51,053 bases of DNA from the NCBI GenBank assembly GCA_017403955.1, contig JAFRDH010000003.1, positions 1 to 51,053 on the forward strand, read 5' to 3'. Shown here in pieces: positions 1 to 51,053 of the stretch (position 1 is its first letter; every line of letters begins with the position of its first letter). The notes under the pieces were generated by a model that was not told the origin of the DNA, did no database searches, and saw only the letters and a program-made list of their open reading frames with translations. Source of the DNA: Mogibacterium sp. (GTDB taxonomy: Bacteria; Bacillota; Clostridia; Peptostreptococcales; Anaerovoracaceae). Made by a program: the position numbers and the translations under genes.

Positions 1-140
1 ACTAACAAGTTTTGCTTGTTTGTCTCTATGTTGTACTAGATCTTATCTTCAGGAACTATATCTTGTTCCTTGTTTTTAAGACCTGTTCTGCACTATGAAG
101 TTTTCAATGTTCCGCTGTGCTTTTCAGCGACAGCTTCATT
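1..140 (-). other. Putative rRNA operon leader (rRNA gene outside window)
   Basis: On the minus strand this is the transcribed region downstream of the consensus promoter at 141-169. It contains a boxA-like element (GGAACATTGAAAACT on the minus strand, 99-113), which resembles the antitermination boxes in Bacillota rRNA leaders and spacers. A small hairpin lies near 113-130. No open frame of interest runs leftwards. I infer that a 16S gene (or 23S, if this is a spacer) begins beyond base 1; no rRNA body is visible here. Confidence 0.55.
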
Positions 141-169
141 ATTATACATAATAGGGTTTATCGTGTCAA
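141..169 (-). promoter_or_regulatory. Perfect-consensus sigma-A promoter, probably rrn
   Basis: The minus strand reads TTGACA (164-169), a 17-nt spacer, then TATAAT (141-146). The DNA upstream of the -35 box on the minus strand is A-rich, like an UP element. A fully consensus promoter with no protein gene in front of it, followed by a boxA-like leader, is typical of stable RNA operons. Two further minus-strand TTGACA hexamers (295-300 and 390-395) lack a good -10 and may be weak upstream promoters. Confidence 0.75.
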
Positions 170-506
170 GCGTTTTTCCAAACTTTTTTTATTAGTTTTT
201 GTCACATTTTTCGGAGTAATTTTTTGTGACTTTGCAGTCATTTTTGCATTTGCATATATCTATCCGAAAGCTGCAATCGCCTGTATCCCTTTTATGTCAA
301 TGAGCCTATGCCCGGGACGATCATGTGATCACCCGCGCACTGTCGTGTCCGCCCTGATCCAGCGTTTTGAATCATTTCCGCGGCCGACTTGTCAAATATA
401 ACTCTTTTGCTCAGCTATTGCAAGTTCTAGAATTAAAACAATCCAACTTTTTTTCAATGTAATTTCCGCCCCTTATTCGGCCCTTATTCGGCCATTTTTC
501 CGCCCA
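170..506. other. Intergenic region, no gene
   Basis: An AT-rich stretch between the rrn-type promoter and the LytTR gene. The only longer open frame, on the plus strand, covers the promoter and leader and has no recognisable product. A short direct repeat (CCTTATTCGGC, twice) lies near 471-492 just downstream of the LytTR stop. I see no clear terminator for that gene. Confidence 0.4.
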
Positions 507-1118
507 TTATGATGCATTATTTCCTTCATCGATCTCTGCTGCTTTAACCCGTTTCCGTTTCTTCTTATCATCACCAATTCTATTCCTGTAATAAGCAGGA
601 TGCAGTTCCTCATTCAGTTTCGGGTCATAAGGCTTCTCATCCTCCACAAAATCCCATCCGAAGTCGTAGTTCTCTCTTGGCTCTCTAACGACATTCACTC
701 TTCTGGTCGGCTCCCACAAAGAATATGGAGGGTAGCGTCTCAGATAGTTCCTGTACGCGGTCCTCGTCCTGCTGGCTGAGTTCTTCCCCATCGTGACGCT
801 TTGGCCTGAGTAGAAGTTAACGAAGCCTCCTGAGATATCTTTGACATGATCAAAATTGATGATCAGTCCTTTCATTGGTCTGAAGAAAGCTCTGTCTGCA
901 AGTGATCTTATGAGGACAGAGATATTCTCGTAAAGTGTATAATCTTTCTCCGGTGTAATGATATGAAGCTTCCTCCCTTCCTGCTCTATGCATTCAATGT
1001 CGTTGATCTTGATCTTGGCACATTGGTTAGTGGATATGATAGAGATATACTCCGGCAGTCTTTTGACTTTGGTGTAACGCGTATCATTCGCAAATATTTT
1101 GTCCAGATTGTTTTCCAT
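507..1118 (-). CDS. LytTR-domain DNA-binding protein
   Basis: A 203-residue protein. Residues about 33-128 look like a LytTR domain: a beta-rich segment (KIKINDIECIEQEGRKLHI), a helix where other family members read 'sL..l', then FFRPMKGLIINFDHVKDI and a basic end with RNYLRR. There is no receiver domain in front, so this is a stand-alone LytTR protein and not a two-component regulator. The C-terminal ~75 residues are charged and low in complexity (KKKRKRVK near the end) and may be disordered. The start is supported by GAAGGAG about 8 nt upstream of ATG. Target genes are unknown. It is transcribed toward the putative rrn operon but is separated from it by about 340 bp. Confidence 0.75.
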   Translation of the reverse strand: MENNLDKIFANDTRYTKVKRLPEYISIISTNQCAKIKINDIECIEQEGRKLHIITPEKDYTLYENISVLIRSLADRAFFRPMKGLIINFDHVKDISGGFVNFYSGQSVTMGKNSASRTRTAYRNYLRRYPPYSLWEPTRRVNVVREPRENYDFGWDFVEDEKPYDPKLNEELHPAYYRNRIGDDKKKRKRVKAAEIDEGNNAS

Positions 1119-1690
1119 GTCGCCTTCTCCTTCATATATATGTATATCCGAATAGTGTGAGTATTTATCGGTGCTCTGCTGCCGGCCGCCTGCAGTATAT
1201 CCGGAATAATCTCACATTTCCGGTCCCGGGTACATCAGAAAAACCCGCCGGAAAAAGCCACTATCCTGCATGAGTCCCCGGGGAGTCCGCTCTGGTATTG
1301 GATCTCGTTGTTAAGGGAAGCAGGCGAAGGCCGCAATAAAAATCGATGCCGGACCGGACTGCAAATACCGCCATTACCTGGATCGGGATCAGGATTTTTT
1401 GAATTCGTGAAATGGGTGTAACGGGAATGCGGGATCCCGAGGCGGATCGTGTGTATCGTGGCAGACTGCCCACAAAGCACTTTGTATCGAAAGGATACCG
1501 GCAGACATTTCGGCATAACACTTTTTGCAGAATGCCGGCCTCATCCTTTTGTGGCTCATCCGATGGATCTCAACAAGATATCGGCACCGGTCCGGGACAA
1601 AAATCATGCGCTCCGGAAGAATTGTCAGTAATCAGCGATTCGGTGCAGATCTCGCGCACGGAAAGCCGGTACTGATCAGAAAACGGCACT
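1119..1690. other. Gene-less stretch, possibly decayed coding DNA
   Basis: About 570 bp, more GC-rich than neighbouring intergenic DNA. Several short overlapping frames exist on both strands, but none has a ribosome binding site or a recognisable product. The composition suggests a remnant of coding DNA, but I cannot identify a parent gene. Confidence 0.3.
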
Positions 1691-1738
1691 AAAAAATCTC
1701 ATACATCCAGCAGGTATTCGCCGGATATGTATGAGATC
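1691..1738 (-). terminator. Rho-independent terminator after rqcP
   Basis: On the minus strand a 13-15 bp imperfect stem (ATCTCATACAT arms) closes a GC-containing loop and is followed by TTTTTT (1691-1696). It lies about 40 bp past the rqcP stop codon. Confidence 0.8.
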
Positions 1739-1775
1739 AAAGAGATGGTGTGCCTGATGACAAACCGTTGTCACG

Positions 1776-2015
1776 TTACAGGGCTTCGTACATTGTCTGC
1801 GCGTCGTCTTTGCGGACTGTTTCCGGCATGGAAACGACGCGTACTTTGAGTACATTGGTCCCGAAGGTGATCTGTATGATGTCGCCTTCTTTGAGTTCGA
1901 GGCCCGGTTTGGCGATCTTGCCGTTGACCTCTACTCTTCCCTGTTCGCAGGCATCTTTGGCGACTGTACGTCTCTTGATTATTCTTGAATTCTTAAGGTA
2001 CTTGTCTAAGCGCAT
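1776..2015 (-). CDS. rqcP: S4-domain RNA-binding protein RqcP/YabO
   Basis: A 79-residue protein, almost entirely one S4 RNA-binding domain: MRLDKYLKNSRIIKRRTVAK at the start, then a VEVNGKIAKPGLELKEGD segment. Length and sequence match RqcP (YabO, Hsp15-like). In B. subtilis this protein stabilises peptidyl-tRNA on obstructed 50S subunits during RqcH-driven alanine tailing. GGAG lies about 10 nt before the ATG. In B. subtilis the gene also sits downstream of mfd and yabM, as here, supporting orthology. A terminator separates it from hup upstream, so it has its own promoter; an AT-rich TATAAT-like box at 2036-2041 is a candidate -10. Confidence 0.9.
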   Translation of the reverse strand: MRLDKYLKNSRIIKRRTVAKDACEQGRVEVNGKIAKPGLELKEGDIIQITFGTNVLKVRVVSMPETVRKDDAQTMYEAL

Positions 2016-2072
2016 TAATCAATTCTCCGTTCTTAATTATATATAGTATATATGTAAGGTCTCGTGCATACG

Positions 2073-2101
2073 AAAAAAACGGATAGCCGGCTGGCTATCC
2101 G
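2073..2101 (-). terminator. Terminator between hup and rqcP
   Basis: The minus strand forms a 9-10 bp GC-rich stem (CGGATAGCC / GGCTATCCG) followed by seven T residues (2073-2079). It begins about 20 bp after the hup stop codon. Confidence 0.92.
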
Positions 2102-2121
2102 AATTTACCTATTAAAGCGAA

Positions 2122-2406
2122 TTACTTGTTGACTGCATCCTTGAGGGACTTTCCAGCCTTGAATACAGGTGCCTTGGAAGCCGGGATATCAATAACGGTG
2201 TCTGGCTTCTGCGGATTTCTGCCTGTTCTTGCCTTTCTGCTTCTTGTTTCAAAAGTTCCGAATCCGATCAATCTTACACTATCACCTTCAACGAGAGCCT
2301 GTTCGATTGTCTCAAGAACTGCATCAAGAGCAACCTCTGCATCCTTCTTTTTGAAACCAGTCTTATCTGCTACCTTTGCAACCAAATCAGCTTTATTCAT
2401 AATCAA
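2122..2406 (-). CDS. hup: HU-family DNA-binding protein
   Basis: A 94-residue histone-like protein. It has the HU/IHF layout: an N-terminal helical dimerisation part ([20 protein letters not shown]), then [19 protein letters not shown], which is the beta-arm signature including the GRNPQ tip, and a C-terminal [11 protein letters not shown] helix. It bends DNA and compacts the nucleoid, probably as a homodimer. The true start may be the second Met (residue 3, ...MNKADL). It is a monocistronic unit with a consensus promoter upstream (2440-2469) and a strong terminator downstream, consistent with an abundant protein. Confidence 0.96.
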
Positions 2407-2439
2407 TCCTCCTTAAAAAATTGAAAACATATCTGCGTA

Positions 2440-2469
2440 ATTATAGGCTATTTGACTTTTGCTTGTCAA
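2440..2469 (-). promoter_or_regulatory. hup promoter
   Basis: The minus strand has TTGACA (2464-2469), an 18-nt spacer and TATAAT (2440-2445), about 34 nt upstream of the hup start codon. Both hexamers match the sigma-A consensus exactly. Confidence 0.85.
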
Positions 2470-2484
2470 TGATTTTGAGTACTC

Positions 2485-2510
2485 ACGGTCAGTAATCTGA
2501 CCGTTTTTTT
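2485..2510 (+). terminator. Terminator-like hairpin facing the plus strand
   Basis: ACGGTCAG / CTGACCGT form a perfect 8-bp stem with a TAAT loop, followed by seven T residues on the plus strand. No plus-strand gene ends here, and on the minus strand the U-tract precedes the hairpin. It lies between the flippase stop codon and the hup promoter, and could block antisense transcription or act imperfectly on flippase readthrough. Confidence 0.6.
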
Positions 2511-2558
2511 ATCAATTAAGAGTGTTATTTTTGATGCTGATATATGGAATAATTATAA

Positions 2559-4202
2559 CTATTTTGCGAGATGCAAACGAACTGCGATCTCGTAGATTTT
2601 GTCCCCTTTCGGCACCAGAGCGAGTTCCTCTCTGGATACAGCTTTGGTAACGAAGACCATGACGAAATAGACTACAATTGCGCCAAGAATCGCAAATCCG
2701 GTAGCCAAAGTGTTGCCCGGATGGATCAGGTACATGATCTCATAGAATACGATAGCCGAAACACCCATGATGACCGATGCAAGCAGCGGTCTGAGGAAAA
2801 TGTCCTTGAGGTCAAGTTCGACATTCGCATGCTTTCTGAGTCCCCTGTAGTTAAGGATCGCCGCGGTCAGGTAAGCGCAGACCGTACCGAATGCAGCACC
2901 GTTGATATTCAGTGCCGGGATACCCACGAGGATGAATGTGACTATGATCTTGACCACTGCACCGATGAACAGATTGATGACCGGCAAAGTCATTTTGCCG
3001 ATGCCCTGAAGGCTGCTCGACATAGTCCTCATGATCGCCAGAGCTATAATACTGAACGCCAGAATCTGCAGCGTGTGGATAGCAAGATCCGCCTCATCAA
3101 GCTTGGTCGGGAAGAGAAGATGCAGGATCGGTTTGGCGAGAACTATAAGACCGATCGCACACGGATATGTGATGACCATCATGGTCTTGAGTCCGGTCTT
3201 GATATTTCCGTCGAGGTCTGCTTTCTTCTTGAGTGTGAATGCGGTCGTGACTGCAGGGATCAGGCTGATCGTGATAGCGTCAATGAAAACGACCGGCAGA
3301 TTGACGAGCGGGTCACAGTATCCGCTGATCAGTCCGTAAAGAGTCTTGGACATCGCAAGCGTCCATCCGGTCGCCTGGAGCCTTCTCATTATTACGGCAG
3401 CATCGATTATCATCATGAGTGGCATGATGGATGAACCGATGGTGATCGGGATGACGATCTCGATGAGCTCCTTGATACGGGCATTATCCGACTCATCCCT
3501 AACAACGGATTTGCGCATATTCTCCTGTCTGGTCGCCAGATTCTTCTTATAAATGCTGAGAAGCAGAATCATAGCGGCGATCATACCGGCTGAAGCGCCA
3601 AAAGTCGCACCTGCTGCAGCATTTTCGAGGCTGGTCCTGAAGAATATGTAAGCAAGTATGAGTCCGATAGTGACTCTTACGATCTGTTCGACGACCTGCG
3701 AAACTGCTGTCGGGGTCATGTTCTGGTGCCCCTGGAAATAACCTCTGAGCGAAGCTGCTATAGGCGTGAACAGAAGCGCGATCGAAATCGCTCTGATCGA
3801 GTTCTCCGCACCCGGGTTGCCATAGAACGTCGCTATTCCCTTCGCTCCGAAGAAGCAGATAATGAAGGAGATGACGCTAATGACAAGCGAGACCTTGAGC
3901 GCAAGCTTGAAGGATTTGTTCGCGTTGATATAGTCACCCAAAGCGATTCTCTCTGAGACCATCCTGGAGATGGCGACCGGGAAGCCTGCAGTGGCGATGA
4001 CATAGAAAAACTGGTATACAGGATAAGCTGCTCCGTAGTAGGACTGCCCTTCCGCACCGATCATGTTGGTGAGCGGGATCCTGAAAATAGCGCCGAACAC
4101 CTTGCTGAGTATGCCGGCTATTGCGAGAATCGTCGCACCCTGCATCAGACGGCTTGCAGCTTTATGCGATGTATTAGGTTGTTGTGTGTTATTGTTTTCC
4201 AT
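2559..4202 (-). CDS. SpoVB/MurJ-like polysaccharide flippase
   Basis: A 547-residue polytopic membrane protein of the MOP/PST superfamily. The N-terminus LMQGATILAIAGILSKVFGA, followed by RIPLTNMIGAEG.YYGAAYP, is the usual opening of the SpoVB/YabM group, and about 14 hydrophobic segments follow. Members move lipid-linked sugars or cell-wall precursors across the cytoplasmic membrane; the substrate cannot be read from sequence. In B. subtilis the related yabM lies downstream of mfd, as here. It starts 33 bp after the amidohydrolase stop codon. No clear Shine-Dalgarno precedes the ATG, so translation may depend on the upstream gene, or the second Met at residue 20 may be used. Confidence 0.85.
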   Translation of the reverse strand: MENNNTQQPNTSHKAASRLMQGATILAIAGILSKVFGAIFRIPLTNMIGAEGQSYYGAAYPVYQFFYVIATAGFPVAISRMVSERIALGDYINANKSFKLALKVSLVISVISFIICFFGAKGIATFYGNPGAENSIRAISIALLFTPIAASLRGYFQGHQNMTPTAVSQVVEQIVRVTIGLILAYIFFRTSLENAAAGATFGASAGMIAAMILLLSIYKKNLATRQENMRKSVVRDESDNARIKELIEIVIPITIGSSIMPLMMIIDAAVIMRRLQATGWTLAMSKTLYGLISGYCDPLVNLPVVFIDAITISLIPAVTTAFTLKKKADLDGNIKTGLKTMMVITYPCAIGLIVLAKPILHLLFPTKLDEADLAIHTLQILAFSIIALAIMRTMSSSLQGIGKMTLPVINLFIGAVVKIIVTFILVGIPALNINGAAFGTVCAYLTAAILNYRGLRKHANVELDLKDIFLRPLLASVIMGVSAIVFYEIMYLIHPGNTLATGFAILGAIVVYFVMVFVTKAVSREELALVPKGDKIYEIAVRLHLAK

Positions 4203-4235
4203 TTAGTGTCTATTATATCTACTGTTATTACAGTT

Positions 4236-5618
4236 CTATGACAGCAGAGTGAGGATCTCGTGTGTTGCTTTCTGAGCCTCAGCAACTGTCTTCTCGATAT
4301 CTATGTTCTTGTACTCTCCGTCTCTGTAGAGGACTTCACCGTCTACCATAGTCAGCAGGACGTCTTTGCCGTCAGCTGAATACACGAGGTTGTTGAGTAC
4401 ATTGTGGATCGGCTGCATGTTAGGGCAGCTTGTATCGACAACGATAAGGTCTGCTTTGAAACCTTCCTTAATAAGTCCGCAGTCTTCTCTGCCCTGCGCG
4501 AGAGCGCCTGCTCTGGTCGCACTTCTCAGTACCTGCTGAGGTGTCATGACTGCAGGATCATTAGCCATTATCTTGCCTGTCAGCGCAAATGCCTTCATCT
4601 CTTCGAAGAAGTTCAGGCTGTTATTACTTGCAACGCTGTCAGTTCCGATCGCAACATTGATCCCCTTCTCGTAAAGTTTCGGAACGTCGCACATTCCGCT
4701 TGCGAGCTTGAGGTTGCTCATCGGGTTGCTGGAGACTGAAACGCCTTTTTCCGCCAGAATATCTCTGTCATTATCAGTCAGCCATACACAATGCGCTGCA
4801 TTTGCAGGCACATCGAAAACGCCGCAGTCCGCGAAGAATTCTACAGGTGTCTTGCCGTATTTGGCGATACAACCTTCCGTTTCCGATTTTGTCTCAGCCA
4901 CATGGACATGGATGCGGACATCGAATTCTTTGGCCGTATCAGCGATCGCCCTGATGAACATTTCATTGTTGGTATATTCCGCATGAGGCGCAGCCTCGAC
5001 AAGGATCTTGCCATTCTGGAAGCCGTCATACATAAAGATCGCCTCGCGCATCTCCCTGTAGCCTACGCAGTCCTCCAGGCGCTGGATATCGAAGCTCGAA
5101 ACAGCCCTCGAGATATTGGACTTCATACCCGAAACGCTGATCGCGCGGACCATGTCGTCAGTGAAATAGTACATATCGCTCGTCGAAACGATGCCGAACC
5201 TCAGAGATTCCGCCATCGTCAGAAGAGTCGCCCAATAAACAGCATTGCTGTTCAGCTTGTCTTCGAACGGGAAGATCTTGTCGTTCAGCCATCTGTCAAG
5301 CGTCAGGTTCTCGCCGTAGCCGCGCATGAGGCACATCGGCGAATGACCGTGCGCATTATAGAATCCCGGCATGAGGACTTTGCCTGTGCCGTCATATTCT
5401 TCATAAAACACCGGATGGAAGTGCTCAGGTTTGTGGCAATTGCACTTAGGGATGAAATCCGCAAGTTCCTTACTGTACTTGACCGCAAGAGCATCGCAGG
5501 TCTCCTTGTCCGGCTCAGTATCTCCTATATATACGATCCTGTCCCCGATAGTACCGACGAATACGTTCTCCTGATAACGGAAAAGGTCATCGACCATAGC
5601 TATATTCTTGAACAGCAT
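4236..5618 (-). CDS. Amidohydrolase, MTA/SAH deaminase-like
   Basis: A 460-residue metal-dependent deaminase/hydrolase of the TRZ/ATZ branch. The metal and catalytic motifs are visible: HGH (90-92), RIHVHVAETKSE (His 237 and 239, Glu 242), AAHCVWL (His 276) and GTDSVASNNSLNFFEE (Asp 327). This layout fits 5-methylthioadenosine/S-adenosylhomocysteine deaminases; guanine deaminase (SsnA-like) is an alternative. An unusual Cys/His-rich insert (KCNCHKPEHFH, about 58-68) precedes the first metal motif; its role is unknown. A strong AGGAGG lies 7 nt before the ATG. It sits between mfd and the flippase in a run of same-strand genes, although it has no obvious link to DNA repair. Confidence 0.85.
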   Translation of the reverse strand: MLFKNIAMVDDLFRYQENVFVGTIGDRIVYIGDTEPDKETCDALAVKYSKELADFIPKCNCHKPEHFHPVFYEEYDGTGKVLMPGFYNAHGHSPMCLMRGYGENLTLDRWLNDKIFPFEDKLNSNAVYWATLLTMAESLRFGIVSTSDMYYFTDDMVRAISVSGMKSNISRAVSSFDIQRLEDCVGYREMREAIFMYDGFQNGKILVEAAPHAEYTNNEMFIRAIADTAKEFDVRIHVHVAETKSETEGCIAKYGKTPVEFFADCGVFDVPANAAHCVWLTDNDRDILAEKGVSVSSNPMSNLKLASGMCDVPKLYEKGINVAIGTDSVASNNSLNFFEEMKAFALTGKIMANDPAVMTPQQVLRSATRAGALAQGREDCGLIKEGFKADLIVVDTSCPNMQPIHNVLNNLVYSADGKDVLLTMVDGEVLYRDGEYKNIDIEKTVAEAQKATHEILTLLS

Positions 5619-5653
5619 ATTATATCCTCCTGTAATTGAGCATTAACAATTTA

Positions 5654-8600
5654 TTATACATTGTGAGCGGTCTGATTGGTAGAAGTTTCTTCGGAAGCTA
5701 CGCGGAGTATGCGCATCAGCTTGAGAAGCTTGTCCAGATCGATGGTTTTGCCGGTAAAGAGGCTGAGTGTTGTGATCCTTCCGCTCGAGATGACAAGTGA
5801 ATCGCCAAAATCCGCCTTCGCCATGACTGCGGCGTAAGCGTTGAAGCGGTTGACTCCGGCGAATTTGATAACGATATTCTTGTCTCTTCTTGTGATATTG
5901 ATCGCACCTATGCGCTCTGCATGCGCTCTGATCTCGGCTATCTTGAGAAGGCTCATAGTCTCGTCCGGAACGTCTCCGTATCTGTCGAGAAGTTCGTCCG
6001 AGAGGTCCTCTGCATCGTCCTGAGATGTGATGCCGGCCATTTTCTTGTAAGCCTGCAGCCTCAGCGTCTCGTCAGTGATATACGCAGCAGGGATAGATGC
6101 CTGCATCGGGAGTTCAATCTTGATATCCGCCCTCTCTTCAGTGACAGTCTCGCCCTTGAGTTTACGTACGGCCCGGTCGATTTCCTTGCAGTAAAGCTCG
6201 TAACCGATGCTCTCGATATGTCCGCTCTGGGCTTCTCCGAGCATATTGCCCGCGCCCCTCATTTCAAGGTCACGCATCGCCAGCTTGAAGCCTGCGCCGA
6301 ACTCGGTGAACTCGCGGATCGCAGTAAGGCGCTTTCTGGCGATCTCTGTCAGGACTCTGTTCGGATGATACATGAGATACGCATAAGCGAGCCTGTGTGA
6401 ACGCCCGACTCTTCCTCTCAGCTGATACAGCTGAGCCAGCCCGAATTTGTCGGAATTCAGTATCACCATCGTATTGGCGTTTGGAATGTCGATACCGTTC
6501 TCAATTATCGTCGTAGCGATCAGCACGTTGGCTCTTCCTTCGACAAAATCCAGCATCGTCATTTCGAGGCTTTCTTCTCCCATCCTGCCGTGTCCTATCA
6601 CGCAGACAGCATTCGGCACCAGGCGCTCGACCGTCTCTTTGATCTGAGTCAGGCCGGTGATCCTGTTATTAACTACAAAAACCTGCCCTCCTCTTGAGAG
6701 TTCTCTCTCGATGGCGTTTTTGAGTATATCTTCTTCATAAGGTGTTACGTATGTATGCACCGGCAGCCTGTCCTGCGGCGGCTCCTCGATGATACTGATA
6801 TCTTTGATGCCGGCAAGCGACATGTTGAGTGTCCTCGGTATAGGGGTCGCGGACAGAGTCAGCACGTCGATGTTCTTCCTGAGCATTTTGATCTTCTCTT
6901 TGTGACGCACGCCGAATCTCTGCTCTTCGTCGATGACGAGAAGTCCGAGATCTTTGAACCTGACGTCTTCAGACAAGATCCTGTGCGTACCGATGATCAG
7001 GTCGATCTGGCCTTCTTTGAGGTCATTGCAGATGCGCTTCTGTGCGGCGGCGGAGCGGAATCTCGAGAGTTCTTCGATCTCGAACGGGAAGTTCTCGAAA
7101 CGCTCTTTGAGATTGTTGTAATGCTGGTTGACGAGCAAAGTCGTCGGAGCGAGTATCGCAGCCTGTTTGCCTTCTGAGATGCACTTGAAGATCGCTCTTG
7201 CAGCGACTTCGGTTTTGCCGTAGCCGACATCTCCGCAGAGGAGACGGTCCATCGGCAGCGGTTTCTGCATGTCTTCTTTGATCTCTTCGGTCGCCCTGAG
7301 CTGGTCGTCAGTCTCCACGTACGGGAAGTCCGCCTCGAATTCCTGCTGCCAAAGCGTGTCTTTGCCAAAGGCGTGTCCGCCTGCGGCCTGTCTCTCCGCG
7401 TAGAGTTTGACAAGGTCTTCGGCGATCGCCATCGCTGCTTTTCTGGCTCTTTCTCTTGTACGCCTCCAGGTCCCTCCCGACAGCCTGGAGAGCGCAGGCG
7501 CATTGCCCGAGTTACCGATATATTTCTGGATAATATCCAGCTGCTCTGTCGGGATGTACAGAACATCAGAACCTGCATATCTGATAACAAGATAGTCACG
7601 CGTGATACCATCGGCAGTCATGGTCCTGATGCCCTCGAAACGTCCTATTCCGTGGACCTCGTGAACGACATAATCTCCTGCGTGGAGATCTGAGAACTGG
7701 ATGGTTTCGGCGGTTTTCTTGTTGGGGCGTTTCGCAGGTTTTCGTCTGCTTCCGGCAGGTCTTGCGGTATTGCTGAATATGTCTGATTCTGTGATAAAGC
7801 AGGTCTTCTCATCATCCATGATGAAACCGCTTGTGAGGTTGCCTGCTCTGTATGAGATATTGCCTTCTATTTCAGCAATATCCAAATATTCTTTGATCCT
7901 CTCGTTTCGCTCATCATCACTGCTGACGACGGTGATCTGATAGCCATTTTGTACCAGTTTGCCGATTTCCTGAGCGAATAGATCGATCTGCCCGTTGAAA
8001 GGCGCGATCTGGCGGCTTTTGACATTTACTATCCTGTCGAGTTTCTCAAGGCCCTGTATCCTCTCAGGAAATGGCGTGAAAATCGCCAGATTCCTGCAGG
8101 CATATATCTCGCGGAAATCTTCTTTTGTATATGCTTCGGTGAGAGTGTCTTCGAGTCTCGCAGGGTCTCTCACGATGACAAGTCCATCGCCTGCATAATC
8201 CCAAAGGCGGCATTTTTCGATGTCAAAGTAATCGAGATAGTCTGCGAAGATCTGTACATTGGACTGCTCTTCAAAGAGGTCCGTAAGTCTCCCCTTGCTC
8301 GCTTCGAGTTTACTGATTATATCTTCAGCGACTGCCTTGTCTGCATAATTGGAGCGTGTGCTCTTGATCTTTCTGTCTATGTCCCGGCGGATCCTGACTA
8401 TCGCTTTCTGCTTTTCCTCAGGTGTCGGAATGAATTCAGCTGCAGGACCGATCACAACACTGAATATGTTCTCGATGGTCCTCTGCGTATCTTTATCGTA
8501 TGATCTCAGCGAGTCGACCTCGTCTCCGAAGAATTCGATTCTTACCGGATTCTCATATGAAGCCGGGAAAACATCGATGATCCCTCCTCTTGAAGAGAAT

Positions 8601-9055
8601 TCTCCCGGAGATTCAGCTACTGCGCTGGAATTATAGCCTGCCTGCGTGAGCATCCTGCGAAAATCCGCAGGGTCGAGCACGTCACCGGTTTCGATCCTGA
8701 AGATAGAATCCTTGAATCTTGACGGTGCTTCGGTCTTTCTGACTGCAGCACTTACCGGTGCGATGACAACGGTAGGTTCACCTTTGTGTGAGTTGCCTGC
8801 ACAAAGTGCCTGGATGCCTTTGAGTCTCTGTATAAGTGATTCCCTGTTGCGGGCTTCATACATGATATGGACATCCTCAGCTTCCGGCATGACGACCACG
8901 TTCGCTTCAGGCACAAAAAAAGCAAGGTCTTCAGCAAGCCCGGCAGCTGCATAGGCGTTTGAGACCACTACTAATGCTTTATTGAATTCAGCGAGCTGTC
9001 TTGAGACCAGGAACGAGATCCTGCTCCCGCTCACACCGTTAAAATTGGTTATCAT
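5654..9055 (-). CDS. mfd: Transcription-repair coupling factor Mfd
   Basis: A 1133-residue ATP-dependent translocase that removes stalled RNA polymerase from lesions and recruits UvrA. The order is a UvrB-like N-terminal module, the RNA-polymerase-interacting region (about 455-525, starting FSDLHAGDYVVHEVHGIGRF), a RecG-like helicase (Walker A GDVGYGKTE near residue 605, Walker B VIDEEQRFG, then LSATPIPRTLNMS) and a C-terminal TRCF domain (about 985-1080). It is slightly shorter at the N-terminus than B. subtilis Mfd. The ATG overlaps the pth stop codon as ATGA, so the two are translationally coupled. The pth-mfd pairing is conserved in Bacillota. Confidence 0.98.
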   Translation of the reverse strand: MITNFNGVSGSRISFLVSRQLAEFNKALVVVSNAYAAAGLAEDLAFFVPEANVVVMPEAEDVHIMYEARNRESLIQRLKGIQALCAGNSHKGEPTVVIAPVSAAVRKTEAPSRFKDSIFRIETGDVLDPADFRRMLTQAGYNSSAVAESPGEFSSRGGIIDVFPASYENPVRIEFFGDEVDSLRSYDKDTQRTIENIFSVVIGPAAEFIPTPEEKQKAIVRIRRDIDRKIKSTRSNYADKAVAEDIISKLEASKGRLTDLFEEQSNVQIFADYLDYFDIEKCRLWDYAGDGLVIVRDPARLEDTLTEAYTKEDFREIYACRNLAIFTPFPERIQGLEKLDRIVNVKSRQIAPFNGQIDLFAQEIGKLVQNGYQITVVSSDDERNERIKEYLDIAEIEGNISYRAGNLTSGFIMDDEKTCFITESDIFSNTARPAGSRRKPAKRPNKKTAETIQFSDLHAGDYVVHEVHGIGRFEGIRTMTADGITRDYLVIRYAGSDVLYIPTEQLDIIQKYIGNSGNAPALSRLSGGTWRRTRERARKAAMAIAEDLVKLYAERQAAGGHAFGKDTLWQQEFEADFPYVETDDQLRATEEIKEDMQKPLPMDRLLCGDVGYGKTEVAARAIFKCISEGKQAAILAPTTLLVNQHYNNLKERFENFPFEIEELSRFRSAAAQKRICNDLKEGQIDLIIGTHRILSEDVRFKDLGLLVIDEEQRFGVRHKEKIKMLRKNIDVLTLSATPIPRTLNMSLAGIKDISIIEEPPQDRLPVHTYVTPYEEDILKNAIERELSRGGQVFVVNNRITGLTQIKETVERLVPNAVCVIGHGRMGEESLEMTMLDFVEGRANVLIATTIIENGIDIPNANTMVILNSDKFGLAQLYQLRGRVGRSHRLAYAYLMYHPNRVLTEIARKRLTAIREFTEFGAGFKLAMRDLEMRGAGNMLGEAQSGHIESIGYELYCKEIDRAVRKLKGETVTEERADIKIELPMQASIPAAYITDETLRLQAYKKMAGITSQDDAEDLSDELLDRYGDVPDETMSLLKIAEIRAHAERIGAINITRRDKNIVIKFAGVNRFNAYAAVMAKADFGDSLVISSGRITTLSLFTGKTIDLDKLLKLMRILRVASEETSTNQTAHNV

Positions 9056-9741
9056 GCTTTGTTGTCATTTTCTGCAGGTTCATTTGATGATTCCGGTGCA
9101 GGTTCTTTTTTCTTTTTGGCGGGTGCATGATTATGGCGGTTCATAGCGGTATCTATGCCAATCGCCACAATATCGTAAGCGGCTTTTGCAGCTTCAGCCG
9201 CCGCTTTGTCGAGGATTTCCTGCTCGGATTTTGGCACTTTGCCTATGACGCGGTCAACAAGATCTTCGCCCGTTTCAGCTGCGCCGACTCCGATACGGAT
9301 GCGCGCGAAATCCTTCACGCCGAGCTGCTGCACAACGGACTTCATTCCGTTGTGGGTGCCGGGCCCGCCGGATTTTCTGATTCTGATCGACGCGACGGGC
9401 AGATCGATGTCATCGTAGATCACGATGACATTGCAGCTCGGCACATCATAATACATTGCCGCTTCTCTTACAGCGATCCCGCTGTTGTTCATATATGTCT
9501 GAGGCTTGACAAGGATCACCTTCTTTCCGGCGATCTTGCCCTGCCCGATCAAAGCATGGAATTTGGCGCGGCGCACATCTATCCCCGTATCCGAAGCAAG
9601 CACATCAAGCGCTCTGAAGCCCATGTTGTGCCTTGTATTCTCGTAATCTTTGCCCGGATTGCCAAGTCCGACAATGACGAAAGTGTCATCCGCGAACTTC
9701 TCTTGTTTGTCTTTCTTCTGTGTCTTGCCGAAAAATACCAT
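9052..9741 (-). CDS. pth: Peptidyl-tRNA hydrolase
   Basis: A 229-residue enzyme that releases peptides from peptidyl-tRNA. Catalytic and tRNA-contact residues are in place: GLGNPG (Asn28), TRHNMGF (catalytic His38), PQTYMNNSG (Asn86), YDDIDLP (Asp111) and GGPGTHNGMKS (Asn131). The catalytic domain ends near residue 200. A C-terminal tail of about 27 residues is rich in Lys, Pro, Glu and Asn and looks disordered, which is longer than usual. About 16 N-terminal charged residues also precede the fold. It lies in the conserved order prs-pth-mfd. Confidence 0.97.
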   Translation of the reverse strand: MVFFGKTQKKDKQEKFADDTFVIVGLGNPGKDYENTRHNMGFRALDVLASDTGIDVRRAKFHALIGQGKIAGKKVILVKPQTYMNNSGIAVREAAMYYDVPSCNVIVIYDDIDLPVASIRIRKSGGPGTHNGMKSVVQQLGVKDFARIRIGVGAAETGEDLVDRVIGKVPKSEQEILDKAAAEAAKAAYDIVAIGIDTAMNRHNHAPAKKKKEPAPESSNEPAENDNKA

Positions 9742-9767
9742 GTTTTGTTGCTTTCTTAATTATTTGA

Positions 9768-9794
9768 GGGGGATGGTGCGGACACTCATCCCCC
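9768..9794 (-). other. Intercistronic GC-rich hairpin between prs and pth
   Basis: GGGGGATG (9768-9775) and CATCCCCC (9787-9794) form a perfect 8-bp stem with an 11-nt loop in the 66-bp prs-pth gap. No T-tract follows on the minus strand, so it is probably an RNA processing or stability element and not a terminator. Confidence 0.5.
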
Positions 9795-9807
9795 GTCTGG
9801 TTCATCT

Positions 9808-10770
9808 TTAATCGTTGCCTGTGTGGAACATTGTCGAAATCGGCTTGTTCTGGTAAATGCGTGAGATAGTCTCAGCAAATATGTGTCCTACCGAAAGGAT
9901 CGTGAACTTCTTGAGTCTCTTCTCTTCCGGAATAGGAATGGTGTTGAGAAGAACCATTTCCTTGATAGGGCTTCTCTCGATCCTCTCAAGAGCAGGTCCT
10001 GAGAGTACAGCGTGTGTAGCGCATGCATATACGCTCTTTGCGCCAAGATCCATAAGTGCCTGTGCAGCATTGCAGATCGTTCCTGCAGTGTCGATCAGGT
10101 CATCAAGGATGATACAGTTCTTGCCTTTGACATCACCGACGACGTTCATGATCTCGCTCTTATTGGCTTCAGGTCTTCTCTTATCTATGATAGCGATCGG
10201 AACATTGAGAGGCTTTGCCATGTTGCGGGCTCTCTTTACCGAGCCGTGGTCAGGAGAAACAATGACAAGGTCCTCAAGATCTTTGAGTCTGAAGTAGTCA
10301 GTCAGCATCGGCTGTCCGAGCATGTGATCTACAGGTATGTCAAAATAGCCCTGTTCCTGTGATGCGTGAAGGTCCATTGTGATGACTCTGTCGATGCCTG
10401 CAGCAGTGATCATGTTGGCTACCAGCTTGGCTGTGATCGGATCTCTTGCCTTGGCTTTACGGTCCTGTCTTGCATAACCATAATATGGAATGACTGCAGT
10501 TACGCTGTTGCAGGAAGCTCTCTTGAGAGCGTCTGTCATGATGAGAAGTTCCATCAGATGGTCATTTACCGGATCGTTTGTTGACTGAACAATGAAGCAA
10601 TCCTTACCTCTTACTGATTCCCAAATACTAACGCTAATCTCCCCATCGCTGAATTTGGTTACAGTTGCTTTTCCCAGCTCAATACCCATGTGCTCAGCTA
10701 TTTCCTGTGCAAGTTCAGGGTGTGAATTGCAGGTAAACAACTTGAGATTGCTGAAATTTTCGTGCGGCAT
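9808..10770 (-). CDS. prs: Ribose-phosphate pyrophosphokinase
   Basis: A 320-residue PRPP synthetase (ribose 5-phosphate + ATP to PRPP + AMP), feeding purine, pyrimidine, histidine and tryptophan synthesis. Visible motifs are YGYARQDRKAKARDP, the DLHASQEQGYFD metal/ATP loop and the PRPP loop IILDDLIDTAGTI. I chose the ATG at 10770 because AGGAGG lies 8 nt upstream and the length matches the family. A second in-frame ATG at 10863, also with AAGGAGG at good spacing, would add 31 residues (see findings). It follows murC on the same strand and precedes pth, as in other Bacillota. Confidence 0.97.
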   Translation of the reverse strand: MPHENFSNLKLFTCNSHPELAQEIAEHMGIELGKATVTKFSDGEISVSIWESVRGKDCFIVQSTNDPVNDHLMELLIMTDALKRASCNSVTAVIPYYGYARQDRKAKARDPITAKLVANMITAAGIDRVITMDLHASQEQGYFDIPVDHMLGQPMLTDYFRLKDLEDLVIVSPDHGSVKRARNMAKPLNVPIAIIDKRRPEANKSEIMNVVGDVKGKNCIILDDLIDTAGTICNAAQALMDLGAKSVYACATHAVLSGPALERIERSPIKEMVLLNTIPIPEEKRLKKFTILSVGHIFAETISRIYQNKPISTMFHTGND

Positions 10771-10956
10771 GTCGCTATCCTCCTGATGATAATTCTGATG
10801 ATGTGTCGTGTTCAGAATAGTTTTTGTGATGGACTTAGAGTCCCTTCTCATTTTTTCGCTCATTTTTACTGAGCCTCCTTGCAGGTCATAGTAGAATATT
10901 AACGTTTTATGGCGAATCAGACCGGAAACAATCAAAGCAGCCGGCCCGGTCCTGAC

Positions 10957-12330
10957 TTACTTTTTGAGTAGCATTTCCCCTATTTTATAGACATCGCCGG
11001 CACCCATTGTCATAACGATGTCGTCCTGCTGTGCCACTTTACGCAGATATCTTGCGATATCCTCGAAATCCTTAACGTAAAAAATATTGCGTTCCGGATA
11101 TTTTATCTTCATTGCATTTGCAAGTTTGTACGAGCTGATCCCGTAAACGTCCTTTTCTCTGGCTGCATAAATATCTGTCAGGACTACTACGTCCGCATCG
11201 CCGAACGCATCGACGAATTCATCGAACAAAGCTTTGGTCCTTGTATAAGTATGCGGCTGGAAAACGAGCCAGAGCTTGTTGTGTTTGACGTTTTTGGCGG
11301 CTGCCAGTGTCGCCTTGATCTCTGTCGGATGGTGAGCGTAATCGTCGATGATCAGTGCTCCGCTCTCCGTAGTTCCGAGGAAGTCAAATCTTCTGTTGGT
11401 CCCGTGGTATTCTCTGAGTGTATCCGCGATCGTCTTGATGTCTACCTTGAGATATGAAGACGTAACGAATGCAGCCATAGCATTCAGCACATTATGTTCG
11501 CCGGGAACCGCCAGCTCAAGTCTTGTAATAGCTCTGCCCTTGTGGCAGATATCGAATGACGGATATCCGTGCTCATTGAACTTGATATTCTCTGCATAGA
11601 AATCGTTGCTCTCGCTGTATCCGTAAGTGATCTTGTTGGTATGTTCTCTGAGGATGTCCTTGACGAACGGGTTGTCACCGTAAGCAATAATGATGCCGTC
11701 AGGAGTGATCTGCTCAACGAAAGTGCTGAACGACTTGACGATGTGCTCCATGTCCTTGAAGTAGTCAAGGTGGTCGGAATCAATGTTGAGGATGACTCCG
11801 ATGCTCGGCTTGAGCTGCAGGAAGCTGTCCATATACTCGCAAGCCTCAGTGACAAAATAGTTATTCTCGCCGATCTCTACGTTTCCGTTGATCTGCGGAA
11901 GGTTGCCGCCTACAAGAATAGTCGGCTTATAATTAGCGTTCCTGAGGATCAGCGATGTCATCGAAGTCACGGTAGTCTTGCCGTGTGTTCCGCAGATAGC
12001 GACTGAATGATTATATCTGTCCATGATCATTCCGAGGACCTGTGCTCTTGAGAACAGCGGGATACCGAGTTCGCGGGCTCTCATGACCTCCGGATTGTCT
12101 TTCGAAACTGCATTCGAATAAACTATCGCGTCAACGCCTTCGACATTTTCTGGCTCGTGTGACGGATAGACTTTGATGCCGATACTTTCAAGATGTCTTG
12201 TGACCTTGGACGGGTTGATGTCTGTACCGGTAACGATATGACCATTATCTGCAAGTATCTCAGCTACAGCAGAAAGGCCGATGCCGCCGATACCCAGACA
12301 ATGGATCTTTTTATATTGTTCAAATCCCAT
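10957..12330 (-). CDS. murC: UDP-N-acetylmuramate--L-alanine ligase
   Basis: A 457-residue Mur ligase that adds the first amino acid, L-alanine, to UDP-MurNAc in cytoplasmic peptidoglycan synthesis. The Rossmann-like N-terminus starts HCLGIGGIGLSAVAEILA, the ATP loop is GTHGKTTVTS (114-123), EACEYMDSFL binds metal and nucleotide, and DDYAHHPTEIKATL is the C-terminal signature typical of MurC. GAGG lies about 10 nt before the ATG. It sits between purR and prs, where B. subtilis has yabJ, spoVG and glmU, so gene content has been reshuffled within a conserved neighbourhood. Confidence 0.97.
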   Translation of the reverse strand: MGFEQYKKIHCLGIGGIGLSAVAEILADNGHIVTGTDINPSKVTRHLESIGIKVYPSHEPENVEGVDAIVYSNAVSKDNPEVMRARELGIPLFSRAQVLGMIMDRYNHSVAICGTHGKTTVTSMTSLILRNANYKPTILVGGNLPQINGNVEIGENNYFVTEACEYMDSFLQLKPSIGVILNIDSDHLDYFKDMEHIVKSFSTFVEQITPDGIIIAYGDNPFVKDILREHTNKITYGYSESNDFYAENIKFNEHGYPSFDICHKGRAITRLELAVPGEHNVLNAMAAFVTSSYLKVDIKTIADTLREYHGTNRRFDFLGTTESGALIIDDYAHHPTEIKATLAAAKNVKHNKLWLVFQPHTYTRTKALFDEFVDAFGDADVVVLTDIYAAREKDVYGISSYKLANAMKIKYPERNIFYVKDFEDIARYLRKVAQQDDIVMTMGAGDVYKIGEMLLKK

Positions 12331-12395
12331 AATACTATTACCTCATTTATCTGCAAACGTCGCTGCGCGCTATTGGCGCCTCGACTGGTCAAAAA

Positions 12396-12420
12396 CAACT
12401 AATACGTGCGTCGGACGCAC
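12396..12420 (-). terminator. Probable terminator after purR
   Basis: GTGCGTC and GACGCAC (12406-12420) form a 7-bp stem with a one-base centre, followed on the minus strand by a T-rich stretch (TTAGTTGTTTTT). The stem is perfect but the loop is very tight and the T-tract is displaced, so efficiency is uncertain. It lies 70 bp past the purR stop codon and before murC. Confidence 0.5.
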
Positions 12421-12489
12421 TTATAGTTATTATATTGTATTGATGGATGTTATTCAACCCAATCGGCAGCCTTTCAATTCTTTCCCGCA

Positions 12490-13296
12490 CTACAGATCAT
12501 TATTGGCAGATAATTTGATGATTTTGTTCTCTTCGTCTATCTCTTCAATGATGATGATCGAGCAGTAATTGCTGACTTTCTTTTTCTCAGGGAATCTGGA
12601 TTCGAGAGCGACACCGATGCCGACTGTCTCAACATCGAACTCACCGAGAATATCTTTGATGCCCTTGAGGCTTCCGCCGCCTCTCATGAAATCATCTATG
12701 ATAATAGCCTTACTCCCCGGAGCAACTGCCCTTTTGGCGATCGACATCTTCTGGATGCGTTCATTAGTACCGGAGAAATAGTTGATGCTTACAGTAGAAC
12801 CTTCTGAATACTTGGCTTCACGTCTTATAACGACCAGCGGAAGCCCAAGCATGTAAGCGGTCTGTGCTGCGATCGGAATACCCTTTGTTTCCACAGTTAC
12901 TACATAGTCAGCATCAAGGCTGCTGAATTTCTGCGTGAAAAATCTTGCCATGTTCGAAGCGAAATGCCCGTCGAACATGATATCTGATGTATACAGATAT
13001 TTACCGCCGAGCATTCTGGATGGATCGGAAAGTGCTTCCATCAGCTCATTCTGAAGCTCCTTGATCCTTTCGCGCGAAATTCCCGGAATATATCTGATGC
13101 CGCCTCCGACTCCCTGAATACTCTCGATACAGCCTGATCCGTTATCATGAAGAAGCTCGTTGATCAGCTTGATGTCCTCAGACAAACTGGACTTGGCTAT
13201 GTCATATTTACTGCAGAAATGCTTAGACTCAAAGAGTTTGGACGGATTGCTCATCAGTTCATCCATCAACATTCCTACTCTTTTGTTTTTCTTCAA
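12490..13296 (-). CDS. purR: Purine operon regulator PurR
   Basis: A 268-residue PurR-type regulator: an N-terminal winged helix (KNKRVGMLMDELMSNPSKLF to about residue 75) and a type I phosphoribosyltransferase-like effector domain with the PRPP loop IIIDDFMRGGGSLKG. In B. subtilis PurR represses purine genes and PRPP relieves repression. I chose TTG at 13296 as start: AAGGAGG lies 8 nt upstream, and the family begins just before the winged helix. An upstream in-frame ATG would add 23 residues including a Cys-rich stretch not seen in the family. No PurBox (CCGAACA) pair was spotted nearby. Confidence 0.92.
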   Translation of the reverse strand: MKKNKRVGMLMDELMSNPSKLFESKHFCSKYDIAKSSLSEDIKLINELLHDNGSGCIESIQGVGGGIRYIPGISRERIKELQNELMEALSDPSRMLGGKYLYTSDIMFDGHFASNMARFFTQKFSSLDADYVVTVETKGIPIAAQTAYMLGLPLVVIRREAKYSEGSTVSINYFSGTNERIQKMSIAKRAVAPGSKAIIIDDFMRGGGSLKGIKDILGEFDVETVGIGVALESRFPEKKKVSNYCSIIIIEEIDEENKIIKLSANNDL

Positions 13297-13640
13297 AGAA
13301 ATCGCCTCCTTCTCAAGTCCCCTGCAATCTGAACAATCAGACTGCATACATAGATATTTTATCATAAAAACATTGTAATTCTTGCATTTATTGGCGTAAG
13401 AATCGCCAAAACAGTCAAAAACTACAGATTATTGCCATATAATAAATTTCTATAGAAATGCTTATTGCTATGAAGTAAAATTGAATCAGGAAGTCCGGCA
13501 TGCTTGCAGAATCAAACCGCAACAAACCTGCTTCCATATATTATTTTTACCACATCGCTGTGACATTACTGTTACACAAACAGCCGGAAACAGCCTGTTT
13601 TCAAGTGTCACAGGAGAAAAATGGAGTATTTGACCGTATT
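13297..13640. other. Divergent intergenic region purR / PLP enzyme
   Basis: About 340 bp between divergently transcribed genes. It holds a small hairpin (TTGGCG / CGCCAA, 13391-13409) and a plus-strand TATAAT at 13438-13443 without a good -35. For purR a TAAAAT box at 13356-13361 is a possible -10. A plus-strand frame runs from 13500 into the PLP enzyme, but its first 47 codons do not resemble the family. Confidence 0.35.
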
Positions 13641-14798
13641 ATGGAAAAGATTTACCTGGATAATGGAGCGACTTCATACCCGAAGCCGCCGGAAGTGCCT
13701 TCTGCTGTATTCAAATATATGACAGAATGCGGGACCAACATCAATCGCGGCGGATATCAGTCTGCTTATGATCTTGAGGGAACCGTTTTTGAGACACGTG
13801 AACTCCTCACTGAAATGTTCGACGGTCCTGACTGCAAGAATGTAGTTTTCACAAAGAACGTCACCGAATCTATCAACGTAGTGCTCAAGGGATTTCTCAA
13901 ACAGGGCGACCATATTCTTTGCTCGTCAATGGAGCATAACGCCGTCATGAGGCCTCTCGTCCAGCTGTCAAGGTTCGGAGTCGAGTTTTCGCGTATCCCT
14001 GCCAATGAACTTGGCGAGCTTGATGTCAAAGCTATCGGCGGCATGATCAAGTCAAATACCAAAGCGATCATCATGACTCATGCAAGTAATATTTGCGGTA
14101 CAGTCAATCCTCTAAAGGAAGTCGGCGAGATCTGCCAGAAGCACAACCTCAAGTTCATCGTTGATACCGCGCAGACTGCAGGTGTCCTCCCTATCAGCAT
14201 GAAGGAAATGCATATTGACGTGCTCTGCTTCACCGGCCATAAATCACTGCTCGGCCCTCAGGGAATCGGGGGGTTTATCCTGGCAGAAGATATGATCGAC
14301 TCTGTTATGCCTATCCTTACAGGAGGCACCGGTTCAGTGAGTCACACAGAAGAAACTCCTGGTTTCATGCCTGACAAATTCGAGCCGGGCACCATGAACC
14401 TTCCTGGTATCGTCGGACTGAATGCAGGGCTCAAGTGGATCAATGAACGCGGTCTTGACAAGATCGCTGAGCACGAACTCAGCCTGACAAAAAGATTCAT
14501 CGATGGCCTGAAGCCGCTTGAAGATGCCGGCCTTGTAAAGGTATTCGGTCTCAGAGGTACGGAAGGAAGAACAGGCGTCGTATCTATCCAGACACTCAAG
14601 ATAGATTGCGCTGATGTTGCATTCCACCTCGACTATGAGTACGGCATCATGACCCGAGTCGGCCTTCACTGCGCACCTAACGCGCACAAGACTCTCGGCA
14701 CCTTCCCGACCGGAACGATCAGGTTCTCATTCGGGAACTTCAACACCGAAAAGGAGGTAGACGCTGCCATCCAGGCACTTACTGAGATCTGCAGCTGA
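13641..14798 (+). CDS. Class V aminotransferase, SufS/cysteine desulfurase-like
   Basis: A 385-residue PLP enzyme. The start YLDNGATSYPKP is the family opening. PLP contacts are visible: MEHNAV, DTAQ (Asp175, Gln178) and the Schiff-base lysine GHKSLLGPQG (Lys201). Near the C-terminus RVGLHCAPNAHKT carries the cysteine expected in SufS-type desulfurases, which mobilise cysteine sulfur as persulfide. No Fe-S assembly genes flank it, so its role could be a related lyase instead. I chose ATG at 13641; a weak GGAG lies 14 nt upstream. It is a single plus-strand gene between minus-strand blocks and ends in a strong terminator. Confidence 0.82.
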   Translation: MEKIYLDNGATSYPKPPEVPSAVFKYMTECGTNINRGGYQSAYDLEGTVFETRELLTEMFDGPDCKNVVFTKNVTESINVVLKGFLKQGDHILCSSMEHNAVMRPLVQLSRFGVEFSRIPANELGELDVKAIGGMIKSNTKAIIMTHASNICGTVNPLKEVGEICQKHNLKFIVDTAQTAGVLPISMKEMHIDVLCFTGHKSLLGPQGIGGFILAEDMIDSVMPILTGGTGSVSHTEETPGFMPDKFEPGTMNLPGIVGLNAGLKWINERGLDKIAEHELSLTKRFIDGLKPLEDAGLVKVFGLRGTEGRTGVVSIQTLKIDCADVAFHLDYEYGIMTRVGLHCAPNAHKTLGTFPTGTIRFSFGNFNTEKEVDAAIQALTEICS

Positions 14799-14818
14799 CA
14801 CATTTTAAAACATCAGTG

Positions 14819-14847
14819 CTCCGGTGAGAAATCACCGGAGTTTTTCT
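14819..14847 (+). terminator. Strong Rho-independent terminator
   Basis: CTCCGGTGA (14819-14827), loop GAAA, TCACCGGAG (14832-14840), then TTTTTC. A perfect 9-bp stem with a GNRA-type tetraloop, 20 bp after the PLP enzyme stop codon. Confidence 0.96.
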
Positions 14848-15146
14848 TTCTGCAAAAAATCTATAGTCTTCGCTCATCATGCGTTACTTTGAAGACGATG
14901 CCGGATAGTTGCCACTGTAATAATTGCCTGATCAATCGCTGTTTGTCATGAAAATCTCTATTTTGATGCCATTTTTGACCTCTGAAACAAGATTCTACTA
15001 TAATAATTCCTTTCGGAACGGTTATTTGTCATGAAAAAAAGCCAATTTTCATGACAGGAGCCTCGAAGGAGCCCATCTTTTACAGTAACATCTACTACGA
15101 CCGGTCTCCATGACAAACCCGGCCCCTTTATATAAATGAATCAATT
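14848..15146. repeat. Intergenic cluster of TTTGTCATGAAAA-like motifs
   Basis: No gene is visible here. The motif TTGTCATGAAAA occurs at 14943-14954 and 15026-15037 on the plus strand, and in reverse at 15046-15056 and, degenerate, at 15108-15118. The central two form a perfect inverted repeat with 11-bp arms (15027-15056). This could be an operator cluster or a small palindromic repeat element. Confidence 0.45.
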
Positions 15147-15195
15147 GAAAAAGCTCCTCCGACGCCGCCTGACAGACGTGTCTGAAGGAGCTTTC
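15147..15195 (-). terminator. Terminator of the GtrA/kinase operon
   Basis: On the minus strand, AAAGCTCCT and AGGAGCTTTTT form a long stem enclosing a second hairpin (CAGACACGTCTG); the 3' arm ends in a T-run. It lies about 20 bp past the GtrA-like stop codon. Confidence 0.82.
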
Positions 15196-15213
15196 ATGTA
15201 TGAAGTCAGAGTC

Positions 15214-15678
15214 CTACTCTGCCGGCTCGCTTGACCCTTCGCGTTTAGCCTGTTCCTTCGCCTTTTTCTTTGCAGCAACATCATTGTTGTCCATCTCATT
15301 TCTGTAAACAATGAATGTGTCGTAAAGGTATTCGAGCGAAAGATTGAGTGCCATGTTGATGCCCGTGACCAGATACTCATTCCAGTGAAGTGTCTCGGCA
15401 AGGTAGTTCCCGAGGATAGTCGTTGCAGGAGTGAATACGACATAGAATGCGAATACCATCGCCATTGCGCGAGGTACGTTCTTGGTCGACTGGAAGGTGT
15501 ATCTCCTGTTGATGGTAAAGCACCACAGGACTGATGCGACAAGAGCCGTCAGATAGCAAGGCCAGTATTTAAGATGTGTAAGTTCGTTCATCAGAGTGAA
15601 GACGCCGATCTCCACTATTCCCGCAGAAGCAGAAACAATAACGAATTTGATGGTTCTGATTATTTCTTTCTTATCCAT
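15214..15678 (-). CDS. GtrA-like membrane protein
   Basis: A 154-residue protein with four hydrophobic segments (about 9-30, 38-56, 72-92, 100-120) in the GtrA/DPMS pattern: RTIKFVIVSASAGIVEIGVF near the start, WCFTINRRYTF in the loop after segment two. GtrA-like proteins are linked to transport or flipping of lipid-linked sugars in cell-surface glycosylation. The last ~30 residues are charged (KKKAKEQAKREG). It follows the sugar kinase by 48 bp and is closed by a terminator, so it is probably the last gene of that operon, though a functional link is only inferred from position. Confidence 0.8.
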   Translation of the reverse strand: MDKKEIIRTIKFVIVSASAGIVEIGVFTLMNELTHLKYWPCYLTALVASVLWCFTINRRYTFQSTKNVPRAMAMVFAFYVVFTPATTILGNYLAETLHWNEYLVTGINMALNLSLEYLYDTFIVYRNEMDNNDVAAKKKAKEQAKREGSSEPAE

Positions 15679-15726
15679 ATTCTTTTCGCTTATTTCTTAT
15701 TTGATTCTCTGCCGGACCGTTTTGTT

Positions 15727-17334
15727 CTAACAGTCGTTGAGTAGTTTGTACATTCTCTTATTGGAAAGGTAGAGTTGTTTGAATACTTTATAGTACTTGT
15801 TGTATGCGCGGTGTTTTGCCTTGTCCGGCCGATAAGTCTGTACGACCGGGATGAAAGATCGCACGCAGTCGAGGTCCGGGATGAGTCCGAGACCGACAGC
15901 TGTCACTGCACAGGCACCGACCGATCCGACATTCTGCGGAGAATCAACAGTTTCTATAGTCTTACCTGTAATATCCGCCAGCATCTGGCAAGCCACAGGA
16001 GAAAGCGCCCCGCCTCCGACAAAACGTACTTTTTCGGCGATTCTGACTCGCCTTTTTTCGCACTCGAGCATCCATCTGATATGGTAGAAAACGCCTTCGA
16101 GAACTGCATGTATCATTTCGGTTTTTCCGGTATCCAGACCGATCCCGAAGAACATACCGCGCGCATTCGGATCTTCGAACGGGCAGCGGTTGCCGTGGAG
16201 CCACGGGGTGAAGATCACTCCTCCTGAACCCGGCTCGACATCTTTGATGCACTCCATCATATATGAGTACAGGCTGGTGCTCCGTTCTTCATACCCTGCC
16301 GGGATGCCTTCCTTGCTGACGTAAACGCCGATCTCGTCCTTAGCCATATGATCGCGTACCCACTCGAGACACTTTCCGGCGGTCTCCATTTCGGCAAAAT
16401 AGTTATATCGCCCTTCCTGCGCGCCGACGATCGCAGCGATCATGGCGGTCACATCCACCATCTGTTTGTCAGTGACGGTAATGACCCAGCCGGAAGTCCC
16501 GCTGTAGATATGAGTATCTCCGACTCTTACAGCGCCGGCACCGACACCGATCAGAGAAGAATCCCCTCCACCGCCAAAAACCGGTATTCCTTCTACCAGT
16601 CCAAGATCGGAAGCAGCTTTTGCAGTCAACTTTCCTGCCATGTCTGTCGAGCGGATGATCTCCGGGAGATGATCCATATTGATGCCGAACATCTCACACA
16701 TCTCCTCGCTCCAGCCTCTGCTCTCCGGACGGACATCATATATGAGGGTCGCGAAAGCGGAGTCTTCCGTCATCTTGAATTCGCCGGTGCAGCGGCAGAT
16801 CAGGTAATCCTTGACATCGAGCCACTTGTAAGCGCGGGCATAATTCTCAGGTTCATTGACTTCTATCCATTTGTACTTCCAGACCGGATCCTTGACACTG
16901 CTTGATACAGCACCGGTTATGCGCAGGCTCGGGATGAGTTTGAGCACATTCGCACCGGCGATCTGGACACCATAGGCTATACCTTTCTTGATTTCTTCTT
17001 TTGCGCGCTGATCCATATAGCTCATCGGCCTGTGGACCGGTACGCCATTTTTGTCTACAAGAGCGAGGCCCTGCATCTGTGAGCAGAACGAGATGCCCGC
17101 TATATCTTCCGGCCTGACACGTTCACTCAAAGCAGAATCCGCAAAGATCTCCCTGGTGCATTCTGCCATCCCGTTCCACCAGTCATCTCCATCCTGCTCG
17201 GCACCGCCATTATCCAGTATGTACAACGGGTAGCTGCGGGAAGAAGCGCTGATAAGTTGTATGACCTTGCCTACCTCGAACAGGCAGGTCTTGACTCCGG
17301 TAGTACCGATATCATATGCAAGAATATATGCCAT
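15727..17334 (-). CDS. FGGY-family carbohydrate kinase, xylulokinase-like
   Basis: A 535-residue sugar kinase with the two FGGY halves. The N-terminal phosphate loop is YDIGTTGVKTCLFE; GGGGDSSLIGVGAGAVRVG and GTSGWVITVT mark the ATP-binding centre; VRFVGGGALSPVACQMLADI is the C-terminal FGGY signature. The family phosphorylates ketoses, polyols or related hydroxy compounds; the substrate is not readable. GAGG precedes the ATG by about 12 nt. It is the third gene of an operon with a class III aminotransferase and a class II aldolase, which suggests its phosphorylated product is cleaved by that aldolase. Confidence 0.9.
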   Translation of the reverse strand: MAYILAYDIGTTGVKTCLFEVGKVIQLISASSRSYPLYILDNGGAEQDGDDWWNGMAECTREIFADSALSERVRPEDIAGISFCSQMQGLALVDKNGVPVHRPMSYMDQRAKEEIKKGIAYGVQIAGANVLKLIPSLRITGAVSSSVKDPVWKYKWIEVNEPENYARAYKWLDVKDYLICRCTGEFKMTEDSAFATLIYDVRPESRGWSEEMCEMFGINMDHLPEIIRSTDMAGKLTAKAASDLGLVEGIPVFGGGGDSSLIGVGAGAVRVGDTHIYSGTSGWVITVTDKQMVDVTAMIAAIVGAQEGRYNYFAEMETAGKCLEWVRDHMAKDEIGVYVSKEGIPAGYEERSTSLYSYMMECIKDVEPGSGGVIFTPWLHGNRCPFEDPNARGMFFGIGLDTGKTEMIHAVLEGVFYHIRWMLECEKRRVRIAEKVRFVGGGALSPVACQMLADITGKTIETVDSPQNVGSVGACAVTAVGLGLIPDLDCVRSFIPVVQTYRPDKAKHRAYNKYYKVFKQLYLSNKRMYKLLNDC

Positions 17335-17374
17335 TTTCTATCACTTCCTCGTCCCAAAAGTATGATAACTGTCA

Positions 17375-18352
17375 CTATTTGGCGCTTCTGATATCGCCAT
17401 CCTTGCGTTTGGAATATTTTGTCTGATATACATACCGCTGAAGCCTTGCGTCTGCTTTCCACATAGGCTTTGCATTCCTTATATAGCATGCAGCCGCTGC
17501 ATTCTTGCTGACGATCATTGCCACAGCCTCTACATCATCTTTGGTTTTGCCGGCACATATCGCACCAACGCCTTTGACGAGCACCGCATTCCTTCCGCGG
17601 AGAGCCTTCAGGATAACGGACTTCTTGTTCTCGACACATTTGGCATCCGGGCCCGCGATCATTGCGAAATCGTCTATATACGGCTTGAGCTTCAGATCTG
17701 AATCGCAGCATTCCGCCACAAACCTGTCATTCAGTACAGACATATACTTGAATTTCTTAGGGTCGATGCTCTCGGTCCAGATGTTGACAGAATCCTCGTC
17801 ACCGGCCATGTGGACGCGGGTCCTGAACTGCTTCTTAGCATCTGCCTCGAGCAGCGACGCTCTTTCGAATGTGTCTTCGAGAGTCTTCCCGAGGATCAGT
17901 GTCCCGTGGCGCGCCATCAGGAAAACGTCCGAATCAGGATTCTGACTGATCGCTTTTCCGATGTATTTGATCAGCTTATTCGTTCCCGGCAAAGCGTATC
18001 TGGCACATGGTGCGACCCAGGTGCTCTTGCATTCGGCTGCAATGACAGAAGCGAAAAACTGATGTGTGTGGATGATGAAATCCACGTCGCTTCTCAACTT
18101 GTAGGCGATCGCGTGAGCGCCCTTTTCGCTGCTCGGCTTGATATCGCCGGAATATGACAGATCGTCGATCCTGACGATCACGAGTTCCTCCGGCTTCAGC
18201 GTCTCATATCCCCTTCCGCTCGGTGTTATGACGAACTCATTCTCGCTGATCCTCGCGCTTATATTGCCCCAAGTACGGGCGATGAGCTTCTTCTCGACCA
18301 GCTTGTGACCGGCTTCGATCACTTTTTTTCTGGCTTCCTGTTCAGTGTACAT
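17375..18352 (-). CDS. Class II aldolase/adducin-family protein with C-terminal partial repeat
   Basis: A 325-residue protein. Residues 1-215 form a full aldolase/epimerase domain related to L-fuculose-phosphate aldolase: TWGNISARI, PSGRGYETL, catalytic Glu in SSEKGAHAIAY, zinc ligands HTH in DFIIHTHQF and a third His in MARHGTL. Usual members are about 215 residues. The extra ~110 residues (KKSVILKALRGRNAVLVKGV onward) look like a second, partial copy of the fold's end: VLVKGVGAICAGKTKDDVEA parallels FLMARHGTLILGKTLEDTFE, but the zinc His is lost. It probably cleaves a phosphorylated hydroxy-carbonyl compound. GGGGG lies 5 nt before the ATG, 14 bp after the aminotransferase. Confidence 0.87.
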   Translation of the reverse strand: MYTEQEARKKVIEAGHKLVEKKLIARTWGNISARISENEFVITPSGRGYETLKPEELVIVRIDDLSYSGDIKPSSEKGAHAIAYKLRSDVDFIIHTHQFFASVIAAECKSTWVAPCARYALPGTNKLIKYIGKAISQNPDSDVFLMARHGTLILGKTLEDTFERASLLEADAKKQFRTRVHMAGDEDSVNIWTESIDPKKFKYMSVLNDRFVAECCDSDLKLKPYIDDFAMIAGPDAKCVENKKSVILKALRGRNAVLVKGVGAICAGKTKDDVEAVAMIVSKNAAAACYIRNAKPMWKADARLQRYVYQTKYSKRKDGDIRSAK

Positions 18353-18366
18353 TTGGTCCCCCGTTG

Positions 18367-19848
18367 TTATTCCAGTTTGCCGCAGTTGGAAAATACTCTC
18401 TCAAATCTTGCCAGAACATCATCGATCATTTCTTCCGTATATGCAGAGCTTGTATACAGTCTTGAACCTGCAAGTGTTACAAGTCCTTCCGCCATATATG
18501 CAGCTCCTATATGTTCCATCTCGATCTGTCTTCTGCCTGTTTGCTTGAGGATCTCCGGGATCTGCCACGGCTTGCTCCAGTCGATCGCGAAATGCATCGT
18601 TCCTACGCTGTCGAGGTGACAGACCGAACCCTGATTGAATGCCACGAACGGGAGCCCCCACTTATTGATCAGCCTCTGGAGGCCTTTTGTCAGTCTGTCT
18701 CCCATCCTGCCTGCGACTTCACATGCGTTTCTCTTCTCGATCTCGCAAATAGTTGTATAACCCGCTATGCAGGAAATCGGCGTTGCAGCTACTGTACCGC
18801 CGCAAAGCGCCTTTTTGATCTTCTTGCCTGATGAGTCAAGTCCCGCGCCGAGATGTTTCATGCAGTCTTCATGGCCGCCGACTCCGCCTGCGCCCGGATA
18901 TCCGCCAGCGATAACTTTGCCGAAAATCGACAGATCCGGATCGATGCCAAAATATCCCTGAGCGCCGGAAAGTCCCAGCCTGAATCCTGTAACTACCTCA
19001 TCGCAGACGAGCAGTGCTCCGTATTCATGCGCCAGTTTCTCGCAGCCCTTTACGAACTCCTTCGTTACCGGAGTCGTGCCGCTCTCAGGTCCGATCGCCT
19101 CGATGAAGACTGCAGCAGTTCCGCCTGTGAGCCTGTTTCTTCTGAGCTTGCGCTCAAGGTCCTCAAGATCTCCCGGGAAGAATTCATCGGTATGTTTGAA
19201 TACATAGCTTGGGATACCTCTCGACTGGAGGCCTTTGGTACCCGGGATCCTGATGCCGTAAGCCAGCTGATCCGACCATCCGTGATAAGCACCACCCATT
19301 TTGAGCAGATTCTTGTGACCGGTCTTGAGTCTGGCTATTCTCGCAGCTACCATGCACGCTTCGGTACCTGAACCCAGCATCCTGAATTTCTCAACACTCG
19401 GAACGCACTCAGATATCTTTTTGGCGAGTTTCATTTCATACTCATGGAAAAGACCTGTTGAAGGACCACATGTTTTGAGAAGATCTATGACTGCATCTCT
19501 TACTACAGGATCATTGCTTCCGATCACGATCGGACCGCCTGCCTGAAGGAGATCATAGTACTCATTTCCGTCGACATCGTAGAGCTTGGCGCCTTCTGCT
19601 TTGGTGATCGCCAGCGGGAACGGATAATTGAAAGCCAGATTGTGCTGGACACCGCCCGGTATATACTGCTTCGCCTCAGTCGTCATGGCCTTTGAACCGG
19701 CACATTTCTTCTCGAAATAGTTTGTCACATAGTCCTGAAGCGGTCCCGGCTTGACGCCATAAACCGGCTTCCTGATAAGTTCATCTAATTGTTTGTTGAC
19801 AGCTACAGCATCAACATATTCATCTATCGCAAAACCATTGTAAGCCAT
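18367..19848 (-). CDS. Class III aminotransferase, glutamate-1-semialdehyde aminomutase-like
   Basis: A 493-residue PLP enzyme of fold type I. Visible features are LGSGTEACMVAARIAR, KMGGAYHGWSD, CDEVVTGFRLG (Asp283) and the PLP lysine in LSIFGKVIAGGYPGAGG (Lys311). It resembles HemL but is ~60 residues longer, mainly at the N-terminus, and no other haem genes are nearby, so a catabolic omega-aminotransferase or aminomutase role is more likely. ATG at 19848 is preceded by AAAGGAG. It heads the operon with the aldolase and kinase: it may convert an amine into the carbonyl compound that is then phosphorylated and cleaved. Confidence 0.87.
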   Translation of the reverse strand: MAYNGFAIDEYVDAVAVNKQLDELIRKPVYGVKPGPLQDYVTNYFEKKCAGSKAMTTEAKQYIPGGVQHNLAFNYPFPLAITKAEGAKLYDVDGNEYYDLLQAGGPIVIGSNDPVVRDAVIDLLKTCGPSTGLFHEYEMKLAKKISECVPSVEKFRMLGSGTEACMVAARIARLKTGHKNLLKMGGAYHGWSDQLAYGIRIPGTKGLQSRGIPSYVFKHTDEFFPGDLEDLERKLRRNRLTGGTAAVFIEAIGPESGTTPVTKEFVKGCEKLAHEYGALLVCDEVVTGFRLGLSGAQGYFGIDPDLSIFGKVIAGGYPGAGGVGGHEDCMKHLGAGLDSSGKKIKKALCGGTVAATPISCIAGYTTICEIEKRNACEVAGRMGDRLTKGLQRLINKWGLPFVAFNQGSVCHLDSVGTMHFAIDWSKPWQIPEILKQTGRRQIEMEHIGAAYMAEGLVTLAGSRLYTSSAYTEEMIDDVLARFERVFSNCGKLE

Positions 19849-19977
19849 TATGCCACTCTCCTTTGCTTTGTAATACATTGATATTATACACCTGTTCAGC
19901 ATAACGAGTACATTCCTGCGCCAATTTTCCGCAAACAGCCGGAAACTGCTTCAAACTGCAGGCCGCCAAAAAACGAC

Positions 19978-20006
19978 AAAAAAAACTCCGGACATGCCGG
20001 AGTTTT
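19978..20006 (-). terminator. gap terminator
   Basis: The minus strand has CTCCGG, a short loop and CCGGAG (19986-20002) followed by eight T residues. It lies 30 bp past the gap stop codon. Confidence 0.93.
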
Positions 20007-20032
20007 GTGATCGTATGATCGATGTACTCTTA

Positions 20033-21043
20033 TTATACGAGTGTTCCCATGTACTTGAGGGTTCTGCAGAGCTGGCTTACATAGCTCATCTCATTGTCGT
20101 ACCAGGATACGATTCTGACCTCGAAGATATGAGTTCCGCACTGCTGTGCAAGAGTCTGAGTAGCGTCGAAGAGTGAACCGTAGCTCATTCCGATTACGTC
20201 GCTGGAAACGATCTCTTCTTCAGTGTATCCGAAGGACTCTGAAACTGCAGCCTTCATAGCCTCGTTGATTCCTTCTACGGAAACTGTATCTGTCATATCC
20301 TTGAGTGTAGCGTCAAGAATTGTGATGGAACCTGATGGAACAGGAACTCTCTGAGCGGAACCGATCAGCTTGCCTGCGAGTTCAGGGATTACAAGACCGA
20401 TAGCCTTAGCAGCGCCTGTGCTGTTAGGAACGATGTTGATGGCACCGGCTCTTGCTCTTCTGAGGTCGCCCTTTCTGTGTGGTCCGTCGAGGATCATCTG
20501 GTCACCTGTATAAGCATGGATCGTTGTCATGAATCCTGTTCTCAGTTCTCTGTACTCGTTCAGAGCCTTAGCCATTGGAGCAAGGCAGTTAGTTGTGCAG
20601 GAAGCGCCGGAAACGATCAGGTCATCCTTAGTCAGTGTCTCATGGTTAGTTCCATAAACGATTGTAGGAAGGTCATTGCCTGCTGGAGCAGAGATCAGTA
20701 CCTTCTTAGCACCGGCATCGATATGAGCCTGTGATTTAGCCTTTGATGTGTAGAAACCTGTGCACTCGAGTACAACATCGATATCGAGTTCGCCCCAAGG
20801 GAGCTTGCTTGCGTCAGCTTCTGCATATACCGGGAAGAACTTTCCGTCAACGATGATTCCGTTCTCAGCCTCTTCTACTTCTGCGTCAAATCTCTTCTGA
20901 ACACTGTCGTTTCTGAGAAGATAAGCAAGCATGTGTGGGCTTGTAAGGTCGTTAATAGCAACGATCTCGATATCTTCTTCTTTGTACAGCTTTCTGAAGG
21001 ACAGTCTTCCAATACGTCCGAATCCATTGATTGCAACTTTCAT
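20033..21043 (-). CDS. gap: Glyceraldehyde-3-phosphate dehydrogenase
   Basis: A 336-residue glycolytic enzyme that oxidises glyceraldehyde 3-phosphate with NAD and phosphate. It has the N-terminal NAD fold ([20 protein letters not shown]), the catalytic [12 protein letters not shown] cysteine and the WYDNEMSY signature near the C-terminus. Length matches the family. AAAGGAG lies 10 nt upstream. It is a monocistronic gene with a 150-bp leader region and its own terminator. Codon use is strongly biased, as expected for a highly expressed gene. Confidence 0.98.
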
Positions 21044-21194
21044 TAAATGGTTCTCCTTTCAATTTGTATGTCCCTTAGTATCAACAGTCTGCAAGAAATT
21101 AAACTGTTGTTATTTGTCGTAGGTTCATATTTGCGGAACAGTAGATATTTTATCACAGCCGCACGCTCAAGAATACTCTTTTATTCTTTTAAGA

Positions 21195-22460
21195 TTATTT
21201 CTTTTTCTTATTCTTGAGTGTCATGTGGATAGGAACTCCTGCTGCTGTATACGGCTGGAGATTTCCCATGATCAGCGGTCTTACATAAGCAACATATTCA
21301 TCACTTACGTATGTTCCGTTATTTGTGATCCATGCCTTTGGCACTTTACGCTCAACATTCGCTACTTCGTGGATGTCGAACATGTCGTACTCTTCGATAT
21401 ATGGCTCTCTGGAGATAACATCGATCGTGATCATCTCTCCTGTGTGGCCGTTGAAAGCAGCCTCTGCAGCGAGATATCCTACGTTGTATGCTTCGTCTGC
21501 GTCAGTTCTTGATGCAAGGTGTGCAGCGCATCTCTGGAGTGAGCTGAACTCGATGTATCTTGACTTGAGACCTGTCTCGTTCTTTACGAGATTTGCCAGG
21601 TAAGCTGCAGTTCCTGCGAGCTGCTTGTGGCCGAATGCGTCAACGTGGTCATTGCTTGAACCGAGTTCGCAGACAAAACGTCCGTCCTTGATCTTAAGAC
21701 CTTCGGAAACCGCAACTACTACGGATTTCTTGACGGCAGCAAGTTCTTTGATTCTCTCGATGAAGTTATCGATGTCGAATACTACCTCAGGGAGATAGAT
21801 AAGGTCAGGTCCGTTGCAGTCAACGTCCTTTGAAAGAGCAGCAGCTGCTGTCAGCCATCCTGCATGACGTCCCATGATCTCAACGATGCAGATAGTCGGC
21901 TTTGAAACTCCGTAACTCTCGTTGTCACGGATGATCTCTTTCATTGATGTTGCAATGTACTTAGCTGATGAACCATATCCCGGGCAATGGTCTGTCATAG
22001 GCAGGTCGTTATCGATTGTCTTAGGGATACCCATGAACTTCTGTGTCTTGTCATGCATTGCTGCATAGTCAGAAAGCATCTTGATGGTATCCATTGAGTC
22101 GTTTCCTCCATTGTAAAGGAAGTACTGGATGTTATACTTGTCGAGGATCTGGAAAATCTTCTCATATACATCTTCATTTCCTTCGATTGCAGGCAGTTTG
22201 TATCTGCATGTTCCAAGGAAAGCAGAAGGTGTTCTCTTGAGCATCGACAGGTCGTGCGAAGTTGTAAAATAATCATCAAGATCGATGATGTCTTCCTGCA
22301 GGAATCCTTCGATTCCATAGTGCATTCCGTAGATCTTCTTAACGCCTGCTGTTCTGGATGCCTTGATAACACCTGCAAGGCTTGAATTGATAACAGCGGT
22401 AGGGCCGCCGGACTGACCGACAATAATGTTTCCTTTGATTGGCTTCTTTACTTTGTCCAT
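21195..22460 (-). CDS. 6-phosphofructokinase, pyrophosphate-dependent type
   Basis: A 421-residue phosphofructokinase. The N-terminal loop is NIIVGQSGGPTAVINSSL. In the motif that is GGDGS in ATP-dependent enzymes it reads GGNDS (118-122), and PKTIDND carries Lys147, which is glycine in ATP-dependent PfkA. Both changes are the hallmark of PPi-dependent enzymes, so it probably uses pyrophosphate and may act reversibly. IMGRHAGWL is the substrate motif. I chose ATG at 22460 (GGAAGGA upstream) over an upstream ATG that adds 20 unlike residues. It follows a consensus promoter and lies upstream of gap on the same strand. Confidence 0.93.
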   Translation of the reverse strand: MDKVKKPIKGNIIVGQSGGPTAVINSSLAGVIKASRTAGVKKIYGMHYGIEGFLQEDIIDLDDYFTTSHDLSMLKRTPSAFLGTCRYKLPAIEGNEDVYEKIFQILDKYNIQYFLYNGGNDSMDTIKMLSDYAAMHDKTQKFMGIPKTIDNDLPMTDHCPGYGSSAKYIATSMKEIIRDNESYGVSKPTICIVEIMGRHAGWLTAAAALSKDVDCNGPDLIYLPEVVFDIDNFIERIKELAAVKKSVVVAVSEGLKIKDGRFVCELGSSNDHVDAFGHKQLAGTAAYLANLVKNETGLKSRYIEFSSLQRCAAHLASRTDADEAYNVGYLAAEAAFNGHTGEMITIDVISREPYIEEYDMFDIHEVANVERKVPKAWITNNGTYVSDEYVAYVRPLIMGNLQPYTAAGVPIHMTLKNKKKK

Positions 22461-22579
22461 TCTAGTTCCTTCCCATGATCTCTGAACCCGCGGCTCCATG
22501 TCCGCAGTTACCGATCTCACATTTATTTAGAATTTAGTATTGTTTGTTTTTATATCTTCCTCAAAAACAAATCCGTTAA

Positions 22580-22608
22580 ATTATAATCATAATGCTACGC
22601 TCAGTCAA
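22580..22608 (-). promoter_or_regulatory. Phosphofructokinase promoter
   Basis: On the minus strand: TTGACT (22603-22608), a 17-nt spacer, TATAAT (22580-22585). It is about 120 nt upstream of the start codon. Confidence 0.8.
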
Positions 22609-22747
22609 TCGATGGAGCCATAAAATCATGTATTTAACTCAAACAATCCATCAGAAAACATGTAAATTCACCAAAAAAGCGAACAATTTCCCCATTTCAA
22701 GCATAAAACCATTCAAATTCACCACACAGCCCGGAAGCCTGATATAT

Positions 22748-22800
22748 GCCCAACATATGCACTTGGAAGGATCCGTAGCCCAACATATGTACCCGGAAGA
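22748..22800. repeat. Direct repeat GCCCAACATATG
   Basis: GCCCAACATATGCAC followed by TTGGAAGGA (22748-22771) recurs 30 bp later as GCCCAACATATGTAC followed by CCGGAAGA (22778-22800). On the minus strand the repeated segment reads CATATGTTGGGC and is in frame with itself (His-Met-Leu-Gly twice), but no start context supports a gene. Confidence 0.5.
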
Positions 22801-22857
22801 TCTGTATAAGAAGGATCCGAAAAAAACAGAGGATGTCTGCTGTGATCAGCGAATACC

Positions 22858-22911
22858 GCCGCGATCACAAGTTTAGCCATGATCACAAGTATAGCCGCGA
22901 TGCATATTTAT
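22858..22911. repeat. Three degenerate 18-bp tandem repeats
   Basis: Units begin at 22858, 22876 and 22894: GCCGCGATCACAAGTTTA, GCCATGATCACAAGTATA and GCCGCGATGCATATTTAT. The first two differ at three positions; the third is more divergent. They lie directly before the ~281-bp repeat array. Confidence 0.6.
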
Positions 22912-22938
22912 CAATAATCCTAAAATCGCGATTATTGC

Positions 22939-23502
22939 AAAAAAGGATTACTTTTTTAACCCTTTTTCTTTGAAATGAGCAAATAAGGATTACACAGCAT
23001 TACTCATATGCAACGGGCATTTCTCATGTTGGGGAAGAAATTGACTGATAATTCCTCTTGCATGGTCATTTTGAGTCGTCTTTCCTTTCAGCAGGATCGT
23101 GAATGACTCCCTGCCGCTTGATACAGTCAATTTTTTCTGCATAATAATGAATTGCGGTGAATGATTATTCATATCAAAGGCATGCATAAAAATTCAGTAA
23201 CCCTATAAACACTTATTTACAAAAAAAGGATTATTTTTTTAACCCTTTTTCTTTGAAATGAGCAAATAAGGATTACACAGCATTACTCATATGCAACAGG
23301 CATTTCTCACATGAGAGAGAAAGAGGCTGATAAATCCACTTGAAGTTGCTTTTCAAGTCATCTCAGCTTCAGTAATCATTACGTATGCCTCTGTCACTAT
23401 GATCACCGTCTTCATTTTCTGAATAATAATGAATTGCAATGGATGATTATTCAAGTCAGAGAAATACCTGATACTTCATTAATCCTAAAAGTGAGTTTTC
23501 AT
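22939..23502 (-). repeat. Two tandem ~281-bp units, each ending in a terminator hairpin
   Basis: Unit 1 starts at 22939 and unit 2 at about 23220. The first ~90 bp are almost identical (22941-23030 and 23222-23311), as is a block near the other end (23137-23178 and 23419-23460); the middle has diverged. On the minus strand each unit ends in a hairpin with AAAAAGG and CCTTTTTT arms (22939-22967, 23221-23250). Unit 1 has a 60-codon minus-strand frame (from ATG at 23172 to 22990, ending HEKCPLHMSNAV); unit 2 keeps the same end (CEKCLLHMSNAV) and start (NNHPLQFIIIQK), but stops interrupt it. These may be small RNA genes or a small-peptide repeat family. Confidence 0.65.
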
Positions 23503-23503
23503 C

Positions 23504-23532
23504 AAAAAAGGACCACTTTTATGGTCCTTTTT
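23504..23532 (-). terminator. Terminator of the TrxR-like gene
   Basis: AAAAAAGGACCA and TGGTCCTTTTT form an 11-bp stem with a CTTTTA loop; T-tracts on both strands make it bidirectional. It lies 60 bp past the TrxR-like stop codon and is in phase (about 283 bp) with the hairpins of the two repeat units to the left. Confidence 0.88.
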
Positions 23533-23593
23533 GTCGCTTATTCGAAGTGTGCCTGCTGCGCACTTTCGATATTTCGTATCAGTATTTCTACCC

Positions 23594-24457
23594 TTATTTC
23601 TTTTCTTTTTCTGCGAGGAATTCGATTATACTGTGTGCTGCAATATTGCCCTCGCCTACGGATTTTGCGATCTGATATGGTCTGCCTGTGCAGTCGCCTG
23701 CAGCAAAGCATCCCGGAATATTTGTAGCCATGTCTCTTCCTGTAACAATATGAACGCCATCGAGTTTAAGTCCATTCAGAAGAGTCGTTGGAGCGATCGA
23801 ATTTCTCAGGCAGAACAAGCCGTCGATCGTTATTTCAGTACCGTCAACGAGCTGGATAGTGTTCACCTTGAGTCCGCCGGAAACAGATTTGATCGCCTTC
23901 GGGAGCAACTCGACGTTCGGTTTGTCGATGGATACGTCCTTGTATGAAGTTGACAGATATACTTTATCAGCGAGTTCTGCAAGATATTCAACCTCGTGCT
24001 CGAATCTTGCGTCGCCACAGAAAACTGCGATAGTTTTGCCCTTATAAAGGAAGCCGTCGCATGTCGCGCAATAGCTGAGACCGCGTCCGAGGAATTCTGC
24101 CTCGCCTGAAAACCCTTTGCCTGCAGCAACGCCGGTCGCCAGCAATAAAGTCTTTGCCATATACACATCAGATCCGGCAGACATCATGAAATAATCATCT
24201 CCCGGCATGATAGCTGTTACCATCTGCTCTGTGATCTCAAGTCCCATCTCGTCGCGATGCGCTTCGAACTTTTCGATCAACTCCTTGCCCCCTATCAGAC
24301 CAAGACCCGGGTAATTGGCGATTTTCTCAGATTTTTCAACCTTCGAACTGAAATTCTTAGCGCCAAACCAGATGACTTCCTTGTTGTGAAGTTTGAGGTT
24401 CAGTGCAGCAGAAAGCCCCGCAGGCCCTGTTCCTATAATAGCTGTATCGAAAACCAT
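23594..24457 (-). CDS. Thioredoxin-reductase-like flavoprotein lacking NADPH motifs
   Basis: A 287-residue FAD protein. The FAD loop is IIGTGPAGLSAALNL (9-14), the redox-active disulfide is SYCATCDGF (Cys130, Cys133) and the second FAD motif is GCFAAGDCTGRPYQIAKSVGEG. The segment that should bind NADPH is altered: IAVFCGDARFEHE replaces the GxGxxA/G loop and YLSTSYKDVS replaces the HRRxxxR motif. This pattern is known from ferredoxin-dependent flavin thioredoxin reductases of clostridia, so ferredoxin is a likely electron donor. It is monocistronic, divergent from the MgtC-like gene. GGAAGGAAG lies just before the ATG. It is shorter than typical TrxB (~310 residues). Confidence 0.85.
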   Translation of the reverse strand: MVFDTAIIGTGPAGLSAALNLKLHNKEVIWFGAKNFSSKVEKSEKIANYPGLGLIGGKELIEKFEAHRDEMGLEITEQMVTAIMPGDDYFMMSAGSDVYMAKTLLLATGVAAGKGFSGEAEFLGRGLSYCATCDGFLYKGKTIAVFCGDARFEHEVEYLAELADKVYLSTSYKDVSIDKPNVELLPKAIKSVSGGLKVNTIQLVDGTEITIDGLFCLRNSIAPTTLLNGLKLDGVHIVTGRDMATNIPGCFAAGDCTGRPYQIAKSVGEGNIAAHSIIEFLAEKEKK

Positions 24458-24567
24458 ATTCTTCCTTCCTTTCTATACGCCATGAGGCGAATGACTTTAA
24501 TCGTATATATCAAAAGTGCTATAATAATTGGCAATAATTGGCTAATATCTGAAAATGAGGTGTGACC

Positions 24568-25098
24568 ATGTTAGTAGATCATTTCCCTTGGCTGCTTGAG
24601 CCTACACTTCTTACAACTCTGATCCGCACATTTCTTGCTATCATATGTGCAGGCGTGATCGGTTATGACCGAAATGTTCACGGTGCCCCGGCAGGACTCA
24701 GGACACATATCCTTGTCTGCGTCGGTGCCATGCTCGCCATGTCTACAGGCCAGTTCGCACACGGGTTTTTCGGATCTGTCGACCCTACCCGTATCGGTGC
24801 GCAGGTTGTATCCGGGATCGGTTTTCTCGGCGCAGGAACGATCATCGTGGTCAGAAAAAACAGGATATCCGGTCTCACAACGGCTGCAGGCCTCTGGGCT
24901 TCCGCATGTCTTGGGCTTGCGCTCGGAATCGGATATTATGAAGGCGCGATTGTCGGTTGCCTTGCGATAATATTCACCGAGCATGCTCTTCGCGGCCTGT
25001 CAAAATCGCTCAGGATCAGCAAGAATAATTATGAAAAAAAAGATCTGGATCTATCCGAAGAAGTTTTGACGGATTCTGACAGAACAACTGTCGATTAA
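24568..25098 (+). CDS. MgtC/SapB-family membrane protein
   Basis: A 176-residue protein with about four to five hydrophobic segments in the first 140 residues. The signature region is present: RTFLAIICAGVIGYDRNVHGAP, GLRTHILVCVGAML, then GFLGAGTIIV and GLTTAAGLWASACLGLALG. The family is associated with magnesium limitation and membrane potential control; most stand-alone members have no proven role. The charged C-terminal ~40 residues are cytoplasmic. GAGG lies 7 nt before ATG 24568; GTG two codons earlier is possible. A TATAAT box at 24520-24525 is a candidate -10. The gene converges with the GTPase fusion. Confidence 0.85.
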   Translation: MLVDHFPWLLEPTLLTTLIRTFLAIICAGVIGYDRNVHGAPAGLRTHILVCVGAMLAMSTGQFAHGFFGSVDPTRIGAQVVSGIGFLGAGTIIVVRKNRISGLTTAAGLWASACLGLALGIGYYEGAIVGCLAIIFTEHALRGLSKSLRISKNNYEKKDLDLSEEVLTDSDRTTVD

Positions 25099-25109
25099 CT
25101 GCGAACCGT

Positions 25110-27875
25110 CTATTGTTCACTGAGTATTCTGCGCAGCTCACCTTCTGCTCTTGCGACCATTTCCAGGAATTCTCTCGAGGATATCCTGAGAGCTCCGTGG
25201 ACAAAGGCATCCTGCTGGACGAGGCTGTCTGATGAGACCATATATATCTGACGGTTCCGGGTATTATTTACGATCTTGCCCATGCAGATATCCGCAGGTT
25301 CATCCTGGACAGTATATATCACCTTGATGCCGTGATAGTCCTCCTCAGAGCCTTTGCCGAAATTGACCAGATAGGCATCGAAAACTACTATCATGTCGTA
25401 GCCGATAAAAGCTGCATAATTCGCCAGTCTGTCGAGGAGCTGATCTCTGGCACCGCCCATATCTCTGGACGCCAGGTCCTTGAGATACCCGTCTGAATAG
25501 ATCAAATTATAACCATCTACAAGTATAAGCGGCTTCTGTTCCTGAACAGGGGCTGCTTTTTTCTCGTGCTTGGCCCTGATCTCCTTGTTGCGTTCTTCAT
25601 TCTGTTCCCTTTCTTCAGGGCTTATGTCTATGTTCTTTTCAGGTCTTCTGAACCTGGATGAATGCGCCTCATTGCGCGAAGTGGATTTCGAAGTGCCGTA
25701 AGTCCGCTCGAAGATGCTGCGAAGTTCCGCTTCTGCTGCTCTTCTGCGCGCATCCTGTTCCCTGGCTGAACCAAAATCGCCGCCGGAGGCATTTCTTCCA
25801 GCCATGCCTGTCCCATATGATCCGGTCCCGGCGTACCAATCACCATTATCCGCCTGGTCTGAACCTTTTCTCAGTACACTCTGGATATGCATATGTTCCG
25901 GCACATCATACCACTTAACAATATCGCTTCCTCCGTGGCTGACGAACACAGAGTCGGCAGGATTATCGATATCCCTCTCAGGATCGTAGCTGCTTGCTTC
26001 GATCACTTCCTGCGCATTATGACATGGAGCATAGCCTGACGGCGAACATGCAAGCTTGCCGGTTCCTGCGGTATAACCTGTCAGGATCAGCTGATAACCT
26101 GCAATTTCCGATGCAGGGACTCTGCCCCTGATGCGGGACAGATCGCCGTTTTGTTCCAGATCGTCCTGTGTCCCGCCCATCTGCCGGATATCCGTCATCG
26201 CGCGTCCGACATTCTGTGACGGAAGCTCTATCTCATATTCATACCAAGGCTCCAGAAGGACTGCTTTTTCCTCAGAACGAGCCTGCATCAGAGCATTTCG
26301 GACGGCTCTGTAAGTTGCCTCTCTGAAATCTCCTCCGCTTGTATGCTTGTCATGCGCCCTTCCGGCTGCAAGTGTGATCCTGACATCAGTCAGCGGTGAT
26401 CCGGTCAGGACGCCTATATGCTCTTTCTCATCGAGATGAGTCATGATAAGGCGCTGCCAGTTTCTGGCGAGTTCGTCTTCAGGTGTGATACTGCTGAGGA
26501 CGATACCGCTGCCCGGTTCGCCCGGTTCCACGATCAGATGAACCTCTGCATAGTGCCTGAGCGGCTCAAAATGGCCTACACCTTCGTATGTATCCGCTAC
26601 CGTTTCCAGATAAAGAACGCTGCCTGTTCCGAATGTGACATCATATCCGAATCTGTCCCTGATCATGCCCGAAAGCACTTCAAGCTGTACCTGTCCCATG
26701 AGTCTTATCTCGATCTCGCCGGTATCCTGTCTCCAGCTTGCGTGGAGGACCGGATCTTCTGCCGAGAGACTCCTCAGATCCTTCATAACAAGGAACGGAT
26801 CCATATCTTCAGGGCCGCTGACAGTATAAACCATGAAAGGCTTGATCATCTGGTCATATGACGGTTCTTCAAAACCTATCCCGTCGCCCGGAAGTGCCTC
26901 TGAGAGGCCGGTCACTGCACACACAGTTCCCGCAGGTGCGGAATCGGCCGCCGAAAACTTGCTGCCTGAATATATCCTTATCTGGTTGACCTTTGCTTCC
27001 CAGTCGTCTTCGCCTGAATCCGCCATAGCAGCAGATCTTCCGCTTATCTTGTCTCTTACCTTGAGCTCACCGCCTGTGACCTTCAGGAAACACAGCTTCT
27101 CTCCGTCTTCTGCATTTGAGATTTTGTAGACTTTGGCGCCAAAATCTGATGAGTATTCAGGTTCTGTTGTGAATGCGTCAATGACCTCAAGGAGTTCATC
27201 GATACCTTCGAGTTTGAGTGCCGAACCGAATACGCAAGGCACAACTTCCCTTCTGATGATCGAAAAAGCAATGTCTTCATCAGTCAGGATCTGGTCGCTG
27301 TGCGCACCGTCCTGAGGACCTTCAAGGACTTTCTCCGCAAGTTCCGGTGAATACAGAGTAATGTCGTCGATGAATTTGTCAGTTCTGGCTATCGCACCGC
27401 CAAAATCCACTGCACCGGCACCGAGTTCATTTGCCAATTCGTCAATAATATCTTCCTTGCGGCGGACAGCAATATCCATTTTATTTATGAACATGAAAAC
27501 AGGAATGCCCTTTTGACTGAGCATCCTGTATAAAGTTCTCGTATGAGCCTGGACTCCTTCGGAGCCGCTCACAACAAGAAGAGCATAGTCGATGACGGAA
27601 AGCGCCCGCTCCATCTCAGCGGCAAAATCCACGTGTCCCGGTGTATCTATAAGTGTCACGGAAGTCCCGCCTGCCTGAAAGCCCGCCTGCCTTGAGAACA
27701 CTGTGATGCCTCTGTTTCTCTCGACTTCACTGTCGTCCAGATAGGCATTCTTGTGATCCACTCGTCCGAGTTTTCTTATCTCTCCTGTCCTGAAGAGAAT
27801 AGCTTCAGACAAAGTCGTTTTACCGGCATCGACATGCGCCAGTATTCCTATAGTTATCTGTTTATTTTTGCTCAC
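25110..27875 (-). CDS. TetM-like translational GTPase fused to a YacP/Rae1-like NYN ribonuclease
   Basis: A 921-residue two-part protein. Residues 1-~650 follow ribosomal-protection proteins (TetM/TetO) and EF-G: G1 HVDAGKT (14-20), switch RGIT, G3 DTPGH (77-81), G4 NKMD (131-134), then the EF-G-like later domains (LPSQNVGRAMTDIRQMGG, RVPASEIAGYQ). A charged linker with low-complexity stretches (about 690-780) leads to a NYN domain (782-921) like YacP/Rae1: LILVDGYNLI (Asp787), VVFDAY (Asp833), EPADI (Asp862) and SSDSLVQQDAFVHGALRIS (Asp883). In B. subtilis Rae1 cleaves mRNA in the ribosomal A site. The GTG start overlaps the ridA stop codon by one base, implying translational coupling. It may not confer tetracycline resistance. 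Confidence 0.9.
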   Translation of the reverse strand: MSKNKQITIGILAHVDAGKTTLSEAILFRTGEIRKLGRVDHKNAYLDDSEVERNRGITVFSRQAGFQAGGTSVTLIDTPGHVDFAAEMERALSVIDYALLVVSGSEGVQAHTRTLYRMLSQKGIPVFMFINKMDIAVRRKEDIIDELANELGAGAVDFGGAIARTDKFIDDITLYSPELAEKVLEGPQDGAHSDQILTDEDIAFSIIRREVVPCVFGSALKLEGIDELLEVIDAFTTEPEYSSDFGAKVYKISNAEDGEKLCFLKVTGGELKVRDKISGRSAAMADSGEDDWEAKVNQIRIYSGSKFSAADSAPAGTVCAVTGLSEALPGDGIGFEEPSYDQMIKPFMVYTVSGPEDMDPFLVMKDLRSLSAEDPVLHASWRQDTGEIEIRLMGQVQLEVLSGMIRDRFGYDVTFGTGSVLYLETVADTYEGVGHFEPLRHYAEVHLIVEPGEPGSGIVLSSITPEDELARNWQRLIMTHLDEKEHIGVLTGSPLTDVRITLAAGRAHDKHTSGGDFREATYRAVRNALMQARSEEKAVLLEPWYEYEIELPSQNVGRAMTDIRQMGGTQDDLEQNGDLSRIRGRVPASEIAGYQLILTGYTAGTGKLACSPSGYAPCHNAQEVIEASSYDPERDIDNPADSVFVSHGGSDIVKWYDVPEHMHIQSVLRKGSDQADNGDWYAGTGSYGTGMAGRNASGGDFGSAREQDARRRAAEAELRSIFERTYGTSKSTSRNEAHSSRFRRPEKNIDISPEEREQNEERNKEIRAKHEKKAAPVQEQKPLILVDGYNLIYSDGYLKDLASRDMGGARDQLLDRLANYAAFIGYDMIVVFDAYLVNFGKGSEEDYHGIKVIYTVQDEPADICMGKIVNNTRNRQIYMVSSDSLVQQDAFVHGALRISSREFLEMVARAEGELRRILSEQ

Positions 27876-28249
27876 TATGCTTCAGCGATGCACTCGATCT
27901 CGCAAAGAACGCCCTTTGGGAGATCCTTGACTGCTACACAGCTTCTTGCAGGCTTCGATGTGAAGTATTCTGCATAAACAGCGTTGAATGCTGCAAAATC
28001 AGCCATGTCTGCAAGGAAGCAAGTAGTCTTGATGACCTTGTCAAAGCTCGAACCTGCTGCTTCGAGCAGAGCTCCAACGTTCATACAGCTCTGAGCTGCC
28101 TGTGCTGCGATACCTTCAGGAACTTCGCCTGTTGCAGGATCTACCGGGATCTGGCCGGATGTGAATACGAAACCGTTAGCTATGAATCCCTGTGAATAAG
28201 GTCCGATCGCACCAGGTGCTTTGTTAGTTTCAAAAACTTTCATTGTCAT
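27875..28249 (-). CDS. ridA: RidA-family enamine/imine deaminase
   Basis: A 124-residue YjgF/YER057c/UK114 protein. It begins KVFETNKAPGAIGPYSQGFI, with FTSGQIPVDPATG and the C-terminal PARSCVAVKDLPKG.CEIECIA carrying the arginine that binds the substrate carboxylate. RidA proteins hydrolyse reactive enamines such as 2-aminoacrylate made by PLP enzymes and work as trimers. A GGGGG ribosome site precedes the ATG. Its stop codon shares a base with the start of the GTPase-nuclease fusion, so both come from one transcript. Confidence 0.96.
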   Translation of the reverse strand: MTMKVFETNKAPGAIGPYSQGFIANGFVFTSGQIPVDPATGEVPEGIAAQAAQSCMNVGALLEAAGSSFDKVIKTTCFLADMADFAAFNAVYAEYFTSKPARSCVAVKDLPKGVLCEIECIAEA

Positions 28250-28306
28250 TCCCCCTTCGATTGAGTTTTTCGTTCCGGTTGATTTACGTTTTATTATATA
28301 TATATG

Positions 28307-29368
28307 CTATTCGATTGTCACCATAAACTTCCCGTCTTCAAGCTCATCATTTATCCTGAAGTGCAGTCGGTTTCCGGCGAATCGTTCGCAAAAATATAGC
28401 TTATTGCAGGCTTTGTGCCCTATCATGTTCGAATACCATTTAGTGTTTGACCAGATGGAGATTTCAGGCGGTTTATCGCTTCCGTCCGGGTTCTTCCTGC
28501 GCTCCATATTCTGTGCTGCCAAAGCAGCCTCAGCGATAAGCGGTTCAATGCGGTCTTTGGCTATTTCTCCTTCAACAAGCTGCCGGAATGCAGGGTGGTA
28601 AGTCCCGCCATTTATCGCACCGCCCTCTCCTATGATATCCGTGCTCTTGAGGCCGACGCGCATTATTGTGATCCCGGCATCATCAAGGATCTTATACATT
28701 TCTTTGGTCCTCATCACCGCTTCCCGGCGTGTCAGAGGAACATATTCGCCTGAAACGTACATATCGTACAATTTGGTATCGTCCAGAACTATTGTCGGAT
28801 AGAGCCTCGCCAGCGATGGCGCGAGTTTCACAGTCTCCTCAGCAGACATAATGCACGACTCGAGACTGTCCCCTGGAAGGCCGATCATCAATTGGATCCC
28901 GAACTCAAAGCCGTATTCCCTGATCAGTTTGACTGCCCGGTAGACGTCAGCGCTCGTATGGCCCCTGTTCGATGCCTTCAGGACAACATCATCGAATGAC
29001 TGCACTCCGAGCTCTATCGTATCCACGCTGAATGCCTTGAGATTATCCAGAATATCACGGTCTATATAGTCAGGTCTGGTCGAGAGATGCACCTTGTCTA
29101 TCAGGCCCTTGTCCTTGTATTCCTTAGTTACCGCAAGGAACTCCGACTGTTCATTTATGGTAAGTCCGGTAAAACTCCCACCGTAAAAAGCCGCCTCTAC
29201 GGTTCCTGCATCCCCAAGAGTAGTGAGCCAGGTATCGATGATCGATCTGGCATCTTCAGCGGTCACATCATCCGTCCTTGCAGTGATCTTGCGCTGATTG
29301 CAGAAAACACAGTCATTCGGGCAGCCTTTATGTGGAATGAAAATCGGTATTATTGCGTGTTTCTTCAT
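28307..29368 (-). CDS. Elp3-like radical SAM protein
   Basis: A 353-residue radical SAM enzyme. The [4Fe-4S] motif is KGCPNDCVFCNQ (Cys16, Cys20, Cys23), followed by FYGGSFTGL, STRPDYI and TIELGVQSFDDVVL, and GIQLMIGLPGDS, all typical of the Elp3 radical SAM core. The C-terminal acetyltransferase domain of true Elp3 is absent, so this belongs to the shorter bacterial group of unknown substrate. The C-terminal ~75 residues (ISIWSNTKWYSNMIGHKACN onward) include a further cysteine and may recognise RNA. It starts 21 bp after the HAD fusion on the same strand. Confidence 0.85.
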   Translation of the reverse strand: MKKHAIIPIFIPHKGCPNDCVFCNQRKITARTDDVTAEDARSIIDTWLTTLGDAGTVEAAFYGGSFTGLTINEQSEFLAVTKEYKDKGLIDKVHLSTRPDYIDRDILDNLKAFSVDTIELGVQSFDDVVLKASNRGHTSADVYRAVKLIREYGFEFGIQLMIGLPGDSLESCIMSAEETVKLAPSLARLYPTIVLDDTKLYDMYVSGEYVPLTRREAVMRTKEMYKILDDAGITIMRVGLKSTDIIGEGGAINGGTYHPAFRQLVEGEIAKDRIEPLIAEAALAAQNMERRKNPDGSDKPPEISIWSNTKWYSNMIGHKACNKLYFCERFAGNRLHFRINDELEDGKFMVTIE

Positions 29369-29389
29369 ATTGCAACTTCAATAATGCAT

Positions 29390-30691
29390 CTATATGATGG
29401 AGCCGATATCCGTAAGCGGCCAGTCTTCGAACCACTTCAAAGTGAGACCTTTGCCTTCTATGAAAGCTTTGATAGCGCAAAAGTCCGGATGATCCGCCAG
29501 ATTCCCGTTGAAAACGATAGTGTTGCCGATCCGTCCGCTTGTGCCTCCTATGAATCCGGTATCATAGCCCGGAAGCAGTACATGTCCGGGTCTTATCTCC
29601 AGCACATCCATCCCGCATGATCTGCATTTTTCAGCAATGCCGTGGTCATAAGTAATTATAGAATTCTCATCAACGATAACAATGCTGCATTTTGCGTATC
29701 CTTGTCTTATATCTATCATTTTCATGCCCAGGTTTCCGGCGGTTTCTATAAGTTCAGGCGCTGTGAACCTGAGATTGTGTATGAAAAATCTTCCGGTGCA
29801 TGCAGCATTATACGGGATGTCCTGAGGATAAACCTTGCCGAGGCTCTTTCTTTTCTCCTCACTGCAGATGACAAGCTGAGCATCATCAGAATAACCCATT
29901 CTGCAAATGAACATATCAGGATGGTTCGAGACAGGCTCTGCGACTATCCCCTCAGTCCTGAAACTGATGAATGTGCATCCTTGTTCCCTTAGCCATGAGA
30001 CAAGGCCCTGCTCTGCGTCTTCAGAAACATATACTTTCCGTCCGATAAGACCGGGGATTTCCGCAGGGTCATCTATTATTATTTCTGCGTCATATGCCTC
30101 AAGCTCGGATCTTGGTCTGAACCCCCAGCTGACTCCGACAGAAGTCACGCCGGCATTATGAGCAGTCAGCATATCGGTATTTGTATCACCGAAATACAGA
30201 CATTCATCAGCTGAAACGCCATATTTCGCCAATATCTCGAAGACGCCTGCAGGATCCGGTTTGATCGGGATCCTGTCTGTCTGTCCCTGTATATAGTCAA
30301 ACATCCCCTTGCCGAACAATGTCTCAACTACGTTGACCGCACTGGTGTGCGGCTTGTTAGAGAACACAGTGATGATGATCCCTGCATCTTTCAGCGCATG
30401 AAGAGATTCAACGATATGCTCATAAGGTTCAACAAGATAGAGCGGATCCTCTTCCATCCATGCTCTGCACATCGGAAGGCCTTCTTCCAGCAATTTGCCT
30501 TCAGGATCCCCTGCATCAGCAAGAGCCCTCCTGAGAGCATTTTTGATCCCGTCTCCGGCATAATAATTGAACGCTTCTACCGGCTGCTCAGGCAAGCCAA
30601 AATGCGCCAGTGTCATATTGACCGGCCTTGCGATCGATGCCTGAGTCCTCGCCAGAGTACCGTCCAGATCGAAAATACATATTTTTATCAT
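29390..30691 (-). CDS. HAD phosphatase fused to a DUF6873-like domain
   Basis: A 433-residue fusion. Residues 1-~213 form a phosphoglycolate-phosphatase-type HAD: IFDLDGTLA (Asp8, Asp10), VFSNKPH, IPIKPDP (motif III Lys) and YFGDTNTDMLTAHNAG. Residues ~216-433 form a separate domain beginning KVYVSEDAEQGLVSWLREQG, with SNHPDMFICRMG, GYAKCSIVIVDENSIITYDH and GFIGGTSGRIGNTIVFNGNL. From memory this resembles the DUF6873 family, assigned to the guanidino-group-modifying enzyme fold; that is a recollection and not a search. The HAD part dephosphorylates a small molecule. The fusion suggests linked steps on one metabolite. It is 9 bp from the channel gene upstream. Confidence 0.8.
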   Translation of the reverse strand: MIKICIFDLDGTLARTQASIARPVNMTLAHFGLPEQPVEAFNYYAGDGIKNALRRALADAGDPEGKLLEEGLPMCRAWMEEDPLYLVEPYEHIVESLHALKDAGIIITVFSNKPHTSAVNVVETLFGKGMFDYIQGQTDRIPIKPDPAGVFEILAKYGVSADECLYFGDTNTDMLTAHNAGVTSVGVSWGFRPRSELEAYDAEIIIDDPAEIPGLIGRKVYVSEDAEQGLVSWLREQGCTFISFRTEGIVAEPVSNHPDMFICRMGYSDDAQLVICSEEKRKSLGKVYPQDIPYNAACTGRFFIHNLRFTAPELIETAGNLGMKMIDIRQGYAKCSIVIVDENSIITYDHGIAEKCRSCGMDVLEIRPGHVLLPGYDTGFIGGTSGRIGNTIVFNGNLADHPDFCAIKAFIEGKGLTLKWFEDWPLTDIGSII

Positions 30692-30700
30692 TTATTACAT

Positions 30701-32287
30701 TTACCTTTCCTGTCTCTTCAGGAGTGATGCGATCTCACCCAGGAGTTCCCACGCTCTGTCGTGGTAAGCGCGCTGCCTTGAATTCAGCATGTCATAATCA
30801 ACGATCATAGGATTCTCGTGCAGCCTGTCATTACGCCTGTTCCCGTAATTCCAGTTATAATAGCAGTAGAAGCGCACCCATCTTGCATGCTCGATCCTGC
30901 GGAGAGAGTCGAGCTTCTCCGGGTCCTGCTTAGCTATGCAATAAGCCTCATATGCCTGCTGGCAGATCCTCCAGTTAAGTTCAGCGAACTTCTTATAATT
31001 GCGGAGGATCATGACTTTGACGTACAAGTGGTCCGCAACAGCTATTTTGGACTGCTTGAGCTGGTCGCTGAGTTCATCCCAATCGAGACTCTTGTCGACA
31101 CTTCTGCGGTACAGATCATTCATGGCTTTGGCTGCGTAATTGAGTTTGGTCCTGACGATCTGATCCACAGTGTAGATCTCGTCATTTGTGCCAAAATATG
31201 ATACACCCGGCGCTTTCCGGTTGCTGCGCAGATCGATCTGGCACTTGCAATTATAATAACGCTGGAGCTGCCAAAGTATATCCCATCCGGTCGGTTCGTC
31301 ATCCTCGCAAATGATGATCCTGTCAGCGTTCTGCATCAGCTCATGCTGCGTGGACCAGTCTTCATTGTGAAAGAAAAGACTGTCATGCCCCGGCTTTATT
31401 TCATTTATGCCAAAGGCTGTTCCCAGATGATTATGGATGTTGAGAAATCTTTCGGCATCGCCGAAAATGTGATACTGAACATCGAAGTTCGCATCATTGA
31501 TATTCAGCAATATGGCACGTTCAAGCATCGCCAGACCGTAATTGCCGAATCCGATTATTATTATCATATTGTCTGAATGATGGAGCGGATGTTCTCTCCA
31601 GTAGCTTCTGGCACAGCAATCATACGGATGGAAGAAATTGATATTCCCCGACATCTTCTCCTGTCCGCTCATGGTACATGCATAAACATTCACAGGCAGC
31701 TTGAAAATGTCCATCGCTTTCATATTGCGGCCAATGTCATTTTCCTTAAGAAAATAGACGTTGCATTTCTCTCCGATCCCCTTCTTCTGTTCTACTATCC
31801 TCGCAGGTGAAACATTTATGAAAAGACACGGATAATCAGGTTTTTCTGCTTCTTCATCTCTGTTGACACCAAAAATTATGATCGCTTCAGGGTCTTCTTT
31901 GAGGATGTCTCTTGCAAGGGTATCAGATTCTGCGGAAAGTTCCGCCAGATAATGCCAGTTGCGTCTCCGGTTCATTCTGAGTTTGATCATCGGAAATCCT
32001 TCACTTGTGATAAAGGAGACTACAGAACCGAACAAAGCGACCAACATACCTGTTGACATAACGATGAATATGAAGCCTACTGCATATCCGAGAGGCGACT
32101 TCGGTGTGACGTCACCATATCCGACCGTTGAAATAGTTACGATCGAAAACCAGAATGCATCAGCAAGTGAATTGATGTTTGACCCCGGCTGGTTCCTCTC
32201 ACTGAGATAAAGAACAAACAGAAGAAATAAATAAAAAACAAAGAATCCCAGCAGAACTACCAGATAATTAAGCCTCTTCTTATTCAT
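30701..32287 (-). CDS. Two-TM potassium channel with Rossmann and RyR-like domains
   Basis: A 528-residue protein. TM1 is about 7-28, the selectivity filter TVGYGD is 54-59 and TM2 about 67-93: a minimal K+ channel pore. A cytoplasmic part follows with two nucleotide-binding-like segments (AIIIFGVNRDEE near 136 and MIIIIGFGNYGLAML at 241-255). The last ~66 residues (EHARWVRFYCYY, NWNYGNRRNDRLHENPMIV, DYDMLNSRQRAYHDR) match the bacterial RyR domain pattern. RyR domains are thought to bind small ligands, so this channel may be gated by a nucleotide-like signal. AAGGGGG precedes the ATG. It heads the channel/HAD/radical SAM run. Confidence 0.85.
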   Translation of the reverse strand: MNKKRLNYLVVLLGFFVFYLFLLFVLYLSERNQPGSNINSLADAFWFSIVTISTVGYGDVTPKSPLGYAVGFIFIVMSTGMLVALFGSVVSFITSEGFPMIKLRMNRRRNWHYLAELSAESDTLARDILKEDPEAIIIFGVNRDEEAEKPDYPCLFINVSPARIVEQKKGIGEKCNVYFLKENDIGRNMKAMDIFKLPVNVYACTMSGQEKMSGNINFFHPYDCCARSYWREHPLHHSDNMIIIIGFGNYGLAMLERAILLNINDANFDVQYHIFGDAERFLNIHNHLGTAFGINEIKPGHDSLFFHNEDWSTQHELMQNADRIIICEDDEPTGWDILWQLQRYYNCKCQIDLRSNRKAPGVSYFGTNDEIYTVDQIVRTKLNYAAKAMNDLYRRSVDKSLDWDELSDQLKQSKIAVADHLYVKVMILRNYKKFAELNWRICQQAYEAYCIAKQDPEKLDSLRRIEHARWVRFYCYYNWNYGNRRNDRLHENPMIVDYDMLNSRQRAYHDRAWELLGEIASLLKRQER

Positions 32288-32309
32288 AGTTCCCCCTTGC
32301 TTGTGTCAG

Positions 32310-32822
32310 TCAGCTTGACTGGTGCGATGTTTCTTCAAGATATGAATTCAGGAAGTATTCTGCCAGACTGTCCGGTCTGATATTCTTCGATGCTTCTTCT
32401 CTGGAGAACCATTTATATGCATCTACCTCATAATTCGTGTGCATCTCATCCGCATTTTTGACAAAGGCAGTGAAATTGCACATCAGAGCATCCGATTTCT
32501 CGAAGAACTGTGTCCTGTTGAATCTGATATGGTCAACGGTCATACCGGTCTCTTCTTTGACTTCTCTTGCAACAGCTTCTTCAAGCGATTCTCCCTTGCT
32601 CACATAACCCGCGACGAGAATATAGAATGGTCTTCCGTATTGCTGGATAAGCAGGATCTGATCAGTCTCCTCATTAACAACGATCATGATCACCGCTACA
32701 TTATACTGCGGGAATCTGAACTGTCCGCACTCCGGACAATATGGTATCATCCCTTCATTTTCCAGTTCTCTGATCTCAAGTCTGGTGCCGCACATCCTGC
32801 AGAACTTGCCATTTGTATCCAT
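32310..32822 (-). CDS. NUDIX hydrolase with zinc ribbon
   Basis: A 170-residue protein. An N-terminal zinc ribbon (CRMCG at about 8-12 and YCPECG at about 28-33) precedes a NUDIX domain with the full box GYVSKGESLEEAVAREVKEE, then TGM. The arrangement is like NudC (NADH/NAD-capped RNA pyrophosphatase) but without its N-terminal half. It likely hydrolyses a nucleoside diphosphate derivative; the substrate is unknown. It ends 22 bp before the channel gene on the same strand. Confidence 0.88.
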   Translation of the reverse strand: MDTNGKFCRMCGTRLEIRELENEGMIPYCPECGQFRFPQYNVAVIMIVVNEETDQILLIQQYGRPFYILVAGYVSKGESLEEAVAREVKEETGMTVDHIRFNRTQFFEKSDALMCNFTAFVKNADEMHTNYEVDAYKWFSREEASKNIRPDSLAEYFLNSYLEETSHQSS

Positions 32823-32843
32823 AAGTTTCCCAATACCTCTTTG

Positions 32844-33170
32844 CTATTTCCTTATATACACATAATCCGACGGAATGTCTTCAGCTCTGATGTAACGCTC
32901 GACAGTCATGCGGATATCATATTTCTCTCTGAGGCTGATGATCGTCTTCATCATCGGGGATTCGTGATGAGCATCCAGATCCGCCTGACTTTCCCATGAA
33001 TCTATAAGAAGAACAGTCTGAGGATCGTCCAGTGACCAATAATACTCATAACGGATATTGCCCTTCTCGGCTCTGATCGCGTCAACTGTTCCTGAATCCT
33101 TCATCTCCTGCAGGAAAAAAGAAACACTATTCTCCTTGCCTGTATATCGTATATTGTATGTTATTGCCAT
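32844..33170 (-). CDS. ABM-fold (antibiotic biosynthesis monooxygenase-like) protein
   Basis: A 108-residue ferredoxin-like-fold protein. It starts MAITYNIRYTGKENSVSFFL, has GNIRYEYYWSLDDPQTVLLI and a DSWESQADLDAHHESPMM segment, the usual ABM signature. Members act as quinol monooxygenases or haem-binding proteins; a specific function cannot be read. GGGAGG precedes the ATG at 9 nt. It is 22 bp upstream of the NUDIX gene on the same strand. Confidence 0.85.
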   Translation of the reverse strand: MAITYNIRYTGKENSVSFFLQEMKDSGTVDAIRAEKGNIRYEYYWSLDDPQTVLLIDSWESQADLDAHHESPMMKTIISLREKYDIRMTVERYIRAEDIPSDYVYIRK

Positions 33171-33218
33171 TATTACATGCCTCCCTGCTGATATGTTTTC
33201 TGACGTTTATTGTACCAT

Positions 33219-33247
33219 AAGAAACGACCGGCAACAGTGCTGCCGGC
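33219..33247 (-). terminator. Probable terminator after the TerB-like pair
   Basis: CCGGCA and TGCCGG (33228-33246) form a 6-bp stem with a short loop, followed on the minus strand by TCGTTTCTT. The T-run is interrupted. It lies between the TerB-like genes and the ABM-fold gene. Confidence 0.55.
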
Positions 33248-33279
33248 CGAAATTTCTATGCAGGTTTGATATGTTACGA

Positions 33280-33708
33280 TCAATCCATCAGATCGTTAAG
33301 GAATCTCAGCTCATCTCTGCTGATCCTGTCATCAATTGAACAAATCGCAGCTACGAGTGTAATGAGATCAGAACGGGCACTTACAGGAAGAGCTTGCGCA
33401 AGGTCCCTTACGAGAGTGTAAATCTCCGGATCAGCGCTTTTAACACACATTTCCGTAATCTCATCCATACTTGCATTGATGCCCTCTGTCATCAGGAAGG
33501 CACTCATCATAGCAGCCTCTGCACTGTTCAGATTTCCGTCCTGAGCAATAGCGACTCCGAAAATAGCACTTGTAAGGAACAATCCGTTATTCCTCGGATC
33601 AAGTATTATAAGTGCAGGTTTGAGATTTTTATAAGCCTCAAAAGCTATCCCGAGTTTTTCCTCATCTGAGCTGTTGACCAGATCCTGCAGTACATCATTG
33701 AATCCCAT
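33280..33708 (-). CDS. TerB-like helical protein, paralogue 2
   Basis: A 142-residue all-helical protein. It shares its layout with the gene just upstream (33734-34165): a first helical half with a gapped 'AQDGNLNSAEAAMM' loop (NADGELTPEELAL in the paralogue), and a C-terminal SIDDRISRDELRFLNDLM (SSIDDKISKSEVAYILDLL in the paralogue). The 'xxDGxxxxxE' loops are the mark of TerB-like folds, which often bind metal. Function is unknown. I chose ATG at 33708, with GGAGG 7 nt upstream; an ATG 36 bases earlier is possible. Confidence 0.78.
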   Translation of the reverse strand: MGFNDVLQDLVNSSDEEKLGIAFEAYKNLKPALIILDPRNNGLFLTSAIFGVAIAQDGNLNSAEAAMMSAFLMTEGINASMDEITEMCVKSADPEIYTLVRDLAQALPVSARSDLITLVAAICSIDDRISRDELRFLNDLMD

Positions 33709-33733
33709 AATCACGCCTCCATTCTTTATCAAT

Positions 33734-34165
33734 TTATATTTCAAGAAGATCCAGAATATATGCTACTTCACTTTTTGAGATCTTGTCATCAATTGAGCTG
33801 AGAAGTGATACGAATGTAACCAGATCAGCACGCTCAGCATTAGACATGTTAGCAGCAACGACCTTGATAAGATCATAGACTTCCATTTTTCTGTGGAGCT
33901 TGATGATATCGATCAACTGATCAACCGGTACATCACCTTTTGCGCCGTCAACGATTCCTTTGATCAATGCAAGTTCTTCCGGTGTCAGCTCTCCATCTGC
34001 GTTTACTGCTGAAGACATGAGCGCGATCATGAGTCCGAGTCCGTGATTGTCCTTATCATATCTGGCAAGTACAGGAACCAGTTTATTATGTAATTGAATG
34101 GTCATATCCAGCTTATCTTTAAGAGGTAAATTGACAATTGCTTGCAGTGCATCACTTGTATTCAT
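33734..34165 (-). CDS. TerB-like helical protein, paralogue 1
   Basis: A 143-residue all-helical protein related to the next gene downstream. Two acidic loops, NADGELTPEE (about 62-71) and SSIDDKISKSE (about 124-134), match the TerB-like pattern, and similarity to the neighbour runs along the whole length (TSDALQAIVNLPLKDKLDM against NDVLQDLVNSSDEEKLGIA). The two are a tandem duplication separated by 25 bp. AAGGAT precedes the ATG. A TATAAT box at 34218-34223 is a candidate -10. No tellurite-resistance genes are nearby, so the role is open. Confidence 0.78.
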   Translation of the reverse strand: MNTSDALQAIVNLPLKDKLDMTIQLHNKLVPVLARYDKDNHGLGLMIALMSSAVNADGELTPEELALIKGIVDGAKGDVPVDQLIDIIKLHRKMEVYDLIKVVAANMSNAERADLVTFVSLLSSIDDKISKSEVAYILDLLEI

Positions 34166-34274
34166 TTGATTACATCCTTTCTTTCATTAACCAATATTTA
34201 AATGATTATTGTATATTATTATATATCAATCACACAGCTTTTAACATAGTAATTTGACTATCCGAAAGCTGTAA

Positions 34275-36038
34275 CTACAATATCGTCTTGATTTTATCTA
34301 TCATTCTGTCAAGGTCTGATCTCTGCTCGAGTTCTGCTCTGAGTCCGATCGCCTGACTGACATTGTCCGTGATCAGTCCATCGATTTTAGAACACAGGAA
34401 GTGCCGCTGTGATTTCATATCATTCGCAGTCCAGACCAGGACTTTCTTTCCTTCATCATGGATCGAATCTATCGCGTCTTTCGTCGCAGACTCTTCTTCA
34501 AGTCCCAGATAGTCGCAATTGAGCTCTGCCGTTTTGCCAAAAGATGCAAATGTCAGGAATCCCGTCTGTATCTCCGGATAAGTTCTCTCAATATAATCGA
34601 TCAAGTCATACTTCAAAGAGATCATTACACATTCATCTTCCATGTGATACTGTTTGACAAGGCTTACAGCATCATCGGCCATCTTACGGTCCGCCGTATT
34701 GCCCTTGAGCTCTGTGAAAAGAACCATACGTCCCTTGCATGCTATGAGCATCTCTTCGTATGTCGGTACACGGTCACCGTCGACAGAAAGCTTTTTGACC
34801 TCTCTGAGAGTCATTTCTTCAGGTTTTCTATTGACTCCTGCTACGCGGCTGAATGTCCCGTCATGGTTCAATACATAATATCCGTCTTTCGTTCTCTGTA
34901 TATCTATCTCGCTGCCGTAAGCACCGGCATTCCAGGCTGCTTCAAGCCCCGAAAGCGTATTCTCACCCCCTTCGTTCCCGCCTGCTCTGTGTGCAATGAT
35001 TTTGACATCCGTATCGAGCGGGAAAAACTGGTCGAAATGGTCATTTACAAGGAAAACAGCTCCGATAACTGCTATCAATATCACTACTGCAAGTTTCTTA
35101 TATGCTCCTAAATTCTTAATTTTACGTTCCCTGAACTCGAACTCGCTGCCTTGCTTATACGAATAATAAAGCTGTGTCATCTTCAGAAGATAGACCGGGA
35201 TTGCGAAGAAATCCGTCAGGACTGAAGTGATCACACCCGCGATGACAAAGAATATATTAAGGATACGGCTCAGTGACGGTGAAAGCGGCAGTACGCTTAT
35301 GAGTTTGAGCGGTAGGAACAGGAACACGACAGCCGTCAAAGCAATCAGGATCCCTATCGAGAGAATGAACACAACATTATGCTTCAGATAATCCTTCCAG
35401 TTCGCTCTTATCAGCTTTCTGGAGTCAGGTCCGGCTTCTCCTATCGGCTTCCCGTCAATCACGATTCCGTGTATTATGAACAGGTTTGCTATTCCTATCG
35501 ACATGAATAATAAGACTGCAAAACCTGCCAATGCAGAGTAAAACACTGAGCCTTCAATAAACGATGCAATGAAAGTAGGTATATACAAGCCTTTTGTCAG
35601 CGAAATCGAAACGCCTACCCCGATTATCGGAGCTATGAGCGCGATATATATAACCGTCAGCAAGCCCCGCAGATTGACCAGTTTGTCTATAGAAGCGAAG
35701 CCCTCTTTGAGACATTCGATAAGTGAAAAATCCTCTCCGGTAACGAGTTCTCTGGTTAGAACGATCTTGGAGTTGAGGTCGAACGCCACATAAACAAACA
35801 ACGAAACTAGTCCCAAGATCGATATAATGATGCCCTGCCATGTCGTGAACAGGAATTGCCAGTCACCGGAAGTCACAGCAACCCTGCCGCTGCTCTTAAG
35901 AAGCGCCTGAAAAATCCTTCCGAGCACCAGAACCCAGCCTGCTATAAGGATCTTGGTTGCGATCTGATAATTAAAGATATCAGGCAACGCTTGTAAATAT
36001 GGTCTAAGAGTTTTTTTGATCTGTGAATTGATTTTCAT
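34275..36038 (-). CDS. Membrane-anchored glycerophosphodiester phosphodiesterase
   Basis: A 587-residue protein. The N-terminal ~310 residues carry about six to eight hydrophobic segments (the membrane domain often attached to GDPD proteins). After a TM segment near 315-335, a GDPD catalytic domain follows: KIIAHRAGGNEGGENTLSGL with the two catalytic histidines (HR, then NHD in YVLNHDGTFSRV), EIDIQRTKDG and TELKGN. It hydrolyses glycerophosphodiesters to glycerol 3-phosphate, probably outside the cell at the membrane, possibly acting on lipid headgroups or teichoic-acid-like polymers. It ends near an inverted repeat (34236-34272) that lacks a T-run. Confidence 0.9.
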   Translation of the reverse strand: MKINSQIKKTLRPYLQALPDIFNYQIATKILIAGWVLVLGRIFQALLKSSGRVAVTSGDWQFLFTTWQGIIISILGLVSLFVYVAFDLNSKIVLTRELVTGEDFSLIECLKEGFASIDKLVNLRGLLTVIYIALIAPIIGVGVSISLTKGLYIPTFIASFIEGSVFYSALAGFAVLLFMSIGIANLFIIHGIVIDGKPIGEAGPDSRKLIRANWKDYLKHNVVFILSIGILIALTAVVFLFLPLKLISVLPLSPSLSRILNIFFVIAGVITSVLTDFFAIPVYLLKMTQLYYSYKQGSEFEFRERKIKNLGAYKKLAVVILIAVIGAVFLVNDHFDQFFPLDTDVKIIAHRAGGNEGGENTLSGLEAAWNAGAYGSEIDIQRTKDGYYVLNHDGTFSRVAGVNRKPEEMTLREVKKLSVDGDRVPTYEEMLIACKGRMVLFTELKGNTADRKMADDAVSLVKQYHMEDECVMISLKYDLIDYIERTYPEIQTGFLTFASFGKTAELNCDYLGLEEESATKDAIDSIHDEGKKVLVWTANDMKSQRHFLCSKIDGLITDNVSQAIGLRAELEQRSDLDRMIDKIKTIL

Positions 36039-36074
36039 AATTGCACCAAAGGTCCATGCTCACAGGCAACTCGG

Positions 36075-36548
36075 TCAGAATTTATCTGCCCAGTCTTTTA
36101 ATTCTTTCTCTGATACTCTTGAAGAGAACCGCTTGCCCTCTGCGACTTTCGATCCGGGAGCAAGCGCCTGCATATTATCTCCCGAAGGTCCGAGACCCGA
36201 ACCGCCTGAGGTGCAGAATGGCACAACTGTCTTTCCGCTGAAATCATATGCCTCCATGAACGTATCGATTATGGAAGGCTCTCTGTACCACCATACAGGG
36301 AATCCGACGAACACGGTGTCATACTCGGCCATATTGCTGACTTTGCTCGCGATAGCAGGTCTTGAACTTCTGTCATTCATTTCAACAGAACTTCTGCTCT
36401 TACTGTTCATGTAATTCAGGTCAGACCTGGTGTACTTTACTTCGGGAACGATCTCGAACAGATCTGCGCCGATCGCATTCGCGAGCTTTGCCGCCACTTT
36501 ACCGGTCACTCCGCTTGCACTGAAATATGCCACTAACTTCTTACCCAT
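36075..36548 (-). CDS. Flavodoxin
   Basis: A 157-residue FMN-binding electron carrier. The phosphate loop is KKLVAYFSASGVTGKVAAKL, and VGFPVWWYREPSIIDTF and FCTSGGSGLG are the usual flavin-contact loops. It most resembles the long 'flavodoxin_4/NADPH-dependent FMN reductase-like' group. A strong GAGGAGG precedes the ATG. The start overlaps the end of the sirtuin gene by 16 bases, so they are co-transcribed, and the flavodoxin may link the sirtuin operon to redox state. Confidence 0.9.
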   Translation of the reverse strand: MGKKLVAYFSASGVTGKVAAKLANAIGADLFEIVPEVKYTRSDLNYMNSKSRSSVEMNDRSSRPAIASKVSNMAEYDTVFVGFPVWWYREPSIIDTFMEAYDFSGKTVVPFCTSGGSGLGPSGDNMQALAPGSKVAEGKRFSSRVSEKELKDWADKF

Positions 36549-37543
36549 GTTGCTACCTCCTCTATAACTTTATCGATGTCGTCATCGATCACTATCGATT
36601 TGTCTGCGATCTCACGCGCTGTAAAAGCCTCGCCCTTGTTTATCGTCGCATAAAGTGCCGAAGGCCAGTCTCTTGTCCAGCTCATGAACGGGATCTTGAA
36701 GATCACAGGGGTGTTGCCCCCGGATCCGAGATCCAGGAAAAGCACTTTGCCGTTCATGTGTGTCCTGAGGAATTCGCTGTACCTCAGGCTCGCTTCATGC
36801 CACCCTTCATCTTCTACGAATGAATCATCCGCTCTCAGGTTCATGACCATAGGCGATCCGTCATCCGGGCATACAGGCAGAAGCTCCCGCGGGATCGCCA
36901 TTGACAACTTGCTGAAATCAGTTTTGCCGTATTCACCTTCCGGAGGCAGCAGATCGCCCCAGTCGGCTCCGTAATCCAAGTCATCACATGCGGAATCCTT
37001 CTCTACAATGGCTCCATTTGCCGATCTCACATGTTCGAACCAGAAGCCCTGCGCCAGAAGCATCTTCTTGACCGCCACTTCGTTATCATATGTCTTCTTG
37101 ATCCGTCCGCCCTGACACTGCCACAGCCCGTAATCCCCCTGAGTATAGAACAGTCTTCTCTTGTCTATACCGGCTCTCTGGAAGCAATGGTCAACATTTG
37201 TCGTGATGACGAAGAAATCTTTATCGTCAAGCAGCTCCAGTAACTTCTCATAAGTCCTCTTAGGCGGAGCCATATATCGGTTTATGTAAATATTGCGGCT
37301 CCAGAACCCCCACAATTCTTCAGGTCTTAACTGCATCACAGCAAAACCGCCGGAGTACATATCCCCGAAGCCGTATTTTGCCGAAAAGTCCCCGAAATAT
37401 TTGTGGAAGCGCAGGCCGCTGTATGTATAACCTGCAGATGTCGAAAGACCTGCGCCGGCGCCGACTACTACAGCGTCAGCTTCTTTGATCGCAGTCCCCA
37501 GCTGCTCTATTTTGTTTTTACCCGTATCTATTCCCCAGTTCAT
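36533..37543 (-). CDS. Class M sirtuin (SirTM-like) protein
   Basis: A 336-residue Sir2-fold protein. NAD-binding GAGAGLSTSAGYTYSG is followed by RFHKYFGDFSAKYGFGDMY, which is characteristic of SirTM. The catalytic region reads VITTNVDHCFQ and FYTQGDYGLWQC: as in SirTM, glutamine stands where deacetylase sirtuins have the catalytic histidine. SirTMs ADP-ribosylate proteins, classically lipoylated GcvH-like targets. Only two of the usual four zinc cysteines appear (WQC, PVC). I chose ATG at 37543, one base after the def stop codon; an ATG 36 bases earlier is possible. No macrodomain, GcvH-L or lipoate ligase gene is in the window. Confidence 0.87.
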   Translation of the reverse strand: MNWGIDTGKNKIEQLGTAIKEADAVVVGAGAGLSTSAGYTYSGLRFHKYFGDFSAKYGFGDMYSGGFAVMQLRPEELWGFWSRNIYINRYMAPPKRTYEKLLELLDDKDFFVITTNVDHCFQRAGIDKRRLFYTQGDYGLWQCQGGRIKKTYDNEVAVKKMLLAQGFWFEHVRSANGAIVEKDSACDDLDYGADWGDLLPPEGEYGKTDFSKLSMAIPRELLPVCPDDGSPMVMNLRADDSFVEDEGWHEASLRYSEFLRTHMNGKVLFLDLGSGGNTPVIFKIPFMSWTRDWPSALYATINKGEAFTAREIADKSIVIDDDIDKVIEEVATWVRS

Positions 37544-37544
37544 A

Positions 37545-37955
37545 TTATATAAGTATGCCCGCAAGGTGGTCGCATTCATGCTGGATGATCTGAGCTATAT
37601 ATCCGCTGAAATTCTGCGTGTGCTCTGTCATCTTCTTATCCATATATCGTACTGTGATCCGGTTATATCTAACAGTCTTTCTTGTCCCCGGTAACGAGAG
37701 GCAGCCTTCTTCGGTATCGTAAGGCTCGGACTTGTCAGTGATCACAGGATTGATCATGACCATATCTGCAAGACCCGTCGCAATAATAATGATATTTTTC
37801 CTGTACCCGATCATGTTTGCTGCCATGCCGACACAGCGCTCCCTGTTAGCCTTGAGAGTATCCTCAAGGTCCTGAACGATCGGCAGATCGGCCTTTGTAG
37901 CTATTTCAGATTTCTGATTCAGAAAAAACACATCTCTCACTATTGGTTTGATCAT
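37545..37955 (-). CDS. def: Peptide deformylase
   Basis: A 136-residue metalloenzyme that removes the N-formyl group from nascent proteins. Its three motifs are CVGMAANMIG (motif 1; a variant of GxGLAAxQ), EGCLSLPG (motif 2, with the metal cysteine) and QHECDHLAG (motif 3, with HExxH). It is a short, clostridial-type enzyme. AGAGG lies about 9 nt upstream. It follows the acetyltransferase by one base, and the sirtuin start codon follows its stop codon by one base. Confidence 0.93.
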   Translation of the reverse strand: MIKPIVRDVFFLNQKSEIATKADLPIVQDLEDTLKANRERCVGMAANMIGYRKNIIIIATGLADMVMINPVITDKSEPYDTEEGCLSLPGTRKTVRYNRITVRYMDKKMTEHTQNFSGYIAQIIQHECDHLAGILI

Positions 37956-37956
37956 A

Positions 37957-38460
37957 TTACATTCCTCTCAGATCCAGTGTCATCAGCTCAAAATCTACAT
38001 ATTCATCGCCGATCTTAAAGAATGCCGGGAATGTTCCGATATTTCTGAAACCGTATTTTTCATACAAATGGATCGCGCGCTTATTGTCAACTCTGACTTC
38101 GAGGCTGATGATCTCGATTCCGGCTTTTAATGCCTGCGCGATCATATTATCCATCAGGATGCTCCCGATTCCTTTGCCCCATTCGGATTTCTTTACGGAG
38201 ATCGCTATGCCGGCTCTATGTGACATTCTCCGGTTCATGCACATCAGGCTGCCGCATCCGACTATATCGTCTCCATCCCATGCAAGCAGCATTGCGGATC
38301 TGCCATCGTCAAGATAAGACTGGATAAAACGTTTTTCAGCTTCCACTGATAGCGGCATACCTTCTGAACCAAATGTGAGATTGTCTGTCTCACCGCCAAC
38401 TAACTTAAGGTATTCGATCAGTTTCTCAGCATTCTCAGGTACCGCCTGCCTGATTTCCAT
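37957..38460 (-). CDS. GNAT N-acetyltransferase
   Basis: A 167-residue GNAT protein. The acetyl-CoA loop is VKKSEWGKGIGSILMDNMI, followed by SLEVRVDNKRAIHLYEKYGF, typical of RimI/ribosomal-protein-type acetyltransferases. The C-terminal FKIGDEYVDFELMTLDL matches the same family. AGGAGG precedes the ATG. It starts the run of three genes (GNAT, def, sirtuin) spaced by one base each. Confidence 0.9.
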   Translation of the reverse strand: MEIRQAVPENAEKLIEYLKLVGGETDNLTFGSEGMPLSVEAEKRFIQSYLDDGRSAMLLAWDGDDIVGCGSLMCMNRRMSHRAGIAISVKKSEWGKGIGSILMDNMIAQALKAGIEIISLEVRVDNKRAIHLYEKYGFRNIGTFPAFFKIGDEYVDFELMTLDLRGM

Positions 38461-38472
38461 TTTTTTGACCTC

Positions 38473-38874
38473 CTATAGAACACCGCCGATGCGGTTCTTT
38501 CTCCAGATGAACCTTACAGCCTCTTCATCCTGACTATCAACTGTAAATCCCATATTTCTGTATATCTGATAAGCATATCTCTCAGGCGGGATCTCATATC
38601 TGATGATCTCATAACCACTCGTGATCAGATCATCCATCAACAGATTCAGAAGTTCTGTCCCGATCCCATACTCTGCGAAGCTCCCTTTGAGATTCATCTT
38701 CATTCTGGCTTCCCTGCCGGTTTCGATTATTTCAGCATAAGAAAGACCTGCAAGTTCATCGCCGATCTTCGCAACAAAACGATGCCCGCCCATCCTGTCA
38801 ACATGATAGCTCTCTTCATAAGGCCATCCCTGTCTTCTTGTATTCAGATAATCTCTTAATTTGTCCTTATCCAT
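38473..38874 (-). CDS. GNAT-family acetyltransferase, start uncertain
   Basis: A 133-residue GNAT protein from this start: HRFVAKIGDELAGLSYAEI, KMNLKGSFAEYGIGTELLNLLMDDLI (acetyl-CoA region) and YRNMGFTV. The reading frame stays open upstream to 39039, adding 55 residues, but that stretch overlaps a TTACTGAAAA inverted repeat and has no acetyltransferase features. I prefer the ATG at 38874, although only AGGG close to the start supports it. It ends 12 bp before the next acetyltransferase and is probably the first gene of the sirtuin operon. Confidence 0.68.
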   Translation of the reverse strand: MDKDKLRDYLNTRRQGWPYEESYHVDRMGGHRFVAKIGDELAGLSYAEIIETGREARMKMNLKGSFAEYGIGTELLNLLMDDLITSGYEIIRYEIPPERYAYQIYRNMGFTVDSQDEEAVRFIWRKNRIGGVL

Positions 38875-39016
38875 AATCCCTGGTCCCTGACTCCTACCGT
38901 AAAGACTAACACGATTCGCAAGTTTTGTCATCAATATCACAAACGAACTCTTTCCTGCATAATATTCAGAGTATTCATCGTTTATCCGCTTGTTGAAGTA
39001 AGGCCGTATTTCATTT

Positions 39017-39055
39017 TTACTGAAAAATCGCCCCTTCATGCCTCATTTTCAGTAA
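39017..39055. repeat. Inverted repeat copy 1, arms TTACTGAAAA
   Basis: TTACTGAAAA (39017-39026) and TTTTCAGTAA (39046-39055) enclose a 19-nt loop. The same arms recur at 39259-39297. It overlaps the upstream part of the acetyltransferase open frame. Confidence 0.6.
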
Positions 39056-39258
39056 TGAATTTCTTATTGAAGTAAGATTTCATGGTGAGGACGCATACTT
39101 CCGTGAACAGCAAAGTCGCTTCATAATGATTCGTATAGCTCAATGACCAGTTATCTCCCTACAACTCAAGCATTTCGATGAATTGAAGTTTGATCCGAAT
39201 TGAATAATTTTCCATTTTGATGCATAATGCGGATTCTCGCACAGCCGCATTTCATCAA

Positions 39259-39297
39259 TTACTGAAAACGGGCAATCAGCATGCCGTTTTTCAGTAA
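39259..39297. repeat. Inverted repeat copy 2, arms TTACTGAAAA
   Basis: TTACTGAAAACGG and CCGTTTTTCAGTAA form a near-perfect 13-bp stem. It is the same family as the copy at 39017-39055, about 240 bp away. Confidence 0.65.
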
Positions 39298-39373
39298 AGT
39301 TGAACTTGTGCCAGATGGCCATTCCAGCTAACTCATGATTTTTGCCACCGGTTCAGATTCATTCAGCCGGGTA

Positions 39374-39382
39374 TGTTATAAT
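39374..39382 (+). promoter_or_regulatory. Extended -10 promoter of the DUF6506-like gene
   Basis: TGTTATAAT at 39374-39382 is an extended -10 element (TGnTATAAT). No good -35 is seen, as is usual for such promoters. It lies 40 bp upstream of the start codon at 39422. Confidence 0.6.
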
Positions 39383-39421
39383 CAGCTAAGTCAATAATGA
39401 TAAGTGAAAGGAGATCATCAC

Positions 39422-39724
39422 ATGTTGAATGCTGCTTTTATATTTCTTGCCCCTGAGGCAGATCCTTCCGTACACCGTTCCACAATCAACACACCTGAGA
39501 TCAATCTCACAACGATCGGAGTCTCGACCCTGGCCCAGGCTGCTGAAGCTGCAAAAGAAATGGTCGACAAAGGCTGTACCGCGATCGAATTGTGCGGCGG
39601 ATTCGGCATCAGAGGCACTTATATGGTAGATCAGGCTGTCCAGGGCCGTGCAAGAGTCGGCTCAGTCCGTTTCGATATCCATCCGGGTCTGGACAACAAG
39701 AGTGGAGATGAGGTGTTCGAATAA
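39422..39724 (+). CDS. DUF6506-like small protein
   Basis: A 100-residue protein. MLNAAFIFLAPEADPSVHRS, then a beta-alpha pattern ending in STLAQAAEAAKEMVDKGCTA and ELCGGFGIRGTYMV. The pattern matches what I remember of the DUF6506 family; function unknown. AAAGGAG lies 8 nt before the ATG, which decides the start over a GTG 18 bases upstream. It is followed after two bases by a second plus-strand gene. Confidence 0.75.
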   Translation: MLNAAFIFLAPEADPSVHRSTINTPEINLTTIGVSTLAQAAEAAKEMVDKGCTAIELCGGFGIRGTYMVDQAVQGRARVGSVRFDIHPGLDNKSGDEVFE

Positions 39725-39726
39725 AA

Positions 39727-40161
39727 ATGATCAAACTGAAAGCCGATGGCACATATATCATCGAGCCGGAAAGGCAGATTGGAGGAGAATATATCAAGTT
39801 TGAAGCGCCGGAAAGACCACCAGGTTCTATTGAGCGCAGGACAGATTTCAACTATATGTTCGGCCATGGAACTTTTTACAAATTCGTTGAGGAGTACTTC
39901 CCGGACAATCTCCTTACCTCAAAGAAAGGTGAACATCTTAGTTTAGTGCTTTACAACCTCAACACTGACCAGCTTGACGAAGTCGTATTTGAAAAGACTT
40001 CTCAACATGAGGTCGGACCAAAAAGCATCTGGATCCATGGTTATATAGATGACATTGAGGATTGTTTCGAGATCAAAATTGAATATTATCTTAACAGACC
40101 GCTGGAAAGTTATATTTTAGTATTTGCCAGCGGGCGTCCGTATTTTGGTGTGACTCTGTGA
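39727..40161 (+). CDS. Hypothetical protein
   Basis: A 144-residue protein of no recognised family. It is rich in beta-like, aromatic and charged segments (YNYMFGHGTF-like region, GPKSIWIHGYIDD, SGRPYFGVTL) and has no signal peptide or membrane segment. It begins two bases after the DUF6506-like stop codon, so both belong to one transcript that ends at a strong terminator. GAGG in the end of the upstream gene may serve as ribosome site. Confidence 0.7.
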   Translation: MIKLKADGTYIIEPERQIGGEYIKFEAPERPPGSIERRTDFNYMFGHGTFYKFVEEYFPDNLLTSKKGEHLSLVLYNLNTDQLDEVVFEKTSQHEVGPKSIWIHGYIDDIEDCFEIKIEYYLNRPLESYILVFASGRPYFGVTL

Positions 40162-40167
40162 AAAAAG

Positions 40168-40207
40168 AACAGCTGTATTCGAACTATGATCAAATACAGC
40201 TGTTTTT
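40168..40207. terminator. Bidirectional terminator
   Basis: AACAGCTGTATT and AAATACAGCTGTT form a 12-bp stem with T-rich tracts on both sides (TTTTTGG on the plus strand, CTTTTTTC on the minus strand). It serves two convergent genes, the 144-residue plus-strand protein and the 157-residue minus-strand protein. Confidence 0.93.
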
Positions 40208-40222
40208 GGTTGTTTCTGAAAT

Positions 40223-40696
40223 TTATTCGGCGATCGCAACGTTATCCAGAATATCATGAAAGACCTTCAGGCTGTCGTCTCTGCGGGCTTTCCGTGCATA
40301 CATATGGAAATAGAAGAGATTCTCATCGATCTTGACCACCAGCGACTCACCGGTCATATTAATATCTTTTACCACATATTCATAATCGTGTCCTCTCGCA
40401 GCCTGACCGTCGATCGTCCGCTTGACATTATCCAGCCAGACATAAGAGAACTTCTTCATATTCTTTTCGATTTGCCTCGACATGTTCCAGGCGAGCTCAC
40501 GTGTACCGACGAGCCAGGCGGTAAGTTCATTGACCTTCGTCCAGCCGGCGGTAATGACTATATGTCTGACAGGGTCCGAAATACATATAACTTTGCCGCC
40601 CGGAGTAAGATTCATCCCCTGCTTTTCTTCTTCTGTAAGTTCATGGAATCCCTCAGGGCAATCCATATACAACCTGTTATCTATTGATAGCCTCAT
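40223..40696 (-). CDS. Hypothetical protein
   Basis: A 157-residue soluble protein of unrecognised family. It contains FHELTEEEKQGMNLTPGGKV, VRHIVITAGWTKVNELTAWL and a mostly beta-rich C-terminus with LFYFHMYARK. No membrane segments. A strong AGGGGG lies upstream of ATG. It is a monocistronic gene ending in the bidirectional terminator. Confidence 0.72.
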   Translation of the reverse strand: MRLSIDNRLYMDCPEGFHELTEEEKQGMNLTPGGKVICISDPVRHIVITAGWTKVNELTAWLVGTRELAWNMSRQIEKNMKKFSYVWLDNVKRTIDGQAARGHDYEYVVKDINMTGESLVVKIDENLFYFHMYARKARRDDSLKVFHDILDNVAIAE

Positions 40697-40751
40697 TGCA
40701 ACACCCCCTGTATTGATTGGATAATATGTATTCTACCACAATCCGGCATGA

Positions 40752-42029
40752 TCAGTCAGTATTGCTTGCGTGCAGCCTGTTCCTGCGCATCTTATTTCTG
40801 ACTTTTCTTGTATAGTGTGAAACTGATGAGCTCAGTACGAATCCGATACTCATGCCCAGCAAAGCTACTATGCAGCTTCCGCCATTGGCCATTGCCATGG
40901 TCCAGTTCCCGTACAGTGTTCCCAGTATCGCATAGAAGAACAGATCTCCCGGTATAAGAGGTATGATAGCAGGATATACGAAATACGTGGAAGGGTCCCT
41001 TCGTTTCGATGCCAGGAATTCCGCGTAAAGTGCAGCGACAAGAGCTGCCGCACCGGTGAAGATCAGTCTGTAGTGTACGACCCCGGGAAGGAATATCAGT
41101 ACCAGCCTCGTCAGAACTCCGCCTATTCCTGCTCTCCAAAGATCGTGAGGCGGTATCTCAAACACGACCCCGAATCCGACCGATGCACAGAAAGACAAAA
41201 AAATCAGCAGCCAAGGATCACTCAAAAATGTGACTGTCTGACTGCTCAGTCCTGCACCGCCTTTGAACACGAAAACAGCAACATAGATACCCGCGCCGAG
41301 AGCTGCAGTTTCGAGAACAACCTTCATAAGCTGCAGCACGCCATTCATCTCATGGTCGCAGATCAGATTACGAACAGCATTGACGAGTGGTATTCCGGGA
41401 AGAAATATCATACACAATGTAATGAAAAGTACTTGAGGCTTTGCAGTAATGCCGGCAGTGTACATGACCATTACAGCAAGTGTAGCTATAGTCATTGTCA
41501 GAGCACTGGCGACAAGCCTGTTCAGGTCAATGCGTCTCATCAGTCTGCCTACGAATCTTAGCGCGATCGTTAAAACAGCGGTGATAAGCACTTCTGTAAT
41601 TCCCCCGCCAAAGATAAGGCAGAGACTTGCTATTGCACCGACCTGGCCTGCGGTAAGCGCAGCCTCAGAGTATTCTCTTGCACGCCATGCCTCATCAAGC
41701 ATTGCATGAAGTTCTGATGCTTGTGGCTTCTCATTAACTACCGTGTAAGAAAGACGGTTCAGCCGTTTAAGTCTTTCCAGATGTATTGACGCAGGCAGTA
41801 TAGTGACCTGCCTTGAAAAATAATTGCCTGCAGGATCCTTTGCACTGAGCGAGATATGTGAGCTCAGCAGGAAAATACTGACATCGGTAAACCCGTACGC
41901 GCGGCATATCAAAGTCATAGTAAGATCCACTCTTTCGAGATTTGCCCCGCTGATCACCATGCATCTTGCAAGATTCACGCAAAATTCCAGTACAAGGGCC
42001 GCATTGCTTTCCTGTTTGCTTTTGTTCAC
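40752..42029 (-). CDS. Threonine/serine exporter ThrE-family protein
   Basis: A 425-residue membrane protein joining the two ThrE halves that are separate proteins (YjjP/YjjB-like) in some bacteria. The cytoplasmic N-terminal ~115 residues carry ANLERVDLTMTLICRAYGFTDV, followed by about ten hydrophobic segments, with FLPGIPLVNAVRNLI and AIIPLIPGDLFFYAI as the paired signatures of the two halves. It probably exports small amino acids or similar metabolites. The start is GTG with AAAAGGA upstream. Confidence 0.88.
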   Translation of the reverse strand: MNKSKQESNAALVLEFCVNLARCMVISGANLERVDLTMTLICRAYGFTDVSIFLLSSHISLSAKDPAGNYFSRQVTILPASIHLERLKRLNRLSYTVVNEKPQASELHAMLDEAWRAREYSEAALTAGQVGAIASLCLIFGGGITEVLITAVLTIALRFVGRLMRRIDLNRLVASALTMTIATLAVMVMYTAGITAKPQVLFITLCMIFLPGIPLVNAVRNLICDHEMNGVLQLMKVVLETAALGAGIYVAVFVFKGGAGLSSQTVTFLSDPWLLIFLSFCASVGFGVVFEIPPHDLWRAGIGGVLTRLVLIFLPGVVHYRLIFTGAAALVAALYAEFLASKRRDPSTYFVYPAIIPLIPGDLFFYAILGTLYGNWTMAMANGGSCIVALLGMSIGFVLSSSVSHYTRKVRNKMRRNRLHASNTD

Positions 42030-42092
42030 TTTAACCAGTTCCTTTTTTGCTAATATTTAGTTCCTTTGACATTAATAATAACTCATTAGATT

Positions 42093-42677
42093 TCAAGGTT
42101 CCTGATAAGCTTCCCAGAATCCGCCGTCATCCTTGAGTTCGATTTTCTGGAGCAGACCGGGATCATCTTTATCGAAGATCATCTGCCAGTCCATATCGAA
42201 GGACTTAGTTGCTCCCTCTTCATCAGTTGCAGTAACAGTTATCAATGCATGCTCTATATTATCTGAGTCCTGCGATGCATCATCTTCGATACTGAACTTA
42301 GTTATTGATGTTGTAAGGCCTTTAGCCTGGGATAATCCCAGAAAATCGATCCTGAACCATTCTTTGTAGAATGTATCGAACATCCCGTCTGCAAAGCAGT
42401 CTCCTACAGCTTTCTGCCATTTTTCTTTCTCTTCAGCCGCCTTCTTTTCTGCTTCGGCCAGCTCCTCTTCCGTTAGTTCAGGCGCATCCAGACCTATGAC
42501 GGTCATTTCAGGATCGTACAGTCCGTCTCCCGGATACTCAGTAATGGCTTTCAGCAGCTTCTCCTCATTCTCTGCGCGCTTACTGACTGCATCGGTCTTA
42601 CAGCCGGTCACAAGAACTGCCATAATGAACACCATCAATATCGATATCACGCTGCGGATCATTCTCATAGTTTTCAT
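42093..42677 (-). CDS. Lipoprotein of unknown function
   Basis: A 194-residue secreted protein. The N-terminus MKTMRMIRSVISILMVFIMA ends in a lipobox (LVTGC), so it is a lipoprotein. A glutamate/lysine-rich stretch (ELTEEELAEAEKKAAEEKEK) follows and may form a coiled coil; the rest resembles the small DUF5105-like lipoproteins with an FDMDWQMIF segment, but that is uncertain. I chose ATG at 42677 because AAGGAG lies 10 nt upstream. Confidence 0.75.
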   Translation of the reverse strand: MKTMRMIRSVISILMVFIMAVLVTGCKTDAVSKRAENEEKLLKAITEYPGDGLYDPEMTVIGLDAPELTEEELAEAEKKAAEEKEKWQKAVGDCFADGMFDTFYKEWFRIDFLGLSQAKGLTTSITKFSIEDDASQDSDNIEHALITVTATDEEGATKSFDMDWQMIFDKDDPGLLQKIELKDDGGFWEAYQEP

Positions 42678-42772
42678 AACTCGGCATTCTCCTTGACTTC
42701 CTGCAGATGGTTTATCTGTCACCATCGCATGGTCTCTCATATGAGCTGTAACTATACCCTTTTCATGATTTG

Positions 42773-43354
42773 TCACTCTATTATTTTCTCCGGTCGATGA
42801 GCGTATAGAATCCGCCTAGGTTGGAACGACAGTATATGCTCCCAGTCTTTCTGCAGCTGATAATTGTCCTGATACGCTTCTATATACTCGAAAGGCTCCG
42901 TATCTCCGACAAAGCAGTCGCCGTCATCCAAAACTAAAGAAACACTGTCATCACTATGACTTGTTGTACGGATGATCTCACCGGATATGCCTATTTGCTT
43001 AAGAAAATCCCTGCTTTCCGCACAGGAAATAGTCGTTGCCAGAGACTCATCTATCGGTGTATATGTGAGTCTGCCTCTTGCGAATAATTCATCCGGAAAA
43101 TGCACATAGTCCTTCTGCACATCGATAAGTAACAGTTTGACACCCTGCTCCATAAGCTCACTTATAAGTCCCATGTGATCAGGATGATAGTGAGTTGCCA
43201 ATACATAGTCTATGTCTCTAACCTTGATATGATTATTCTTCAGCGCCTTATAGAATGCAGCTAACGTCCCGGCATAATCGGTATCGACAAGTAAACCACC
43301 GTGGTTGCCTCTAATGAAAAAAGTCCTGGTATTCCCGTATTTCAATTCAATCAT
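42773..43354 (-). CDS. MBL-fold metallo-hydrolase
   Basis: A 193-residue metallo-beta-lactamase-fold protein. It has the zinc motif THYHPDHMG (about 55-63) and the later TTSHSDDSV and VGDTE elements, plus AHRPEK at the end. The fold is compact and close to short glyoxalase-II-like hydrolases. The substrate is unknown. It lies directly upstream of the lipoprotein on the same strand. Confidence 0.86.
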   Translation of the reverse strand: MIELKYGNTRTFFIRGNHGGLLVDTDYAGTLAAFYKALKNNHIKVRDIDYVLATHYHPDHMGLISELMEQGVKLLLIDVQKDYVHFPDELFARGRLTYTPIDESLATTISCAESRDFLKQIGISGEIIRTTSHSDDSVSLVLDDGDCFVGDTEPFEYIEAYQDNYQLQKDWEHILSFQPRRILYAHRPEKIIE

Positions 43355-43360
43355 TGTTTT

Positions 43361-43990
43361 TTATCTATATCCGGACACTCGCCGCTGGAAGTCATCAATA
43401 ATTCTTTGCTCCTCTTCCGCAATGATCTCAGACATTGTTTTCCTGTGTGAGTATAATCGTCCCTTATAAACATACCAATCATTATCAAGGCAGAATGAAA
43501 ATAATTTGTCAGCAATGGAATAATTACCCTCTTTAAATGCGCGTAGTGTTTCTGCAATTATATTTTCTGCAGCGTCCTCCAGCTCATAATCGCCGATCTT
43601 CTTAGCTTTGTTAAATGCTTTGATCAAATTCTCTGCATACTGATTATTTTCAAATTCTTTTAATTCCATTTCTTTGGATATTGAATGAGCAAGAAGCAGC
43701 ATTGCTGCACCAATCACGCCCCCAATGATAAAGGCATCCCATGTCGGAGTATCATCCATGACTGATGTAATAGCGTAAATCAAAAAGAATATACCAATTC
43801 CAATTATAACTTTTCTTGCGGCTTTTGATGATGAATTAGCTAGGTATATCAGACCCACTCCAGCCAGGCCGGATATGATGTACATATCCAATCCGAAGTA
43901 ACCGCCTGCATTGTAGAAAAGTGAGATTATAATTTCAACAACGCTAGCAACTATAATCATTATACCAATTTCAGATACCACTTTTCTCAT
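43361..43990 (-). CDS. Membrane protein of unknown function
   Basis: A 209-residue protein. Four hydrophobic segments are visible in the first half (about 8-27, 36-52, 61-78, 86-104), followed by a ~100-residue helical, charged cytoplasmic part (NLIKAFNKAKKIGDYELEDA, FKEGNYSIADKLFSFC). No family is recognised. AAGGAG lies 8 nt upstream of ATG. It ends 6 bp before the MBL hydrolase, so the two are probably co-transcribed. Confidence 0.7.
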   Translation of the reverse strand: MRKVVSEIGIMIIVASVVEIIISLFYNAGGYFGLDMYIISGLAGVGLIYLANSSSKAARKVIIGIGIFFLIYAITSVMDDTPTWDAFIIGGVIGAAMLLLAHSISKEMELKEFENNQYAENLIKAFNKAKKIGDYELEDAAENIIAETLRAFKEGNYSIADKLFSFCLDNDWYVYKGRLYSHRKTMSEIIAEEEQRIIDDFQRRVSGYR

Positions 43991-44113
43991 TTTTCATTCT
44001 CCTTTTTTTTTAATTGATCAAATTGTACTATGGATGAAGAATTTTAATAAACAACCCGTGGGAGAAATGGATTCTCTATGTAATCGTTTTTTGTTTTCAT
44101 ATGACGGCAAATC

Positions 44114-44142
44114 TTGACTATACCATGATAATATGCTACAAA
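44114..44142 (+). promoter_or_regulatory. Promoter of the riboswitch transcript
   Basis: TTGACT (44114-44119), a 17-nt spacer and TACAAA (44137-44142). The -10 is imperfect. It lies just ahead of the yybP-ykoY-like RNA. Confidence 0.5.
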
Positions 44143-44145
44143 AGT

Positions 44146-44242
44146 ATACGATATCAGGGAGTAGCTGGCGCGACAGCGTAACATATTTCGTCAGTACGGG
44201 AAGGTCCCCGGAATACGTTTTAAGCAGCAAGACTATTATCAC
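44146..44242 (+). promoter_or_regulatory. yybP-ykoY (Mn2+) riboswitch
   Basis: The conserved elements appear in order: GGGAGTAGC (44157-44165), GTCAGTACGGG (about 44190-44200), CCCGGAATACGTTTT and finally GCAGCAAGAC. These match the two metal-binding loops of the Mn2+-sensing yybP-ykoY riboswitch. The short closing helix can use TATC at 44237-44240, which lies inside the 5' arm of the terminator that follows, so ligand binding should prevent termination. It precedes an ArsB/NhaD-like permease by about 55 nt. Confidence 0.85.
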
Positions 44243-44269
44243 TATTTTCATCGTGATAATAGTTTTTTT
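44232..44269 (+). terminator. Riboswitch-controlled terminator
   Basis: ACTATTATCAC and GTGATAATAGT form a perfect 11-bp stem with a 10-nt loop, followed by TTTTTT. There is no gene on the plus strand upstream, and the permease starts about 28 nt later, so it fits a conditional attenuator and not an ordinary gene end. Confidence 0.93.
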
Positions 44270-44296
44270 AATAGATATGTACAGACGGTGATTAGC

Positions 44297-45565
44297 ATGA
44301 AAATAGCGGCTTTAGTTCTTTTTGTTTTAATGTATATACTCATGATCGCACTGCCCAAATACAGGCCATTTTCTGCCCTCTCGGTCGCTGTGATCTTCGT
44401 GATAGCCGGAATAGTGCCGGTCGATAGTCTGCCGGGTGCTATCAACTGGAATGTTCTGATGATGATTTCCGGTACGATGATAATCGTCCACTATTTCATT
44501 GATTCACGAATGCCCAATCTGCTTGCGGACATTATGCTCGGAAAGGCAGGAACTGTCAGAGGGGCAACGATATTGATGTCTGTTTTTACAGGTGTTATTT
44601 CCGCATTTATCGATAATGTAGCGACAGTGCTGATAGTCGCACCCGTCGGACTGGCTATTTGCAAAAAAATGAAAATCAATCCTGTAGGCATGATCCTATC
44701 GATCGCTGTTTCTTCTAATCTGCAAGGCGCCGCCACGCTTGTAGGCGACACCACATCGATCATGCTCGGAGACTTTGCGGACATGGATTTCATGGATTTC
44801 TTCTGGATGAATGGCAGGCCCGGGATCTTCTTTGCGGTAGAGCTTGGAGCTGCAGCTACCATTCCTGTTATGCTATTCCTGTTCCGCAAGGACAAGATGC
44901 AGATTTCCTCAACTGAAAGAACTGTTATTACTGATTATGTGCCGACTGTTATGCTTATCCTGATGGTCGCAGCGCTTATCACCGCTTCATTCATCCCCGG
45001 TACGCCTGCAGTGCTCAATGGTATTATATGCTGTTCACTGGCTGTCATTACGATTCTGATCGACTCTATCAGTGAGCATCAAACCGATGATGCCGTCGCG
45101 GCGTTCAGAAATCTCGACTACCAGACTCTCGGTCTTCTGGCCGGACTTTTTGTCGTCATCAGCGGACTTACTAATGTAGGTGTGATCGATGATTTTGCTG
45201 ATCTGGTAGTTAAATACGGAGGAGATAATATCTTCATTCTGTATACGATCATTGTATGGGGATCCGTACTGATCTCCGCTTTTGTTGATAATATCCCTTA
45301 TGTCGCCACTATGCTGCCTGTTCTTGCAACGGTAACGGCTTCGCTTGGGATCGAACCGCATCTTCTGTACTTTGGCCTTCTGTCCGGCGCGACACTGGGC
45401 GGGAGTTTAACGCCAATAGGCGCATCGGCAAATATCACAGCTGTAGGTCTGCTGCGAAAAGAAGGCTATCCTGCTTCAATCGGTCAGTTCATGAAAATAG
45501 GTATCCCGTATACACTGGCTGCAGTGATGACAGGATACCTGTATTTCTGGTTTATCTGGAGATGA
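44297..45565 (+). CDS. ArsB/NhaD-like (SLC13/IT superfamily) permease
   Basis: A 422-residue membrane protein with about eleven hydrophobic segments. The two repeat signatures are present: SAFIDNVATVLIVAPVGLA and SAFVDNIPYVATMLPVLATV, followed by GASANITAVGLLRKEGYPAS. These are hallmarks of the ArsB/NhaD/P-protein branch of the ion transporter superfamily. The substrate is unknown. Control by the upstream Mn2+ riboswitch suggests it handles manganese or relieves manganese stress. I chose ATG at 44297; GTG nine bases earlier is possible. Confidence 0.88.
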   Translation: MKIAALVLFVLMYILMIALPKYRPFSALSVAVIFVIAGIVPVDSLPGAINWNVLMMISGTMIIVHYFIDSRMPNLLADIMLGKAGTVRGATILMSVFTGVISAFIDNVATVLIVAPVGLAICKKMKINPVGMILSIAVSSNLQGAATLVGDTTSIMLGDFADMDFMDFFWMNGRPGIFFAVELGAAATIPVMLFLFRKDKMQISSTERTVITDYVPTVMLILMVAALITASFIPGTPAVLNGIICCSLAVITILIDSISEHQTDDAVAAFRNLDYQTLGLLAGLFVVISGLTNVGVIDDFADLVVKYGGDNIFILYTIIVWGSVLISAFVDNIPYVATMLPVLATVTASLGIEPHLLYFGLLSGATLGGSLTPIGASANITAVGLLRKEGYPASIGQFMKIGIPYTLAAVMTGYLYFWFIWR

Positions 45566-45596
45566 TAATAGCGAAAAGCTCAGCTTGAGTTGTTCT

Positions 45597-45938
45597 CTAT
45601 AGTCCGGTCCTATATAATTCGATCACATTTATTACCGGTTCTTCATAAGGATGGACAGCTTTTATGGCTTCAATAGTCTCATCCAGCCGATTGCCGTTTA
45701 CAGTTACTTCAACTTTCAGCTCCTCTTCTTCGCTGAGCATTCCTTCTTCTCCAATGAACGGATCCGTGCCCGGAAGTGGTCTCCACGTTCCGATGACCCT
45801 GCTGTATGACAGGCAGCAGTCATAATTACCTATGTGCCCGGCATCAGCACTTTGAAGAGCTTTCCTCAGATCTGCAAAATGTGTTTCAGGAATGAAAATC
45901 TCAAGCTTGAAGAATTTGCCATTATTCTTCTTTGTCAT
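45597..45938 (-). CDS. NIF3/YqfO-like domain protein
   Basis: A 113-residue protein with the PII/CutA-like ferredoxin fold found as an insert in YqfO/NIF3 proteins: FKLEIFIPETHFADLRKALQ at the start, AGHIGNYDCCLSYSRVIGTW in the middle and AIKAVHPYEEPVINVIEL near the end (HPYEEP is the signature). Stand-alone copies like this are of unknown function, possibly ligand or metal binding. GGAGGAGGG precedes the ATG. It is convergent with the permease. Confidence 0.82.
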   Translation of the reverse strand: MTKKNNGKFFKLEIFIPETHFADLRKALQSADAGHIGNYDCCLSYSRVIGTWRPLPGTDPFIGEEGMLSEEEELKVEVTVNGNRLDETIEAIKAVHPYEEPVINVIELYRTGL

Positions 45939-46005
45939 TTGCCCCTCCTCCGGCTATCAATTGAGCCCTGCATGGCGAACCGTCATTTATCAACTCTCGC
46001 ATATT

Positions 46006-46033
46006 ACTTACCAAAAGCAATTTGGTAATAAGT
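46006..46033. repeat. Small palindrome beside the IS110 element
   Basis: ACTTACCAAA (46006-46015) and TTTGGTAATAAGT (46021-46033) pair around a short loop. There is no T-run. IS110-type elements often insert near such palindromes, so this may be part of the target site. Confidence 0.4.
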
Positions 46034-46128
46034 CAAGGACCGATTGAGAATAGATTTCAGAGGCCGGAGCATACTAAATAGGCCTACGCCACGGCAGTGT
46101 CGGCAAAGGCAAAAAATATCGCTATTGA

Positions 46129-47406
46129 TTACCTACTCTTGTCCGGAGAGTAGAGGGCGCCTTTGTCCAGCAGACCAAAGAGCAAACGTATCAATTTACG
46201 GGACGTCAACGCGAGTGCACGTTTGTGTTGATGAGTGCGAACCTCATCGAACTTCTTCTTGTAGAACAAGGCAAAGGACGATTCGTGCCGGACAACACTT
46301 CCGGCAGCTTCAATAATGTAATAACGCAGATACCGATTCCCGGCCTTGCTCATGCGATTATCTTCCGAATGGAAGTCACCGGAGTCATTCTCGTTCCACA
46401 CGATGCCGGCATATTTTGCCAGCTTACTGTGATTGGGGAAGCACTTGATGGTTCCGATCTCGGCAAGGATGCCCGCAGCATAAACGGGACCGATGCCCGG
46501 AACTGAGCATAGGATCTGGTACTCGGTTGGATTGAGTCCCTTGACAGTCTTCTCAATAGCTTTGTCAATTGCTTTAAGCTCTCTTTCAAAAGCAGAGATG
46601 CAGTTGAACGAAGAAGCGATCGAAACAGTCAAAGGTTCATAGAGACACTTATCCAGACGATAAGAGTTCCTTGCGGCAGTTTGAATAATATCCGCGATAT
46701 GAGCTGGCTCGGCAATACGGCCCCGGCTCTTGCTGTAAATAAAGTCTACAAGCTCCTCGAGAGGCGTATTGATCAGATCATCATTGGTCATGAACTCGGT
46801 GAGGATGCCTTCAGCGGTAGCACCGTATTTGTTGGAGAAAGGATGCTCGTCATTGCGGAGGAGAGCGAACTCGCTGAACTTGAGAAAGATGTTATTCAAA
46901 GCATAAGTTTTCTCTCTGGCAATGCATTCAGTAATGTGTATCCTGTGTCTGGTAAGACGCTGAAGTGCAAGGTACTGTGAGCCTCTCCAAGGCTGGATCT
47001 TTATCTTTCCGACACGGGCAAAGTCGGCGATAACAAAACTGTCGATGCTGTCGTTCTTTGGAAGATCAGTGAAAGACTTCTTGTAATTCTTCACAGTCTT
47101 AGGGTTGAGACAGTAGACCTGGACGCTGAAGGGCAGCAGAAGATCACAGGTGGAAAGATAGTTTGCTGTATGAACACCGTAGAAACTTGTGGATTCCATA
47201 GCGATGATCACAGCTTTTAGTTCATGATGCTTTGACAGAACTGATGCGATCGTATTGGCGAGATCTTCGGTACCGGTCTGAGTATTAGGAAAAGACTTCC
47301 ACTTGATAAGGTAATTTTGATCAAAGTCAATGGCGGAAACCACGTTCGTACGGGATGCGATATCTATCCCGACGAACAGCGTTGACAGGTAATCGATTTT
47401 CTTCAC
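46129..47406 (-). CDS. IS110-family transposase (DEDD recombinase)
   Basis: A 425-residue recombinase. The N-terminal RuvC-like DEDD domain has FVGIDIASRTNVVSAI (Asp), AMESTSF (Glu) and NDSIDSFVIAD (Asp pair); the C-terminal Tnp-20 domain has PGIGPVYAAGILAEIG and the serine motif RMSKAGNRYLRYYIIEAAGS. Recombination is guided by a structured RNA in this family. It starts with GTG, and AAAGGAGG lies 9 nt upstream. It is intact, with no frameshift, so the element may be active. Confidence 0.96.
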   Translation of the reverse strand: MKKIDYLSTLFVGIDIASRTNVVSAIDFDQNYLIKWKSFPNTQTGTEDLANTIASVLSKHHELKAVIIAMESTSFYGVHTANYLSTCDLLLPFSVQVYCLNPKTVKNYKKSFTDLPKNDSIDSFVIADFARVGKIKIQPWRGSQYLALQRLTRHRIHITECIAREKTYALNNIFLKFSEFALLRNDEHPFSNKYGATAEGILTEFMTNDDLINTPLEELVDFIYSKSRGRIAEPAHIADIIQTAARNSYRLDKCLYEPLTVSIASSFNCISAFERELKAIDKAIEKTVKGLNPTEYQILCSVPGIGPVYAAGILAEIGTIKCFPNHSKLAKYAGIVWNENDSGDFHSEDNRMSKAGNRYLRYYIIEAAGSVVRHESSFALFYKKKFDEVRTHQHKRALALTSRKLIRLLFGLLDKGALYSPDKSR

Positions 47407-47690
47407 GGAGAATCACCTCCTTTCTGGTCAAGGATAAAGGGGCAAACCAGGGCTTATCCCAGAACAATACGTCCGCCGAAACCTCGCGTAATAAGCATTC
47501 GAATGGCAAGAATACTCTGCTGGAAGCTGATGCCAAAGATGCAACATTTGTGTGAACAGTCAAAGACGAATTGTGTGGGCAGCAAGCTTTTTAAGCAACA
47601 TCCGAAGATTTGCAAGGGGGACCAGCAGCAGCCACAGCTTGATCCTGTTAAGGAAAGTATAGCTTAAGGGAGCCCTGGAATGCATAACTA
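47407..47690 (-). ncRNA. Candidate IS110 bridge RNA region
   Basis: About 280 bp of non-coding DNA immediately upstream of the recombinase, on the transposase strand, where IS110-group elements encode their bridge RNA. It contains a hairpin (GGATAA ... TTATCC) near 47430-47460. I could not fold it fully or locate the target and donor loops, so this is a position-based prediction. Confidence 0.45.
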
Positions 47691-47700
47691 AAGAGTAGTT

Positions 47701-47950
47701 AATTCGTTGCTCGGATTACCGAGCTTAAAACTAATAATACGAGGGGGACAGAGAACCGTCCCCCGTCTCCCCGGTAAAGATGTCCTTGCCGGATCCGTCT
47801 GCAATTTTGACATTGCGTATCAAAAAATCATCCATGCTCTGTCCCCCTTCCCATTTGATCAAGCTATATGCATTGTTTCAAAAATTTTATCATCTTGTTT
47901 TGCCTGATATCAATGAAGTAGAAATCTCTAACCGACACTTAAATCCGGGC
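47701..47950. other. Gene-less DNA around a palindromic repeat
   Basis: No gene. It contains a perfect hairpin, GCTCGG and CCGAGC (47709-47724), close to the right side of the IS110 element, and the GGGGGACAGAG element at 47743-47847. Confidence 0.4.
47743..47847. repeat. MITE/REP-like element with GGGGGACAGAG arms
   Basis: GGGGGACAGAG at 47743-47753 is inverted as CTCTGTCCCCC at 47837-47847. Next to the left arm lies AACCGTCCCCC, so the left end can also fold on itself. The motif resembles widespread clostridial REP-like repeats that are mobilised in trans by other transposases. Confidence 0.6.
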
Positions 47951-47975
47951 AAAAAAGCGCCGGTCAGTACCGGCG
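47951..47975 (-). terminator. Terminator of the CmpB-like gene
   Basis: CGCCGGT and ACCGGCG form a 7-bp stem with a short loop; the minus strand continues CTTTTTT (47951-47956). It lies 5 bp past the stop codon. Confidence 0.93.
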
Positions 47976-47979
47976 TAAT

Positions 47980-48717
47980 TTATCGGTTCAAAGCTTTTTC
48001 CAGTTCCTCCATCCTCTGCCTGTAATGTTCGAGCATCTCGCTCATCCTTTCTCTTCTCGGCAGGCTCATGAAGAACCGGATCTTATCCTTCTGCTCCCGG
48101 CGTTTCTCATATGTTATACGCTTGAATTCTTCGTACTTGACAACGATTTCCTTTTCATCTGCAAATTCCTTAATCCGTGTTACCAGGTTGATGGAATAGG
48201 CGACATCTATAGAGAACACTCCGAAGAAAACTCCTATGAAGAAAGAGAACGCAAGGTTGGACGCCAGCCATGCAAGGGCCTCAAGTATGTGTGGATGGAT
48301 CAGGTAATAGTACATTACGCCAAGCAATGTCCAGAACAGGGTGAAAAGCGGACAGATAAGCCCATTTACATTTCCCCACATCATACTGTAATCCCACAGC
48401 CTTACATTTGCTGCCTTGAGGAGGAATATACCTGCTATGTACTCAAGCAGGGTGAGTTCTGCAGCTATGAGAATGAGAGCGAGTGCATGCTGGGCTATGC
48501 CGGTGATATTCAGACGTTCTATCATGCTTGCCATGAAATACAGTATACATAATCCGAATCCATACAGAGGGACGTAAGGTCCAACACAAAATCCCGGATT
48601 TATCCATCTGTGCTCAGGATTAGCCCTTGAAAACCAATGCCTGAATACGAGCTCCAGTACCCATCCAAACAATGAGCCCATGAAAAAGAGAAATGCATAT
48701 ATAAGAAAAATATTCAT
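47980..48717 (-). CDS. CmpB-like putative ABC-transporter membrane protein
   Basis: A 245-residue membrane protein with about six hydrophobic segments, matching PF06541-type (ABC transporter type IV/CmpB) proteins: FGWVLELVFRHWFSR near the start, RWINPGFCVGPYVPLYGFG, LLEYIAGIFLL and the WDYSMMWGNVNGLICPLFTL signature. The C-terminal ~65 residues are charged and helical (a likely coiled coil). No ATPase gene is nearby. The function is not known. Confidence 0.83.
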   Translation of the reverse strand: MNIFLIYAFLFFMGSLFGWVLELVFRHWFSRANPEHRWINPGFCVGPYVPLYGFGLCILYFMASMIERLNITGIAQHALALILIAAELTLLEYIAGIFLLKAANVRLWDYSMMWGNVNGLICPLFTLFWTLLGVMYYYLIHPHILEALAWLASNLAFSFFIGVFFGVFSIDVAYSINLVTRIKEFADEKEIVVKYEEFKRITYEKRREQKDKIRFFMSLPRRERMSEMLEHYRQRMEELEKALNR

Positions 48718-48738
48718 ACTAACAACTATATCCTATCT

Positions 48739-49254
48739 TTATTTATCAGTATTCCCGAACAATAATCCTGTAATCCAGCTATATGTTTTTTTGACGGTCT
48801 CACTTTTTGTACCGAAACTTTCTCTGAAAACATAATCCATTGCATCATAGAAATAGTTCAGGGCTTGTTTGGCAAACTCTGCCTTGATAGATTCCTCGCT
48901 TTTATTCTCGGTCCGGTTATTCTCTTTGAAAGCACCATAGCTGTCGAAAACATATTCATGCCATTTAGCTCCAATCAGCCTGGAACCGTACTCCTTCTCG
49001 AATTCATTGATTGCTGTGCAGACATCCTGAGGAATATCCAAGTAAAAATACTTTACCAGAGCTTCGGTTTCTTCCTGATACTTTCTGTATTCAGCGATCT
49101 TGTCATCATTCAGCGCATCTATATCTTCAAAGTATTTCTCATACAGACACATGTATCTGGTATAGATACTGCGAAGGATCGTCGCCAATTCTTCCGTTTT
49201 CGCTGTCTCTTCATGTAAAATCTGTTCCATTCTTTCATTGCTTAATTCAACCAT
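48739..49254 (-). CDS. Hypothetical helical protein
   Basis: A 171-residue protein, predicted almost entirely helical, acidic and without signal or membrane segments (MVELSNERMEQILHEETAKT and a repeated KYQEETEALVKYFYLD pattern). No family is recognised. ATG at 49254 has AAGGAG 10 nt upstream. It ends 21 bp before the CmpB-like gene, so they are probably co-transcribed. Confidence 0.7.
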   Translation of the reverse strand: MVELSNERMEQILHEETAKTEELATILRSIYTRYMCLYEKYFEDIDALNDDKIAEYRKYQEETEALVKYFYLDIPQDVCTAINEFEKEYGSRLIGAKWHEYVFDSYGAFKENNRTENKSEESIKAEFAKQALNYFYDAMDYVFRESFGTKSETVKKTYSWITGLLFGNTDK

Positions 49255-49428
49255 TGTATATATTCTCCTTATAGATTTTATTGCCATATCCTGCCGAAGG
49301 AATGTTCCATGCCTTTAGCACAGTTTCTATTTTATCCTTAAGTTTTTTCCGGGTTCCACCCATTGATCTCACCATCGTTACATTGTCCGCTTGTCTTATC
49401 ATAACACAAACACCATGTCTGCTTGACC

Positions 49429-49461
49429 GAAAAACCGCAAGCCGTTGTCACAACTTGCGGT
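49429..49461 (-). terminator. Terminator of the XRE regulator gene
   Basis: ACCGCAAG and CTTGCGGT form a perfect 8-bp stem with a 12-nt loop, followed on the minus strand by TTTTTC. It lies about 30 bp past the regulator stop codon. Confidence 0.88.
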
Positions 49462-49490
49462 GGTAGGTGTAGCGTAGAGCTTTGAGGCAA

Positions 49491-50066
49491 TCAGATCAAT
49501 TGATAAGTCGCCTTTCTGAATGTGTAGTTCCCAAAATAAAATTTCCCGGGATCCACCTTGTTCGCCAGTTCTCTGCTTATTATGAAATCTTTAGATACAT
49601 TTACAAGCAACTGCTTTCCTCCGATTTCAACAAGATAGTGTGCTGACGCATCATTTAAGTAATCTGCACCCTGGATGATTCCGGGTCCTGCAAGAAAGTC
49701 TGCAATCCATTCTGCCGTTCTCATCCTTTTCCTCCGAATGAGTGGATATATCGCATCTGCTCCGCTGTATCTGGAATAACATGCTGCATCCTTTTTATCT
49801 CTGCATTTGCCTGCCACTTCAAATGAATCAAGATCTATAGCTTCTTTTGTTTCGTTAAAGCTAAGCTTTTCATCTTCATCTAAAAGGTAATCCAAACTGA
49901 CACCAAGCAGTTGAGACATCATTTTCAGATTGTTTACATCAGGCATTCCTTTGTCAGATTCCCATTTTGCTATCGCAGATCTTGATACACTCATCTTCTC
50001 AGCAAACTGCACCTGAGATAAGCCTGCCTCTTTTCTCGCTTTCTTTAGTTTTTCTCCAAATGTCAT
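49491..50066 (-). CDS. XRE-family transcriptional regulator
   Basis: A 191-residue protein. Residues 1-60 form a Cro/C1-type helix-turn-helix: TFGEKLKKARKEAGLSQVQF, AEKMSVSRSAIAKWESDKGM and LLGVSLDYLL. The C-terminal ~120 residues are an uncharacterised ligand-like or membrane-proximal part with aromatic residues (YLVEIGGKQLLVNVSKDF). I chose ATG at 50066 because AAAAGGAGG lies 8 nt upstream. It is a single gene with its own terminator. Confidence 0.88.
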   Translation of the reverse strand: MTFGEKLKKARKEAGLSQVQFAEKMSVSRSAIAKWESDKGMPDVNNLKMMSQLLGVSLDYLLDEDEKLSFNETKEAIDLDSFEVAGKCRDKKDAACYSRYSGADAIYPLIRRKRMRTAEWIADFLAGPGIIQGADYLNDASAHYLVEIGGKQLLVNVSKDFIISRELANKVDPGKFYFGNYTFRKATYQLI

Positions 50067-50308
50067 GATGATGACCTCCTTTTGCATCCGCTCCATGCCG
50101 ATTTATTTGCAGCCTCATCATAGATCGGATTCTAAGTTGCAGTAAAGAGACGTACTGTGACAGAGCTGTTACTCTCCGTAACATGAAGCTTTTTCATTGG
50201 ATTATTCCGAGACTTTTGGGGCCAATTCAGTTTTCGGGTATATCATCCTGAATGCGATCCAATACTAGAGTTATTCCCTCACCAATTTATATTTTCGTGA
50301 TACACTTT

Positions 50309-50578
50309 TCAGTCCTCATTGATATTTCTGTAAAGATCATTGATACTCTGTTGTGCGTGCTCGTAAATATGTTTATTGATTTGGCGATCCCTGAAGTCTT
50401 TAATAGCTTCCATCTCATCAGCCACATCTTCCAGCCTGTGCTTACCGCGGGATATGTAAAGTATCATACGTTCCGCAGTGAAATCGGTGTTCATTTCAGC
50501 ACAAATGAGCTGGGTGAATCCCTCCGGATAACCTTTGCGAATCATTAAGTCATAAAGGAGTGCATTCTTTTCGCTCAT
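50309..50578 (-). CDS. Hypothetical small protein
   Basis: An 89-residue soluble helical protein (MSEKNALLYDLMIRKGYPEG, FTQLICAEMNTDFTAERMIL, KHRLEDVADEMEAIKDFRDR). No family recognised. Its aromatic and charged pattern looks like a small regulatory or toxin/antitoxin-type helix bundle, but nothing confirms this. The ribosome site is weak (GGGG at distance). Confidence 0.65.
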   Translation of the reverse strand: MSEKNALLYDLMIRKGYPEGFTQLICAEMNTDFTAERMILYISRGKHRLEDVADEMEAIKDFRDRQINKHIYEHAQQSINDLYRNINED

Positions 50579-50752
50579 AGCAGCTTACCCCAACAAATAT
50601 GTATTTTTCGAATTCCTGAATTAGATATTTTTAGTGATTTCAATCACGCTGCCGGCTACAGTTCCTCATACTCTTAGGTAGACTGCTCATTATACTTCGA
50701 ATAATCAAGTACGATATTCTTGTATTCAGCTCTGTCTTTGTACTTGAACCAG

Positions 50753-51053
50753 TCAGTCTGTTGCTGATACGAGCATCACTACATATCTGCTTAGACTCTT
50801 ATCATAGACACTCCAGCAGCATGCTCCATACCATTCATGTCCGGCGTCAAAAAAATCTGACCAGTCTGTTGTCCATTCATATATGTCAAGCGCACCTGTA
50901 CCGTTTGGGAACAGAACCTCGTTCACTTTTTTGAAGTCTTCAGGCTTAGTTCTTCTGCCATGCACCGGTTCCATGACAGCATACCAGTAAGGGACTGTCG
51001 TTCCGCAGTTCTCGTCAGTTGGTTTCCATTCGGCATCATACCAGACGTTGCCA
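50753..51053 (-). CDS. Hypothetical protein, cut by the right window edge
   Basis: The reading frame is open from the window edge (codon phase begins at base 51052) to the stop codon at 50753, giving at least 98 residues. An internal Met lies at 50974, but the frame continues upstream, so the true start is outside the window. The sequence is rich in Trp, Tyr and Asp (YDAEWKPTDENCG, EWTTDWSDFFDAGHEWYGAC) and matches no family I recognise. Confidence 0.6.
   Translation of the reverse strand, partial: GNVWYDAEWKPTDENCGTTVPYWYAVMEPVHGRRTKPEDFKKVNEVLFPNGTGALDIYEWTTDWSDFFDAGHEWYGACCWSVYDKSLSRYVVMLVSATD

Follow-up and report, generated by a model that had tools for sequence, protein, structure and literature searches.

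A Rae1-type nuclease fused to a Tet/EF-G-type GTPase: a candidate tethered Rae1 in Clostridia

In the window, the whole stretch of 51,053 nucleotides of Mogibacterium sp. DNA analysed here, one gene (25110..27875, minus strand) joins a Tet/EF-G-type GTPase, a linker and a Rae1/YacP-type NYN nuclease in a single polypeptide of 921 residues with a GTG start. We lean, though only slightly, toward reading this fusion as the form that Rae1 takes in these bacteria, tethered to a GTPase that now does the ribosome targeting. To the two-part architecture, we add here the near-exclusivity of fused and stand-alone forms, a vacated place after rlmB, a tip loop of its own type in the GTPase, and loss of the Rae1 tail.

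Results

Domain organization of the fusion

The 921-residue single frame, proposed from the sequence alone, is real, and the GTPase is complete as claimed, with five domains and the key nucleotide-site residues kept. All parts lie on the minus strand. The G domain (27171..27860, residues 6-235) carries the motifs AHVDAGKT, RGIT, DTPGH with H81, and NKMD, and is followed by domain II (26892..27134, residues 248-328), which matches Pfam below the cut-off and shows the EF-G fold in the structure model. Domain III (26628..26795, residues 361-416), domain IV (26280..26621, residues 419-532) and domain V (26013..26261, residues 539-621) complete the GTPase, and a C-terminal extension past domain V (25881..26048, residues 610-665) bears the pattern CHN...SVFV..G...V.W..V...MH. 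The linker of ~120 residues (25527..25880, residues 666-783) is mostly of low confidence in the model and contains a short helix motif, E-x-L-x-x-I-F-E-R-T-Y, near residues 717-727. It leads into the NYN/PIN-like nuclease (25128..25526, residues 784-916), and the protein ends directly past the last NYN helix (25110..25127), where the Rae1 tail is absent. The fusion is the only PF05991 match in the source genome.

In the structure prediction, suggested as a check on the fusion, the NYN core is modelled with high confidence and has the fold of Rae1, but the position of the nuclease in the full-length model is not fixed (pTM 0.47). Among the 50 matches listed in a fold comparison of this model, there was no TetM or TetO chain.

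Upstream, ridA (Ribonuc_L-PSP, PF01042; 27875..28249, minus strand) overlaps the fusion start by one base. This overlap, from which a coupling was proposed, is private to the source genome and recurs at none of 74 other fusion genes. These represent 84 other fusion loci (15 with 1.5 kb flanks only), from which ridA is absent, as are the window's radical SAM, HAD, MgtC, TrxB-like and channel neighbours. Since this neighbour is not conserved, ridA probably does not belong to the fusion system and was rejected as a functional partner.

Fused and stand-alone Rae1 rarely share a genome

A PF05991 search (E 0.001) of 391 genomes of the window's class returned matches in 249, comprising 140 with a fusion, 107 with the stand-alone form only, one unclear case and one weak case. 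The unclear case is a 190-residue frame with a stop (G224), and the weak one lies in G248. Thirteen frames of intermediate length were resolved as twelve fusions, truncated where a contig stops or interrupted in frame, and one stand-alone gene (G332). The GTPase precedes the nuclease in 125 of 125 sequence-confirmed fusions (45 from retrieved stretches, 80 of the other 95 by a renewed search), while the other 15 of the 140 rest on frame length. The same architecture, sought elsewhere on the suggestion of the sequence-only reading, recurs in 140 of the 391 genomes. That reading also asked whether fusion carriers lack a separate yacP, and nearly all do: just one genome, G330, carries both forms, on two contigs, against 38.7 expected if the two were independent (kinship ignored). 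G133 has two fusions at a completeness of 61%, and second PF05991 matches in G136, G201 and G242 stay under the cut-off (21 bits).

In at least three of the 18 genera examined (g34, g39 and g100), some genomes have the fusion and others the stand-alone form. Of 60 genomes of the window's family, 29 carry a fusion (three cut at contig ends) and 31 have no PF05991 match; a stand-alone form was not seen in these 60 genomes, the NYN-model search covering 15 of the 29 with a fusion. Further, the phylum sample has the fusion outside the window's class too, in at least families f89, f93, f137, f140, f152 and f182.

Spread by phages was considered and dropped, with NYN matches in 11 of 50,697 phage records, all unannotated. 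A protein scan of viral contigs with the NYN part found no relative, and searching with the fusion alignment yielded 49 loci without a single fusion, L148 and L149 among them being close unfused GTPases.

No rae1 after rlmB in the fusion-only genomes examined

In five of five genomes (G211, G059, G109, G301 and G330), stand-alone rae1 is immediately preceded by rlmB and followed by a sigma-factor-like gene, identified by its match to that of G301; by B. subtilis gene order, we take this gene to be sigH. Fifteen fusion-only genomes were examined at the same place, and in one, G404, the contig ends at rlmB. In all 14 testable genomes, no rae1 was found within ~1.5 kb after rlmB, and nine of them (G155, G136, G201, G294, G348, G222, G337, G041 and G001) have this sigma gene as their next long frame on the same strand. 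Thus, where the fusion is found, rae1 has disappeared from that place. Likewise, no NYN match lies within ~1.5 kb after the best rlmB match of the source genome (contig C17), and in place of a single-domain, rlmB-adjacent Rae1 the window holds a 921-residue fusion elsewhere in the genome.

The GTPase forms a type of its own

The residues D16, G18, K19, T20, T58, D77, G80, H81, N131, K132 and D134 are at least 97% kept among 64 aligned fused sequences. The tip of domain IV, loop III (26322..26363, residues 505-518), reads GRAHDKHTSGGDFR in the window, not the SPVSTP type of Tet proteins. Its consensus in fused and unfused rows alike is GRAHxKHTxGGDFR, with L142, L002 and L003 as exceptions, and is unlike SPVSTPADFR of Tet M/O/W, SPASTPADFR of B(P) and YHDVDSxE of EF-G. 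Moreover, the C-terminal extension pattern CHN...SVFC..G...V.W..V..yMH is confined to the fused and unfused sister rows and is absent from the Tet M/O/W/B(P) and EF-G rows. A zinc site in this extension was considered and dropped, the second Cys being Val in the window. As judged by its sequence, the GTPase is of its own type, with neither a Tet nor an EF-G tip.

In a quick maximum-likelihood tree of 90 rows, which leaves out Otr(A), Tet(Q) and others, all 64 fused rows form one group (support 97, starred). Adjoining it are 13 unfused GTPases (support 87), and both together (99, starred) stand beside the TetB(P), M, O and W group (100, starred), with the EF-G kin outside. The window's protein is not inside this group of tested Tet proteins, and the earlier TetM-like label had to give way to that of a sister: the protein scores 393.5 bits against the Tet ribosome-protection model NF012153 (cut-off 775) and 239.6 bits against the EF-G model TIGR00484 (cut-off 659.4). 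L142, on a Ligilactobacillus salivarius plasmid, is a truly unfused row within the fused group, which rules out a single origin read from a perfect tree. L061 and L077, also labelled unfused, represent a contig end and a split frame, respectively. The NYN tree requires three changes between the fused and stand-alone labels, two of them forced by starred branches. The G152 fusion is nearly identical to a Monoglobus pectinilyticus gene (tree branches 0.01 and 0). Because rows of the window's family are scattered over several places of the fused group, the tree points to transfer of the fusion gene between families.

These data bear on the main rival explanation, in which the protein protects the ribosome against tetracycline or another A-site drug with the RNase as accessory. 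Atkinson 2015 described a YacP-like NYN domain on Tet proteins from ten clostridial species and guessed at such resistance (PMC4342817). We consider this reading unlikely, but it has several points in its favour: the best NCBIfam match of the window protein is tet_protect, some relatives are named TetM/TetW/TetO/TetS family by NCBI, and the mixing of families in the gene tree indicates a gene that moves between lineages. Additionally, TetM likewise has a C-terminal extension, one of importance for its function, and the altered tip is compatible with resistance, the TetM loop III triple mutant S508A/P509A/V510A being active (PMC4750697). Against it stand the score at half the Tet cut-off, the position of 64 of 64 fused rows outside the M/O/W/B(P) group and the tip loop of another type. 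Plasmid carriage is rare as well: the NYN part occurs in just 23 of 72,556 plasmid records, of which two are seen as fusions and three have no annotation at the match, and the two fusions sit in records of 252 and 518 kb among mostly chromosomal-type genes. The first of these adjoins a toxin-antitoxin pair, and the second lies near a recombinase gene. Finally, neither the trade-off against stand-alone rae1 nor its absence after rlmB would be expected for a resistance gene.

The nuclease keeps its four aspartates

The window protein matches NYN_YacP (PF05991) with 123 bits (curated cut-off 24.6). As had been predicted, the four aspartates of a Rae1-type nuclease are all in place: D787, D833, D862 and D883 align with Rae1 D7, D53, D81 and D104, and every one of the 78 fused and 49 stand-alone sequences has all four. 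The position of Rae1 E85 is less uniform, with Glu in all 49 stand-alone and 71 of the 78 fused sequences, Gly in the window's protein (Gly866) and the three fusions closest to it, and Ala in three others. Compared with these three closest kin, the window's protein shows 48-51% identity in the NYN part and 59-63% in the GTPase.

A role of the nuclease in maturing or trimming rRNA or tRNA, with the GTPase as scaffold or ribosome-assembly factor, is improbable in our estimate. The function first suggested for the NYN/YacP group was maturation of rRNA and tRNA (cited in PMC4342817), and rlmB, which adjoins stand-alone rae1, is an rRNA methyltransferase gene; however, Rae1 of B. subtilis is described as an endoribonuclease of the ribosomal A site that cuts mRNA there (PMC6613710), and its listed targets are mRNAs and small RNAs (PMC10632193). 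A passenger nuclease losing its activity in the window's lineage, which the Gly at the E85 position in the window's protein and these three kin, the lower NYN identity and the lost tail would fit, is less probable still, given the four aspartates kept in every fused sequence and the confidently predicted core fold.

Loss of the C-terminal tail

In the window, only 38 residues follow the fourth aspartate, short of a Rae1/YacP tail. The first 29 stand-alone sequences, mostly the best-scoring PF05991 matches, have 64-68 residues there in 28 cases and 153 in one, and 20 lower-scoring sequences added as a check have 55-70. Among 77 fused tails (the 78 sequences without L002, which its contig truncates), 31, the window's among them, have 35-43 residues and end right past the last helix, 18 have 50-60 and 28 have 62-76. 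Every one of the 49 stand-alone proteins thus keeps the tail, and the window's protein and 30 of 76 other fusions have lost it.

All 29 sequences of the first stand-alone set carry a basic end, L-E-K-[IWL]-R-[RK] or a near variant (27 of 28 by the strict pattern, the extended one left out), which aligns with Rae1 up to R166. It is found in none of 46 fusions with a tail of at least 50 residues, and the 31 short fusions stop before it. A differently written pattern matches 21 of the 29 stand-alone sequences and one of the 77 fusions, the latter in unrelated sequence. Similarly, a tail profile built from 14 stand-alone sequences scores 19.9-45.0 on 14 held-out members of the first set and at most 8.9 on the fusions; on the 20 lower-scoring stand-alone sequences it gives -4.9 to 19.7, overlapping the fused scores. 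In these 20, the basic end is recognised in six by pattern and nine by eye, which rules out a universal basic tail motif in stand-alone Rae1. The tail argument is therefore weaker than it first looked, as the motif is missing in about half of the lower-scoring sequences.

In B. subtilis, R166P at the end of the tail is listed among the loss-of-function suppressor alleles of rae1 (PMC6613710), although this change might merely unfold the protein. The lost tail may have served docking. From the sequences compared we conclude, with less confidence than initially, that the Rae1 tail became dispensable through the GTPase.

Unfused sister GTPases

Unfused relatives, counted at 40% identity or more, occur in 15 of 80 searched genomes with stand-alone Rae1 (out of 107; 16 copies, two of them in G121), in six of 80 genomes without YacP (the first 80 of 142), to which G131 adds a copy cut by a contig end, and in none of 80 fusion genomes. 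The difference between 15 and six of 80 gives a Fisher p of 0.059 with kinship ignored. Outside these sets, G445 carries a fusion and an unfused copy together. Strict dependence of the unfused GTPase on Rae1 is ruled out by the six YacP-free genomes, and because unfused copies occur there, some role of the GTPase must be independent of a nuclease.

Discussion

If the fusion is a tethered Rae1, its EF-G/Tet-type GTPase would enter, in the GTP form, a ribosome that is stalled or idle, with its A site vacant or holding the wrong occupant, and domain IV would sit in the decoding site. In Tet proteins, the loops of this domain work at the drug site within the 30S A site (PMC8161019, PMC4750697). 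With the GTPase so placed, the NYN nuclease on its linker of roughly 80-140 residues would cut the mRNA at or near the A site. The distance from W655 to the nuclease is 77-143 residues (median 88) in 64 fusions, and by simple length such a linker should reach the decoding site. GTP hydrolysis would then free the protein from the ribosome, and the cut transcript would pass to decay and rescue. The sequence-only reading had GTP hydrolysis deliver the nuclease; the order is probably the reverse, as hydrolysis appears to serve release in Tet proteins (PMC8161019). With the GTPase as carrier, the tail of stand-alone Rae1 would no longer be needed. We infer ribosome binding, A-site position, cleavage, the order of steps and the choice of ribosomes alike.

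Delivery of the nuclease to the ribosome by the GTPase is plausible, and the missing Rae1 tail lends it some weight. Counting against the tethered Rae1 are the 28 of 77 fusions that keep a tail of at least 62 residues, the 31 of 60 genomes of the window's family with neither form, unfused GTPases without any YacP in six of 80 genomes, and the window's own NYN part, which is more divergent than its GTPase and lacks E85. A wider reading, in which the GTPase took targeting over from an A-site mRNA endonuclease, the tethered form, often without the tail, replaced free Rae1 across much of the class, and a single polypeptide became a GTP-gated quality-control factor that probes the A site and cuts the message, is tentative, and we would sooner doubt it than rely on it. 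Because stand-alone Rae1 does not always carry the tail motif, the odds of both readings were lowered.

Should this prove true, translation quality control in this bacterial class would commonly involve a GTPase-gated mRNA endonuclease, and a comparison of tethered and free forms would make it testable how Rae1 locates its ribosomes. In many related bacteria the fusion takes the place of the separate cutter, and a guess at the way in which cells clear ribosomes that are stuck thereby becomes directly testable. Some genes named for tetracycline resistance, for example one in Agathobacter rectalis, may be housekeeping factors, and such misnaming would inflate counts of resistance genes.

The fusion architecture was already in print in 2015 (PMC4342817), the one paper of the literature searched in which a description of it was found. 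In the literature searched, mostly at title level, no description was found of Rae1 replacement, the empty rlmB place, tail loss or the tip type. The 2017 Rae1 paper reportedly came later than that of Atkinson. With the architecture older in print than the Rae1 paper, the architecture was known and its function was left as a guess.

Among known systems, the clostridial Tet-NYN proteins of Atkinson 2015 have the same two-part architecture as the window gene, a Tet/EF-G-type GTPase followed by a YacP-like NYN domain, and the window gene very probably belongs to them; the parts of that account drawn on here (PMC4342817) are without Rae1 replacement, tail loss or the tip loop. Tet(M) and Tet(O) share the five-domain EF-G-like GTPase at similar length and 28-30% identity, whereas the window protein has another tip, another C-terminal extension, an added linker and nuclease, and a place in a separate tree group. 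Rae1/YacP of B. subtilis (PDB 5mq8, 5mq9) shares the NYN fold, the four aspartates and 36-38% identity with the window nuclease, but it has no GTPase, the window nuclease lacks its C-terminal tail and E85, and the gene neighbourhood differs. Finally, the unfused sister GTPases (~650-700 residues, e.g. L130-L141), at 41-44% identity to the window, have the same tip loop and the same C-terminal extension motif, lack the nuclease, and occur with or without stand-alone Rae1.

Linker helix and integrity of the fusion gene

The linker between the GTPase and the nuclease of the fusion protein carries a short helix motif, E-x-L-x-x-I-F-x-x-T-Y (window residues ~717-727), which is found in 45 of the 64 fusion linkers and is perhaps a docking helix. 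Five fusion genes (L069, L073, L074, L077, and L078) have a split frame in their assemblies, representing either decaying copies or assembly errors.

Unfused relatives of both domains

A Ligilactobacillus salivarius plasmid (L142, 5998-7917) and two contigs catalogued as viral (L148 and L149, each 1-2178) encode GTPases that lack a nuclease and are close relatives of the fused group. All three GTPases contain the C-terminal extension motif, and their nuclease was possibly lost secondarily on mobile elements. Among stand-alone Rae1 proteins, some (L235, L236, and L241) end in an acidic L-E-E-W-E-K-D-like tail in place of the basic one. Because of these acidic ends, stand-alone Rae1 itself may comprise more than one tail type.

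Other genes of the window and plasmid-borne NYN proteins

On the reverse strand of the window, a HAD hydrolase (29390-30691) is joined to a domain of the uncharacterized family DUF6873 (PF21778, 1.3e-60), and this pairing may hint at the role of DUF6873. Further, three frames share a length of exactly 425 residues and a GTG start, namely a ThrE-type exporter (40752-42029, reverse strand) and the frames at 44288-45565 (forward strand) and 46129-47406 (reverse strand); no DNA repeats of at least 200 bases were found within the stretch that holds them (38000-51053). Outside the window, an NYN domain protein, conceivably an additional, mobile Rae1, is encoded on 12 extrachromosomal Clostridioides difficile records (H12-H23; plasmid records of 97-150 kb), sharing ~30% identity with the window's nuclease.
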